This document shows positions 1-64,000 of a DNA stretch of 64,000 bases, piece by piece. The stretch is from Siphonodentalium dalli. Lineage: Eukaryota; Mollusca; Scaphopoda; Gadilida; Siphonodentaliidae. The notes under the pieces were generated by a model. It had not been told where the DNA came from and searched no databases. It worked only from the letters and a program-made list of their open reading frames with translations. The stretch spans positions 41,627,912 to 41,691,911 of the forward strand of contig CP136064.1 in NCBI GenBank assembly GCA_032622095.1, written 5' to 3'. A program made the translations under genes and the position numbers. Position 1 is the stretch's first letter, and the number at the start of each line of letters is the position of its first letter.

Positions 1-2196
1 ATGACAGTGAGTCAGAGTGCTACTAGTATAGATCATTGGATGATTAGAGAGTTACGTGACAGTGAATCAGAGTGCTACTAGTATAGATCATTGGATGAGT
101 GATTAGAGAGTTACATGACAGTGAGTCAGAGTGCTACTAGTATAGATCATTGGATGATTAGAGAGTTACATGACAGTGAGTCAGAGTGATACTAGTATAG
201 ATCATTGGATGATGAATGATTAGAGAGTTACATGACAGTGAGTCAGAGTGCTACTAGTATAGATCATTGGATGATGAATGATTAGAGAGTTACATGACAG
301 TGAGTCAGAGTGCTACTAGTATAGATCATTGGATGATTAGAGAGTTACATGACAGTGAGTCAGAGTGCTACTAGTATAGATCATTGGATGAGTGATTAGA
401 GAGTTACATGACAGTGAGTCAGAGTGCTACTAGTATAGATCATTGGATGATTAGAGAGTTACATGACAGTGAGTCAGAGTGCTACTAGTATAGATCATTG
501 GATGATGAATGATTAGAGAGTTACATGACAGTGAGTCAGAGTGCTACTAATATAGATCATTGGATGAGTGATTAGAGAGTTACATGACAGTGAGTCAGAG
601 TGCTACTAGTATAGATCATTGGATGATTAGAGAGTTACATGACAGTGAGTCAGAGTGCTACTAGTATAGATCATTGGATGATGAATGATTAGAGAGTTAC
701 ATGACAGTGAGTCAGAGTGCTACTAGTATAGATCATTGGATGATGAATGATTAGAGAGTTACATGACAGTGAGTCAGAGTGCTACTAGTATAGATCATTG
801 GATGAGTGATTAGAGAGTTACATGACAGTGAGTCAGAGTGCTACTAGTATAGATCATTGGATGATTAGAGAGTTACATGACAGTGAGTCAGAGTGCTACT
901 AGTATAGATCATTGGATGATGAATGATTAGAGAGTTACATGACAGTGAGTCAGAGTGCTACTAGTATAGATCATTGGATGAATTATTAGAGAGTTACATG
1001 ACAGTGAGTCAGAGTGCTACTAGTATAGATCATTGGATGATTAGAGAGTTACATGACAGTGAGTCAGAGTGCTACTAGTATAGATCATTGGATGAACGAT
1101 TAGAGAGTTACATGACAGTGAGTCAGAGTGCTACTAGTATAGATCATTGGATGAGTGATTAGAGAGTTACATGACAGTGAGTCAGAGTGCTACTAGTATA
1201 GATCATTGGATGATTAGAGAGTTACATGACAGTGAGTCAGAGTGCTACTAGTATAGATCATTGGATGATTAGAGAGTTACATGACAGTGAGTCAGAGTGC
1301 TACTAGTATAGATCATTGGATGATTAGAGAGTTACATGACAGTGAGTCAGAGTGCTACTAGTATAGATCATTGGATGATGAATGATTAGAGAGTTACATG
1401 ACAGTGAGTCAGAGTGCTACTAGTATAGATCATTGGATGATTAGAGAGTTACATGACAGTGAGTCAGAGTGCTACTAGTATAGATCATTGGATGAATGAT
1501 TAGAGAGTTACATGACAGTGAGTCAGAGTGCTACTAGTATAGATCATTGGATGATGAATGATTAGAGAGTTACATGACAGTGAGTCAGAGTGCTACTAGT
1601 ATAGATCATTGGATGAATTATTAGAGAGTTACATGACAGTGAGTCAGAGTGCTACTAGTATAGATCATTGGATGATTAGAGAGTTACATGACAGTGAGTC
1701 AGAGTGCTACTAGTATAGATCATTGGATGAACGATTAGAGAGTTACATGACAGTGAGTCAGAGTGCTACTAGTATAGATCATTGGATGAGTGATTAGAGA
1801 GTTACATGACAGTGAGTCAGAGTGCTACTAGTATAGATCATTGGATGAATGATTAGAGAGTTACATGACAGTGAGTCAGAGTGCTACTAGTATAGATCAT
1901 TGGATGATTAGAGAGTTACATGACAGTGAGTCAGAGTGCTACTAGTATAGATCATTGGATGATTAGAGAGTTACATGACAGTGAGTCAGAGTGCTACTAG
2001 TATAGATCATTGGATGAGTGATTAGAGAGTTACATGACAGTGAGTCCGAGTGCTACTAGTATAGATCATTGGATGAATGATTAGAGAGTTACATGACAGT
2101 GAGTCAGAGTGCTACTAGTATAGATCATTGAATGAATGATTAGAGAGTTACATGACAGTGAGTCAGAGTGTACTAGTATAGATCATTGAATGATTA
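1..2196. repeat. Minisatellite, about 38 units of 55/59/62 bp
   Basis: About 38 head-to-tail copies share a nearly invariant core (ACATGACAGTGAGTCAGAGT, then GCTACTAGTATAGATCATTG). Unit length varies only in the linker after ATCATTG: GATGATTA, GATGAGTGATTA, GATGAATGATTA, GATGAATTATTA, GATGAACGATTA or GATGATGAATGATTA. Stops occur in the repeat, so it is not a coding repeat. The array runs off the left edge and decays at 2130-2196. Confidence 0.97.
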
Positions 2197-2492
2197 GTGT
2201 ATACTTTTATAACTGAAAATCTCAGGAAAATGAAATTGTTGTTGCTACCTGGTCGACCCTGTCCCTCATTTGGAATTGAACTGCAATGGAACGTCTCCTT
2301 TAATTCTTTATTGAGAGATTTATTTTTTATAAACAAGATCCTTGTCTTGGTAACAATTCTCCACCATTTCAATATCAATACAAACCTGCATGTATGTTTA
2401 AATTATCTATGAGAGAACTACCGGGTACTTATTCAGTACATACAATATTGGAGACTGTTGCTTCTCAATTTTGAATACTGTACATAGTGCTG
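2197..2492. other. Unique AT-rich spacer
   Basis: Non-repetitive DNA between two tandem arrays. Short overlapping ORFs occur on both strands but neither resembles a known protein. It probably lies in an intron of the minus-strand BRMS1L-like gene, because that gene's next exon has not been reached. Confidence 0.5.
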
Positions 2493-2494
2493 TA

Positions 2495-3566
2495 CTCTCA
2501 GGTGACTAATAATCATGATGGCCTAATAATAGTGATGTGTGGGGATTAAGCTGAAATTAATAATAGTGATGTGTGGGGATTAAGCTGAAATTAATAATAG
2601 TGATGTGTGGGGATTAAGCTGAAATTAATAATAGTGATGTGTGGGGATTAAGCTGAAATTAATAATAGTGATGTGTGGGGATTAAGCTGAAATTAATAAT
2701 AGTGATGTGTGGGGATTAAGCTGAAATTAATAATAGTGATGTGTGGGGATTAAGCTGAAATTAATAATAGTGATGTGTGGATTAAGCTGAAATTAATAAT
2801 AGTGATGGGTGGGGATTAAGCTGAAATTAATAATAGTGATGTGTGGGGATTAAGCTGAAATTAATAATAGTGATGTGTGGGGATTAAGCTGAAATTAATA
2901 ATAGTGATGTGTGGACTGTGGGGATTAAGCTGAAATTAATAATAGTGATGTGTGGGGATTAAGCTGAAATTAATAATAGTGATGTGTGGACTGTGGGGAT
3001 TAAGCTGAAATTAATAATAGTGATGTGTGGACTGTGGGGATTAAGCTGAAATTAATAATAGTGATGTGTGGACTGTGGGGATTAAGCTGAAATTAATAAT
3101 AGTGATGTGTGGACTGTGGGGATTAAGCTGAAATTAATAATAGTGATGTGTGGACTGTGGGGATTAAGCTGAAATTAATAATAGTGATGTGTGGGGATTA
3201 AGCTGAAATTAATAATAGTGATGTGTGGACTGTGGGGATTAAGCTGAAATTAATAATAGTGATGTGTGGACTGTGGGGATTAAGCTGAAATTAATAATAG
3301 TGATGTGTGGACTGTGGGGATTAAGCTGAAATTAATAATAGTGATGTGTGGACTGTGGGGATTAAGCTGAAATTAATAATAGTGATGTGTGGACTGTGGG
3401 GATTAAGCTGAAATTAATAATAGTGATGTGTGGACTGTGGGGATTAAGCTGAAATTAATAATAGTGATGTCAATTTCACTATGTCTCAATTCCAAATAAT
3501 AGTGATCGTTGGGAATTTTCTCCAAAATTAATAATCGTGCTGACACTATTATTTGGCACCTGAGAG
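2495..3566. mobile_element. TIR element with TA flanks carrying a tandem-array core
   Basis: The ends are inverted copies of CTCTCAGGTG, followed by AATAAT-rich subterminal sequence, and both are flanked by TA (2493-2494 and 3567-3568). The interior is almost wholly the 34/41-bp array. There is no transposase ORF, so it is non-autonomous. A TA target duplication suits Tc1/mariner-like or other TA-targeting superfamilies; the exact class is inference. Confidence 0.75.
2525..3472. repeat. Minisatellite, 25 units of 34 or 41 bp
   Basis: The unit is AATAATAGTGATGTGTGGGG plus ATTAAGCTGAAATT. Long units carry an extra ACTGTGG. The first eleven units lack the insert (unit 8 has a small deletion and unit 9 a T-to-G change). 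Then come one long, one short, five long, one short and six long units, so short forms cluster left and long forms right. Confidence 0.95.
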
Positions 3567-3568
3567 TA

Positions 3569-4308
3569 TGGTACTTTGATTAATCATCAACACCAGCCAC
3601 TGGGGTATGAAAACAACCACCACCCACATTATTTTCATCTCGGGATATCGGCACTTCAATAATATCAATAATACAACATTGAAACCAATCAAACATTCTC
3701 ACGCAAACATTTTATCTGTTTGAATACAATGTCTCTGTTGTGACATTGTGTGTCTTCCAAATACGATACAGGACACTTACAGTAATGCCCTAATTAATCA
3801 ACTGCTGTGGTTAGAGAGTCGATTAATTAGGGCATTACTGTAGTTCTAGGATTGGGCTGGATTAATCACTTGATGTTTTCAGTACTTTATTTAGCCGGGT
3901 GGTCAAAATGTACTTGTCTGGCATGAACCATGCACGTGGGCAGCACGGACGATTACTTACTGTAGTCTATAGCACACAGTAAGGTCCTGTACATGTACTC
4001 TATACATTATCACACATGTTTGGGGATTTCTACCTGACTGTTTTTCCAGTATACTGGAATATTTGCATTGAAATAATCTAGTGAGGGATCCTTTCATTTA
4101 GATGAAAATTAACTATCTATGGCTCATTGATTTCAAATACAAACTTATTAGTAAGTGGAACAGTTCAACTGAAATATTTCTGTCAGGTATTTTCCATTTC
4201 TGAAATATTTCATTGCCACGGAAAATTGTGCACACAATTATAGGAGAGTTCAGCATAGAATAACTCCATTTTGTACAAACAGTTCTGAGTGCGATATACT
4301 TGAGAGCA
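3569..4308. other. Non-coding spacer with a short foldback MITE
   Basis: AT-rich sequence with no convincing exon on either strand. Apart from the hairpin element at 3778-3842 no repeat structure was recognised. Confidence 0.45.
3778..3842. mobile_element. Internally deleted foldback MITE (CAGTAATGCCC family)
   Basis: A TA-flanked hairpin with arms CAGTAATGCCCTAATTAATC and its complement around a CTGTGGTTAGAGAG-type loop. It is the deleted version of the roughly 200-bp palindromes at 33041-33239 and 52360-52570. CAGT termini and TA flanks suggest a mariner-like non-autonomous family. Confidence 0.8.
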
Positions 4309-4860
4309 GATTTGAGATCCAGCCCATGTTACCCATAGCACCGAAATACATGACCACACAAAATCTCAGTGAGATACTGGGATATTGTGCTGATAGTTTT
4401 AAACTAATGCAATATATTAAATTGGGCATATCGCACAACACTACAACACTTACAAGTATTATAATTTAGAGTCCATTATCATATTCTACTACTAGCGGAT
4501 GTATGCATGGGATATTAAAATAAAGAGCGTTTATTGTTACGGTATACTTTTTGATAAGGTACAAAATAAAGGCAATGTCGGGCTGATTTGAGATCCAGCC
4601 CATGTTACCCATAGCACCGAAATACATGACCACACAAAATCTCAGTGAGATACTGGGATATTGTGCTGATAGTTTTAAACTAATGCAATATATTAAATTG
4701 GGCATATCGCACAACACTACAACACTTACAAGTATTATAATTTAGAGTCCATTATCATATTCTACTACTAGCGGATGTATGCATGGGAATATTAAAATAA
4801 AGAGCGATAGTTTTAAACTAATGCGATATTTTAAATTGGGAATGTCGCACACCACTACAT
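4309..4860. repeat. Tandem duplication with a 276-bp period
   Basis: The block starting TTTGAGATCCAGCCCATG at 4311 recurs at 4587, offset by 276 bp and almost identical, including ATGACCACACAAAATCTCAG and the TTAAATTGGGCATATCGCAC stretch. A third, diverged fragment from about 4806 repeats the last part at half that offset. Identical minus-strand ORFs here are artefacts of the duplication. Confidence 0.85.
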
Positions 4861-4960
4861 GGGAATACCGCACAATACTAACGGTAGACAGTCGAGTCAA
4901 TATTTTAACAACAGTGTGTATTCCCAATATTTTTGCGTGCATACACGTAATGTAACTTAC

Positions 4961-5051
4961 TGATCCTTCAGCTCAGTGAACTGTCGTTCCAACTCAGTCA
5001 TGGACATAACACATTCAGCTCTCCTTCTCTCACTTTCTTCTTCATCCAGTT
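4961..5051 (-). CDS. BRMS1L: BRMS1L-like exon 2
   Basis: Bounded on the minus strand by acceptor GTTTTGTAG before 5051 and donor GTAAGT after 4961. It supplies 91 bases encoding ELDEEESERRRAEC and the following LERQF-LKDQ segment, with the first codon completed from exon 1. It ends in phase 2. No other reading of this interval gives a recognisable protein, and both splice sites are near consensus. Confidence 0.85.
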
Positions 5052-8000
5052 CTACAAAACAGAATTTTGTATACATATACCACTAGGTCGTAGTGTATTG
5101 CCACCAGGACTAAAAATATGGTGCCAGACATTTGCAGAATGAGGTCCCCAGAGGAATAATATTGTGATGCTAGCCCACTGTGTGTGGTAGCATCACTAAA
5201 TTCACCCTCTGGGGACCTCATTCTGCATGGCCTCATCTGATATGGGAAACCTAATTTTATTTAATAAATGAAGAAGAAAGTAGCCTAATGTGTACTATTA
5301 TAATTGACGTGTATTTTTGCGTGGCTGAAAACCATTGACAATTATTGGTTGCTACATTGTATATAATCTTCCTTTCCACATATGTCACGGCCTTTGTCTC
5401 TGTGACAATGAACATATGCTTGATCATATAAAAGGGCTGGGAGCTCTCGATGGGATATTTCGTGTAACGCGCACAATACAGAATAACAATGATGTCAGGA
5501 TAGGAGTCAGAAACATGTTATAATATGTTACATATAAACGCACTAGTTTAGTAATAGATAATATAAAATGTTTGACAAGATTAGGCAAACAAAATAACAT
5601 GTGTTTCTAATTTGTTGACCTAAAAACTCCAGGTAGCTAGTTACATGTATGTCGGAATTTTCATTGATGTATACATGCTAACATATTAAAGCGTGTTGGT
5701 TTTATAACATAACTACCGGTATCTGAGCGTCGTTCTTGTAACAGAAATGTAATTTTATAATTTCATATAATTCGGCAGAAATTCAAATTGTAACAAAACA
5801 TGTAAACACGGCGAATTTACAATGGGACTGAAAGTGAAAATGAAAGTAAGATTCTGGAAACCTGAGGTAGCTCTGTGTGATTACACAATGTTACAGAAAA
5901 TAGGTCCCGAATAAATCACTGTTTAATTGTTTTATAATCACAATGACATTTGTTCGCGATTAAAACAACACAAATGTGTTAAATATTGACGTATATTAAC
6001 AGTACATGTATGGATGCATCCATGTATAGCTCCAAATCGTGAAGTACAATATAGAGCATGTGGTCGCCTTTTCTAGGAATTTTTAGCACGCTGTACCTAA
6101 GCTACTTGATGAATTGAAATTACAGGACGACCTCAACCAAATGAGGACGATCTTATTCAAAAATAAACCGAAACTATGGCCAGTTTCTTAATAAACTAAT
6201 GCACGTTATAAGCCAACAAGACAGATAAAAAAAAAATCGCCGTTATATGACAATATATCTGGCCGTCATATCACCAGGCAGACAAACATGCCTGTCAGGT
6301 CGTAATAAACACGTCCCAATGTATCGCTGTTGAAATCCAAGGCACTGTTCCATTTTGTTTACGATGACCTACACTGTGTTCTGTTTCGTTGTCGGTTTTC
6401 TAGACCGCGTTTTGTTGCATTGACGGTTACACAGACTGCATCATATTGCGTTGGCGATCAACCGGGTTGAAAATTACAACCGCATTGGAGTAACATTACG
6501 ACCACGTTGCGTTAACACTAATACAGCATTGATGGTAATTTTTCAATGTGTTCTCACTGCGGTTCCAACGTGGTTGAGAGTGATATGGGAGGCCAAATTC
6601 ACATTTAATAATGAATTGCGCTTAAGCGCAATTGATTTAGCGCAAATACCTGAAGCGCAAATAGGGCATTTACGCTTAAGCGTAATGAATTAATTGCGCT
6701 TAAGTGTAATTGTGACTACTATCTAACCTACCCATAAACTATTGGCATGACCTGGTGTATCACCTAGCAACACAAGAGTAGCACTGGGCTAATTTTACTC
6801 AAACAGTCAACTCAACAGTCAACTGTGTTCAACAATGATAATCCCTAATTACATATTATCAGCATCCCTATACATGTATCCAAGAATTGATGTCTCCTTG
6901 AACCCGGACCTCTAGTAATTTTTTATATGATGTTTTTTAATGTATTTTTGCACAGATTTGGGCCATTACTATGGTCATATACTATAGCATGCATGTGGTG
7001 TCACTGCATGAGGGCTTGCTTACTAGTACCTCATATGGTTTACTTATTGACTTAAATCGGGGGGGGAAAAACCCTATTTTCATATTATCAGCATCCCTGT
7101 CCCAAAAATTTGGTGTCTCATTCCTGGAGCTTTGGTGTCTGAGTCCTCGAGCTCTAGTTTTTTTTTATTAAATTAGCATCTCTTGCACAAATCTATAGTA
7201 TTTCCATGGTCATATAGTGTGAATGTGGTGTCACCGAGGGCTTGCTTCCCTCATATACTCGAAAAGTGAAGAAAATCAAAGTCGCCCCGACTAATACAGA
7301 AAGTAATGCTATTGCGAGTAGCCCCAACTAATATATACCGAAGATAATATAATGCTATCACGAGTCGCTCCAACTAAAACAGAAGTTGATACTATTGCGA
7401 GTCAGCCATTTTGATAATGAAGTTGGGCTAGCTCCCTACCCATCCAAATCAATGAAAACAAGAGGTGATATGTCAATAGGAGTTAAGGTTAAGTTATGGA
7501 TAAACCTATTTATTCACCAGGGGTGTTTAGTTACATATAACCATGAATTGCTCTTAAGCGCAATTAATTATTAAATGTGAATTTGGCCTCCCATAGAGTG
7601 ACACTTATTTTGAGAATATACTGCCATGTATAACCTGGACATTTTCTATGGGAGGCCCTTTTCACATTTATTATTTATTTGCGCTTAAGTGCAAATATTT
7701 GCGCTTAAGCATAATCATTTGCGCTTAAGCGCAAATCATTTACGATTAAGTGCAAATATGTGTTTATCAATTTATTTGCACTTAAGCGCAAATACCTATC
7801 ACTCCCTTACTTCCCTCTGATTGTGAATGATTGAGTCCATCTCATAGTAGTAGCCCCATACAGACTCGAAAGTTGAAGAAAAAACATATTTCCATATGCA
7901 TATCAGCATCTCTGTCCCTGGTGTCCCAAGAATTGGTGCCTCACTCCTAGAGCTCTAGTATATTTTATTAAAGGAACATCTCCTGCATAGATACTAGTAT

Positions 8001-11000
8001 ATACCATTTCCATGGCCATACATAGGGAATTAGGGGTTACTGGGGCTTGCTTCCCTCATATAGTGTACTTATTGACTTGAAATAGGGGGGATATCCCTAA
8101 TTTCATATTATCAGCATCCATGTCCCCAATAATTTGTGTCTCCATCCCAGAGATCTAGTATATTTTATAAAAGAGACATATCCTGCACAGATCTATACCA
8201 TTTCCATGGTCATAAAAGGGATCTTGGGGTTACTAGAGGATTGCTTCCCTCATATGGTGGGCCTCATATATAGACTTTAGTGATGTGATTTAGGCGTGTG
8301 CCATTTAAAATTAATTCAGGGGGAATCAATGCATATATATGATCTATTTGCGCTTAAGCGCAAATGATTTACGCTTGAGTGTAAATATTAGCGCTTAAGC
8401 GCAAATGATAGAGGTTATTTGCGCTTAAGCGCAAATATGTGCGCTTAAGAGTAAATAAATAATAAATGTGAAAAGGGCCTCCCATAATTTTCAATAAAAA
8501 TTGCATCAGTGCCGACATCAAAAGTAAAGAAAGCTGCTGGCTTACCACGGACTATGAGAACATGTTGCCCACAAAATTCTTTGAAGGTACCGGGTAAGTG
8601 CCAAATGTCGGCTGTGACATTAAAGGCAAAGGAAGCTGTGATGAGTCTGATGTTCTGATGAGATTGAGAGAACAGGCTGCCGGTGGCCCATCCCACCCCA
8701 CACCCTTAAATGAACTAGAGGTGTGACTGTCCCAATGGGACTACGGATACCCCCCTGTTTTTAAAATAATAAGATGTTTCACATGTCAGTCAACATTTAG
8801 TTAAAATAATAAAATAACAGTTCCCATTGCAGGTGTACAACCATAACCCTAATCTTAAACCTATTGACCGAAAAATGTAGGAATAAAAGCTTAGACAAAA
8901 TTATGCTTGGGCCAAAAGGAAGAATACCTGAGTTTAGGGTAACATGAAGGAAAAAAACAGAGGCGGGCGGGCGGTACTTCATTTTATTTTATTTTTTCAT
9001 TTTATTTTTCACGGGGGATAGTATTTAAGTATTCGTGCCTTCTAATCGTCTGCCAGTGTCACTCGTATAAAGCTTGGGCAAGTCATTGTCACACTAATCA
9101 ATGTCATGGTAGCTTTAATCAGTTTAATGGTGTTACAGAAGTTCAATGACATGTATACAGCATGATATTAAATAATATTATATATAGAACTAGAAGGTGA
9201 CCCGACTTCGTCCGGGCTTTGACCTTGAATTGACCATTTTGAAGGTCAAGGTCAGTTCGGGGTCACAATTTGACCCGTCGAAAACACTCCCCCGATAAAA
9301 GTATCCGTAGGTATCAAATTTCGTCGAAATCCGTTAATTGTTTAATTTATTTTGAGTTAATTCTGCCTTTTTAATCAAGAGACATGATGGTAGCCGTCCC
9401 GTGATGGTACCCGTCCCTAAAATAGGTACGTTTGTGGGTACCCGTTTCAAGGTGAAGATCACCTCGGGCGGAAAGCCCTAAGTACGTCACACAACACGCT
9501 CATGTCTGGATGCAGTCTTACACGCACACGCCCAGATGTAATAATCACATTACACACATACGCTCTTTATCGACGACACTGCGGATACGAACGCTCTTTA
9601 ACTATCAACGCGATTAAACCCACCGTGCCAATGGCGGTAATTTTTGTGACTGGGGGTGGAGAATGGGTGCTCTGACGTTCTCAGAAGCGATGCGATGCCA
9701 CTTCATCTGGTATTTTACCCTCAGATAGGAAGTTTGGGCTCAATCCGTCCGGCAGTTTTCGAGTTCATCGCGATCAAACACACACACATATCTTCCAAAA
9801 TATATAATAGATAAGTGTCTAGTGTTGGAAATTAAACAGTTTATGTTCACGCTGAAGCTCGAATATTACAGGCCAAATCCTACGAGTGGACATATTACTG
9901 TTCAATTTCCCACACAAGACACTTATGATATTTTGTTTATCCACCGACTCGAATACTAAGAAATTTTGCAAAATATTCAACTCAGAAGGTGAATTTAACA
10001 AGAGTTCCTCCATTGGAAATGGCACATACATGCGGCAAGGCGAACGTGACGTACATAATTATTTTTAATCTGACATTTTATTACTATGTCCTTTTCTGTC
10101 AGTTCAGAATCCGTGTGGTACCGGTTCACGCACGACAACATGTCTGTGCTATAGTTGACAGGCGCCATGTTTCTATTCTGATTCATATGAACGCATTTGT
10201 GAAGTTTAATAGCTAAAACGCAGGATCTATCCGCACACGGAAGTGTTTCCGCCATATTCAATCGGCAAAATATCCGGTTACTTTCGATTTGCTAGTTAAT
10301 ACATATCGCGTGTTTTCTGGTTTCCGCTTTCGAGAAATCGGCGAGGTTTGCCGAACAATGACGAGGGAATACGAATATACTACAACAACAATGGCAGCAC
10401 TTCCGTTTTTCGTGAATTGACGATATTTGCAAGGAAATGGTTTACTTGTTTAAGCTAATTCCGTAGTCGCGAATTCCTAATTACAAAAAAATAAAATGAA
10501 GTCGGAGGAAATTTTTGAAAAACATAAAATGGAATTTGGCGGCAGGTTTTGAGTAGGGGCGGGCGGGTTATCCTAAACACAGGTATTCTTCGTTTTGGCC
10601 TTGTTGCGAAAAAAATTCTAAGTCGAAAAAGGGGAATAACTCCACACAAAAAATGTCGGACAGACATCATAATCGCAGGTGCACAGGTTCCCATGGTACT
10701 AAATATCAGTGCCAAGATTAAAAAACATTGACCGAAAAATGTAGGAATAAAAGCTCGGACAAAATTATGCATGTTGCAAAAAAATTTCTAAGTCGAAATA
10801 GGGGGGATAACTCCACCGAAAAAAGTCTAACAGACGTCATCGCAGGTGCACAGGTTCCCATGGTGGTTGATGTCTGTGCCAAGTTTCACGGAAATTGATA
10901 AAAAAACGACTGAGAAAAACTCCAGACAAATTTGTGTCCACGGACGGACGGACGGACAAGCTGACCCCAGTATACCCTCCCTAACTTCGTTGCGGGGGGG

Positions 11001-12687
11001 TATAATAATACATCTGTATGATCTGACTCAGTAAGCTGGCTACCCTCTGGAGGATTCACTGACAAAAGTAAACAGGCCCGTAGGAACTGGGAGGGGCAAG
11101 GGGGGCACGAGCCCCCCCCCCCCCCCCCCCCCCCAATAATTTCCAGAATTTTATTATATTATTTGATAAATATGTGGATAGAATTCAGCAAATTTGCTTG
11201 AACTTAATATAATAACGAATACGAGATTAGCACCGGGGTTAATATCCTATTGCCAATGTAAGAGTAACATGTGGTCTATATGATAGATACCACTCTGGGT
11301 GACAAAACCAAAGTAAATAACCCAGTACCCAGGGCAAAACGTGCGCCAGCGAAACTAGAGGAAGGAGCAGCAAGGCCAGAATACCCAGAGACTCCGAAAA
11401 AATTTGTATTACAGAGCAATATACTACGAAGCGCTGGATCTCTTAATAAATTGTATAAAAGATCGATTTAATCAGGAAGATTATAAAATATACCGTACAC
11501 ACAATGTCAAGATCTGCTTTTGAAAACCGTCAGAGGGGAGACATGTGAAGATTTGTTGGAAAGTATCATACGGTTCTATGCCTAAACTATCCGGCGAGAA
11601 GTCGTCACCATTATGGTGACGACTTCTCGCCGGATAGTTTAAAGGTGCAGTTAGATATATTGAAATCTAACTTTTCCTGTTCTGGCAGCATTGCTAACGT
11701 AATACACGTGCATATAAAGGAAATTACAGACTCTATCAATCTGATAGATATAGGGAACGAATTTGTTAGATGTTCCGATCATAGGCTGTTTATATTTGGA
11801 AACTTTTCTGACTTGGACAGAGCTGCAATACAATCTGCTGCCAGTCACAAACAGAATAGACAGACATATTCTAGGACACCATGTGTAGCATATCATATTA
11901 AGGATGTACTATATGTATATAACAACTTGTTGCTTAATGTAAGCACTGATTATTCGAGCCATTCGATTAGTGTGGAGCATTCGATTGGAGGATTTATTTT
12001 AATTGTTTTAAGAATAAACCATTTGTGCAGAGATATTGGTGATTGCGGGCCTATATTTACATCAACGTTATTTGTTTCATATTGACATTTATGCATGGAC
12101 ACGGATTCATTCAGATGTTATAAGTCAACATTATACATACATGAATGGGTGTTTCGCCAGTGAGTATTAATGCATGTTTCATTCTTTTCTCCCAGCAGGT
12201 ATAATGACATTAATGTGACATTTGCAATGCCAAAATGAACAAGAGAGCGTCATTTCACTATTGAAATTTCAAAAATTTCCCGCGTTATGGAAGGGGGGGC
12301 CCACACCCTTCCAAACCATCCCCCCATCTCGGCGCTACGTCACTACGTGTCTCGCAGCCGCGCAAACGCAGCTATCATATATTGCCCACCCCCCCCCCCC
12401 CATATCAAAAACCTTCCTACAGGCCTGAAAGTAAATAACCATCGACTACCACACCTGTCGAAGGTTTGTCAATTAAGCGAATAATCGTGGTAAGTCTAGT
12501 TTTGAGTAGGGGGCATAGGCCATCGCAGGTTACCTGATTCATCATCTCCACCGCTTGATCCCGAACCAGAATCTTCATCGCCGTCGGAATTACTGCGGTC
12601 TGAATCCAAAAAATCCCTATCAAGGTCATCCTCTTCAGATTCTTCCATCTCGTTCGTCCCTCTGATTGAAGGAGTTTGCATAAACAT
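4961..12687 (-). CDS. BRMS1L: BRMS1/BRMS1L-family corepressor gene, 5' part (exons 1 and 2)
   Basis: Minus-strand gene seen as two exons, 12687-12534 and 5051-4961, spliced GT-AG with phase 1 at the first junction. The joined fragment is 81 residues. An acidic Ser/Asp-rich N-terminus (about residues 13-51) is followed by ELDEEESERRRAEC (52-65) and TELERQFTELKDQ, which matches the ERRR-EC/EM-LEKQF-LKDQ signature of BRMS1, BRMS1L and Sds3-like proteins. These are subunits of the nuclear Sin3-HDAC corepressor complex, and this segment opens the coiled coil. Human BRMS1 and BRMS1L run on with LYKERLSQ-type sequence; that exon was not found in the window and should lie past the left edge, so the gene is partial. 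The symbol is a family assignment: BRMS1 and BRMS1L cannot be told apart here. Intron 1 (5052-12533) is packed with transposons. Confidence 0.85.
5124..5228. mobile_element. Palindromic MITE (GAATGAGGTCCCCAGAGG family), copy 1
   Basis: Inverted arms TTTGCAGAATGAGGTCCCCA and its complement surround a GATGCTA...TAGCATC core. The left arm carries an unusual AATAATATT replacement of the normal GTGAATTTAG. It sits about 70 bp upstream of exon 2 of the BRMS1L-like gene, within intron 1. Confidence 0.85.
5229..6577. other. Intronic spacer
   Basis: AT-rich sequence inside intron 1 of the minus-strand BRMS1L-like gene. No exon, RNA gene or clear repeat boundary was recognised on either strand. Confidence 0.5.
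6584..7595. mobile_element. TATGGGAGGCC TIR element with 6-bp TSD, copy 1
   Basis: The termini are TATGGGAGGCCAAATTCACA and its complement. The flanking 6-bp duplication GAGTGA lies at 6578-6583 and 7596-7601. GCGCTTAAGCGC-type palindromes sit just inside both ends. The middle holds degenerate repeats (CATATTATCAGCATCCCTGT, CTTGCTTCCCTCATA) shared with its neighbour. No transposase is present. A 6-bp TSD excludes TA, TTAA and hAT classes; Dada-, IS3EU- or Polinton-like integration is possible but unproven. Confidence 0.88.
7647..8486. mobile_element. TATGGGAGGCC TIR element with 6-bp TSD, copy 2
   Basis: The same family as 6584-7595, with termini TATGGGAGGCCCTTTTCACA and its complement and its own 6-bp duplication ATTTTC at 7641-7646 and 8487-8492. 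ATTTGCGCTTAAGCGCAAAT palindromes repeat at both ends (about 7680-7795 and 8345-8455). Different TSDs show the two elements inserted independently, about 50 bp apart. Confidence 0.9.
8493..8714. other. Intronic spacer
   Basis: A short unique stretch with a minus-strand ORF of no recognised family (to 8696). Nothing further can be supported. Confidence 0.4.
8715..8990 (-). mobile_element. Helitron-like 3' end, minus strand
   Basis: Read on the minus strand the element ends with hairpin GTCCCATTGGGAC, about ten bases, then CTAG at 8715-8718 followed by T. That is the Helitron 3' signature. It matches the end of the element at 35366-36156 and carries the same TATTGACCGAAAAATGTAGG and TAAAAGCT-type interior. 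The 5' limit is vague, around 8990. Confidence 0.7.
9190..9811 (-). mobile_element. Non-autonomous Helitron (H1)
   Basis: On the minus strand it starts TCTATTATATATTTTGGAAG and ends with CCCGGACGAAGTCGGG (a GAC-GAA-GTC hairpin), TCACCTT, CTAG and then T. It has no TIR or TSD and sits between A and T, as Helitrons do. The same termini occur at 16275-17165. No Rep/helicase ORF is present. Confidence 0.85.
9819..10261 (-). other. Possible short minus-strand exon(s), unrecognised
   Basis: Two overlapping minus-strand frames are open here. One reads MEELLLNSPSELNILQNFLV from 10031 and the other MAETLPCADRSCVLAIKLHK from near 10255. The composition is protein-like, but no family is recognised and no splice model is convincing. 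It lies within BRMS1L intron 1 on the same strand, so it could be an alternative first exon, a nested gene or chance. Confidence 0.2.
10190..10460. promoter_or_regulatory. Candidate CpG-richer promoter-like segment
   Basis: This stretch is visibly richer in CpG than its surroundings. It has two ETS-type cores, CGGAAGTG near 10239 and CACTTCCG near 10399, with TTTCCGCCATATT close by (YY1-like). Such clusters are typical of animal housekeeping promoters. It could serve the minus-strand frames ending near 10261, but no transcript start can be shown. Confidence 0.25.
10480..11008 (-). mobile_element. TATACCCCC/GGACGGAC-type repeat element
   Basis: On the minus strand it opens with a C-run/G-run hairpin around CGCAACGAAG, then GTATACTGGGGTCAGCTTG and GTCCGTCCGTCC. 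It continues with two copies of CACCTGCGAT...GTCTGTCCGAC-like units shared with 35366-36156. It belongs with the similar element at 42893-43330. No coding content is convincing. Confidence 0.6.
11112..11134. repeat. Poly(C) tract of 23
   Basis: A 23-base C run in an AT-rich window, preceded by GGGGCAAGGGGGGCACGAGC. Its length may be an assembly estimate. Confidence 0.9.
11135..11489. other. Spacer with a short plus-strand ORF
   Basis: It contains an open frame from 11271 (charged, with RAKRAPAKLEEGAARPEYPE) that is not recognised. It directly precedes the transposase-like relic at 11490 and may belong to the same decayed element. Confidence 0.3.
11490..12085 (+). pseudogene. Possible hAT-type transposase relic interrupted by an inverted duplication
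   Basis: Before the hairpin one frame reads ETCEDLLESIIRFYA. Right after it another reads YGDDFSPDSLKVQLDILKSN, the style of the region before the hAT dimerisation domain in ZMYM/ZBED-like invertebrate transposases (E-L--V---Y-DD-----L--QL). The frame then runs open to 12085 without matching anything I know. Frames are broken by the 57-bp palindrome at 11585-11641. Family assignment is tentative and rests on recollection of motifs only. Confidence 0.3.
11585..11641. repeat. Perfect 57-bp palindrome
   Basis: AAACTATCCGGCGAGAAGTC continues through GTCACCAT, has a single central T and then the exact complement. The right half codes for GDDFSPDSL in the frame that follows, so the left half looks like an inverted copy of coding sequence. 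Confidence 0.92.
12086..12279. other. Spacer
   Basis: No feature seen. Confidence 0.4.
12280..12425 (+). repeat. GGGGGCCCAC-type dispersed repeat, copy 1
   Basis: AATTTCAAAAATTTCCCGCG leads into a G-run/CCCAC segment with CCATCCCCCCATCTCGGC and a 13-C run. The same architecture (TTTTCAAAAAATTTCC, G-run, CCC ACC, CTC, cggcgct/cggcat) recurs at 22150-22300 and 31636-31745. It is a widespread non-coding repeat of unknown class. Confidence 0.6.
12534..12687 (-). CDS. BRMS1L: BRMS1L-like exon 1 with start codon
   Basis: Three in-frame ATGs occur at 12687, 12681 and 12648. I chose 12687 because MFMQTPSIRGTNEMEE resembles the MPVQPPSKDTEEME start of human BRMS1; 12648 would give the shorter MEESEEDD start. 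The exon encodes a run of Asp, Glu, Ser and Gly, then stops at donor GTAACC after TCAG. The 154 bases leave phase 1, exactly what exon 2 needs to make GAA (Glu). Confidence 0.8.
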
Positions 12688-12813
12688 AAAACAGACTTTA
12701 TTGGTCAGTATTTAAAGAAAGTTTTAATGAATACAAAGTTTCTTGTTGTTGTTGTTGAGTTTCAACTGCACATTTTTGTTTAGAGGAAGCTCTTACTGAG
12801 CATGCGCAAGGTG

Positions 12814-14751
12814 GGGACACACTAATAGTTGTAGTCCGAGCCCGAGACCGAGTTCGAGTCCAGTGAAATGTGTAGTTGGGATTTTCAATTTAGTTTATTG
12901 TCGTTAATATAATTCCAATAGTGATGAATTTTGGTTTGTGGTAAGTTATGCCAATTACAAATAAAAAAACTAAAAAGATAATTTGTAAGTCTTATATTTC
13001 AACTTGTATCTACTTTTTTCGTTCTCCAGCACACTAAAAGTTGTAGTTGGAATCAGCCGAGCCGGCCGCCGAGTCGCTAATTAGCTGTTAATTGCTATTG
13101 TTAGGCGGCTGATTGGATTAAGTCAGTGGTGGGTCACATGAAGATCAAAGGGCAAGTAGCGGGGAATAAAAACAAACAATGACCTTTTATTAAGCAATAT
13201 ATGAAGGTTTAGCAATTTTAAAGATTACTCTTTAGGAGAAAGTGTGTGGCTGGTTTTTTTTATCTTGACTTCCATCTTCTTCGCCGTGAACTGCACCTGA
13301 AATTATAAACTTGAAAAACATTAATAACACCTGAAATAAAACGTGATATTAGTACATTATTAATATATTATTTACATATTAATGACACTATAATAATCCG
13401 ACTGATGTCTACCTCGTTTTCCGATACGTTTACCAAGGAGCTACACGTTCAGCGTGCGTCACTAATGGTGACTGGCCTCAAGGTGAGTTAGGCATCAGTT
13501 GAATTATAATATATATCAACATTTAGTTTGGTCACACTGTCCCTGTATACCGGTGCCGGTTCTCTGTCTACACATTCTTTCCTCAAGGTGGCCATGGTCG
13601 ACGGCAGCGTTCGTTGATACTTCTGTTCCTTTGTCTTTGCATTGCCATGCGGCCTACTTACGTAAACACTTTCGTCCCCAATATAATGGACGATAACTAA
13701 CTCTGAAATAAGAGAAGAATACATTACCCGTTTGAAACGTTCGTCGCCAGCCTTGTCACCAATTTCCCGCTGGATCCTGTAGATCGGGCAAAGCGGATCA
13801 TTCATAACATGACTAACTTCCGGTACACATGCGTAGATTAAGTGAATTTGGACAATTTTAGTCCGATGTATCGACACAACTCGTGCCTTGTCGGAGCATG
13901 ACCATAATTGGAAAACTTGAGCGTTTGAAAACACGCGGTATTAATTATTTGGGATAAATATGTATTATTGTAATAAATAAAACTAAAAAGCATATGAATA
14001 GTTGAAAATTATTGCATTTTCAGAAGGATTCGTTTGCTGATCCGCTTTGCCCGATGTGGTGATCCGATTTGCCCAACGGCCGGGCAAAGAGGATCAAAAT
14101 AAAAAATCACCATAGCAACCAAACCAATAGATGTATCTTAATGCATCATCCGTCAAATGTTATGCCATTATGATTAGAAACTGACAGTGCTAGTAAATCT
14201 GATTGCCGGTTGCATTTTGTACAAGAAACCCTTACGTGATCCGCTTTGCCCGGGTCTCCCCTATACATGTACATGTATTGATGATACGCAATTGTGTCAT
14301 ATGTATTGTCTCTGTAATGTCTTTCATGATGACCAGAGTTACTATTAAATTGAATTGAATTGAACAAGTAACTGTATAGACAGTACTTTGATTATATTTC
14401 ACTATAAGTTGCAAACACTCTTGTCTTAACTCATAAATCCATTGATTTGAGCCGCCAACATATTCCTAACAATAGCAATTAACAGCTAATTAGCGACTCG
14501 GCGGCCGGCTCGGCTGATTCCAACTACAACTTTTAGTGTGCTGGAGAACGAAAAAAGTCGATAAAAGTTGAAATATAAGACTTACAAATTATCTTTTTAG
14601 TTTTTTTAATTTGTAATTGGCATAACTTACCACAAACCAAACTTCATCACTATTGGAATTATATTAACGACAATAAACTAAATTGAAAATCCCAACTACA
14701 CATTTTACTGGACTCGGGCTCGGGCTCGGACTACAACTATTAGTGTGTCCC
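12814..14751. mobile_element. 1.9-kb DNA transposon-like element with about 290-bp TIRs
   Basis: The ends GGGACACACTAATAGTTGTA and its complement start long, about 90% matched inverted repeats of roughly 290 bp. Within each TIR the motif ACACTAATAGTTGTAGTCCGAGCC recurs as ACACTAAAAGTTGTAG...CCGAGCC. No clear target duplication was found. The interior carries the 13488-13934 ORF and several TGATCCGCTTTGCCCG motifs (13783, 14036, 14056, 14236). It lies immediately upstream of BRMS1L-like exon 1, so it bounds that promoter. Confidence 0.8.
13488..13934 (-). CDS. Transposon-borne ORF of unknown function, 148 aa
   Basis: Minus-strand open frame inside the 12814-14751 TIR element. Key segments are DPLCPIYRIQREIGDKAGDE, SSLISELVIVHYIGDESVYV, SRPHGNAK, RTLPSTM and a final VYRDSV. 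The H-G-N-x-K, R-T-x-P-S-T and V-Y spacing resembles a repeated uncharacterised protein family I recall from invertebrate transposon-rich genomes, but I cannot name a domain. The context suggests part of a mobile-element protein. There is no catalytic motif, no cysteine cluster and no membrane segment. The flanking frames are closed, so this is probably one exon or a decayed remnant. Confidence 0.4.
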   Translation of the reverse strand: MFSNAQVFQLWSCSDKARVVSIHRTKIVQIHLIYACVPEVSHVMNDPLCPIYRIQREIGDKAGDERFKRVMYSSLISELVIVHYIGDESVYVSRPHGNAKTKEQKYQRTLPSTMATLRKECVDREPAPVYRDSVTKLNVDIYYNSTDA

Positions 14752-15158
14752 TATCTATCTATCTATCTAGAATTACCTGTCAACTCCCCTTTCGGGTATT
14801 ACAGACAGGGTCCAGGTCTCGACTGTGGTCGGTGCTTTGGTGGGCTACTCTAACCTACAGCCGGGTTCTTTAACGTGCACATAGTCACCCATGTACACGG
14901 GTCAGCCATTTATGTCGGCTCCCGATCCGACAGCGTACCGCACTCACGACAACATACCTGGGCATGATGTCGCCGTGAAGGGAAGTCAGTTTTGTATTCG
15001 GATATATATTGTGTGATCACGAATGAGACTTTTCAGTCGTACAACGTGGTAATCTGACCAAGTTTGGATTTTTGTCAGAATACCCGACCGGGAATCGATC
15101 GCCGGACCTTTAGCACGAGAGACCAGTACGCTATCCACTCGGCCACTGACTTCCCACT
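14752..15158 (-). mobile_element. tRNA-derived SINE with (TAGA)n tail
   Basis: The minus-strand head reads GTGGCCGAGTGGATAGCG (A-box) and, about 30 bases on, GCGATCGATTCCC (B-box), as in tRNA-derived RNA polymerase III promoters. A GC-richer body follows, containing the complement of GGGTTCTTTAACGTGCAC and GGCTCCCGATCCGACAGC. The 3' end is a TAGA microsatellite (14751-14768 as CTAT repeats). It is a SINE and not a functional tRNA: the body continues for 300 bp and the tRNA fold is imperfect. Confidence 0.8.
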
Positions 15159-16270
15159 AGGTGTGTGTTCGTTTTAGTCTCTATGCGCGAAATTAGGGAA
15201 CACAATTATTGCAAAACGTGCAATTTGTTTTACGTGGATATTTGGAGAAAAAAAAACGTATAGTATATTTTATTTACACCATTAAAAGGTACTCTAAATT
15301 GTGGAAAACGATCACCCATAAAATTGCTTTGAATTCTTTATTAAAACGTAGATTAGAGACTGAATATTTGATGGTTTTAGTGAAGTAGGAAAATTGTAGG
15401 GAGTTTTTTGGGGGGGGGGGGGGGGGGGGGGGGTGGTGTAACTATCTATCTGCAGGATCTGGAGACCTCCTTTCGGAGATTATGTCCAGTTCGCGTCAGT
15501 GCAAGTAGGTTAGCATGAGAAGAAGAAAGGAGAGTATTGAGAGATAGAATAGTTAAGCTTTAGATTTATGTTACAGAGGAGAATTTAAAATAGTTTAAAA
15601 ACATCAAAATCAAATTAAAAGAATGATCAGATATGAGCCAGTTATGTGATTTGCTGATACACTAGTGAATGTCAGGGGCATTGTATAATGTTAGGTAATC
15701 CCAGTCATAGACTGGTAGTACAATGTCATTTTTATGTAAGATTAAATGAGTTTAAATGCATAAACGTCCCCTCTAGTAGGCTCTACATTTCTGATTGGTT
15801 AAATTTGAATACAAATTACTTAATTAGCACGCTACGCGGATGACAGCTTTTCATGTTCACCGGCGCACGTTCACACGTGAGTGACATATATTCCTCGAAT
15901 CTCATTGGCTGAACTCTTTTTCAACAATTTCGCGCGAATTTTGATCTTTCTTTATGAATCACTTTTGAATTAATCTTGACGAGGCAAAGACGATAAAAAA
16001 GTTTGCTATCCCACCCTCCCAACCCTGTGGTATTAAATTGCAAGATTCAAATCCATACATCGAATATGGAACTTTAGGCCTAAAAAAAAAATACGTTTGT
16101 TTCCGCTAACCCGACCAACCTATTTTAAACCCCGGACCCTAAACTTTTTATTGCCATTGCAACAAACAAAAAATTGGACCCAAAAAAAATATAATAATAA
16201 TAATTTATTTAAATTTTTTTTTTTTTAATTTAGGTCCCAATTCATATCATAACAAGATGCAAAACATTTA
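15159..16270. other. Non-coding spacer with a 24-G run
   Basis: It contains a poly(G) tract at 15410-15433, followed by CTATCTATCTGCAGGATCTG...TTCGGAGAT, a fragment reminiscent of the preceding SINE tail and body. A GGCCTAAAAAAAAAATACG...TTTCCGCTAAC repeat lies at 16076-16110. No exon was seen. Confidence 0.5.
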
Positions 16271-16274
16271 TCTA

Positions 16275-17165
16275 TCTATTATATATTTTGGAAGATCTGT
16301 TTGTGTGTTTGTGTGTGTGTAATCGATGGACTCGAAAATGGCCCAGCCGATTTCGATGAAACTTGGTATGTGGGGGTATTTTCGGGTCAGGACCAACATA
16401 GGCCTATTAATTTGTCCGTGCGAGGTCAACTTTTCACGTGCCGAGGTCAAATCTGTTTTTACGCCGTTTTGCGCTAATATATTTCAGTTCGGTGCTTACA
16501 AATCGATTCGAAACAGCGCGAATAATAACATGCCAGTCATAATAATGACACTATGAGAATCTTTCGTGTTTCCTCTTTCCAACGATATATAATATGTATG
16601 TATCCGTTTTAGTTATCTGCCTCAATTATTAAGAAGAAGTGGTACGATCTTCTATCAGGGTAAAAACAATGCGTAACTTCTATGACGTCGTTAGAGGTCA
16701 TAAAGTTAGATCACGTTAACTCTTCTCCGGCCGATGCATTTGACTGTTTCAGACGTCTTGGCGATATCTCGGGCACCGATGGTAATTTATCTTTACGTTG
16801 AAACTTGATAATTAATGAGCGTGTGTATATGAGGCGCGTTTATATACTTCAGTGGAAATCAAATCGGGTTAAACTGGCGGATTTTTACGGACGAAATTTG
16901 ATGCATAGGGTATCTCGGTATCCGATAGGCCGATTTCCCGGTATCCGCTTGCCGATTTCCACCATTTTTGGGGTGTTGGTCCACCTGACCTTGACCTTCA
17001 AAATGGTAAATTCAAGGTCAAATCGGGTAAAACCGGATGGATTTCGACGGGTACTTTTGTCGGGTACTTTTGTTCGGACGGGTCAAATCGTGACCCCACT
17101 TGACCTTGGCCTTCAAAATAGACAATTCAAGGTCAAAGCCCGGACGAAGTCGGGTCACCTTCTAG
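16275..17165 (+). mobile_element. Non-autonomous Helitron (H2) nested at the H3 5' tip
   Basis: It starts TCTATTATATATTTTGGAAG and ends with the CCCGGACGAAGTCGGG hairpin, TCACCTT and CTAG, followed by T. It is the same family as H1. Removing it restores TCTA-TACTATATATTTTGAG, the 5' end of H3, consistent with insertion between A and T. ORFs across it are shadows in non-coding DNA. Confidence 0.83.
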
Positions 17166-17332
17166 TACTATATATTTTGAGACTTCCGTATATATATGTG
17201 TGTGTGTGTGTACTTCATAGAATCGAAAACACGTTGACGGATCGAGCTCAAATTTCGTATATAAGTGTAAAATCCCACGGACACCGCCGTGGTCGCGTTT
17301 TGGAGAAACTCAGAGCACCGTTTCTCCCTTTA

Positions 17333-20300
17333 GTCCAGTGCATTTATGGTTTCACCTCAAAATAATTGCAACACAAAGTTTCTCAGTGGGAATAAGTACT
17401 TTAACCCACCACAAATAATATACTAAAAATCAAAAAGAATCAAGAAATGCGAAATTGATGAATTTTGTGATATAAATTTGTCAAAATTTGGTAAAATACT
17501 CATTTTATAGCTTTTTAAGGATGTTTATAAAAAACTTCCTTTCACATGTCCTTCCATTTATATATCCATTTTGTAGAGTGCACAACCCTGATTTCAGAAC
17601 AGAAAACCTTTCCTAGATACGTTGAGTATTTTTTGAGTTATGTGCCTCCAAAATTTGGAGTTTGTCTAATTTCGGAGGCTCAATTTCTCAAAATTAGTTA
17701 AAATCCATTTTTTATGGTCTTGTATTTTTAAAAATAATAAAAATGAAGGGATTCCTTGTTGTTTTAGTCATTTCCTCTCTAGGTTGTGCACAAAATATGA
17801 TTTCTTTATGCATCTATGATTGAGAGGACAAAAATATTCTTAAACAAAATGTGTGTTCCACCATTGTATGGACAGCCAAATTTGCCTGTGGTCCAGAACC
17901 GGCGTGATGAAATAGCATATTTGATGTCATACAAATCAATAATTATATATCCATATTCCCTGTCTTTCTCATAATCACTTAAGTAAACATCGTTAAACAC
18001 ATAGTAAAGGAATTTCCCAAATCATGGTGTAGAAAATCAAATTATGGCCCTATTAATCTTTAGAATTGACTCATCTAAAAATGCCATTTTGGGGCGTTTT
18101 TTGTTCATTTTTAAAGGTTTTTGTGTATAAATTGTAAAAACAATGTATGTTTAATGTGCAAAATCATTTGAACTTTCCTCCTGAAACATTTTAGTGTTGA
18201 AATAAATGCCTTATGTTGGATATGTCAATGAATGTCACTGAATTTCACTAATTTTTCTGGAAACTGATGCCAAATTTGAATATCTGAAATAGGGGTAGGG
18301 GAAACCATATTGACAAAATCTAGAAAATATGGACCTTGATGCATAAAACTTTAACATCACCAGCTCCTACAAACCTTATTCTTTCATACAGAGTAAACTG
18401 CTTCCTGTTTTGATGTTCATATTTAGAGCTATGATCCTTTTTGTTGTAACTCAATGGCGAAATGGCGAATCATTATTTCGGGCTGGTTCTATATAACATG
18501 CTGATAAAAGCTCTAAATAAACATCTAATAATTATTAAAGTATTGAACTGTTTACCATGCAAGAATAATCTGCACAAACTGGAATAAAACAACCCTTTGT
18601 CTCCAATGACTAGAATATGGTGACAAGATCATAGCCTTTGTGATTTCACCTACCCCATTATCAACATTCAAATTTGGAGTCAGTTTCTTGAAAAATATGT
18701 GAAATCCAGTGACTGTTGATTGGCATAACCAATGTAATCATATTTTTCCCAACACTAAGTGTTTTAGGAGGAACGTTCAAATGATTTTACACATTAAACA
18801 CTAATTGTATTCATTGTTGTTTACTATTTGTGCACAAAAAAAACTTTAAAATGGACAAAAACACCACAAAACAGTCCAAAATGGCATTTTTGGAAAAAAG
18901 TCAATACAAAGGATGCATAGGGCCATAAGTTGATTATGGCAGATATGTGTTTAGCAATTCCAGCACAGTGTATTTAACCTAGTATACGTAAGAGGTTATG
19001 AGAAATACAGGGCATATGGATATCAATTTATTGAGTTGTATGACCTCAAATATGGTATTTCATCACACCAGTTCTGTGTCACAAGGCAAATTTGGCTAAG
19101 TCCATACAATGGAACACACATTTTGTTTAAGAATATCTTTGTCTTCTCGATCATAGATGCATAAAGAAATCATTTTTGGGCACAATATAGTGAGGCAACT
19201 AATACAACAGTAAGATATCCCTTCATTGTTCTCTAGTTTTTAAAATACTGGACCCTAAAATATGGATTTTAGCTAATTCTTCAGAAATTGAGGCTCCGAA
19301 ATTAGACAAACTCCCAATTCTGGAGGCACATAACTCGAAAAATTCTCAACGTATCTGGAAAATGTTTTCTGTTCTGTAATCAGGGTTGTGTATTCAATAA
19401 AATGGATATATAAATGGAAGCACATGTGAAAAGAAGTTTTTTATAAACATCCTTGAAAAGCTATAAATTTTTACTAAATTTATTTCACAAAATTTATCAA
19501 TTTCGCCTTTCTTGATCCTTTTTGATTTTTAGTATGTTGTTTATAATTGGTTAATAGACTTATTCCTGCTAAGAAACATTGTGTTGCAATTAGTTTGAGG
19601 TTTGGCACTTTATTCTCATAAATGCACTGGACTGCAGGAAGATCCTTATGAACATGGGAGGGAAAGATGTTATGAATTATGTATTCAAGCGAACATCCCA
19701 AGCAATAATAATGAGTGCTCTGTCTCTCAAGTTCGACAACAACGTTGTACACATCGACCCACAACTCTTGTTTCAGAGGCTTATCACTGTTGCCAAAGCG
19801 CCGGCCAGAGGTGATGTAATATGCTGTGTCAGACTTTTAGGTAGAAAAGGATTTCATTTGCATACACTATCACCAGGTGCAGTTTTGGAAGGGCTTAATT
19901 TGGAACCAACTGATTGGGATGGCAGGTTAAGGATGGGCGGCTTAATCCTATCAAATGTGAGGAACCACCAGCTCCAAAAGACCTACTGAACATCATTCGT
20001 TGTAAATGTAAAACGGACTGCAAAAGCAATAGGTGCACATGCCTTATCAGAAAATCAGAACGATCTATCCAGACTTATTATTTTTTCAAAATTCTATATT
20101 TTTTTAATGAATTTCTATATTTTTTCTCTTTTTTCACTATTTTGCCACAAGATATGGACAATTTAGTGTCATTGATACCACAAGCTGGCCCAAAATTGAT
20201 GGAAAATCCCATATATAACTGACTGACAACAGTCCAATTCCAACTATGTCAATTTTCTAATGCATAAACATGTAATGTGAAATTCCATTTTTCTCTGATT

Positions 20301-20834
20301 TCTTGCCATTTTTACATCTTTTCACCCTAAAATATTTTGATTATTTTGATTATTTGCTTGTAGTAACAACATGGAAAAAACCCACAATTGTGGATATAAC
20401 TATATAACAATAGTTCCAAGCCCAGTTATGACAATTTTACAACTGCATCAAGAGTTATTGTAGACTTCCAGTTTTCACTGAATTTTGGCAAAGTTTTCAA
20501 CTTTTTGACCCAAATTTCGAAAATTTAATCGATATTTATAGAATAAAATGATACAAAATCTTGAATACAACTGTACCACAGTTTATCATTGTGAAAATAT
20601 AACAATTGTATGTTTACATCAAGAGTTATTAACAAAAAATGTTAATCTCCATTTTTCACCAATTTTTCATCATTTTCGCCACTTTTTGCCTCAAAAAGGC
20701 CATTTCGCTTGTTCAGATTTTTGTTGATTTTTAGCTGAGTATACTCTATTATGCTCCCAACCAAAATAAAAAAAAATCTTTTGTGTTGCAATTATTTTGA
20801 GGTTCAGCCCTATTTTCTCATAAATGCACTGGAC
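17333..20834. mobile_element. 3.5-kb TIR element with 1-kb inverted arms and a Cys-rich ORF
   Basis: The outer ends are GTCCAGTGCATTTATG and its complement with TA on both sides (17331-17332, 20835-20836). Behind each end lies CCTCAAAATAATTGCAACAC. The left 2.3 kb is itself a giant inverted repeat: 17333-18345 pairs with 18600-19632, about 80-85% identical, around a 250-bp loop. The segment 19636-20780 carries the decayed ORF described separately. It is inserted in Helitron H3. Confidence 0.78.
19590..20110 (+). pseudogene. Decayed transposon ORF with CXC-like cysteine tail
   Basis: Joined across a frameshift, the relic reads KCTGLQEDPYEHGRERCYEL... then TDWGWQVKDGRLNPIKCEEP, PAPKDLLNIIRCKCKTDCKS, NRCTC. 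The W(E/Q)-KDG-P---PP-P--L---I-C-CK---C-S--C-C layout is the C-terminus of an uncharacterised protein family repeatedly seen in invertebrate mobile-element-rich genomes (recollection, no search). The cysteine tail resembles tesmin/TSO1 CXC motifs. The upstream part in a second frame (DPQLLFQRLITVAK) is also protein-like. No intact frame remains. Confidence 0.5.
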
Positions 20835-20984
20835 TACTTCCCAATCATCAAAATCACCGCAATCGGCACTTCGGGGTTAATAGCGTTGATATATAAAGAG
20901 TGTTCGTTTTCCGCAGTGTCTATATAAAGAGCGTCGTTTTCACTATCTACTTATCTGTATGACGGGAGTCTGATTGTAGCCTGT

Positions 20985-21245
20985 CGCTCGAAATATTATG
21001 CAGAGAGATTTCACGACGGGAAGCGTTTGTTTTCAATTCAATGCAATGTTATCGCTCGAAATATTATGCAGAGAGATTTCACGACATTAGGACGGGTACG
21101 GCAGACTCGAAATATTATGCAAAGAGATTTCCCGACGGGAAGCATTTGTTTTCAATTCAATGCAATGTTATCGTAGAGAGATTTCACGACGGGAAGTGTT
21201 TGTTTTCAATTCAATGCAATGTTATCGCTCGAAATATGACATTAG
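20985..21245. repeat. Tandem repeat, about 68-bp unit, inside Helitron H3
   Basis: TCGAAATATTATGCAGAGAG, ATTTCACGACGGGAAGCGTT and TTCAATTCAATGCAATGTTA recur in three to four full or partial copies. Confidence 0.85.
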
Positions 21246-21319
21246 GACGGGTACGGGCAGGTTAAAAAAAAAGGAAAACAAAGAATGCGTTGTCTGTCGT
21301 TCCTAGGAAGGGGGGATTT

Positions 21320-21500
21320 CATCGGGTAAATTTTTTCGCCAGAAACAAAAAATTTAATTAAAACAATTTAAAATTAAAAAAATTTAAAAAAAATAAAATA
21401 AAAAAAAAAAATATATATATATATATTAAATTTAAAAAACATTAAATTAATATTAAAAAATAAAAAAATAAAATAAATAAAAACAAAATAATTTTAAAAA
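21320..21500. repeat. A/T-only low-complexity stretch
   Basis: Runs of AAATTTAAAA, AAAATAAAAA and (TA)n within the Helitron H3 3' part. Confidence 0.8.
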
Positions 21501-21546
21501 TGTCATGTTTCTGACCAACCACGCCAGTGGAGGGCTAACCTGCTAG

Positions 21547-22149
21547 TATATTATATATATTGACATAAGAAATTTAAGTTTACAAAAATATTTAAGTTTA
21601 ACAGTTGCAATCATACTGTAAAGTATGTTTGGCTTTATCTAGCTTTCATCTGTGAAAACTTAAAATAATTTGACTTCCGGTATGTTATCATTCAGCGTTC
21701 AGACTTCAGTATTTCAATCAATTACAGCACAGGAACAATAACAATTTGATCAAATCAACCTGGTTATCAAGTGGGATCTCATAATACCAAATGAAAAATT
21801 AACTTAGAGATTAGTACCATATTTACTACCTTAATACATGTACATTGTTTCTGTACTACATGTACATGTAGTATTTCTGTACTACATGTACATGTAGTAT
21901 ATTATGTACGGTATGTGTCTCACTTGAATTTTATAAAATAGCCTATTTATGAATTAGAGTGATAATGGCAAGTCTCATTTCAAGCAGGATAAGCATAATC
22001 CATTGAACCAAAAGATATCTGACAATAACTTATAAGCATTTCCAATCCATACATATATAAAAAGTTCCAAAGTTATGCTTGAGAAACTTGATCAAATTGA
22101 CCTCTCAGTAAAATTCAAAATACTGACTCAAAGAGCCTTAGATTAGCTC
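21547..22149. other. Spacer with a CATGTA palindrome pair
   Basis: Two copies of CTACATGTACATGTAGTA lie at about 21858-21899 separated by TTTCTG. No gene was seen. Confidence 0.5.
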
Positions 22150-22335
22150 TAAATGCAATGGATTTTCAAAAAATTTCCATGGGGAGAACCCCCACCATCA
22201 TCAGGGGGTCACCCTTCCCAAACATTCCTCCGCTCAGGCCTTCAGGTTATGCCTTCGGCATATCATTGCCCAAAAACAGGTGTCCCCAAAAAATACCTAG
22301 ATCCTTCACTGAATGCGGAGGAGAAGGTAGTGTTG
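22150..22335 (+). repeat. GGGGGCCCAC-type dispersed repeat, copy 2
   Basis: TTTTCAAAAAATTTCCATGG, then GAACCCCCACCATCATCAGG, C-rich blocks and CCTTCGGCATATCATTGCCC align by eye with 12280-12425. The plus-strand ORFs across it follow repeat composition and not a protein family. Confidence 0.55.
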
Positions 22336-22724
22336 TGAAGCCATCCTTAAGAGATCGGTACAAGACGATCACTCCAATATGTGAACAGTGCAGTGGTGCT
22401 GGACTGACTCCAGTTGTCGCCAGACCATATGGGAAATATTAGGATTATCAAAGACTATATTAGTATATAGACTAGTATATATGTAAATATTAAAGCATAT
22501 GTAAGATTGAATTGGAGTTTCTAGTTCCTCTGTCATCTGGGTAAACCTGATTGGGGCTAAGAAGTGCATAGTTTGGGTTATTGACATGTATTATACAGTT
22601 ATTTTTAAAGATACTGAAAAAAAAAAAGTTAAGCCTACCTACCTACCATAATTTTTTTTAGCTCGTTAGCGGAAACAAAGGTATTTTTTTAGGCCTTATA
22701 TGGCCTTGTATACAATTATAACAA

Positions 22725-22868
22725 ATTAAACTAAAGATGTTCTTGTTTGTGTAGCATGTCCCTATAGTATAGTATATGTTTGTGTAGCATGCTTCTTGTA
22801 TGTGTTTGTATAGCATATTTGGTGTATGTTTGTATAGCATGTTTAGTGTATGTTTGTTAAGCATGTCC
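22725..22868. repeat. Minisatellite, about 25-30-bp unit, five copies
   Basis: Degenerate copies of GTATGTTTGTATAGCATGTT. Translated minus-strand YKHT/MLYKH repeats are a by-product. Confidence 0.85.
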
Positions 22869-23711
22869 ATTTGTATTCAACAACATGTCAAATTTAATTT
22901 GAATTGCCTTGTCTGGATTAGTTCGTTTGGCTAATTTAAATAAATTATTATGCCTTTTAATTATTTTCTCATTTTTAACCCCTTAGTTATCATAATAAGC
23001 TCCGAGATAATTATTACTAGACAGAGGAAGGTATCTTTGTCCATGCTTACTATGTGCAGAAAAAAATAAAAAATAAAAATAAAACCCTCCCTCCCTCATT
23101 GAATTGAAAAAAAACAATTGCCTGAGAACCAAAACTCTTTTTTTTTTGGCCTTAATAAGCAGGCTTTATGTAGGCAATAGAGGTATTGAGTGGTAGATGA
23201 ATTATATTACCGGTACAGTGAAAACAGAGGTATTTTGAAAAAACATCAAGTGATGGTCTAGGTGCCAGTCTCTACAATAATATAGTCTTATAGAGAGCAA
23301 AGTTAAATTTTCCCATGAATTTTATTTTTTGGCCAAATTTTTGGGACATTATCACTGATTATTTATTATCAGCTGATTATTCAGACTACTCCGTGAACCT
23401 GACTTAGATAATCAGACTCAGAGCCAAGCGATAGCCCTATCACTAAGACATGTCAAACTGCGGGACGGGATGGGATGTGTGACAGAATTATTGCGTGGGA
23501 CGGCCGATATCTCAAAGAATATTGTAACGGTATGTAGAGGGCTCGTTTGGTGTCTACAGTCTAACGAAATCTTGATAATTGCCCAAACCAAATATATTAA
23601 ACCTGCCACTCAACAGAAACCAGATGTTTCATTATTTGGACTAGTCTGTGAACTCTACCATTCTAAAACAGAGCTTTCGCTCAGATTATCTAAATCAGGT
23701 TCACAGACTAT
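22869..23711. other. Spacer
   Basis: AT-rich, with AAATAAAAATAAAA runs near 23070. A plus-strand ORF from 23470 spans into the following hAT element and is not recognised. Confidence 0.4.
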
Positions 23712-23719
23712 ATTTGGCC

Positions 23720-24718
23720 TAGGCTTGCCACGATTATTCGATTAATCGACTAACCTTCGGCAGGTGCAGTAGTCGACGGTTAATTACATTCGTCGACTAA
23801 TCGCCCGAGGAGGGGGTGGGTGGGTATGGTTGTGTAACTTGTGTATGTAAGCAGTACTTTTCATCGATCTCATGCCTGGAAGTAACTGTTAACTGCGTAT
23901 GCAGCACAATTCCGTTGCGGCATCCTCTGCCTTTGATGTTGCCGCCGACGTTTGGCGGTCATCTTCAAAGAATTTTGTGTGCGACATCGAAATGTTAATT
24001 ATGTTTATTGTTTAACTGTGAATATTAATTTACTATTAGTGCTACTGAGCTAGATACATTTCCGAAGCGGTTGCCGGTTACGTATATACTATAAACTATT
24101 AATTTTTTTCATTATTTCTTGCAATTCTTTATTGAAAATGTCCAGGTTATACACGGCAGTAATTGTGACTGCATCCCCGTCACCCCAGGATCCCCCCACA
24201 AAAGCTCAAATATCTCCCACTGTCTACCTATGTCCTCGTTAACTTCATTGTAAGTGCACGCCTTTCGCCGCAATTTGACCGATTAATGTGATACACGTGA
24301 CCTGCCGAAATACGTAGTGGCGGCTTGGGAGTCGCATCGAGATTAGCTTTACTTCGTGCAATTTTGCACAGTTACTGTCACGTCGTGTATGCAGTTTCCT
24401 TTAACTTTAACTTTAACATCGGCAATATGGGCACTTGGCAGTACTTAATAGTAAATAAGGGCCTGTAAAAAACTACTTCGGGACGAATGAGATTTTGAGG
24501 GCATGAGTATTCCTTGTTGTATACGAAATAAAACAGTGTAAAACACGGAGCATCGAGAGTTTATAACTGTCTTCATAATGGATTTAAAGAAGTCATCGTA
24601 ATTTCGCATTTATCCATTGTTTACCTGGATGTAATACAGGGCGCATATATTACCGATTAATCGACTAACCGTTGATTATAGCTGTCGATTATGAAAACTC
24701 ATAGTCGTGGCAACCCTA
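23720..24718. mobile_element. Non-autonomous hAT element with 8-bp TSD
   Basis: The ends are TAGGCTTGCCACGATTAT and (complement of the right end) TAGGGTTGCCACGACTAT. Both sides carry ATTTGGCC (23712-23719 and 24719-24726), a perfect 8-bp duplication as made by hAT transposases. Subterminal CGATTAATCGACTAACC motifs recur in both arms. No transposase frame survives. Confidence 0.92.
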
Positions 24719-24726
24719 ATTTGGCC

Positions 24727-25719
24727 AACATCTGACCTACCCTAAAATTGTCGAAATCAAAGCTGCGTAAGCCCATAGCCAAGGGGGTTCGTACCATTCG
24801 AACGAACGGCCCTTTTTCGTGCATGTGCCCGGAGGAGGTGATTAGTGTTCGCTGTTTGGAGGAACATGTCATAACAATGGCATGTTCGGCTATTGATGCA
24901 GTTGATGCCCGGGACATTCACATTTCATTCGAACGAACGACGCATTGCAACAGCCTGGACAGAGACCGGTGCACGCAAATGATAGGCCAACCCATGTCGT
25001 AATATTCCGGAATTCAATCAGGGGATTCAACAGAATGCAGCTCAAACTAGCATGATGTAGTCACTTAATATGACCATCCAACGGAAGGGTGTCGTGTATA
25101 TACACTATACAGTAAGGCAATCTACGAAGGCATACCGCGAAATTACTGGGACGTCTGATAACTTATATGACAAGCCATATGTACACATGCATATAGGCAT
25201 AGGGGCCGCCTATATATAGGCTATCGTGGTAGCCCTATATATGCAGGCCTATACTGCATGCATGACACAACATGCCCACACCAATGACGACCCATGCTGC
25301 ATTGCAACCACCACATTCCAGATTGCAAGTATCCCAAGTAAAGAGATATATTCGAAAAGAAGAAAATAATTATGAATCCTTCTTATAGGCCCATTAGTTT
25401 ATTTTTTTGGTATATGTTAAAACTCGTAATAAAGTTGTATATGCATGTATAGTATAATGTGATGTATCACGTTTTATTAACAATTATATAGGCTTATAAT
25501 GCCCTACATCATCATATATGAGGGTGACGACCCCCCTCTCTGCCTGGAATCCGGCTTCCGGCTTAAAACTGACCCCAGCATCCAGAATACTCCATAACAG
25601 ATAGACGGCATCCGGAATACTCTTTTCACTAAATTTATTGAAAATAGAGTGAGTATTGAAGCAAAAGTTGACATGGTGCATTGGAATTAGTCTGCATATT
25701 GGCTGTAGTAGGCTAGTTA
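24727..25719. other. Spacer, possibly part of an older repeat
   Basis: It includes an open plus frame 24748-25002 containing CATTCGAACGAACG twice (24796 and 24926), and TATATAGGC/GGCCTATA palindromic patches near 25190-25260. No protein family was recognised. Confidence 0.4.
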
Positions 25720-27686
25720 TTATCCCCCTGCCAAATTGAAAATTTGCGGGGGATATAGGAATGGGTTCCGTCCCTCTGTCCGTCCATCCGTCCCGAATTT
25801 GTAAGAGTCATAACTTGAACAAATGTCAACGGATTTCAAAGATTTGTGGTATATGAGTTCACCTGACCATTACCTAGAACGCGTTCGCAAGCCAGGTCCG
25901 GCCGGTTATTTTTACCGGAGTTATTGGACTTTGTTTATTATTTTTGTCGAATTTACCAAATAGCAAATCGACGACGTCACAGGGCTCATTTCCACAAATC
26001 TCAATGGATTTCAAAGATATTTGAAATATGAGTTAAAATGACCAGTATCTAGAACGAGTTCGCAAACCAGGTCCGGCCTGATATTTTCAGCAGAGTTATT
26101 GGACTTTGTTTATTATTTTTTTTGCAAATGGACGACGTCACAGGGCTCATTTCCACATATGTCAACGGATTTTTGGCATATGAGTTCACATGACCAGTAT
26201 CTAGAATGAGTTCGCAAACCAGGTCCGGCCGGATATTTTCAGCAGAGTTATTGGACTTTGTTTATTTGGCTCATTTTCACAAATGTCAATGGATTTCAAA
26301 GATTTTTGGTATATGAGTTCACATGACCAGTATCTAGAACGAGTTCGCAAACCAGGTCCGGCCGGATATTTTCAGCAGAGTTATTGGACTTTGTTTATTT
26401 TTTTGTGTGCAAATGGACGACGTCACAGGGCTCATTTCCACAAATCTCAACAGATTTCAAAGATATTTGGTATATGAGTTCACTTGACCAGCAGTACAGG
26501 CTTGTCAAAGTACCGCCGGTACCAAGGTAGTCGGTACCGGTACTGGTGTTGTATTGTTTATTCCACTACATATCACACATTTAAAAGAGTATAATCTAAT
26601 GTGGTAATTACTGGTAATGTATGGCACTTTGTGCGAGTTTTTGGTGATTGTTGTGGATGATAAATACAACCATGTCAGACTATCCTAATGCACGTATGCC
26701 ACAGCCACCACACATAAATGTGTGACATACATGCATTAGTATAGTCTGTATATATATATATATAGTATACCCACAACAATCACCTAAAATGTTCCATAAT
26801 TTAGGCAGCCTGATAGGTGTTAGAACATTTATGTTTAGGGCTTCAGGCGCTCAAATACGTACATCGGAAAGATTGGTATATATATGGTGAATGACAATTT
26901 ACACTGAAATAAATTGTATGTACCTGCAAGGCTGCAATCCTCATATGTAAGTTATAATGTAACACACATTGAGTCAATGACACATATATACATTGTTGAA
27001 TAAAATGATAACAGCTTCAAGACTCGGCATCCACCGCCGCATGTTTGATCCGTTGACACATAGTAGCATACCATAATGCAAGCGGCAGTTGCGGCACACT
27101 TAAAAGAGCAAAGTTCCTTCAATTTTTATCGATCTATACTGACATATTTAATGTTTTTGACGAGTACCGAGAACCGTCGGTACTGAGTATCAGAACCGGT
27201 ACCGTTGAAACGGCCAAGTACCGCCAGTACCGGTACCAGTACTGGTACCAGTGTACTGGTACCAGTTGACAAGCCTGGACCAGTATCTAGAACGAGTTCG
27301 CAAACCAGGTCTGGCCGGATATTTTAAGTGGACTTATTGGACTTTGTTTATTATTTTTTTTTGTGCAAATGGACGATGTCACAGGGGTCATTTCCACAAA
27401 TGTCAACGGATTTCAAAGATTTTCGGTATATGAGTTCACATGACCAGTATCTAGAACGAGTTCGCAAACCAGGTCCGGCTGGATATTTTCAGCAGAGTTA
27501 TTGGACTTGTTTATATTTTTGGTGCAAATGGACGACGTCACATGGCTAATTTCCACAAATGTCAGTCCTAAAATGAGTTCGCAAGCCAGGCTTTTTGACA
27601 AAATCCCACCTCTTGTTTAGCACATACTGAGAACACAAACATTATTGAGAATGCACTTCCCCAACTGCACAATTCGGCGGGGGATA
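25720..27686 (+). mobile_element. TATCCCCC-ended tandem-unit element, interrupted
   Basis: It opens with a hairpin (TATCCCCCTGCCAAATTGAA pairing with AATTTGCGGGGGATA) and ends at GGCGGGGGATA near 27686. Between lie five to six units of about 130-160 bp with GGATTTCAAAGATTTTTGGT, ATGAGTTCACATGACCAGTA, TCTAGAACGAGTTCGCAAAC and GACGACGTCACAGGGCTCAT. Repeated ORFs are frame shadows. The hAT element 26497-27277 is nested inside it. Confidence 0.75.
26497..27277. mobile_element. hAT-like MITE nested in the tandem-unit element
   Basis: The ends are CAGGCTTGTCAA and its complement. GACCAGTA follows the right end (27278-27285), and the left flank reads GACCAGCAGTA, i.e. the same 8 bp with an extra CAG. 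The termini are rich in GGTACCGGTACTGG repeats, and the centre has an inverted pair around (TA)n at about 26750. No transposase is present. Confidence 0.82.
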
Positions 27687-27927
27687 CCATCGTCTGCGAC
27701 TGTTTGTTTGGTTTAGCAACTTGACTGACAGATAATTTTTTTTACTGATGTTATAATCTGACAACACATACATTGGTATAGAATTATGTTGCAACATACA
27801 TGTAGCAAACCTGTGCGAATATTTGTGTGTAGAAACAAACCATTGAAAGTTTGATCACGTGACATCAGTTACTAATTCCTTATTGAAACCGTTCTGGTCT
27901 GATTTTCACCGAATAAACCGCACTATA

Positions 27928-28823
27928 ATAATAATAATAGAGAACATTTATATAGCGCTTTTCCCAAAAGGCCCAAAGCGCTCGGCCACAACACAAGTTC
28001 ACGCACAAATATGCAATATACAAGTGGGTCACGTAATAAACATATGCAGAACTAAGAGGCATCACTCTCAGGGACGACGTTTCCATAGTAGAATTTGAAA
28101 AGTTCCGATTTAAGTAATGTTTTAAAAGTGTCCATGGTATCGGCTTTCTTTGTGTCGGCCTGTAGCCCATTCCAGACAGACGGAGCATGATATTCAAATG
28201 ATCGTCTTCCGTAGTTTTCCGAGTCACGTCTAGGAACAGCCATCAGATTTAGATCTTCTGATCGCAATTCGCGCGGCGGAGAGTACATATTGAGAATAGA
28301 GTCAATATAAACCGGCAAAGGCTTTGTGATGTCATTTGAGAATTTCTTATAACAAAAAGTGGCACATTTATAATCAATTCGAGCTTCAATTGGAAGATAG
28401 TGTAGTTTCGCGAGAAGAGGTGTGACGTGGTCAAATTTATGTTTTCGTAGAGCAATGCGAGCCGAAATGTTAATTATTCTCTGCAGCTTTGCCAATTGAT
28501 CTTGTGGCAGACCAGCGAATAGAGCATTGCAATAATCCAGTCGTGAAAATACAAATGAAGAGATCAAAGTCCTAGTGGATTCTACCGACAGATGTGATCG
28601 CATATGAGAAATACGCCGAAGTTCCAGAAATAAGGACTTGTACAGTGTGTTTATATGGGACTTCATGGACAGTCCTTTGTCTAAAATCACTCCTAAATTT
28701 TTGGCGTTATCTGAGAATTCGATGTCGGCGCTGCCAATGCGTAGGGTAACCTTGATAGCTTTTAAACGCTGATCCGTACCACAAAACATTAGTTCAGTTT
28801 TGTTCTCGTTGATGTGAAGTGTA
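27928..28823 (-). mobile_element. 5'-truncated non-LTR retrotransposon (LINE) with TSD
   Basis: A minus-strand reverse-transcriptase C-terminal ORF is framed by a 7-bp duplication, CACTATA, at 27921-27927 and 28824-28830. The 3' end is GCGCTATATAAATGTTCTCT then an (ATT)n microsatellite and no poly(A), as in CR1/L2/Rex-like clades. The body is cut at the 5' side. Confidence 0.88.
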
Positions 28824-28825
28824 CA
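28052..28825 (-). CDS. LINE reverse transcriptase, C-terminal fragment
   Basis: The open frame starts within the element (HINENKTELMF) and continues 245 residues from the first Met. It has the post-catalytic part of a non-LTR reverse transcriptase: NAKNLGVILDKGLSMKSHIN (thumb entry), SSFVFSRLDYCNALFAGLP, then AKLQRIINISARIALRKHKF, LHYLPIEARIDYK and the closing GRRSFEYHAPSVWNGLQ. The catalytic YADD-type box and the endonuclease domain are missing through 5' truncation. The frame has no stops, so the insertion is fairly young. It cannot be active. Confidence 0.88.
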   Translation of the reverse strand, partial: CTLHINENKTELMFCGTDQRLKAIKVTLRIGSADIEFSDNAKNLGVILDKGLSMKSHINTLYKSLFLELRRISHMRSHLSVESTRTLISSFVFSRLDYCNALFAGLPQDQLAKLQRIINISARIALRKHKFDHVTPLLAKLHYLPIEARIDYKCATFCYKKFSNDITKPLPVYIDSILNMYSPPRELRSEDLNLMAVPRRDSENYGRRSFEYHAPSVWNGLQADTKKADTMDTFKTLLKSELFKFYYGNVVPESDAS

Positions 28826-29246
28826 CTATAGTGTGCCGTTGACGAATAATTAAGATACCTCCCAAAAAATTTACCACCAACCCACTGGGTTTCCTTCCAT
28901 GCCCTGTGACCCAAAATGGAAAATGCCCGAAATCATCTTTCTGGTCCGATTTTCACGGAATAAACGACATTATAGTGTGGCCGCTGTTGACGATTAATTA
29001 AGATTCCACTCAAAAAATATTTACCACAAAACCGACTGGCACTGGGTTTCCATACGTACCCTGCGACCGAAAGTGGCAAATTGCCCAAAATCGCCTTTCA
29101 GCATGGTACAATTTTCACGGATTAAACGGCAGGGTGTATGTAGGGTGCATAATTAAAATTCAACCAAAAACAAAACAATTACCACTCAACCCACTGGGGG
29201 TCTATACCCTCATGTAATAATGTCGTTATTACAATTTGCGTATTGT

Positions 29247-29263
29247 GGGGGGGGGGGGGGGGG
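29247..29263. repeat. Poly(G) tract of 17
   Basis: A 17-base G run just beyond the 150-bp tandem repeats. Confidence 0.9.
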
Positions 29264-29663
29264 AGAACTACCAAATGTTCCACTGTTCAGGCTAGAATTA
29301 GATAAGAATCACCTCTGGCGATATACACACACTGCTATAGTCATTGTCTGAACTTAGTTATCTCCAATTTGTGTGCCATTACACCAGTAAGGAACATGAT
29401 AGAAAAACTGAAAGAGGTATGCCTCTTTTTCAATGCCAGTCCTAAATGAGAAGCATTATTAGTGAATATTGTCAGTGTGTCTGTGCCACACAACGTGTCG
29501 AGGCGGAAGCCAATTTTAGACTTGTGCAAGACTAGATGGGCTGAATGGCACGAGGCCTACAAACATTTTTACCAATCTTACATATACATTGTTAAGGCCC
29601 TAGAGGTTATTGCCTATGGTCTGCACGGAGGTGAGGGGTTTGACAAGCTACTTGTTGAGGAGT

Positions 29664-31395
29664 AGACCCCGAAGCCACGACAAATAGTTTTCATGGCTGG
29701 CTTAACCGATTTTCGTGGCTGGTTAGCTAGCTAAGCCGGCTCAGTCACGACGTTCGTGGCTGACGAAATATGGCGGCTGAGCCGGCTGAGATGTTGTCAT
29801 TCAGCGTATTCTCGTTTCCGAAATGTTCCTAATCCCCTGTTACCGGTTATAGCGCCGTTATTTTAGCGTTTGTGGTGAACCCGTAGAATTCCAGACCACA
29901 CGTAATCTTTTGATGTTGGGCTTTTCCATTATGGCGAAAATCCATGAATGACTGGTATGGATATACTATGTAGTTTCCCATCTAATCGGTATAAGTAGTT
30001 ACATTTGGGACTTCTGTCGACTTCAGACTGCTACCATCACTGCCATCTTGCGATATATGCATGCATCATTGAATGATGAACCCGATAGTAATGATATATA
30101 ATATTTCAAACTATTTTCTATTCTTATGTGTATTATATATTGACAAATGCCAGCGATGTCCGAGACTGTGTGTTGTCGATATAAACAATTTATATTTTAA
30201 CCCTTTCAATACCGAATGGATGCGCCCATTCAGTTATATGAAAGCATGCATTAGGATAGTCTATTCCACACTAAGGGTGCCCGGCGTTCTGATAATATAA
30301 CAACCATGCCGTGTCCATGCGAGTATATGCCAATATTAGGCAATGCGGTTTAGTTCTTTGCGATTCACAGTACAGTTGTGCTTGACATATATAAGCCCAT
30401 GCACATGGCTCAGCCATTTTACAATTCCGGTGGCGGAGATTTTTAAATGTGGCTGGCGTTAGAGATAATATGGCTGGCGGCGGCTTGTGGCCAATATGGC
30501 TGGCGGCGTGCGATGGCGGCTTCGGGCTCTATTGAGGAGGGAGACTGGAATTCCAATAGCAAGTCAAGAGCAGCATCTGCTTTAAACGCCGTCACTCAAT
30601 TCAAGTTTATCGTTGTCTTTCTTGTGGTGTACCAGTTGCTGGGACGTATGGAAGGCATCACGGTTCTCCTTCAACGAGAGGCGAATGACATCATCAAGGC
30701 CATATCCATGATCCAAGACATCTCAGAAGAATACTGAGACATACGATCGTCAATGGAGCCATATTTCATGAAAATTTACAACCATGCAGTTGTAGTGGCA
30801 AAGAATGTGAGCGTGGAACCATCAATGCCAAGAATTAATAATAGGCAGACAAATAGGGCCAATGCAGAGGCAGAAACCTCAGAACAGCACTACTTGCGGA
30901 ACGTGGCTATTCCATTCTTAGACCACGTGTTGGTGTTCCTGAACGAGAAATTTTCAGAATCAATTGAAAACGTGTCGAAGATGTTGATGGTTGTGCCCAG
31001 AGTTGTTCGAATGTCACAGCCTACATTTTCTGATTTGTCTCTGGTCTTTGAAACATACGCCTGTGACCTTCCTAATTCATCTCCTAACATCTTTGAAGAT
31101 GCACCGAAGATGATATCCGAAGAACATCTTCGGATGCCCTGCAGAAGTGCGATCAAATGTTATATCCGAATATCTACATTATTCTCAAAATTGCCTGCAC
31201 AAGTTTTTCTTGTGAGCAGAGTTTCAGCGCCCTCCGTCGCCTGCATCGCCTGCATCGCCTGATGCACATATACTATTACTTCGGAGTTAAAACTGACCAA
31301 GTACTCGATATATTCTGTGCGGAAAATCCGAGAAGAGTCAAGTTTGAAAGTTTTGCCGAATTACCTTATGCATATACATGAATACATTCCCCAAC
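29664..31395 (+). mobile_element. Decayed hAT transposon (P52rIPK-like transposase) with long terminal region
   Basis: It starts TAGACCCCGAAGCCACGACA and runs through an 860-bp non-coding terminal region (GTGGCTGGTTAGCTAGCTAA, CCCTTTCAATACCGAATGGA, AAGCCCATGCACATGGCTCA) that recurs as the foldback arms at 37022-39332. Transposase-like coding sequence follows from about 30526 to 31380. The right terminus was not found. Confidence 0.7.
30526..31380 (+). pseudogene. hAT transposase pseudogene, P52rIPK/ZMYM-like
   Basis: Three frame pieces make one protein. The first (to 30737) has FKFIVVFLVVYQLLGRMEGI and ends at an in-frame stop after SEEY. The second (from 30753) reads VSVEPSMPRINNRQTNRANA, then HYLRNVAIPFLDHVLVFLNE. 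The third (31157-31380) reads YPNIYIILKIACTSFSCEQS, FSALRRLHRL. These are the familiar VEP-MPR--GRQ--R-N, YY-R-IPFLDH and C-ERSFS-LRR blocks of hAT transposases related to the 52-kDa repressor of the inhibitor of PKR. Much of the middle is missing, and stops plus a frameshift make it dead. Confidence 0.82.
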
Positions 31396-32299
31396 TGGCG
31401 CCACATTCACTAAATATCTCTGGAAAATAAGCGTTTCACGATCACTGTTCGCCTTAATAATTTTCTGGCCAACAGTCATATTATCATGCATGTATAGATC
31501 GATAGTTTATTATCGCCCTTTAAAGCGTATATAGTTTAGGTCGGGTATAAACGCCGGGTTCTTTATTCCGAAGGTTCTTTAGATTTTTTTGTTTCAGGGT
31601 GGTCTAAATTATGCCGTTTGCATTGTCTACTCAGAAAATTTTTCTCCGGGGAGGGCCCACGGACCCACCCCCCCCCCCCCTCATACGAGAGGGGGACACC
31701 CCCTCTCATCCTCTCCCCCGCTCGCCGCTATGCGGCTCGCAAATGGATTCTATATACATGTATATGACTATATATATGACGAACTGCCTTCTATATTGGT
31801 TGGCTATGGACTTGCTGCGTGACAGCTGTAAAATTGTGTTTTTTACAGTGATAAAGTTACTAGTATGCCCATAAACAAACTTGGTACTAAAATTAATCTT
31901 TATTGTACAACCTAATTGCATTAATTTGAGGAAAGCGGCTGTTTTTGTACATCTAGAGATCGATTAACCCACCCATACGAAGGTATCATGAAAATATTTG
32001 GGAACTATAGAAATCACCATGTTTGCCCGATCGTTCGTCCATCCATCCCAGATGGTTTCCGGATGATATCTTCAGTAATAATTAATGAAATTAAAAAATA
32101 TTTTGTTTGTTAGCTTATTGGTTCCTCTGAACCCTGCTGAATCTGAATAATACTCAGCATCGCCGATTGGCATTATTGCTAAGGGTTGTGAATCTTCCAG
32201 TTTATAGTGGTGTAGGCCAGGCTATTTACAACTTGTGACTTGGGTGTCATGTTATGTTCTTGCGTTGGTCATCTTCATTAACTCTTTATGGTCCCGTAC
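31396..32299. other. Spacer containing a G/C-rich dispersed repeat
   Basis: The 31636-31745 part (TCAGAAAATTTTTCTCCGGG, GGGCCCACGGACCCA, 13-C run, CTCGCCGCTATGCGGCTCGC) is copy 3 of the repeat at 12280 and 22150. The rest shows no gene. Confidence 0.5.
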
Positions 32300-32420
32300 C
32301 TGGATGGTCCGTTCCCCGGAGGGTACCTCCTTGTTCTTGTTGATGATAGTTCTTGGGAAGAGGCTGTATGTAACCCTTTCATGATGGGAGCTGCGCTGGT
32401 GCAGCATTAAAGATAAGCCA
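32300..32420. repeat. Fragment of the TTAACCCTTTCAT foldback family
   Basis: TAACCCTTTCATGATGGGAG, CTGCGCTGGTGCAGCATTAA, AGAT matches one terminus of the elements at 51128-51331 and 52768-53030; the other half is absent. Confidence 0.65.
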
Positions 32421-32923
32421 CCTTATTCGGGGATGTGTGGCCTAGCGGCCTTTTATTTCAATATTCCCTGCCACATTTTTTTGACAATTGTAGTACTCAT
32501 GAATTCTATAGATAATATACCCGATATATTTATTCAGGATAGTTTACACCTTCCACAGCAATACGTGAATAATATTCAATTGTGTGTAACAGCTAGCTTT
32601 CCACAGAACAATCAAACACAATGTACATGATGTATTGTGTCTTGTGGCTGAGGAGCCAAACGACCAATCATTTCAACTTCCAAATTATGTGTACGTATTT
32701 GGGAGGAGAGATATTAAAATCTAGTTAGGCAGATTCATTGACATAGTGCTGAAAAACATACACCTATTTTGATTTAGCAGTTTTTGTAGGAATGCGATAA
32801 ATGTGCGAGTTGCTACATGTAGGTATAATTCGAAACTTTATCGTTCAAAAACACCATTGCCTCCAATAGTCTAATAGTCCAAGTTTGCTCATGCATAAAC
32901 CAGCTAGTTATATCTGTACAGCG

Positions 32924-33020
32924 CAGTCCTCATAATTTGCTATGGCAATCCAAACTGGGCCATGGCAAAGGGTTGCCGTAGTGGATTGCCAAAGCTAAAC
33001 AATCTGAATTAAGAGGGCTG
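32924..33020. mobile_element. 97-bp MITE, CAGYCCTCATAATT family
   Basis: The ends CAGTCCTCATAATT and AATTAAGAGGGCTG are inverted copies. The interior has GGCCATGGCAAAGGGTTGCC and GGATTGCCAAAGC. Longer relatives occur at 35237-35365 and 36829-36962. Confidence 0.75.
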
Positions 33021-33040
33021 ACATCGTCTCGCTCTACATA

Positions 33041-33239
33041 CAGTAATGCTCTAATTAATCGACCTCTTAACCACAGCAGAATTATGGGTAACTTTTCAGG
33101 TTTTAGTCGGAAATATGGCTTGTTGCCATTCATCGGAAAGCTCTCGATGAATGGCAACAAGCCATATTTCCGACTAAATCCTGAAAAGTTACCCATAATT
33201 CTGCTGTGGTTAAGAGGTCGATTTATTAGAGCATTACTG
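33041..33239. mobile_element. 199-bp foldback MITE with TA flanks
   Basis: A near-perfect palindrome with arms of about 95 bp. CAGTAATGCTCTAATTAATC, CACAGCAGAATTATGGGTAA and TATGGCTTGTTGCCATTCAT pair with their complements around AAGCTCTCGATG. TA lies on both sides (33039-33040, 33240-33241), typical of mariner-like insertion. Confidence 0.9.
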
Positions 33240-33373
33240 TATATAACTAGCTGATCCTAGCTGGTTTACATGCGAGCAAACTTGGACTAAGCCTATAATT
33301 GTGTTGGGAAGATCAAAAAAGTGTTCGGGGGGAAGTTAAAGTAATTGGGAAAACGAAGCACTGCAAATACAGT

Positions 33374-33523
33374 CAAGCCTTGAAATAGTGTCTGTCATTT
33401 GCAGAATGAGGTCCCCAGAGGGTGAATTTAGTGATGCTACCCCCGCATAGCAGGCTAGCATCACCAAATTCACCCTCTGGGGACCTCATTCTGCAAATGA
33501 CAGACATACTATTTCAAGGCTTG
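33374..33523. mobile_element. Palindromic MITE (CAAGCCTTGAAATAG family), full copy
   Basis: CAAGCCTTGAAATAGTGTCT, GTCATTTGCAGAATGAGGTC and GTGAATTTAGTGATGCTA pair with their complements on the right. It lies about 265 bp upstream of the HGH1 start codon, so it could sit in the 5' region of that gene. Confidence 0.88.
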
Positions 33524-33789
33524 AGTACACTACCACGCAGTGTGGCATGCATTTTATGAGGATATTCACTGTTCGTTGTCATAATTTAGAGTCCTACATT
33601 ATCTAATCCCCTACAAAATTAATCAGTTAATAAGGTAATTTGTTCACTTCATTGGCAACAAGGAGACAGCAAATATTGGTAAAGAAATTAATATTTCAAT
33701 TGTTTATGATGATCCTCAAAATGTATTATTATATTCTTCAAACTTTACAGCGAATTTCTCTTGAAATTTCAGAACTGAACTAGTCTGCA
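33524..33789 (+). promoter_or_regulatory. HGH1: HGH1 5' flank with acceptor-like sites
   Basis: Pyrimidine-rich TATTATATTCTTCAAACTTTACAG ends at 33750 (written here as a tract, AG at 33749-33750), and a second TTGAAATTTCAG ends at 33772, 17 bases before the ATG. Either would suit a splice acceptor, suggesting a non-coding first exon further upstream. No TATA box or CpG-rich promoter was seen. Confidence 0.35.
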
Positions 33790-34453
33790 ATGGCTGAAGG
33801 GGTTCATCCCAAAGTGATCGAAGAACTGATTCAGTTTTTGACACCTGAAACCCGCACAGAACTGAAATTGAAAGCGACAGAGACTATTCTAGGCTTAACA
33901 GGCTCAACTGATGGTAAAGCTCTTTTCAAAGAAAATCGTGAAATTATAGATGGATTGCTTTCCCTGAAGTCAGATCTTAACAAGGATGTTCAGAAAAATG
34001 TGTTTGAGGCACTAGTCAACTTAACGGCAGATAAGTTGTTCGTTGATAAATTACTCGAGTCTTCAAATCATCCATCGTTGTGTGTGGATCTTCTGAGATA
34101 TGCAATAGATGCAGACAGTGTGAATGCTGATTTGGGACTCAAAGTGTTAAACAACATCACTCACCATGAACCTGGCGTTAATCATGTAAGCACGCAAATA
34201 GGTAATATTGCTGATATGAGTATTCGCCAGTTCTTCGATATCTTGTTTGACCTCACTTATAACAAAAACTCAGATTTGCATTTTCTTGCTGCTGTTTTGT
34301 CAAACCTATCACAAATCAAAGAGAATCGGACAGTTATTATGGCACAGGACAACAATATATTGAAGAGGATCCTCTCATTCATCAAGTTTGAAGGTTCGAT
34401 TGTTAGGAGGAGAGGAGCAGCTGGTATTGTTCATAACTGCTGTTTTGATACAG
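33790..34453 (+). CDS. HGH1: HGH1 exon 1
   Basis: It starts at the first ATG of the frame (MAEGVHPKVIEELIQFL) and ends GATACAG before donor GTAGGT. The 664 bases leave phase 1; the split codon becomes Glu-222 with exon 2. Confidence 0.95.
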
Positions 34454-37400
34454 GTAGGTAACCAGGTGTAAATTATACGAATTTGTTTTCTCCAAAGATT
34501 TTAACTTCACATCTTAAAAGCTGTGTATTTATCTGATTGCATGGTCCCTTTATTATTCCTATTTGCACAATGGAAGCACATGCTTTTATTTGGCTGTTGC
34601 TTGTTCTGTATTTTTGTATTTTAATGTTCGTTGAATGTATCCAAAATCATACACAAAGAACCCTCGAAAATAAAATGAAAAAATAAAATAAATTGAAAAC
34701 ACTGCCTGCCCGGCCATGTATTTTTTGGCCTGGCTAGGGGGAACACAGCTTCCATTTATTTTGGCATTAGCAGGCGATGGTTAAGATTATTTCATGACAT
34801 AGTGTAAACTAAATATAGCTTTGAGACTTAAATATACAGCATGACGTCACCATACACAAAGCGCTATGTCGTCTGCAGTTTTGATTTACAATTGCGACGT
34901 GCTACCATTTAATTCCATCAGCCTATATTAGTTTATGTTTACTCTCCACTTAATTAAATAAGCATTAGCGGATCTAGTAGGTTCTAGTAGGTCCTACGCT
35001 TTTGAGTTTGGAATTTAATAATCTTGTAGAATTAAGGGATATCAAATTAAACTTTTATTCACTTTATAATTGAAGGCCTACACAGATAAAATTGCGTTAA
35101 TAGAAGTGTTTACTTGTGTGTAACATCATCAACTTACGGGGAATAATGTCATGTCATAGATTTAAGTGTTATGGCTATATCTACGGCACCGGAAATGGAC
35201 CACAGACTTTCCTTTATTATTGTACTATTGTAAACTCAGCCCTCATAATTGGCTACAGCAATCAGCAACGATGATTCGTCGATGAAGCCATTTGCTGAAG
35301 TAAACTGGGCCATGGCAAATGGTTGCCGTAGCGGATTGCCAAACCCAAACAACCTGAATTAAGAGTGCACCTGCGATTATGACGTCTGTCGGACCTTTTT
35401 TTGTTTGAGTTATCCCCCTTTTTCGACTTAGAATTTTTTCGCAACATGTATACTTTTGTCCGAGCTTTTATTCCTACATTTTTAGGTCATTTTTTTTAAA
35501 ACGTGGCACAGATATTTAGTACCATGGGAACTTGTGCACCTGCGATTATGACGTCTGTCCGACATTTTTTGGTGGAGTTATCCCCCTATTCGACTTTTTT
35601 TTTTTGCAACATGCATAATTTTGTCCGAGCTTTTATTCCTACATTTTTCTTTGAAATCTTTCAATGTTTTTTAATCTTGGCACTGATATTTAGTACCATG
35701 CGAACCTGTGCACCTGCGATTATGACGTCTGTCCGACATTTTTTGTGTGGAGTTATTCCCCTTTTCGACTTTTTTTTTTTGCAACATGCATAATTTTGTC
35801 CGAGCTTTTATTCCTACATTTTTCTTTGAAATCTTTCAATGTTTTTTAATCTTGGCACTGATATTTAGTACCATGCGAACCTGTGCACCTGCGATTATGA
35901 CGTCTGTCCGACATTTTTTGTGTGGAGTTATTCCCCTTTTTCGACTTAGAATTTTTTTCGCAACATGCATAATTTTGTCCAAGCTTTTATTCCTACATTT
36001 TTCGGTCAATAGGTTTAAGATTAGGGTTATGGTTGTACACCTGCAATGGGAACTGTTATTTTATTATTTTAACTAAATGTTTACTGACATGTGAAACATC
36101 TTAATATTTTTAAAACGGGGGTATCTGTAGTTCCATTGGGACAGTCACACCTCTAGTTCCTATTTGCACAATGGAAGCACATGCTTTTATTTGGGTGTTG
36201 CTTGTTCTGTATTTTTGTATTTTAATATTCGTTGAATGTATCCAAAATCATACACAAAGAACCCTCGAAAATAAAATGAAAAAATAAAATAAATTGAAAA
36301 CACTGCCTGCCCGCCCATGTATTTTTTTGGCCTGGCTAGGGGGAACACAGCTTCCATTTATTTTGGCATTAGCAGGCGATGGTTAAGATTATTTCATGAC
36401 ATAGTGTAAACTAAATATAGCTCTGAGACTTATATATAAGCATGACGTCACCATACACAAAGCGCTATGTCGTCTGCAGTTTTGATTTACAATTGCGACG
36501 TGCTACCATTTAATTCCATCAGCTTATATTAGTTTATGTTTACTCTCCACTTAATTAAATAAGCATTAGCGGATCTAGTAGGTCCTACGCTTTTGAGTTT
36601 GGAATTTAATAATCTGCTAGAATAAAGGGATATCAAATTAAATTTTTTATTCACTTTATAATTGAAGGCCTACACAGATAAAATTGCGTTAATAGAAGTG
36701 TTTACTTGTGTGTCACATCAGCAACTTACGGGGAATAATGTCATGTCATAGATTTAAGTGTTAGGGCTATATCTACGGCACCGGAAATGGACCACAGACT
36801 TTCCTTTATTATTGTACTATTGTAAACTCAGCCCTCATAATTGGCTACAGCAATCAGCAACGATGATTCGTCGATGAAGCCATTTGCTGAAGAAAACTGG
36901 GCCATGGCAAATGGTTGCCGTAGCGGATTGCCAAAGCCAAACAACCTGAATTAAGAGGGCTGCAAACTATGTAAAGGATATAAATGAGGGAGCGGAGTTC
37001 AAATATATATATCGTTTGTTCTTAGACCCCGAAGCCACGACAAATAGTTTTCGCGGCTGGCTCAACCAAATTCGTGGCTGGTTAGCTAGCTAAGCCAGCT
37101 CAGTCGTCGTGACGTTCATGGCTGATGAAATATGGTGGTTCAGCCGGCTGAGACATTCAGTGATCATTCAGCGTATTTTCATTTCCGAAATTTTCATAAT
37201 TCCCGGTTTTAGCATTTGTTATGAACCTGCAGAATTACAGATCACGCTTGCTCTTTTTTGTGTTGGGCTGTTCCATTATGGCAAAAATACACGGAAGGAC
37301 TGGCATGGATGTACTATGTAGTTTCCCATCTAATCGGTATAAGTTACATTGGGCCAAAGAAAAAAGATTTTTTTTTCACTGTATTTGCATCTAATGCTCA

Positions 37401-40400
37401 TAAATATTGATGATCATTAGTGTGCAAAACACATAGTTTCTAACATATCCCTGTGATAAGTGACAATGAAGTGACAGTTGTCTCAAAAGCCCCAGGTGTG
37501 TGATGGGTTGTGGATTGATGGGCATGATTTTAGCAATTTTATTTTCCTGACAGTGGATCTCATGCCTGCTTTATGCCTTGTAATGTTTGGGACTTATGGA
37601 ACATAGGAACACTATCAACAGACATGGTTGGTGTGTATCTGTATATATACATGTATAGAGGTTATCACCACATATGTTAGGGGTACAGCTACTGTTTCCA
37701 AAAACCAGGCATGCTAGTTTGGGTGTACTGGCTACTTCCAGACAATGGGATGTAGTCGTCACAATACAAGTACGGTATAATGGCGGTATTATGGGTAAAA
37801 TTCTTATTAAAAGTTAGTGACATAAATTTCATACCAAGTTTATAGCCAAATTTATGAAAATGTGGTATGTGAATAATAAACATACTTAAGCATGAAGTAA
37901 GTTTGATCTTTTATCAATCTTAATGTATATTTCCACTGTGTTGATCAAGTAATACTTTCCCCACAATACGAGTTGGCATTTTATGTCACTTCTGTCGAGG
38001 TAGTTCAATATTTCTGCAGCTGGATAAAAAATTAAAAAATTAAATTTCCCCACCTACCTACCCTAATTTTTTCGCTCCGTTAGCGGAAGCATACAATCTT
38101 TTTTTTGGCCTCATGATATAATACATGTATTTGAAACTACTTTCTCTGGTCTTCTGCAGGTTATGTGTATATATTGACAAATGCCAGCGATGTCTGAGAG
38201 CGAGTCGTGTCGAAATAATCCAATTATACTTTAACCCTTTCAATACTGAATGTATTCTCCCATTCAGTTATGTAATAGCATGCATTGAAATAGTCTATTC
38301 CACATTGGGAGGCCTGGGTGTTCTGATAATATAACAACCCTATCGTGTCCATGCGAGTATACCAATATTAGGCAATATGGTATTTCCTTGTGATTCGCAG
38401 TACAGTTGTGCTTGACATATAAGCCCATGCATGCGGCTCAACCATTTTATAATTCCGGCGGCGGAGATGTTTTCATGTGGCTTAGAGCCCGAAGCCGCCG
38501 TCGCACGCCGCCGCCGCCAGCCATATTGGCCACAAGCCGCCACCAGCCGTATTATCTCTACGCCAGCCACATAAAAAAATATCCGCCGCCGGAATTGTCA
38601 AATGGCTGAGCCGCAGTCATGGGCATATATGTCAAGCACAACTTCACTGTGAATCGCAAAGAACTAAACCACATTGCCCATATTTGTATATGTATTCGCA
38701 AGGACTCGGCATGGTTGTTATATTTTATTAGAACACCCGGGCCTCTCAATGTGAAATAGACTATTCCAATGAATGCTTTCACAAAACTGAATGGGAGAAT
38801 CCGTTCAGTATTGAAAGGGTTAAAGTATAAATTGTTGATTTCGACACGACTCAGTCTCAGACATGCCTGGAATTTGTCAATATATGCATATAACCTGTAG
38901 AAGGGAATAGAAAATAGTTTGAAATATTATATCATTAGGACCTACTATCGGATTCATCATTCAATGATGCATGCCAGTGATGCTATAGCAGTCTGAAGTC
39001 GACAAAACTTCCAATGTTACTTATACCGATTAGATGGGAAACTACACAGTACAGCCATGCCAGTCCTTCGTGTATTTTTGCCATATTGGAAAAGCTCAAC
39101 ACCAAAAAGAGCACATGTGGTCTGAGATTCTACGGGTTCACCACAAACGCTAAAACAAACGGGGTCTATAACCGGGGATTATGAAAATACGCTGATTGAT
39201 AATGTCTCAGCCGGCTGAGCCGCCATATTTCTTCAGCCACGAACATCGCGACTGAGCCAGCTTAGCTAGCTAACCAGCCACGAAATTGGTTGAGCCATCC
39301 GCGAAAACCATTTGTCGTGGCTTCGGGGTCTAATGTGGCTGGCATTAGAGATAATATGGCTGGCGGCAGCTTGTGGCCAATATGGGTGGTGTGCATTGTG
39401 GCTTCGTGCTCTACTTGTTCTCATAATTTTATGCTTACAGAATTCCATAATTGGCTCCTAAGTGAGGATGTTGATATTCTCCCTCATCTCTTACTTCCGC
39501 TGGCTGGTCCGGACGAGTTTGACAATGAGGATACAGAGAAGCTTCCTGAAGATCTACAGTACCTTCCACCTGATAAACAGAGGGAACCCGATCCGAAAAT
39601 CAGGAGGCTATTCATTCAATCAGTTCATCAGGTCAGTTATTTATAGACACAGAAAGAGCTTTCATTGCCTACTGATGTTTGACCAACATATATTCATTGT
39701 TAACTCAAAATCATTTTAAATGCAAGTGAAATGTTCAAATGAAATTGACAGGATGGAAGTATAAAGCGAAAGGTTTTGTTGACAAACTTCACCTAGTGAC
39801 GTGATTTGATATGTCTGTTGAATATCTGTCATATTGCCCCGTCGAAAACTTATGGATGTCTATATATTATCAGACATCGAAGTGATATCTAAGGTATCAA
39901 AACTTAAGTAAATATCATGATTATTACATGTATCACCAAAATTAGCAAAGACTGCAAACAGTGTGTCTGTCATTTGCAGAATGAGGTCCCCAGAGGGTGA
40001 ATTTAGTGACACTATCCCGCACAGTGGGCTGGCATAACCAAATTTACCCTCTGGAGACCTCATTCTGCTTAGGCCTCAACTGCTATGGGAGACCTAGCAT
40101 CCGATTTTGAAGTTTACGCATTAGTCACCTCAATTATACAATTTATCTTCTGCAAATTAGGGGATATAGAAACTGAACAGAAGGGAAAAATTTACTAAAA
40201 ACAATGTTAAATTGAGACGATAGATAATTCCCAGAAGATGAGGTCTAAATAGAATGAGGTCCCCAGAGGGTGAATTTGGTGATGCTAGCCCTCTATGCAG
40301 GATAGCGTCACTAAATTCACCATCTAGGACCTCATTCTGCAAATGACAGATAAACTATTAGCAAGCTTGAAAGACGCCTGTGTTTAAAGCTGAGAACTGA

Positions 40401-41296
40401 ACCATGAATGCTCAACCTACACTGTGTAACTTACTCCAAGATAAATTAGTTTAAAGTTGCATAATTGTCCAACTTCCTCCAATATCAGTTTGTTTATGCA
40501 AAACTTGGTTGCAAGCGACCGATTTAAAAATTTACACAATTTTTTCAATTAAAACATTTGGGAATTTATATACACATCACCATCATGTCATCAGGTGTTC
40601 GGCAGCATTACTGGTAGGTATTAAGTGTTGAACAGTTAATTAACAATGACACTCAATTAGAAAGTCTATATTCCACTGAATCAACAATTTTCCATATTTG
40701 TTATTACACAGTTGTAATTGTAAACACATGTGTTTGTGTGACCAATTACTGGAAAATAAAACAGAGCCACACCAATGTGGGAAATAGTTCATTGAGTATC
40801 ATCTTCATTTCCACCCATATGCTGCAACGTTGGAAATATACTCATTTGCGAGTCACTTTGAAAGGATATATTTGTCATCAATATCATACTAAGTGCCACC
40901 AGATAGTGTTATATTCCAATTAATTTACTGAGCTGATTCTCACAATGTAATTATCTGAAGGGAACCATGTCACTTTCAACCGAATCATTAGTTCAGCAGC
41001 CAACTGACCCAGTGCATGCCAAGGGGATCATTAAATCTCACAATATTAACAACTTTGTATGATTTCAGCTTTGTGCCCTGAAGAAAGGAAGAATGTTCAT
41101 CAAAGAGAAGAACACGTACATAATAATGCGGGAGTTCCACAAATGGGAAACAGATGAGAAAAACAACCAAGCAATCTTCAACCTGATAGACATTCTAATA
41201 CAAGATGAGCCGCCAGATGATATGTCTAATCTAAAGACAATAGACATACCCGAGAATATTGTTGATAAGTTTAATAAGGAAGATAATAAAGAATAA
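33790..41296 (+). CDS. HGH1: HGH1 homolog (eEF2-folding cochaperone), three coding exons
   Basis: Exons 33790-34453, 39441-39631 and 41069-41296 splice GT-AG into 360 residues; human HGH1 has 390. Exon 1 gives an alpha-helical ARM-like fold with FEALVNLTADK, AAVLSNLSQIKENRT and IVHNCCFDT. Residues 222-276 carry the family hallmark: EFHNWLL, DVDILPHLLLPLAGP, LPEDLQYLPPDKQREPDPKI. The C-terminus has YIIMREFHKWE and LIDILIQDEPPDDM. The human protein aligns across all three junctions without gaps around them. HGH1 is cytosolic; it binds the chaperonin TRiC/CCT and assists folding of elongation factor 2. No stops or frameshifts are seen, so the gene looks functional despite an intron 1 full of transposons. 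An AATAAA overlaps the stop codon. Confidence 0.95.
34556..35365 (+). repeat. Direct repeat, left copy (810 bp)
   Basis: It begins TTCCTATTTGCACAATGGAA and ends AACCTGAATTAAGAG. It is repeated almost identically from 36157, including GCCTGGCTAGGGGGAACACA and ATGACGTCACCATACACAAA. Its last 129 bp are a CAGCCCTCATAATT MITE truncated at its right end. Confidence 0.9.
35366..36156 (+). mobile_element. Helitron-like element with tandem core, 5' end missing
   Basis: Four units of about 170-176 bp start GTGCACCTGCGATTATGACG and contain TTGTCCGAGCTTTTATTCCT and AATCTTGGCACTGATATTTA. The 3' end is a TTCCATTGGGACAG hairpin region, TCACACCT, CTAG (36153-36156) then T, as in the copy at 8715. No 5' TC terminus is visible where it meets the left direct repeat. 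Repetitive FFCNMHNFVRAFIPTFF-type ORFs are artefacts of the tandem units. Confidence 0.7.
36157..36962 (+). repeat. Direct repeat, right copy, ending in an intact MITE
   Basis: It matches 34556-35365 with a few small indels. Its end is the complete 134-bp MITE 36829-36962 (CAGCCCTCATAATT to AATTAAGAGGGCTG), so the right copy preserves the original end that the left copy lost. Confidence 0.88.
37022..39332. mobile_element. 2.3-kb foldback element derived from the hAT at 29664
   Basis: The left arm begins TTAGACCCCGAAGCCACGAC and the right arm ends with its complement at 39332. Arms contain GTGGCTGGTTAGCTAGCTAA, ACCCTTTCAATACTGAATG and AATATGGCTGGCGG-type sequence from the hAT terminal region at 29664-30520. 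The left arm is interrupted at 37346-38105 by unrelated sequence. The right arm is continuous (about 38550-39332). The centre near 38500 is GC-rich (GCCGCC runs). Confidence 0.82.
39333..39413 (+). repeat. Direct fragment of the hAT terminal region beside HGH1 exon 2
   Basis: AATGTGGCTGGCATTAGAGA, TAATATGGCTGGCGGCAGCT and GTGGCCAATATGGGTGG match 30443-30535 in direct orientation. It ends about 27 bases before the exon 2 acceptor. Confidence 0.75.
39441..39631 (+). CDS. HGH1: HGH1 exon 2
   Basis: Acceptor TTTATGCTTACAG precedes AATTCC and donor GTCAGT follows CATCAG. The 191 bases encode residues 222-285 with the DILPHLLLPLAGP and LQYLPPDKQREPD hallmarks, ending in phase 0. Confidence 0.94.
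39963..40345. mobile_element. Two GAATGAGGTCCCCAGAGG palindromes with linking sequence, HGH1 intron 2
   Basis: One palindrome at 39963-40071 and another at 40252-40345 are joined by GGGAGACCTAGCATC...GGGGATATAGAAACT sequence. That linker reappears beside the truncated copy at 58378-58590, so a longer parent element contained all of it. Confidence 0.75.
40346..41068. other. HGH1: Remainder of HGH1 intron 2
   Basis: AT-rich, no repeat boundary or exon recognised. The acceptor TTGTATGATTTCAG closes the intron. Confidence 0.6.
41069..41296 (+). CDS. HGH1: HGH1 exon 3 and stop
   Basis: 228 bases in phase 0 encode LCALKKGRMFIKEKNTYIIM, REFHKWETDEKNNQ, DEPPDDMSNL and VPEN-like DIPENIVDKFNKEDNKE, then TAA. 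AATAAA hexamers lie at 41285-41290 and 41292-41297, the second overlapping the stop. Confidence 0.94.
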   Translation, partial: LCALKKGRMFIKEKNTYIIMREFHKWETDEKNNQAIFNLIDILIQDEPPDDMSNLKTIDIPENIVDKFNKEDNKE

Positions 41297-41391
41297 AGTA
41301 TATACTGAAATTTCTTGGATTGATAATCATTATTAGCCAGGCTTTGCATTTTGACAGGGCCTACAGGCTCAAGCCTTATAACTCTGTTTAA

Positions 41392-42449
41392 AGGCCCACT
41401 TACTTTTCGAACCCCCAGATCACATTATATAAAATACTAGCAGATTAGCCCGCCACTGGCAGGATTGGTCCCATGGCTTTGGTCGATCCATTAATTTTAG
41501 TTTTTCAAGGTAACCCCGTACAGGCACCTTGAACACGCTAACCCGACAAAAATATTCCCCGTCCCGGGTTGACCATACATAAAAAAAATTCACGTCGATG
41601 TCACCGCATGCCCAAGGTCATTTGTGGGTACCTGTTTCAAGGTCACCTCGGACAGACAAACTGACCCGACGAAAATCTCCCCCGTCCCTTGGAAGCCCTA
41701 AGTATGAAATTTCGTCTCGATATCCCCTGTTTCCGAGACGGTCGATTGAGCCGTATTTATACTCCTGTAAATAAACGACACCGCAGATACGAACGCTCTT
41801 TAATCATCAACCCATTAACCCATCAATTCCAACGACGGTGGCAGGGCGAAGGGTGAAGGAGTGGTCGGATGTTCTCAGAAGCGGTCCGTGGCTTTTTACC
41901 CTTAAATAGCAAGTTTGGTCTCAATTGGTCGAGCCGTTTTCGAGACTATAAAGGAGAAAGGATATACACACGGAAGTCTCAAAATATATAGTAGATATGC
42001 CATATTATATACCATTTAAAAGAGGAAGCTCCAAAACATTGTATTAACATATCCGGTGTAATAATAAACTTCGAAAATGTAGTTTTTTTTTAGGTACCAA
42101 TGTGTTTGCTGTGCTTAAGTTTCATCTGGACTGTACTGAACGTCTATTATTTTCAATGGAAGGGGAATAACTCTATATCTTTGCAATTAAATTCACCATC
42201 TCTCACTACAATCTTAGTTGAATTCTGTTGCATTCTGGGAGTGAAACGGGAGAAATGTTTCTATGTTTTCATCTATTTTACATACTCTATGTAATGGGCA
42301 CCTTCTGAGACACAGATGTTCCAAATGGTTATTCATTTTAGTATTTTAATCATATTTTAATCATATTTTATATCATAGATTGTTTCTAAAACCGTTTATC
42401 AAAGCACTATAAAAAAAATAATCTGTGATTCGAAAATTAAGTGGGCCTT
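41392..42449. mobile_element. TTAA-flanked TIR element (AAGGCCCACTTA) hosting Helitron H4
   Basis: The left end is AGGCCCACTTACTTTTCGAA and the right end is the complement of AAGGCCCACTTAATTTTCGA, each bordered by TTAA (41388-41391, 42450-42453). TTAA targets are the piggyBac signature. The interior beyond the nested Helitron has no transposase. It starts under 100 bp after the HGH1 stop. Confidence 0.78.
41437..41995 (-). mobile_element. Complete non-autonomous Helitron (H4), 559 bp
   Basis: On the minus strand it starts TCTACTATATATTTTGAGAC and ends TGCCAGTGGCGGGCTAATCT, G, CTAG, then T. It is the intact relative of the split Helitron H3. Confidence 0.8.
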
Positions 42450-42892
42450 TTAAGCTCCATGAAGCCCAATAGAAAACAATGGAAATAATAAACATTGGTC
42501 TCTTAAACACTCATTATTTGGGTTGCAACCTAACAATCAAAACTCACAATCTAGTTCAAATAGTGCTTGGAAAGATGGAGTGTATTATTTGCTGAATTTG
42601 TGATGATTACTTTCTATGAACTTTTTGATTTTCGATTTATTATTACTGATACATGTACAAGAGAAAATGTGCATGGTACCAGAATTCAAGGATCTCTTTT
42701 GCTTCCCAGAGTAAATATTTCTCAAATCATTGTTATTGGCTATTGACAGTTTTCCCAACTATGCAAGATAGCGTTGTTGTTTTTTTTAAAAGCAACATTA
42801 TTTACTCTGTATGAGATCAGCCCCGTCATATGAAACACTGAGCCTTTTTTCGGACTCCTGCCATTTACAAAAAAACCCTTTCATTTATTATT
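42450..42892. other. Spacer
   Basis: No gene or repeat recognised. Confidence 0.4.
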
Positions 42893-43331
42893 ATACCCCC
42901 ACTTTCGAAGAAAATGGGGGGTATACTGGATTGACTGCGTCTGTCCGTCACACTTTCTCCCTCCTTGTGTCCGTCCGTCCGACCTCATAACTCGAACAAC
43001 TATGAACCGATTTCAATTTTTTGTATGCAATCTCCTTAGGACCGCCTCTCCGCATGATGCTAATTGCGGTGCGGTCCGACTTTCTTTTTTTAAGTTACGC
43101 CTTACTTTTCGACTTATTTTGACTTAGAAAATTCTGTCCGACTTAATAACTTTAACAAATATGAACCGATTTCAATCATTTTTGGTATACATGCTTCTCA
43201 CAACACCCTCTCTACATGATGAGGCTCCGGGTTGGATCAGACTGTTTTTCCTAACATTACACTTCATTTTCGACTTTGTTGGGTTTACGGATAATGTGGG
43301 TTGAATTTCCTAGCACGCGAATGCACACCTC
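42893..43331 (+). mobile_element. TATACCCCC/GGGGGGTATA hairpin-led element
   Basis: It opens TATACCCCCACTTTCGAAGA with the complementary AATGGGGGGTATACTGG, then GTCCGTCCGTCCGACCTC. Two degenerate units follow with AACTATGAACCGATTTCAAT and CTCTMCATGATG. It is the plus-strand relative of 10480-11008. Its right end abuts the LINE insertion site. Confidence 0.65.
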
Positions 43332-43337
43332 TTGTTA

Positions 43338-44402
43338 TTATTATTATTATATTTAGATTTAAAAATGCATTAGACAGTAAATTAGTTTCAATGCGCTTTA
43401 CAATAGAAATACAGTTTAAAACAAAGAGATAACACAATGTGGATACTAAAAGATATGTGAGTTTAAAAGAGGCGAAGGAGAATTAAAATACTACCTAAAA
43501 ACAGCTACGTACATAGCTAAAAAGTAACAAATCACGAATCTGGAATATATGAAAAATTAGTGAATCAAAAATAAGTGCGAATAATGTCAATTTGGCAACT
43601 GAAAACATTGACGAAACAGATATGTTTTCAGCAACTTTTTAAAACTTTGAACAGAGTGACAGTGCCTGATGTTCATTGGCCGTTTGTTCCATAGCGCGAT
43701 GGACACTTCCTGGAAGCATAACTTTCCATGCTTATTGTTCGGTTTGCCGCCGATGGTATTCAGGTGGAATCCGGTGGTGTTGGACCGAGTTATTCCTCCC
43801 GATCTCACTTAAAACATGTCCGTGATATAATCAGGTGTTTCCATGTGGAGAGATTTGAACACAATTACAGCGCATTTAAACTGAATCCTAAATCTGAATG
43901 TCATGATGTGCTCTTGGATTAGAAATTGGGTTATATGATCATATTTACATTTATTATTCATTAAGCGAACACAATTGTTTATAAAATTGTCGATCTTATC
44001 CACATTCTCCTGAGTGATGGTAGTCAATACGTGATACAATCAGCGAAAGCACAGCATGTTTCATTGCTTCTTTTGTAAGATGTGATCTGATTCTTCTTAA
44101 ACATCGCAAGTGGAAATAACAGACACCATTGTGTCCATTGTCATATTGGAATCAAAATATGCACCTAGGTTTCGAATTTGCTTTGATGAAGAAATGATGC
44201 TATCACCAAGTTGTATGTCGAAGCTGGAATCAACACAACCATTCACTTCTGCTGAAAGTGAATTAAGGTGATATTTGGAGGCTATGACCAGAAATTCGGA
44301 TTTATCATCATTCAGCTTTAATTTGTTATCAAGCATCCAGTTTTTGACATCACAGAAACATGTTTCTAAACAACGTTTATTCCTGATGTTTACTGCTTCA
44401 GT
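43338..44402 (-). mobile_element. Second, degraded LINE with TSD
   Basis: Minus-strand element with a 3' (TAA)n tail (from 43338) and a 6-bp repeat TTGTTA at 43332-43337 and 44403-44408. It is 5'-truncated. The tail sequence (GCGCATTGAAACTAATTTAC) differs from the LINE at 27928, so it is another family of the same kind. Confidence 0.72.
43587..44395 (-). pseudogene. LINE reverse transcriptase fragment, frameshifted
   Basis: Three consecutive minus-strand frames cover the post-catalytic region. They are CFCDVKNWMLDNKLKLNDDK, SEFLVIAS and SSSKQIRNLGAYFDSNMTMD (44395-44097); then NFINNCVRLMNNKCKYDHIT (44039-43809); then GFHLNTIGGKPNNKHGKLCF, WNKRPMNIRHCHSVQSFKKL, LKTYLF (43808-43587). Order and motifs are those of CR1/L2-like elements. 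Frame breaks near 44090 and 43808 make it a pseudogene. Confidence 0.78.
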
Positions 44403-44404
44403 TT

Positions 44405-44885
44405 GTTAAAAAACATGGTTGCCAGCAGCCATCTTGGATTCTAAATTTGAACCCATTGGCACACCCCGCAGCCCGCATTTATTGGAGAATTGATTTTAAT
44501 ATTTACATGCATGCCTCTAGATGGGAGCTATCAAATTCAAAAATTGTCAATGAAAAACATGGCTGCCGTCAGCCATCTTGGATTTTACTCTTTGCATGAC
44601 TAAATCCTTTGGCACACCCTACAGACCACATCCCTCATCTGATGATCACCGAACTTCATTTGGATCCTCGGGATGACCTCCAGATGGGAGCCTCCTATTT
44701 TGACTGAAATTCGTTGTAAAACATGGCCGCCAGTGACCAACTTGGAATTTACTCTTTGTATGAATAAATCCTTTGGCACACCCTGCAGACCACATCCCTC
44801 ATCCGATCATCACCGAACTTCATATGGATCTTCAGAGTGACCTCTAGATGGGAGCCTCCTATTTTGACCGCAAATTGTTAGAATT
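44405..44885. repeat. About 165-180-bp tandem repeat (AACATGGCTGCC unit)
   Basis: Units share AAACATGGCTGCCAGCAGCC, ATCTTGGATTTTACTCTTTG, CCTTTGGCACACCCTGCAGA, CCACATCCCTCAT and CTCCAGATGGGAGC; about 2.5 copies. Confidence 0.85.
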
Positions 44886-45089
44886 GTATATGGAACTTCA
44901 GCATGACTTCTTCTTTATCATTCTTTTCATTGCTCAGCAAAAAATTATCTCCTCCCCAAGTTGAGCTACATTGTCATTGACACTGTCATTATTATGCCTA
45001 CCATGTGAGAAATTACTGATACAAAGTTCACCAGAATCATCATAGACGATAGACATGTCATGTCTATGGAATGACTGTTGAAATATATA

Positions 45090-45860
45090 TGCAGGTATGC
45101 ATATAGCTGGATGGTCATTGGTGGTTATATGAAGTGCCCTTGTGGTCATGGTAGTATATGTGATGTATATGCATCTCTATCGTGACTTTGTCATTGGTGG
45201 ATGTATAGATATACAGAGAGTAGCTGTATGATCATGGATGGGATAGTATATATCAACTATCTGAATTATCATGGGCGATGTGTATATGCACATCTGGAGT
45301 GTATGAATGGTCATGCAGGGTATTGGTATATCCATTGGTGAGGTGTATATGTATACCTGTATTGACTAGGGCAATGAGTGGGTGTATATGTATATCTTAA
45401 GTGGGTATATGGTCATGGGTGTGAAGAAAAGGTATACAGTGAGTATATCCGATCTCCTTTCAGCTTACTATCCAATTAATGTGAATTTATGTGTGATATT
45501 TAGCTCAATTCTATATTTTGGCCCCATAGAATTACAGATTCTTAAAAGAAATATTGTTCATGAATTGGAGCAATTTGATTGGCCGGTTTATAATGCTATA
45601 TCTAGAATGTCTGTATGGTCAATGTTGTTGTGTCGATGAATACCTGGAGTGATTCTATAATAGACATTGGTGGAGTGTGTATGTACATTGTATATATTTA
45701 TTGGCTATATGGTCGTGTATAAAGCGAGTGGCCACATTGTCATTTGTGTGGTGTTTATGTATATATGACATGATTGTATGGTCCTGGGTGAGTTGTACAG
45801 TTAGACCTTTGGTGGCTATCACTTTCCAGATTAACTCAAGTATATGTTAATCGATTGGGA
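45090..45860. repeat. Degenerate GTATATGTATA/GGTCAT minisatellite
   Basis: Loose repeats of TGGTCATGGGTG and GGTGTATATGTATATC roughly every 50-60 bp with strong divergence. ORFs inside reflect this composition. Confidence 0.6.
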
Positions 45861-47248
45861 GGTAATGTCAGAGAGTTCTCCATCTTTGTGTCCTTTTATA
45901 TGCACAATGGAGGAAACGGTTTTCCTGACATTAGTCAATCAATCTTGATGGCCCAGAATTTGATGTTATTAAGCAGTTTTTCACTAATATTCTCCTTGTT
46001 TTACTTTCTAAAAGGCCTTCTGGTCCACCTGCCAGTGCAGTGCGCTTGCTATTTCTCCATCATTCTAGTGTGCTAGGTGAGGGATCACCTACCCTTATAG
46101 ATGTGTTACCTGGTCTGACAACCACTTACCTATAATGGTAACAAATGGTTACACATGTTATTGGGCCAGAGAACATGTAGGCCCATAATTAAAATTAATT
46201 ATTCCCCTCTCAGTTCAGTTTCAGAGTTCTACTCATTTCCATTCAAAATCATGGCCATAATCCCATAAAAATGTTCGGCAAAATTACATACTGCCTGATT
46301 TAAAATGAAATTGTGCCACATAAGGTACTGGGACAACCCGAAGTGAACATTTAGTTGTCAGTTGATTAAATAACATGTTTAATAACCAAGTGAATCACAA
46401 TGTGCTACCTTTACAGAAGAAATAACCAAGTGAATCACAATGTGCTACCTTTACAGAAGAGCAGAGAATAATGTCTGGGATATATTTTAAAATATCAACT
46501 TTTCTAACAAATTTTGTGGACATTTTGCAAGCCAGCTTGAGTATATCTCAGTGTGACGCATTTAAGATGGATCAAAACAATAAACACCAAAGATGGTTCC
46601 ATTTTACTTGAAAAAATTGTCCAAACCTGAAAAGCTATTTTTTGCCGATTTTCAGAGAAATTCCAATAATTATGGTAATGTAATAGTAACACTTATCCCA
46701 GATGCATCATACATGTTAGTATTCAATGTTATGTGACAGAACAACCAATTTTATTCATTATCCACAACTTTTAAGCGATTGCATGGCACGCTGGGACAAT
46801 ATTTACCATTTTCCATATTTTGGCTGCCATTTTGACAGCCATCTTTAGCCAGTGACAATTTTGGTTCCATTGAGTTGAAATATTCGTGAGTATTGGTATG
46901 CCTCATTAACTTTGCACAGTTCTCATTTCTTGTTGAACTATGACTAGAATCACAATGGTGATTTTTGGTGAAATTTCATACCGCATTCTGTAAAATCTAA
47001 TTATTGAGGATCGGAAGGGTCTGGGATGCCAAGGTTGATATATTTCATTGCTCCAGCTATCAGTTAACACGAACAATAAAAAATAGTCACATTTCCAAAC
47101 CAGTTCCATACAGAAGAAACTGATCTAGAAGATATTAGTGAAAAAACGTCAAATTTTCCACTTACGCCTGCCATTTTGACGGCCATCTTGGACGGGGAGT
47201 TCCAATTTTGCCCTGAGAATGTTCCATTATATCTTGCAGAGTCATACT
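45861..47248. other. Spacer with a 40-bp exact tandem duplication
   Basis: AATAACCAAGTGAATCACAA, TGTGCTACCTTTACAGAAGA occurs twice (46381-46420 and 46421-46460). GCTGCCATTTTGACAGCCAT and GCCTGCCATTTTGACGGCCA motifs lie at about 46823 and 47167. No gene was recognised. Confidence 0.55.
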
Positions 47249-48261
47249 TAGGGTAATGGGGGCATAATGCGACGCGGGGCATAATGCGACAGACGGTCGT
47301 TGTCAGGTCGTATGATTTTTCCATGACTGAAGTTGAATCGCACATTTATTATTTTAGTAAGACCAATCATAGAAGTGAACATCCCAATTGGACCGACATC
47401 ATTATGACTGTTTTAATCTCACATGCGAAACGCCGGAGTATGGGTACCCACATTTGGTGACCCCCTTTTTGAATAGTTTATAACTTCCGGTAGGTCTTGT
47501 ACATGTTAAAACGAGAACATCTTACCACTACCACCAAAGCTACATGCGTATTTTGGTAAAGTAAGACGAGTTATATAGTAAGTTGATCAGTTCTATGTAC
47601 ATTGGTTATTCACATTCACTCATATTTGGGGGAGAGACAGGTTGTCTGGTTGTGGGGCATAATGCGACACTCGGGTACAACCAGTACGAGAAAAAAATAT
47701 GATTAGGCATATCGCAAATAAAACCTGGAAAAATAAATCTTATCGTAACCTTAGTTCAAAAGAAAAGAAATAAAAACACATATTCGATCATTCCCAAACA
47801 TTAAAACATGATATAGATAAATAATTATTGTTAACCCTACCCCGGCCATTTTCCTGAAATCAAAACTGTATGGTGCTATTTTACCCGCCATATAAATCAA
47901 TAAAATGTCTCATTGGTCTGCTGCTATGACTTTAAATAACGATTATACATTCTTTCAATCCACAAAAGAAAAGAAACTGCAGACCGTCTTGCATTTATTA
48001 GGTTCGGTATATGCTGATGTTGTAATGTCAAATGTGTCGCATTGTACCCCGTGTATGGGGCATAATGCGACGGATTGGGTACGTCGACGGGGAGTAATGT
48101 TGTTCAGAAATTGGTGCTTCCCAGGCAAGTGTGAGTATTAATATATATAGTGGAAATATTTATCTAACTTTTAGTTTAATAATGTGTGCCCTTCCATCGT
48201 TTTTAGTGGCATGATGGGGTCTAATGTGCTTATGTGTCGCATTATGCCCCACATTACCCTA
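47249..48261. mobile_element. TAGGGTAATG TIR element with GGGGCATAATGCGAC repeats
   Basis: The ends TAGGGTAATGGGGGCATAAT and its complement-like partner carry GGGGCATAATGCGACA. The 15-mer or its complement recurs about six times (47257, 47275, 47656, 48018 diverged, 48056, 48233). TACT borders both ends. A short plus frame at 47905-48141 is not recognised. It is a non-autonomous DNA transposon of unknown superfamily. Confidence 0.75.
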
Positions 48262-48830
48262 CTGTATATATGCCTAATTTTAAATCACAGATTACATTGT
48301 AAGATTAATTGTGACATTTAATAAATCATATAATAACGAAACGCTCTTTAAATTCGGAAAACCCCTTAACAGAGGGAATAAAATGCATAATACATGTATA
48401 CCGGTAGGCCTACTTCAAAATCTGGCACAGGCTTATAAACCGACATATATATATCGTATCACATGCAAAGACGAAGTAAATCGATTTCCGATAGCGGGTA
48501 CATCACATCCGAAAAGCATACACGTAGCCTATGTCAGTTGGTTCAGCAGCACTAACAACAATCACAGAATATAACACGCAATAGATGATAGATTCTATTA
48601 GATCTCAATCAGCCCATACACACGAGAATCAGAATCATTCATTTGAATTTTGTTAAATTGTCAAATTCCCCCCAAATTAATTACCATAGGCTATATTAGT
48701 ATATACTTCCTCCATATTTACGTTTCATATTTTCACAATATGGGCATGCACATTTGGTGCCTATAAGTCCTTTTTACGTGACTGCATCCCACCATGCATA
48801 ATTTAAGCCTACTGTATATAACGTCTAGTG
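48262..48830. other. Spacer upstream of the zinc-finger gene
   Basis: No gene recognised. Confidence 0.4.
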
Positions 48831-48839
48831 GACCGCCAA

Positions 48840-48986
48840 GGTCTCACGGACCTCACGCGCCCGGCGTACCGGTACCGTAATGTGACGTTGAACTACGTAC
48901 ATCACGAGTTGCAACGTAAACCGATTTCTATATAACCTGTACCGGTTGTAAGTTTAGAAGGACTTATATAGGTTGTCAGTTTAGAG
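48840..48986 (+). promoter_or_regulatory. Candidate promoter of the zinc-finger gene
   Basis: A locally CpG-richer stretch (ACGCGCCCGGCGTACCGG), a TGACGT CRE-like core near 48881 and CTATATAACC near 48928, about 60 bases before the ATG. TATA-like placement fits a start site near 48955. No acceptor is evident, so the gene may be wholly intronless. Confidence 0.4.
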
Positions 48987-50495
48987 ATGGACTCAAAGAG
49001 AGAACACTGTCAATTCTGTGAGAAGTCTTACAGCAGCCGTGGTAGTCTTTGTCGTCATGTGCGCACATTCCACAAGAGATCTGGATTCTATCTGTGCTTG
49101 GACTGTCATTATATTTACAAACGGAAGGAGTACCTTGATAAACACAACTGCAAAGGTATCGGGTGCTATTCTCAGTCCACAAAGTCATCGGATAACCATT
49201 CAGAAAGCACAAGTGTTGTTTCAAATCAACTCGAGAACGAGGCGCACATTGAAACACATGTAACCGATGAACCATCCGAAGGTTACAGGTCCTGGAGTTT
49301 AAACGCGTGGAGATACGACCCTCTACCCGGAACCATTTTACAATCTGACTTCACCAACGAGCACTTCGCCTCACAAGATGGTGGGGATAGTCCCATCTCG
49401 ACTACAGGTTTAACCTGCCTAGGCATTAACCAAAATAAGAGAAATGATTATCCACAAGACATGAAACAAGATTGCGATTCTGGTGCCAATATTTTAGAGA
49501 CACAGGAATATGTTTTCGATGCATTGGATGAAGCAAGACCTGATTTTGACCAAGTGTCTTCAACGAACGGTTGGTTGTTTTCAGAAGATCATTCCGATGA
49601 ACATGATGCTACATCTATCAGTCAGCGTTGCCTGGATGAAACCGCGGCAATTTCTGAAGCCGTTGTCTTGAATGAACCGGAATCGGACTGGTCATGTGGT
49701 AATTCTAGTCAAAGTTCCTGTGATAATTTTGTCGTGTTCGAAATGGACGCCGATTACCCGGAGGTTATGCTGAGCAATAACGGTCACGTAATGCTAACTG
49801 AAAAGGACAATGAAGATAACGAACTTTTGTGTGAAAAATACGTACACAATCGAAATTCCAGCATTGTAAAATCTGTTGGTAATGGGGCTGGGATTCTATC
49901 CGACGTTGGAACAGAACGAGTGGATAACACTAATGATACCTGCATCACAAACTTAGAAACAGACGGCACAATAATCGGATATTCGTACGCCCAAACTTCT
50001 GGACAAGTACCAAGTGTCGCATATATAAATTCTGAAGATATTTTAGAGAATAATAACAGGCAGTTACCGCCTATGAATAGGAGTTCGTCACCTTCACATA
50101 CACTAGATAGTAATAACTTTGAATGTGAATCTTCTAGCGACCAAATAATTAATTCTGCTGCCGATGCGATGGAACCCAAACTTCTGGACAAGAATGTGGA
50201 AATAATTAATTCCAATGCCGATGAGAAGGAACCTTCGACAAATGAAGCTTCGTCACAAACAGTCACAGACAAAATCGTTAACTCTCAGAGAAACATTGAG
50301 TGTGAGGGTAATACTGGTGACAAAAAGTACAGGTGCAACCATCAAGGCTGTCATCGTACTTACTCACAGAGGTCTGGTCTTTATCGACACGATCGGATCA
50401 TCCACAGAAAAGAAGGATTCTATATATGTGGTGGGTGCACGACTGTCTACAGCCGAAGAGAGTACTTGAAACGTCACAGATGTGAATCGAAATAA
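48987..50495 (+). CDS. Zinc-finger protein with C2H2-C2HC modules at both ends
   Basis: A single 502-residue frame. At the N-terminus a classical finger (C8, C11, H24, H29) is followed by a C2HC-type finger (C37, C40, H53, C55; GFYLCLDCHYIYKRKEYLDK). At the C-terminus the same pair recurs: C450, C455, H468, H473, then C481, C484, H497, C499 (GFYICGGCTTVYSRREYLKR). Residues 60-440 form an acidic, Ser/Asn/Glu-rich, probably disordered linker with a small internal repeat (INSAADAMEPK, INSNADEKEPS). Probably a nuclear DNA-binding regulator; no named ortholog is recognised. ATG 48987 is the first in frame and directly precedes finger 1. The open frame and intact fingers argue for a real gene and against a retrocopy, and codon content differs clearly from the flanking AT-rich DNA. 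An antisense ORF at 49784-50272 is a shadow. Confidence 0.9.
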   Translation: MDSKREHCQFCEKSYSSRGSLCRHVRTFHKRSGFYLCLDCHYIYKRKEYLDKHNCKGIGCYSQSTKSSDNHSESTSVVSNQLENEAHIETHVTDEPSEGYRSWSLNAWRYDPLPGTILQSDFTNEHFASQDGGDSPISTTGLTCLGINQNKRNDYPQDMKQDCDSGANILETQEYVFDALDEARPDFDQVSSTNGWLFSEDHSDEHDATSISQRCLDETAAISEAVVLNEPESDWSCGNSSQSSCDNFVVFEMDADYPEVMLSNNGHVMLTEKDNEDNELLCEKYVHNRNSSIVKSVGNGAGILSDVGTERVDNTNDTCITNLETDGTIIGYSYAQTSGQVPSVAYINSEDILENNNRQLPPMNRSSSPSHTLDSNNFECESSSDQIINSAADAMEPKLLDKNVEIINSNADEKEPSTNEASSQTVTDKIVNSQRNIECEGNTGDKKYRCNHQGCHRTYSQRSGLYRHDRIIHRKEGFYICGGCTTVYSRREYLKRHRCESK

Positions 50496-50732
50496 TTCTT
50501 CTATATTGAATTAGTAAAAACTCTAGATTAAAGGGATTCAGAACAAGCAACCACCATATGACCATATATCTCACGAAATTTCGCGTCAGCTCACAACTGA
50601 ACATTGCTTTCATGATTTAATTCGGAAATGTTAATTATTTATGCAACATAATGTCAATTTTTTTCATTAATGATTACTAAATTATTAACTTAATTAGGGC
50701 CAATTTCATTTCTTTTTTTTCTTAAAAAAAAT

Positions 50733-50738
50733 AATAAA
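50733..50738 (+). terminator. Polyadenylation signal, zinc-finger gene
   Basis: AATAAA 238 bases after the stop codon, followed by AT-rich sequence. Confidence 0.5.
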
Positions 50739-50761
50739 GTCATGTCTCTTAAACATACACT

Positions 50762-51065
50762 CAGGGTTCCAGACCTTCAGTTACACCAAGCATAAAAAAT
50801 CTGACTTAACATCATTTTTTGCTTTGTTTTGTTGAAAAAAATGTTGGAAAACAAATATGACATATCAACTAGAGATATAATATACCAAAGAACACCAATT
50901 TGTTACTGAAAACTTAACAATTGATATAATTTTTGATGTCCTTCTAAAATATCAAACAAAACAGCTTCTTTAAAAGTTGAAATCCTTGTTCCAGATACAT
51001 TATTTTATATACTCAAATCTGAATAAAAAGTTAAATAGGTATTGCAAAAATTAGCCTAGAACCCT
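50762..51065. mobile_element. Possible hAT-like MITE (CAGGGTTC ends)
   Basis: CAGGGTTCCAGA and, inverted, CAGGGTTCTAGG bound a 304-bp AT-rich interior. The flanking octamers CATACACT and AATACATC match only partly, so an old 8-bp duplication is possible. Confidence 0.5.
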
Positions 51066-51127
51066 GAATACATCTTTAACTATTGAAGTCTTCAATTTTT
51101 AATAACAGAAATTGATATAACTCCTCT

Positions 51128-51331
51128 TTAATCCTTCCATAACTAGAGCTTCCAGAAATTTTATGAAAACCCTGTGCCAATGCATTCTCTTATATAATGC
51201 GAGTCTCCCAGAGTCTCCCATACATTGGCCTAACAATATTTATCTTGACATTGTAAACCAATGTATTCTCTTATATATGCGAAGCTTAATATAATACTGC
51301 ACCAGCGCAGCTCCCATCATGAAAGGGTTAA
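51128..51331. mobile_element. TTAA-flanked foldback element, degraded copy
   Basis: It starts TTAATCCTTCCATAACTAGA and ends GCGCAGCTCCCATCATGAAAGGGTTAA (described as CATGAAAGGG-TTAA). Inside are degenerate GCCAATGCATTCTCTTATAT hairpin arms at 51180 and 51257. TTAA borders and CCCTTT ends suggest a piggyBac-like MITE. Confidence 0.75.
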
Positions 51332-52359
51332 GCCATGAGCCCTGATGAGCCTGCATAATTATGGGAGGTTAAAGCGACATCTAGCAATTTATCAAAACAG
51401 AAATTGAATTTCTCTTAAAGATAGTTTATGATCTCTTCCTAGCAAGTTTTATATAGATTCCAGGTATAAAATAATAGATTCAAGGAAATCCTTCTGGAAA
51501 AGCTTCTATCCATAATTTTTAATTTCGATTTTATTTGGAATTTTTCTCATATTAATACAACCTTCTGATGGGACAGGAAAGGGGGCTAGTTTTAACAGAA
51601 ATCTCACAGAAACGTTCTGAGCATACCAAGGGGGAGAACTCTATCTTGTTAGCTCTTGTTGGGAATGCTGAACAAAGCGATTTGTGGGGTTTCATTTCTG
51701 TTTAGATAACTTTTTTCTCTCACAAGGAATTCTCTTAAAATTACAATAAACTGAATTATTTTATAAAAAAGATAATTAGGTAGCCAACATTTTTGTTGAG
51801 AGAAACGTATTTCGGTTGAGAGAAATAAATTTTTATAAATGGGAAAATTATTTAAATTAGGGGAAAATCTTAAGAGAAATAGCTTCTGTGGCAAAGCCAA
51901 ATGGATTACTGCAAAAAAAAAAAATTCACCTTCTCTTTATGTACAGAAGTTAATTTTCTGTTATCGAAATCTAAATTTCTATTTTTAAAAATATATTTCT
52001 CGACAGAAATTTGTTCAGAGATTGAAATCATTTTTTATCTCTTATTTTATGGGAAAAGACCTAAATTTTGAATATATAGGATTCTTTACTAAATGGATTC
52101 TCCCACCCAATTATAAAATTATACATGGAAATGATCTGTTATTTATCTGGAGGGATGTTCAGGTAATATAAGCAGACAACAGACTGGGAACAAATATAAA
52201 TACAAATGCAGAAGAATTCATATTCATGGGTGGGAAATGTTCAGATAGTAAGTTCAACAATCTGAACATTTCCTAAGGGAACGACTCGTCAATGAATATT
52301 AACTTTTATAGAAAGGGTTAACAGACCCAAGGGTCATATTCTAGGCAAGGCATTAGCTA
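51332..52359. other. Spacer with one dispersed repeat
   Basis: The part 52135-52320 (TTATCTGGAGGGATGTTCAG, GGTGGGAAATGTTCAGATAG, GAACGACTCGTCAATGA) recurs at 53215-53400 and inverted at 61900-62050. The rest is AT-rich with no exon. Confidence 0.6.
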
Positions 52360-52570
52360 CATTAATGCCCTAAATAATCGACTCCTTAACCACAGCATAA
52401 TTATGGGTACCTTTTCAAGATTTAGTCGGAAATATGGCTTGTTGCCATTCATCGGAAAGATCTGTGAGAGCTTTCCGATGAATGGCAACAAGCCATATTT
52501 CCAACTAAATCTTGAAAAGTTTCCCATAATTCTGCTGTGGTTGAAGAGTCGATTATTTAGGGCATTAATG
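52360..52570. mobile_element. 211-bp foldback MITE with TA flanks
   Basis: CATTAATGCCCTAAATAATC, CACAGCATAATTATGGGTAC and TATGGCTTGTTGCCATTCAT with complementary right arm; TA at 52358-52359 and 52571-52572. Same family as 33041-33239. Confidence 0.9.
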
Positions 52571-52767
52571 TATCTCGACTAGACTTTTACCAATGAGAGC
52601 ATTAATAATTAGTTAACCCAGAGACCAAACATACTTTTGATGACAAGAGCAGGGTTCTTGATGTAGGGGCTACAACCTCCTTGTCCTCCAGTCACCGATG
52701 TTATTCATATTTTATTTTGGGAAAGTACCCTTCTTGACCATCAATGTTTCAACCACCCCTCCCTAGT

Positions 52768-53030
52768 TCAACCCTTTCATGACGAGAGCTGCAGTGGTGC
52801 AGCATTAAAGATCCTGTGCCAGTGCATATCTTATATATGCGAGTCTCCCATATGAGCCTCGCATATATAAGAGAATGCACTGGCTTACAAGGTGAAATTT
52901 AGTTTGGCCAATGTGTTCTCTTTTATATATTACGAGGATCCCTATACGAGGATCCCTCGCATATATAAGAGAATGCATTGGCACAGGGTTTTCGCAAAAT
53001 TTCAGGAAGCTCCAGTCATTGAAGGGTTAA
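52768..53030. mobile_element. TTAA-type foldback element with two hairpins
   Basis: The left end is TCAACCCTTTCATGACGAGA (TTAA mutated to TCAA) and the right end AGCTCCAGTCATTGAAGGGTTAA. Inside are two head-to-head hairpins with CTTATATATGCGAG arms (52818-52902 and 52905-52985). Confidence 0.8.
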
Positions 53031-54241
53031 ATATCAATCTACACAAGCTTACCATAATAACATCCTCTGCTTGGTGCCTTACTCCAGCAGTAGTACACAA
53101 TTACCTACAGTTGGGAGGTAATAATACTTAGCTAGTATTTCAAATCTATACTGAGCTCTTTGTCTTGGCAATGGCCATTGGATTGTGATTTAGACAGGGT
53201 CCGATCATTAATCACAATGGTCTATTATCCATCTGGAGGGATGTTCAGAACATATGAGCAAATAACAGAGATACGAAACGATAATACAAGTGCAGAATAA
53301 TTCATATTCATTGGTGGGAAATGTTTAGATAATAAGTTCAACAAATGACCTAAGGGAACTGCTCGTCAATGAGTATTTAGTACAGAAGGGTAAATTAAAT
53401 TCAACGGTTGGGTATAAATTACATGGAACGATTCTAAAGATTGCAAAAAAATTTATTGACAAAAATATATAAACTTTACTAAAATAGACAATACTGCTAG
53501 AATTTCAATAAAATATATAGACCCTTTCAACAATGAGCATCTGTCATGCATTCAGTGAGGTAACAAATGTAATAAATAAGAACAAGAGACAGACATGATT
53601 CAAATACAACCCATAAATTCCTGATAAAGGTCTCTATTATCAGCTTTTACCCTTTATTTACTGAATGGATCCCCAATGTCCATGTACAAAGGTCATGTGA
53701 CTTCCGTTCGCAATGGCAACACATGTTAGAAGTTACAAGTACGTTGTCAACTGACTGATTGAAGTAAGTTTAAAAGTCAGCACATAGAAAAGTGATGAAG
53801 TTGAACAGTTTGTTTCTGAATTATGAGGTTGTAATTTCACATTTTAAAATAAAATGTGTTAAAGATAGTGTATCTCTTCCAGGCCACAATTACAACAACA
53901 ACATTTTTATAGAACCCGTTTCAAGACTAAATACCTTAATGTTTCTTATAAAGGCATAATAAAGTGGTCTATTTCTGATGCAGCTGAGTTAAATCTCTGA
54001 ATTGACATGTTGCCATGGAGAAGGGTGCTAACACGACAGAGTTCTCCCTCCTCCTACATTCCAATGTTTATGCAGGTTCTCAATAAAAAAAAATTTAATT
54101 GATAGAAGCATTTCATTGATTCATAGCTACTATTTTATTTTATACCCCCCCCCCCCCCCCCCCCCCCCACCCCGGAATCTATATAAAACTTGATAGGAAG
54201 ATATACACTTTCTTTAAAGGCCCCCTGCGGGAGAATGGAAT
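53031..54241. other. Spacer with a dispersed repeat and a 24-C run
   Basis: 53215-53400 is the second copy of the TCTGGAGGGATGTTCAG repeat. A poly(C) tract lies at 54145-54168. No exon was seen. Confidence 0.55.
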
Positions 54242-54352
54242 TTAACCCTTTCAGTGCCAAGTCCGATTTTTGTATCAACCCATATTTCCTTGATCAATGA
54301 TCAAGGAAATGTGGGTTGATACAAAAATCGGACTTGGCACTGAAAGGGTTAA
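54242..54352. mobile_element. 111-bp TTAA-flanked palindrome
   Basis: TTAACCCTTTCAGTGCCAAG and ATTTTTGTATCAACCCATAT pair with the right half around TTGATCAATGATCAA; one mismatch was noticed in a stem of about 55 bp. It is the minimal form of the TTAACCCTTTCAGTGCCA family that also borders 59258-59746. Confidence 0.92.
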
Positions 54353-55550
54353 CTTTATGGCATAAACACAAATCTCAGTGATAAATAGCCAGGTTTGGCT
54401 CGAGTGCTTTTTATATATCTTGTTTTGAAGGAATGTCTGTAATGTGTATCAACAAAAACATCACACATATCAGTCAATCATCCAAAATAAAAAATTGAAA
54501 ATAAAACGGCATGTTGTATGAAAATGAAAACATTTGTCAATAAATTATAACAAGTGAATTAACAATCTTCAGATTAAATAAATAATATTATGTACAACAA
54601 TCTGTATAATTAGAGAGAATTATTTGGTATAGCAATTATTTAAAAAGACAAAATTATCACAGTATCTCTGACCGTATTGTAAAAACAAGTTATCAGAGTC
54701 CGAAATCACTGGGTGACAGTGCCTCATCATTCTCTAAAAACAAATATTATGGTACCTAAATCTGCCAAGTAAAGTTGGTAAAAACTGAAGTTTTATGTCG
54801 CTTTCAGCCTCAGCAGATGCGAGTCTATCGCTGCCAGTTATAAATGTGGAAACAGACTACCCACTGGGAAATCACACCACTGCACACAGAAGCCACCGAC
54901 CAATGGTAAGCAGTCGCTCACTGTGTGTTAGGTTTCCACCAGTAATAGAACTGAAAAAAATTGGAATATGGCCTAGTAGCTGAAGCGACAATAAGCCAAA
55001 AGTAAACCAACCAATGACAGATGGCGGTGTGTAAGTCAGGCTCAAAACTATAAGACTGCTACTCAAATTTGAGAGTTTTAGAAGAAAATAAGAATGTTTG
55101 ACATGTGCTGAAATGTATACGCGTTCGATAAAGTGAAAAACTCTGGAAACCACCTATACACATAAATATATTTTAACATAGTATTGCACCATTGTAGTGA
55201 ATATTCATATTTTCAAGTACTAGTAGTTTCAATTTATGCTTTTGACTTGTGGTAATTCATCCATAAGTCTTATTTCAGGGTAGTATGCCTTAATGGTAAT
55301 TACACACAAACCATATAACACCCAGTGGTGATAGGACATTAATGGGGCAAAGCAAGTGATAAAAAGGTAAAAATTTGCCATACTGTCCCACCAAAGAATA
55401 TTTTCACATATTTCTAGGGTTTCAGATGATAGTAGCCAGGGTCTATTTAAACTCATGCCAATGCAGTTGAGGACTAAACTTGTGCAGAAAAAAGTCAAAA
55501 CTCGCATTGAATGGTACAAACATTTACATTTGTATATGCCCATGCCCGTT
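54353..55550. other. Spacer with hydrophobic minus-strand frames
   Basis: Two minus-strand open frames (55543-55229 and 55153-54872) encode hydrophobic segments. No family is recognised and AT-rich minus frames give such products by chance. Confidence 0.3.
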
Positions 55551-56030
55551 TTGAAAAAAACGGAACATATTATGTTATTGGTTTTTATCGTTTCCGGATG
55601 ATAACTTTAGTAAGTCTGAACTGAATGGAATGAAATTTGGTATGTGGGTTTACTAGCCCAAAATAAAGGTCAAATTTTTGGGTACTGCCCACCAATTTTT
55701 GCCAGAGTTATGGTCCCTGTTGACTTAGAATTTGCCGATTATTTTGGTTTCCAGGTGATAACTTTAGTTTTAGTTATCTGATTGTTTTCAAATTTGGTAT
55801 ATGGATTACTCATATGAAAATACAGGTCAATATCAAATTTGGGTTCCATCCACCTATTTTAATTAACCAGAGTTATGGTCCTTGTTGACTTATAATTTGA
55901 CGATTATTTTGGTTTCCGGGTGATAGCTTTAGTTATAGTTATCTGTTTGTTTTAAAATTTGGCATAAGGATTAATCGTTATGGCCCTTTGTTGAAATTAC
56001 CATGGGCACAAATTGCCACGTCCTAGCGAT
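55551..56030 (+). repeat. About 180-bp tandem repeat, 2.5-3 units
   Basis: Units share GATTATTTTGGTTTCCGGGT, GATAACTTTAGTTTTAGTTA, TCTGATTGTTTTCAAATTTG and CCAGAGTTATGGTCCTTGTT. Confidence 0.85.
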
Positions 56031-56518
56031 TCTCTTGTTTTCAATTAAAGTGATGGTTTCATTTGTCCACAATTCAGTCCAAAGCGTATGTAGTTAGAGT
56101 TCATTTTAACTTTTTCAGTTGTTAGTATAAAACTTGATTATAAATCTCTATCAATAGATTGTTGCCTATTCAACTCCATTGTTTCTGCACTCCCAAAGTT
56201 GTTCAGTGGTATGGCAGGAACTTATTAGTTCTGAACAACTCAGCCTTGTATGCTAATGGTTTTTCACTGTCATGTATATGAGCATGTTATTTCAGCACAT
56301 GTGTATGTATTCAGATATGAATGGAAATTTGTCAAACATATAAAAGGTCTAGAAAAAAATAGAAAGAAGTGGCAGAACTTACCACCAAATGGACGGATTC
56401 AAAATAAAAAACTAAACACACGTAAGTTCAGAGTTCCTATAGTAAGAATAAAGACATGGTAATATTTATGCTATCAGCTGCACAAGTGGAGTAATAAATT
56501 TTTTTTGGTTTACTGGAG

Positions 56519-56908
56519 TTAACCCTTTACCCAACAAACCGGCCAAATAAAGCTTCAACAGCCTAAAATATCTTCGGTCTGTCTCAATAAAACCATACAA
56601 ATATGGATATCATTGGAACCGGCTCCTTGACCACATTGTGATAGTTACAGTTATGCCCTGTGCCAATGCATTCTCTTATATATGCGAGTCGACCATAGGT
56701 CGCCTCGCATATATAAGAGAATGCATTGGCCTAAAAAAAATCTTTTTTTAACACTTTTTACCATTTTTTCTTACATTCTTTAACAATTTTATAATTTTTA
56801 ATGTGTTAAGCCAATGCATTCTCTTATATATGCGAGGCGACCTATGGTCGACTCGCATATATAAGAGAATGCATTGGCACAGGGCCGTTCTGTTGGGTAA
56901 AGGGTTAA
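56519..56908. mobile_element. TTAA-flanked foldback element, two nested hairpins
   Basis: Outer ends are TTAACCCTTTACCCAACA and the exact complement. Each inner side has CCTGTGCCAATGCATTCTCT, TATATATGCGAG hairpins (56655-56733 and 56809-56877) separated by an A/T-rich centre. Predicted outer and inner arms can both pair. Confidence 0.9.
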
Positions 56909-57246
56909 TGTAGGTTATTTTACATATCACAATTAGTTAACATAATTATGTAGACATCACAATAAGCAGCAATGACAGCTCGCCTAATAAGACTAAATGC
57001 CACTCATCACATTCAAATAACGTTTACTCAAGAGACATACTCAGATTTACAGACAAAACATATAACATCGCACAAGACTCCACTTTAATGTACATTGAAG
57101 CACCCTCTTCAAATTATTGTACTCCATCAGTGTAAGAATTGAAAATAGAGCGAAAAATAATACAGATTTATACATAGGAATGTTGAAAGACACATTGATA
57201 ATACAGTATGAAACTGAAGGGTGGTGACATTTAGTTCAAGTTTGAA
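56909..57246. other. Spacer
   Basis: No feature recognised. Confidence 0.4.
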
Positions 57247-57762
57247 CTAACACTTCCATGACTGGAGCCAAGTCTTGAAATAGGGTGTCTGTCATTTGCA
57301 GAATGAGGTCCCCAGAGGGTGAATTTAGTGATGCTACCCTGCATAGCGGGCTAGCATAACCAAATTCACCCTCTGGGAACCTCATGTAAGCAGAATGAGG
57401 TCCCCAGAGTGTGAATTTGGTGATGCTAGCCCGCTATACAGGGTAGCATCACTAAATTCACCCTCTGGGGACCTCATTCTGCAAATGACAGACACCCTAT
57501 TTCAAGGCTTGACTGGAGCTCTGAAATTGTGTCAAAACCCTGTGCCAAATAAATGCGTCTCTTATATATGCGAGTCGCCCATAGGGAGACTCATATATAT
57601 AAGAGAATGCATTGGCCTAACAATATTTATCTTAACCTTGCAAGCCAGTGCATTCTCTTATATATGCGAAGCTCCCTATGGGAGACTCAAATATATAAGA
57701 GAATGCACTGGCACATGATCTTTAATGCTGCGCCAGCGCAGCTCCCTTCATGAAAGGGTTAA
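57247..57762. mobile_element. TTAA-type foldback element interrupted by a hAT-like palindrome
   Basis: The left part is AACACTTCCATGACTGGAGC and the right end CTTCATGAAAGGG-TTAA. The hairpins with CTCTTATATATGCGAG arms lie at 57537-57625 and 57645-57716. The 57269-57511 palindrome sits inside the left arm. Confidence 0.78.
57269..57511. mobile_element. Tandem-palindrome MITE (CAAGYCTTGAAATAG family) with 8-bp TSD
   Basis: Two GAATGAGGTCCCCAGAG palindromes in series lie between terminal CAAGTCTTGAAATAGGG and its complement. ACTGGAGC flanks both ends (57261-57268, 57512-57519), a perfect 8-bp duplication, placing this palindromic family with hAT-like transposition. Confidence 0.9.
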
Positions 57763-58212
57763 GCAGCATTCAGATGACTGCATTGCGTTGGTTCATTGTG
57801 ATGACACAATCAGTTGTCTACATCAAACCGTTCACATGGGTGCGATGCGTTATAACACAGATCTTACGATTGCAGCTACTAAGTTCGATATTGGATTAAA
57901 TGCTATATTGTAAATCAATCTATCTATTATAAGTGAATTCTACAATAATTCCAAACCTGTCAAATACCAACAATTAATACTTTATTGACATAAATTTCCT
58001 TTGTTTCGCAGACAGCTGCCATCTTTTATTGATTGAAAACAAGATGCATGCGCTTAATTACCATATAAGGTATGCGTTAAAATTAGAATCTCTCTCCTTT
58101 TTGTGCAATAATGGATACAAAGTGATGGACTCATCACAGACGTCAAAAAGCCTTAGAGTTATTGTCTGTATTCCAATTTCCAACGCAATAGATTCATCTG
58201 CACACTCCTTTA
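57763..58212. other. Spacer
   Basis: Short open plus frames only; none recognised. Confidence 0.4.
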
Positions 58213-58590
58213 CAGTAATGCCCTAAGTAATCGACCCCTTAACCACAGCATAATTATGGGTAACTTTTCAGGATTTAATCTGAAATATGGCTTGTTGCCA
58301 TTCATCAGAAAGCTCTCGGGGAGAGCTTTCCGATGAATGGCAACAAGCCATGTTTTTCCACTGGTATCAAGCCTGAAAATAAGGTCCCCAGAGGGTGAAA
58401 TTTAGTGATGCTAGCCTGCCCTCTGGGAACCTAATTCTGCTTAGACCTCAACTGTTATGGGAGACCTAGGATCAAAATGAAGTTCCCCAGTTGAAGTTGG
58501 CGATGTTCACCCATTAGTTACTTCGATTATGCATTTTATCTTTAGCAACTTAAGGGATATAGAAACTTCCCAGAAGGGAAACAGTAACTG
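58213..58590. mobile_element. Chimera of two foldback families
   Basis: CAGTAATGCCCTAAGTAATC to AAGCTCTCGGGGAGAGCTTT and CAACAAGCCATG (to about 58354) is a mariner-like palindrome whose right arm is cut short. It passes into AAGGTCCCCAGAGGGTGAAA and GGGAGACCTAGGATC, the other palindrome family with the linker seen at 40080-40250. Confidence 0.75.
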
Positions 58591-58817
58591 AAACAATTTT
58601 AATTTCATAAATAGCTATTAAGCTGGCAAACATAAATTTTGTTCACAATGGTTTTGGTCTTTCAAATATCCACAAATGAAAATGGGATGAAATGATGAAT
58701 AACATAAACAGTAATAACAGTAACGAATTTCATACAAACAAATTGAAGCACAAATTTATGTTAAAAGACTGACACTTTTGGAAGAACATGAGAACATGAT
58801 AAGACCATACTGGTTCT

Positions 58818-58928
58818 TTAGGAATCATCATGATCTCGGCTGTGAGAATGCTTTTGTTTTTTCTGTTTATGAAGTTTTTCCCATTCTTTTTGTCGATGTT
58901 TCTCCTTCTGTCTTTCCTTATCAGCCTC
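58818..58928 (-). CDS. Terminal coding exon, Lys-rich coiled-coil protein (unrecognised)
   Basis: On the minus strand the acceptor ATATATCATTACAG is followed by 36 codons, EADKERQKEKHRQKEWEKLH then KQKKQKHSHSRDHDDS, and TAA. The highly charged helix with a basic, His/Ser-rich tail is typical of nuclear proteins. It joins in frame (phase 0) to the exon at 60301-60435. I cannot name the gene. It could be one of several exons; upstream ones may lie beyond the window. Confidence 0.55.
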   Translation of the reverse strand, partial: EADKERQKEKHRQKEWEKLHKQKKQKHSHSRDHDDS

Positions 58929-59257
58929 CTGTAATGATATATAAAAGTGTAACGTCAGGTGTGGCAAAAAAAAAAAAAATGACACCCAGTAGCTAGGTCC
59001 TGCAATTTTCGCATTTTGTATTACATTTTTTATTTTGAGTTGCAACAGTTTCGATTCAATTCATATATGAACTCCACTATATTCTTGTTGATTTATCATC
59101 TACCAATGCTTCAGAGCATCATAATTATGATAAAATAATTTCGACATAGATTGGAATCATCTGCAATGTTGCCCCATCAAAGTGCACATACAACCTTTTA
59201 GTTTGACGTCAAAGACTCGCAATCATGCAATGACATATCATAAAGTCAATTCACTAT
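58929..59257. other. Putative intron between the two minus-strand exons
   Basis: AT-rich, no feature recognised apart from the acceptor polypyrimidine context at its left end. Confidence 0.4.
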
Positions 59258-59746
59258 TTAACTCTTTCAGTGCCAGGGGCCGATCTCATCGGCCCTAATT
59301 TACGGTCTGTAGAGTGCCAGGGTCAATAAAATCGGCCCTAAAAAAATAAAAAATGTTTTTGTTTTTTTTGGGTTGAATTTTTTTTGGGTATGCTTAAGCA
59401 TGCTATAACGAATTTAAAAACAAACTGGATAAAACCTTAGGGGCATGTTATAACTCAAAACTATCACCAAGTATTCATAGTAATAATTTTGATGCCCATG
59501 AAAAACGTAAGATTCCCTGGCACTAAACCTACAAAATAAGTCTGGCACTGAAAGAGTTGAAGAATATAAGAACAAAATATTAAAATTGTAAAAAATAATA
59601 ACAAATGATGAAAAATTGTTAGACCAATGCATTCTCTTATATATGTGAGGCGACCTATGGTCGACTCGCATATATAAGAGAATGCATTAATTGGCACAGG
59701 GTATATGGGTTGATACAAAAATCGGACTTGGCACTGAAAGGGTTAA
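59258..59746. mobile_element. TTAA-flanked foldback element with TTAACYCTTTCAGTGCCA ends
   Basis: The left end is TTAACTCTTTCAGTGCCAGG and the right end GGCACTGAAAGGG-TTAA. An internal GGCACTGAAAGAGTTGAAG at about 59542 marks a second border. A CTCTTATATATGTGAGGCG hairpin lies at 59624-59697. It is probably one element inserted in another. Confidence 0.75.
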
Positions 59747-60300
59747 ATGATAAGAAGCTTCTCAGCGAAATGAGCTCTTAAATCAATTGTGCTGGAAAAT
59801 CCAACAACTTATTCAAATTATTTGGGTTATTACATCAGATGTTCACACACAAAAGCCACATTTATATCACCAAGAACATACTTCAGAAGACTCACATATG
59901 AGTCGGAACTTATAAATGCGGACATCCTCGGCCATTCATACTTTGTGTTGTGGCTCATTGTCTGCATGGATAAAGTATTTGGCCGAATTGGATCGAATCA
60001 AATCACGATTCGGACAAAATAATACCCTAATTTTAGCGACCAACGCACCCCTCGAAATTAAGAAAAATGTTCCACGGCAAATTTAATGTTGTGTCATGTT
60101 AGATACCACAGCATTTCCCATGGCATTGCTTATTGCCGTTGTCAGTATCGAGGACAGCCTACCAGTAGCTGACAATAATCACTGCAGCCCTAAATAACAA
60201 CTGTTGAATGACATATGTGAATAATATAACTAAGCTGTAACACTATTGGTCATCTTTTATTGAAACACCTAAGCCATAGCGTAGAAAATACAATACTAAC
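59747..60300. other. Remainder of the putative intron
   Basis: No repeat or exon recognised. Confidence 0.4.
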
Positions 60301-60435
60301 GTCTTCTTTAATCTTGTGAACAAGATATTCCACTTGCTGCATCAACATTTCCATTCTCTGCTCGTTAGTGTCCTCATCGTTCTGTAAAGATAAAGCTCTG
60401 TTTGCCGGGAAGAAATCTATACTGTTCTTTTCCAA
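60301..60435 (-). CDS. Internal coding exon of the same coiled-coil gene (unrecognised)
   Basis: Acceptor CTATTTTCAG precedes TTGGAAAAG and donor GTTAGT follows GAAGAC on the minus strand. The 135 bases are exactly 45 codons, phase 0 at both ends: LEKNSIDFFPANRALSLQ, then NDEDTNEQRMEMLMQQVEYL, VHKIKED. The heptad-like spacing and charge suggest a coiled coil. It would splice to the exon at 58928 to give KIKED-EADKERQ. No domain is recognised. Confidence 0.55.
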
Positions 60436-60681
60436 CTGAAAATAGAATAATCACATGTGAATTACAGTACAAGAAGAAAATTGCATGTTGTGAAGAAACT
60501 ATTCAACTGTTTTTTCAAATAAATAAGGTCATAATCTGAATGAACATACTTCTAAACATTTTCTTCCAGGGACCAGCCTAGAGTGCGACATCTCCCTAAA
60601 ATGTGCCACTTCTCCATATTTTTGTTCTAGCGAGAAGTTAAATAGCGAGAAGTAACTTCTCTCTCATATGCCACTATGCAC

Positions 60682-60807
60682 AATCCTTGAAATAGTGTGT
60701 ATGTCATTTGCAGAATGAGGTCCCCAGAGGGTGAATTTAGTGATGCTACCCCGCATAGCTGGCTAGCGTCACCAAATTCACCATCTGGGGACCTCATTCT
60801 GCTTACA
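60682..60807. mobile_element. Palindromic MITE (GAATGAGGTCCCCAGAGG family)
   Basis: CCTTGAAATAGTGTGTATGT, CATTTGCAGAATGAGGTCCC and GTGATGCTACCCCGCATAGC with a complementary right arm ending CATTCTGCTTACAC. Confidence 0.85.
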
Positions 60808-61004
60808 CAGTCCAATTATCCTTAATAATCTAATACTAGTAGGGAGAAGTGACTTTCCCGATATGAATACTCTGGGCTGTTTCCGTCTGTTTTAATAATC
60901 GTGAAAAAAAAAGTAAACAACAGTTCTTTTATTATAATGATCATATAACACCAGCATAATGTACGAATCAATGACTCTCTGATATATGATTTAACTGCCA
61001 TGTT

Positions 61005-61306
61005 TGATTGATTGATTGGGGTCTAATGTCACTTTCAGCAACTAAGGCCATATCACGACATTGCCAGTTTTAGTGGTGGAGGAAATCCGCACACTTACGG
61101 CTAATCTGACAGTGATTTCAATAAACTGATAAACTTGTGGACCATGTGCGGCAAACCACTGGCGAGTAACTGGCAACTCCACCAGATAACGATTTTGAGT
61201 TAAAAAGTCCATAATGGAAACATGTGGATTTGAACCCTTATCGCCAGCGCTGGAGCGTGAAACGGTTTGGAGTTGTACCCCTAACCAATTGAGCCACCGA
61301 GGCCCC
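61005..61306 (-). mobile_element. tRNA-derived SINE with (AATC)n tail
   Basis: The minus-strand head GGGGCCTCGGTGGCTCAATT then GGTTAGGGG carries a tRNA-like A-box, and GGTTCAAATCC about 55 bases on is a B-box. The element ends in ATCAATCAATCA at 61005-61018. An ORF across it encodes nothing recognisable. Confidence 0.75.
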
Positions 61307-61415
61307 CTGCCATGAATGCCACCCAAGTTAGTATGTTGTAAGTGAATAATTCTTCTGAATTGAGATCTTTCCATGAACTTACAAAATTTCTTTTTTATTC
61401 CTTTCTTTATTAAAT

Positions 61416-61871
61416 GTGACCCGCCATATCAAATCCAGTCGGAAGTCGTGATTTTTTTACCCTGTGCCAATGCATTCTCTTATATATGCGAGTCGACCAT
61501 AGGTCGCCCCGCATATATAAGAGAATGCATTGGCCTAACAATTTTTTACAATTTTAATAATTTTTTCTTGTATTCTCTAACAATTTTATAATTTCACCCA
61601 TACAGAGCCCCAGACAAACATGAGCAGACAACACTCTTCTATATGCTTCTATATATGTGTGGGGCTCCCTGCAGGGTAATGGATGTTTTTTATTTTATGT
61701 CCTAAAAATTGTAAGAAACATTTATTTAAAAAAAATGATAAAAAATTGTTAGGCCAATGCATTCTCTTATATATGCGAGGCGACCTATGGTCGACTCGCA
61801 TATATAAGAGCATGCATTGGCACAGGGTAAAAAAATCCCGACTTACGACTGGATTTGATATGGCGGGTCAC
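61416..61871. mobile_element. GTGACCCGCC TIR element with the two-hairpin core
   Basis: The ends GTGACCCGCCATATCAAATC, CAGTCGGAAGTCG and the near-complement are followed inside by TTTTTTTACCCTGTGCCAAT and CTCTTATATATGCGAG hairpins (61461-61535, 61756-61828). AAAT borders both sides (61412-61415, 61872-61875), a possible 4-bp duplication. The core is the same as in TTAA-flanked elements, but the termini are unrelated. Confidence 0.8.
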
Positions 61872-62276
61872 AAATACACAATAATGAGTAATTGCCTTTC
61901 AAATAATAAGTTCAACAAACAGCCTATTTGTTGATCTTTTTATCTGAACATTTCCGTCCAATGAATAGGAATCATTCAGCACTTGTATATTATCTGTCGT
62001 CTGCTTATATTTCCTGAACACCCCGCCAGATGGATAATAGACCATTCCCATTTTAGTCCTGCAAAGCTTCGAGATTTTCGATTTGCGAATCAGGCTACCG
62101 ATTCTATCATAGGATTTGAATATTTTTGAATCACCATTCTTGGCATTCTTGTGGGTGAAAAAGAGGTTGAAGATAACTTGAACAAGTTAACTATAAGTCT
62201 ATTACAATAACAGCTGAAATTATGGCAGAACTCACTGTTTTTGTCTTGCTGCATTGATTGTTATCCTAGCTCCCAA
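61872..62276. other. Spacer with an inverted dispersed repeat
   Basis: 61900-62050 is an inverted copy of the repeat at 52135 and 53215 (TATTTCCTGAACACCCCGCC, AGATGGATAATAGACCAT). Confidence 0.6.
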
Positions 62277-62690
62277 TGATAATAATAATAATAATGTATA
62301 TCATTTATATAGCGCTTAATCCCTGGTGTAGCTCTAAGCGCTCACATTATTACCCCAGCTGTTTTTTTATGAGTAATGCCGAGTCTTGTGCCTGCTGCCA
62401 TTTTACAGGTGCTTCACTAGAGCGGCTTACGGATACCCAACAACCAGGTACCTATTTCGCGTCTAGGTATGACGAAGCGAGCACAGTGCAAGTGACCTTG
62501 CCCAAGGGTCACAACCTGGCGCGAGATTTGAAACAGCTTGTGGCTATATATAGCACACACACCGCTCAATTCGGCCAAGCCACTGTTGTGGACACAATAG
62601 TCCACCGAGCGAGGCGCGAACTCACACCGGTGCATTAACACCATTACAAGTCCGACACTCTACCCAATGGGCTACCACATCCGTGATGTG
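62277..62690 (-). mobile_element. tRNA-derived SINE with LINE-like 3' tail
   Basis: On the minus strand the head has GTGGTAGCCCATTGGGTAGA (A-box) and GTGTGAGTTCGCGCCTCGC (B-box). The 3' end reads GAGCGCTTAGAG, AAGCGCTATATAAATGATAT, then (ATT)n. That tail matches the 3' end of the LINE at 27928-28823 (GCGCTATATAAATGTTCTCT, (ATT)n), the usual way a SINE borrows a LINE's reverse transcriptase. The plus-strand 120-aa ORF is an artefact. Confidence 0.82.
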
Positions 62691-62809
62691 ATGTGGCAGT
62701 AATACAGTATATTTCTCGGCTGATCACGCAAATGTAATGAGTCGTTGGAAATATTGAAAACATTTTATGAACGAGACCAATCTTGGATAATCAGAAATAT
62801 ATTATTTTT

Positions 62810-63120
62810 AAAAGTATAATACATTTTTCCTTAAAGAAAGCCTGAACACTGAACTATATGGATATATGTCCTGCTTTGTAAACCACAGTAGGAAAGGGTT
62901 AACTTTTTGGTCGCCTCCCAACGCCCACTGTCTTGCTCAGATTAGTCATGCATGAACTGTCCCCATATAAACTGATGTACACGACGGGACACATTAGTTT
63001 TATTTCCGATTCAATCAGGAGATTGACGAGTTGCGGGGTTGGGAATGGCACCGCCATGGGAGGGCCCTATGATAGTTCAGTGTTCAGGCTTTCTTTAAGG
63101 AAAAATGTATTATACTTTTA
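62810..63120. mobile_element. 311-bp palindromic-end MITE
   Basis: AAAAGTATAATACATTTTTC, CTTAAAGAAAGCCTGAACAC and TGAACTAT pair with the complement at 63069-63120. A direct half-copy (GCTAAAGGAAGCCTTCACAC, TGAACTATATGGATTA) follows at 63138-63172. No clear TSD was found. Confidence 0.8.
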
Positions 63121-63172
63121 ATAATAATATTTTTTCCGCTAAAGGAAGCCTTCACACTGAACTATATGGATT

Positions 63173-64000
63173 AGAATGCAAGCCCTGGAGAAGGCACGAG
63201 CAATAAAGTTAATAGCCAAATTTAGAGGGAATGTACTCTTTTAAAACAGATTGTACATACATATGAACTCTTAATGAATCTGTTATGAGTATAGTTACAT
63301 GAAATAACTCATATTGTTAGAGTGCTATATTGCTCAAACGTATACCCCCCCCCCTTGTTTTGGAAGAAACATCCCAGGAGGTGCCATCCAATTCATAGTT
63401 GCGAGCGAACCGAGCAAGTATAACTCTTCGTTCTTCTCTTTGTCGTCTTCTTCATTCTTCATCTGTCAGTTCTAAGGTCCCACCCGCCGTGGGATGCAAG
63501 GAGACTAACTCACTCTCTGCCTTAGCGACAGAACGACCTGCACAGGAGGAGGCCCACTCCGAAGATGGCGAGACAACCAACATTAAAAGTTAACTAACTG
63601 CTGTTCGCCAAAGCAAAAGGCAGATAACCTGATGCCCAATTTGTGGCACAGGGATCAAAGTGAGAACCCATTAGGCCAAATGGGTTGAACAACGATAATG
63701 GAGTCAAGCCCCCACCACCGCATGCTGCAAGGTGGTCATGCCCAAGCTAATATCCTGGCCAAGCTGGAGGGTTGGGATAGGTCATTGTTCTCCAAGCCCC
63801 AAGACGGTTGAGTGGCAGGCAAGGCCTTTCTGAGATGAGAGCATGCGCGGCCAGGGGGTCTCGACTTGCTACCGTAGAGGTAGGGCCACTGCCCTGCGCT
63901 TAAGCTGCCAAAGGCCCTTCGGCCGGTGTCGATTCGTGCGCACGTGAGTTGGCAGCTTTAGCGCCCAGAACCGCTGGCGTTTGGTGGGGGACAAATGTCC
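63173..64000. other. GC-richer end segment, unresolved
   Basis: From about 63360 base composition changes to GC-richer DNA with one plus-strand ORF (63399-63593; SSVSSKVPPAVGCKETNSLS) and no recognised domain. It could be the 5' part of a retrotransposon or a gene's untranslated exon cut by the window edge. Confidence 0.35.

Follow-up and report, generated by a model that had tools for sequence, protein, structure and literature searches.

A two-hairpin module recurs as the interior of MITEs bearing four types of ends in the 64-kb stretch of DNA analyzed here (the window), and these elements are probably chimeras: several end families would have captured the module, and the outer ends would carry the whole composite. 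The mosaic is real and is a variant of a pattern that is already in print. Searching the window for the hairpin 20-mer GCCAATGCATTCTCTTATAT with up to 3 mismatches yielded 18 matches versus 0.01 expected (mean of shuffles), which fall into six loci (C1 to C6) located between 51.1 and 61.9 kb. The recurrence of a hairpin core within elements of differing ends, as described in the first-pass annotation, is confirmed by these matches, loci, and end types, and the termini quoted there are present in the sequence. The loci and the related elements are as follows.

51128 to 51331, minus strand: C1, composite of the CCCTTTCAT type, comprising arm B, a decayed core (51170-51286), and arm A; TTAA at both ends.
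52768 to 53030, plus strand: C2, composite of the CCCTTTCAT type, comprising arm A (45 nt), the core (52813-52988), and arm B (42 nt); ends TCAA/TTAA.
56519 to 56908, plus strand: C3, composite with CCCTTTACCCAAC ends, flanked by TTAA on either side, with the core at 56656-56884 and arms of 137 and 24 nt.
57247 to 57762, minus strand: C4, composite of the CCCTTTCAT type with the core at 57538-57715 and ends CTAA/TTAA; its arm B contains a nested foldback.
57269 to 57511, no strand: foldback with CAAGYCTTGAAATAG ends that interrupts arm B of C4 and is bordered by a perfect 8-bp duplication, ACTGGAGC.
About 59563 to 59746, plus strand: C5, right part of a composite, comprising a TTAA-CCCTTTCAGTGCCA arm (45 nt), a spacer remnant, and one hairpin.
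61416 to 61871, plus strand: C6, composite with GTGACCCGCC ends; each arm is 44 nt long, the core spans 61460-61827, and AAAT outside the element may be a 4-bp duplication.
54242 to 54352, no strand: coreless palindromic element with TTAA-CCCTTTCAGTGCCA ends, the first 44 nt of which equal the C5 arm.
59258 to 59560, no strand: element without a core, having TTAACTCTTTCAGTGCCA ends around a different interior, immediately to the left of C5.
32370 to 32414, plus strand: arm A without a core; homology stops where the C2 and C4 cores begin.

The shared unit, initially taken to be the hairpins themselves, is larger and consists of CCCTGT, a 33-bp hairpin, an AT-rich spacer, a second hairpin, and ACAGGG. 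Contrary to the first-pass annotation, not every locus has an intact pair of hairpins: C5 has a single hairpin, and each of the C1 hairpins has lost part of its 3′ half. Ten core termini could be anchored, the missing ones being the right end of C1 and the left end of C5. For the seven termini without indels, the inner 24 nt starting from TGTGCC displayed identities of 0.92 to 1.00 in all 21 pairs; the three indel-bearing termini (C2L, C4L, and C5R) displayed ungapped identities of 0.50 to 0.75, yet they can be aligned over the hairpin. For the outer 30 nt, the identities were 0.13 to 0.43 between arm types and 0.47 to 0.93 within a type. In each of the ten readable core ends, homology ends at CCCTGTG with a deviation of at most two bases, the border being CCCTGTG itself in 8 of the 10 termini and CCTGTG and CATGTG at the two arm-A borders. 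The inverted core ends are exact (CCCTGTGCC/GGCACAGGG). Folding of five hairpin regions as DNA gave z-scores of -10.3 to -16.0, and end-to-end folding gave z-scores of -30.7 for C6 and -22.2 for C3.

The AT-rich spacer is homologous among C3, C5, and C6, the loci covered by the spacer tests; the spacers of C1, C2, and C4 are short. Six same-orientation comparisons were made between the spacers of C3, C5, and the two sides of C6; four scored above all 300 shuffles, and the remaining two were reached by 3 and by 33 of the 300. Reverse-orientation controls of the C3 spacer versus those of C6 and C5 were at the chance level (213, 214, and 262 of 300), and the comparison of the C3 spacer with its own reverse, reached by 17 of 300 shuffles, says little. 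Together, the same-orientation matches and the chance-level controls indicate that homology runs through the spacer and halts at the core border.

Three of the four end types around the core are piggyBac-like (TTAA, CCCTTT), and GTGACCCGCC differs. Arms of different piggyBac-type end types can be aligned over only 8 to 12 terminal nucleotides. Because TTAA is the target duplication and this short stretch is common to the three types, which all begin with TTAA-CCYTTT, the description of the termini as unrelated holds in full for GTGACCCGCC only. The GTGACC arms of C6 were at the chance level in 12 of 14 comparisons with other arms; the other two comparisons, both with the C5 arm, gave weak matches reached by 8 and 11 of 300 shuffles. 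Every piggyBac-type end inspected bears TTAA or differs from it by one base: the TTAA duplication is on both sides of C1 and C3, the pairs TCAA/TTAA and CTAA/TTAA frame C2 and C4, respectively, and TTAA is at the right end only for C5. The terminal CC[C/T]T rule reported for piggyBac-type MITEs (PMC2872659) holds for 7 of the 9 outer ends of C1 to C5, the arm-B ends of C1 (TCCT) and C4 (CACT) being one base off. C6, with its GTGACC/GGTCAC ends and AAAT/AAAT flanks, does not have these piggyBac-type features. Kolobok elements, a further TTAA group, have 5′-RR ends (PMC9587614); this assignment was rejected for the outer ends of C1 to C5 because these start with CC, TC, or CA. In a self-comparison of the window at an E value of 1e-5, which very short arms could escape, neither the GTGACC nor the CCCAAC element was matched by another copy. 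Measured from the element end to the base preceding the core, arm lengths are 45 nt for arm A, 42 nt for arm B, 45 nt for C5, and 44 nt for each arm of C6, C3 being the exception (137 and 24 nt). A possible constraint on arm length in the range of 42 to 45 nt, noticed post hoc in few independent cases, is a lead.

The same arm is present both with and without the core. The C5 arm is identical over 44 nt to the coreless palindrome at 54242-54352 and joins the core 12 nt before the center of that palindrome. Likewise, the copy of arm A at 32370-32414 continues into other DNA past the position at which the cores of C2 and C4 start, and self-comparison at an E value of 1e-5 detected no partner arm for this copy. 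The element at 59258-59560 has CAGTGCCA ends around another interior.

According to the first-pass annotation, the core could be an independent mobile hairpin that targets foldback elements, a claim that the window does not bear out. All 18 matches to the hairpin 20-mer lie inside framed loci, and no solo core, with or without its own target site duplication, was found among them. At the core borders of C2, C3, C4, and C6, direct repeats exceeded the chance level in none of the four loci when the boundary was shifted by 0, 1, or 3, with random places at 40.0 to 62.5 kb as the baseline. The core of C6 has TA on both sides; at shift 0, 10.7% of random places do equally well. Since TTAA directly adjoins none of the ten core ends, the view of the core as a TTAA element at its current positions was rejected. 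In comparison, ordinary nesting is recognizable in C4: the nested foldback has ACTGGAGC on both sides as a perfect 8-bp duplication, and arm B of C2, which is not interrupted, contains this sequence a single time; the core has left no such trace. A related scenario is that the core is or was a MITE of its own with CCCTGTGCC/GGCACAGGG ends, which landed centrally in other MITEs; the composites would have been amplified later, and the duplications of the core would have decayed. In agreement with this proposal, the inverted core ends fall at almost the same position in all contexts and start with CCCT like the piggyBac-type ends, TA flanks the C6 core, and the coral element CMITE-IN is a MITE within another mobile unit (PMC2872659). 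The core is also near-central in four of the five two-sided loci (C1, C2, C6, and C4 without its nested foldback), corresponding to two of the three independent composites, the off-centre core of C3 being the exception. The inverted ends and this position are weak hints of an independent mobile core. We regard the independent-MITE origin, by nested insertion with decayed or absent duplications, as somewhat unlikely in view of the missing solo cores, the lack of adjoining TTAA and of direct repeats, and the contrast with the intact duplication of the nested foldback.

We consider capture of the module by several end families to be the more probable origin. The border common to the ten core ends and the spacer homology of C3, C5, and C6 make simple divergence of the ends unlikely, and the common border, the homologous spacer, and the equal arms with and without a core are best read as a mosaic. 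The suggestion that cores were exchanged between families thus stands to the extent that one core resides in different ends by exchange or capture, since in each arm type homology stops at almost a single base and most comparisons of the GTGACC arms are at the chance level. At least four end types, three piggyBac-like and one of another group, would have acquired the two-hairpin module as their interior. The outer ends, presumably served by transposases encoded elsewhere, would mobilize the whole composite, the core probably being immobile alone. Entry of the core would have occurred by capture rather than by its own transposition, perhaps when the unstable center of a palindromic element underwent break repair or template switching. 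Capture at a palindrome center fits the absence of duplications, the near-central cores of C1, C2, C6, and C4, and the position of the C5 joint relative to the dyad. That capture was repeated is what we infer from single loci, three of the four end types having one core locus each. A broader generalization appears quite doubtful, namely that the hairpin pair serves as a freely exchangeable interior and is taken up by unrelated DNA transposons of different superfamilies through capture at a broken palindrome center about 45 nt from the end, with neither a transposase nor a target duplication of its own.

The six loci do not represent as many captures. It had been claimed that five or more loci share the core and not the ends; there are indeed six loci with the core, and three of these, C1, C2, and C4, contain the same asymmetric arms, A and B. 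These common arms, together with the pairing of the arm-A hairpins of C2 and C4 in the hairpin tree, indicate that C1, C2, and C4 are copies of one composite rather than three capture events. Thus, one composite of the CCCTTTCAT type spread as a unit, giving three whole copies. The hairpin tree comprised nine rows (C1L was dropped as a half hairpin and C1R was never included) and is mostly unresolved, the only well-supported inner branch of six being that of the C2/C4 arm-A pair. On this tree, the end-type labels require 4 changes, which is the minimum and was equally low in 2 of 200 shuffles. The labels cluster by end type, so the tree alone does not show exchange; it allows for a single core lineage in each end type.

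Local gene conversion among neighbors could keep the cores alike, the captures themselves being old. Two observations agree with such a process. The six core loci are clustered within 10.7 kb of the 64 kb (P = 0.0007 if the six are treated as independent, uniformly placed points; three of them are copies of one composite), and 3 of the 32 stem pairs changed on both sides (columns 16/84, 46/56, and 47/55), a pattern expected from templated correction inside a hairpin. The double-sided changes indicate that base pairing persisted while the sequence changed, owing either to selection or to templated correction, which are not separable here. The hairpin rows of C3, C5, and C6, which have three arm types, are 92.9 to 96.4% identical between elements. 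The hairpins of the CCCTTTCAT type stay distinct, contrary to what conversion would give: C2L and C4R, both adjoining arm A, are 92.4% identical with one changed base pair in common, and A-side and B-side hairpins are 73 to 86% identical. Since conversion would also leave the presence of the core in four end types unexplained, we judge this account very unlikely. Divergence of all ends from one family past recognition, with the core kept by constraint, is highly improbable: TTAACCCTTT or a near variant is common to three end types and the hairpin labels group by end type, but the spacer, with no evident constraint, can still be aligned among C3, C5, and C6 next to GTGACC arms that are at the chance level, and an identical 44-nt arm exists with and without the core.

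Among known systems, the CMITEs of the coral Acropora appear to provide the closest precedent for a shared core in different ends. These are TTAA-flanked piggyBac-type MITEs, the interiors of which are more conserved between families than their TIRs, and one coral element pairs the TIRs of one family with the interior of another (PMC2872659). As in C1 to C6, different TIRs surround one conserved interior; unlike here, the coral interior is described as one block of about 75 bases instead of paired 33-bp hairpins, and the coral families are all treated as piggyBac-type, whereas one carrier in the window is devoid of TTAA/CCCTTT ends. The likeness drawn here is one of architecture, and membership in the CMITEs is not claimed. 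The paired hairpins, the non-piggyBac carrier, and the arms of 42 to 45 nt in three of the four end types are new with respect to this precedent. The foldback-like Galileo of Drosophila mojavensis similarly combines TIRs and interior from different subfamilies by ectopic exchange, although its chimeras join subfamilies of one transposon and not ends of different groups (PMC3573991). MER6 with the V domain of V-SINEs is likewise a case of a conserved block borne by an unrelated MITE, the block being SINE-derived rather than a hairpin pair (PMC6887750). Bivalve MITEs of the pearl family also have modular interiors, with palindromes near the junctions in one element, and these interiors are tandem satellite-like repeats (PMC5139131); in contrast, Tandem Repeats Finder detected no such array in the cores, apart from short AT-rich or loop repeats.

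Among the matches listed from titles and abstract openings of the open-licence literature, none describes a core shared across piggyBac-type and other ends, and a literal sequence search of the literature gave no match. Comparison of the core, the ends, and the nested foldback with a viral contig collection gave 0 matches. The one match in a genome contig collection, to a Clostridium MAG, is a 21-mer without a hairpin arm in 181 bases and was attributed to chance. Rfam at gathering thresholds gave no match, and ARAGORN detected no tRNA gene. The palindrome list has a coverage of 2.2%, a lower bound, as it misses, for example, the hairpins at 61466-61534 and 57644-57712. The Pfam comparison involved six reading frames, all outside the core cluster; the open reading frames at 33784-34461 and 39266-39646 match parts 2-131 and 131-187 of DUF383, respectively, as would the successive parts of one intron-split gene, which makes the window look like animal DNA. 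DUF383 is a domain of HGH1-type proteins.

The authors of the coral study stated that the origin of the CMITE interior "remains a mystery" (PMC2872659), and the present elements bear on where MITE interiors come from. The core has defined borders and four end types, one of them outside the piggyBac group, and an arm that carries it also occurs coreless. Filled and empty elements could consequently be compared genome-wide and the capture dated, a follow-up that is worthwhile because both forms stand side by side.

On one strand, TATATAAGAG occurs in at least one stem half of every aligned core hairpin (10/10) from C1 to C6, the six composite MITE loci sharing the two-hairpin core, and resembles a TATA box.

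Two tandem arrays are located at the start of the window:
1-2193, tandem array, listed period 59, 37.7 copies
2524-3470, tandem array, listed period 41, 25.4 copies

Segments of ~1 kb form an inverted pair at 17323-19642 (79% identity), and a large, imperfect foldback at 38109-38939 encloses TTAACCCTTTCAATAC, with related segments at 29663-30531 and 37022-37352.

The window also contains a foldback family with TACAGTAATGCYCTAATTAATC as its ends and GGCAACAAGCCATATTTCC as its inner hairpin:
33035-33245, foldback copy
52355-52575, foldback copy
58211-58355, foldback copy
3778-3842, foldback copy

Of the copy at 3778-3842, little more than the outer arms remains, as if the palindrome had lost its center.

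Another foldback family is marked by GCAGAATGAGGTCCCCAGAGGGTGAA:
33370-33524, foldback copy
39948-40370, foldback copy
57269-57511, foldback copy
60681-60802, foldback copy
5114-5227, foldback copy
58378-58419, foldback copy

Copies of this family vary in form: single-hairpin, double-hairpin, or with a long spacer. An 8-bp duplication was found at the copy nested inside composite C4 (57269-57511). The architecture of the GCAGAATGAGGTCCCCAGAGGGTGAA family resembles that of the core of C1 to C6.
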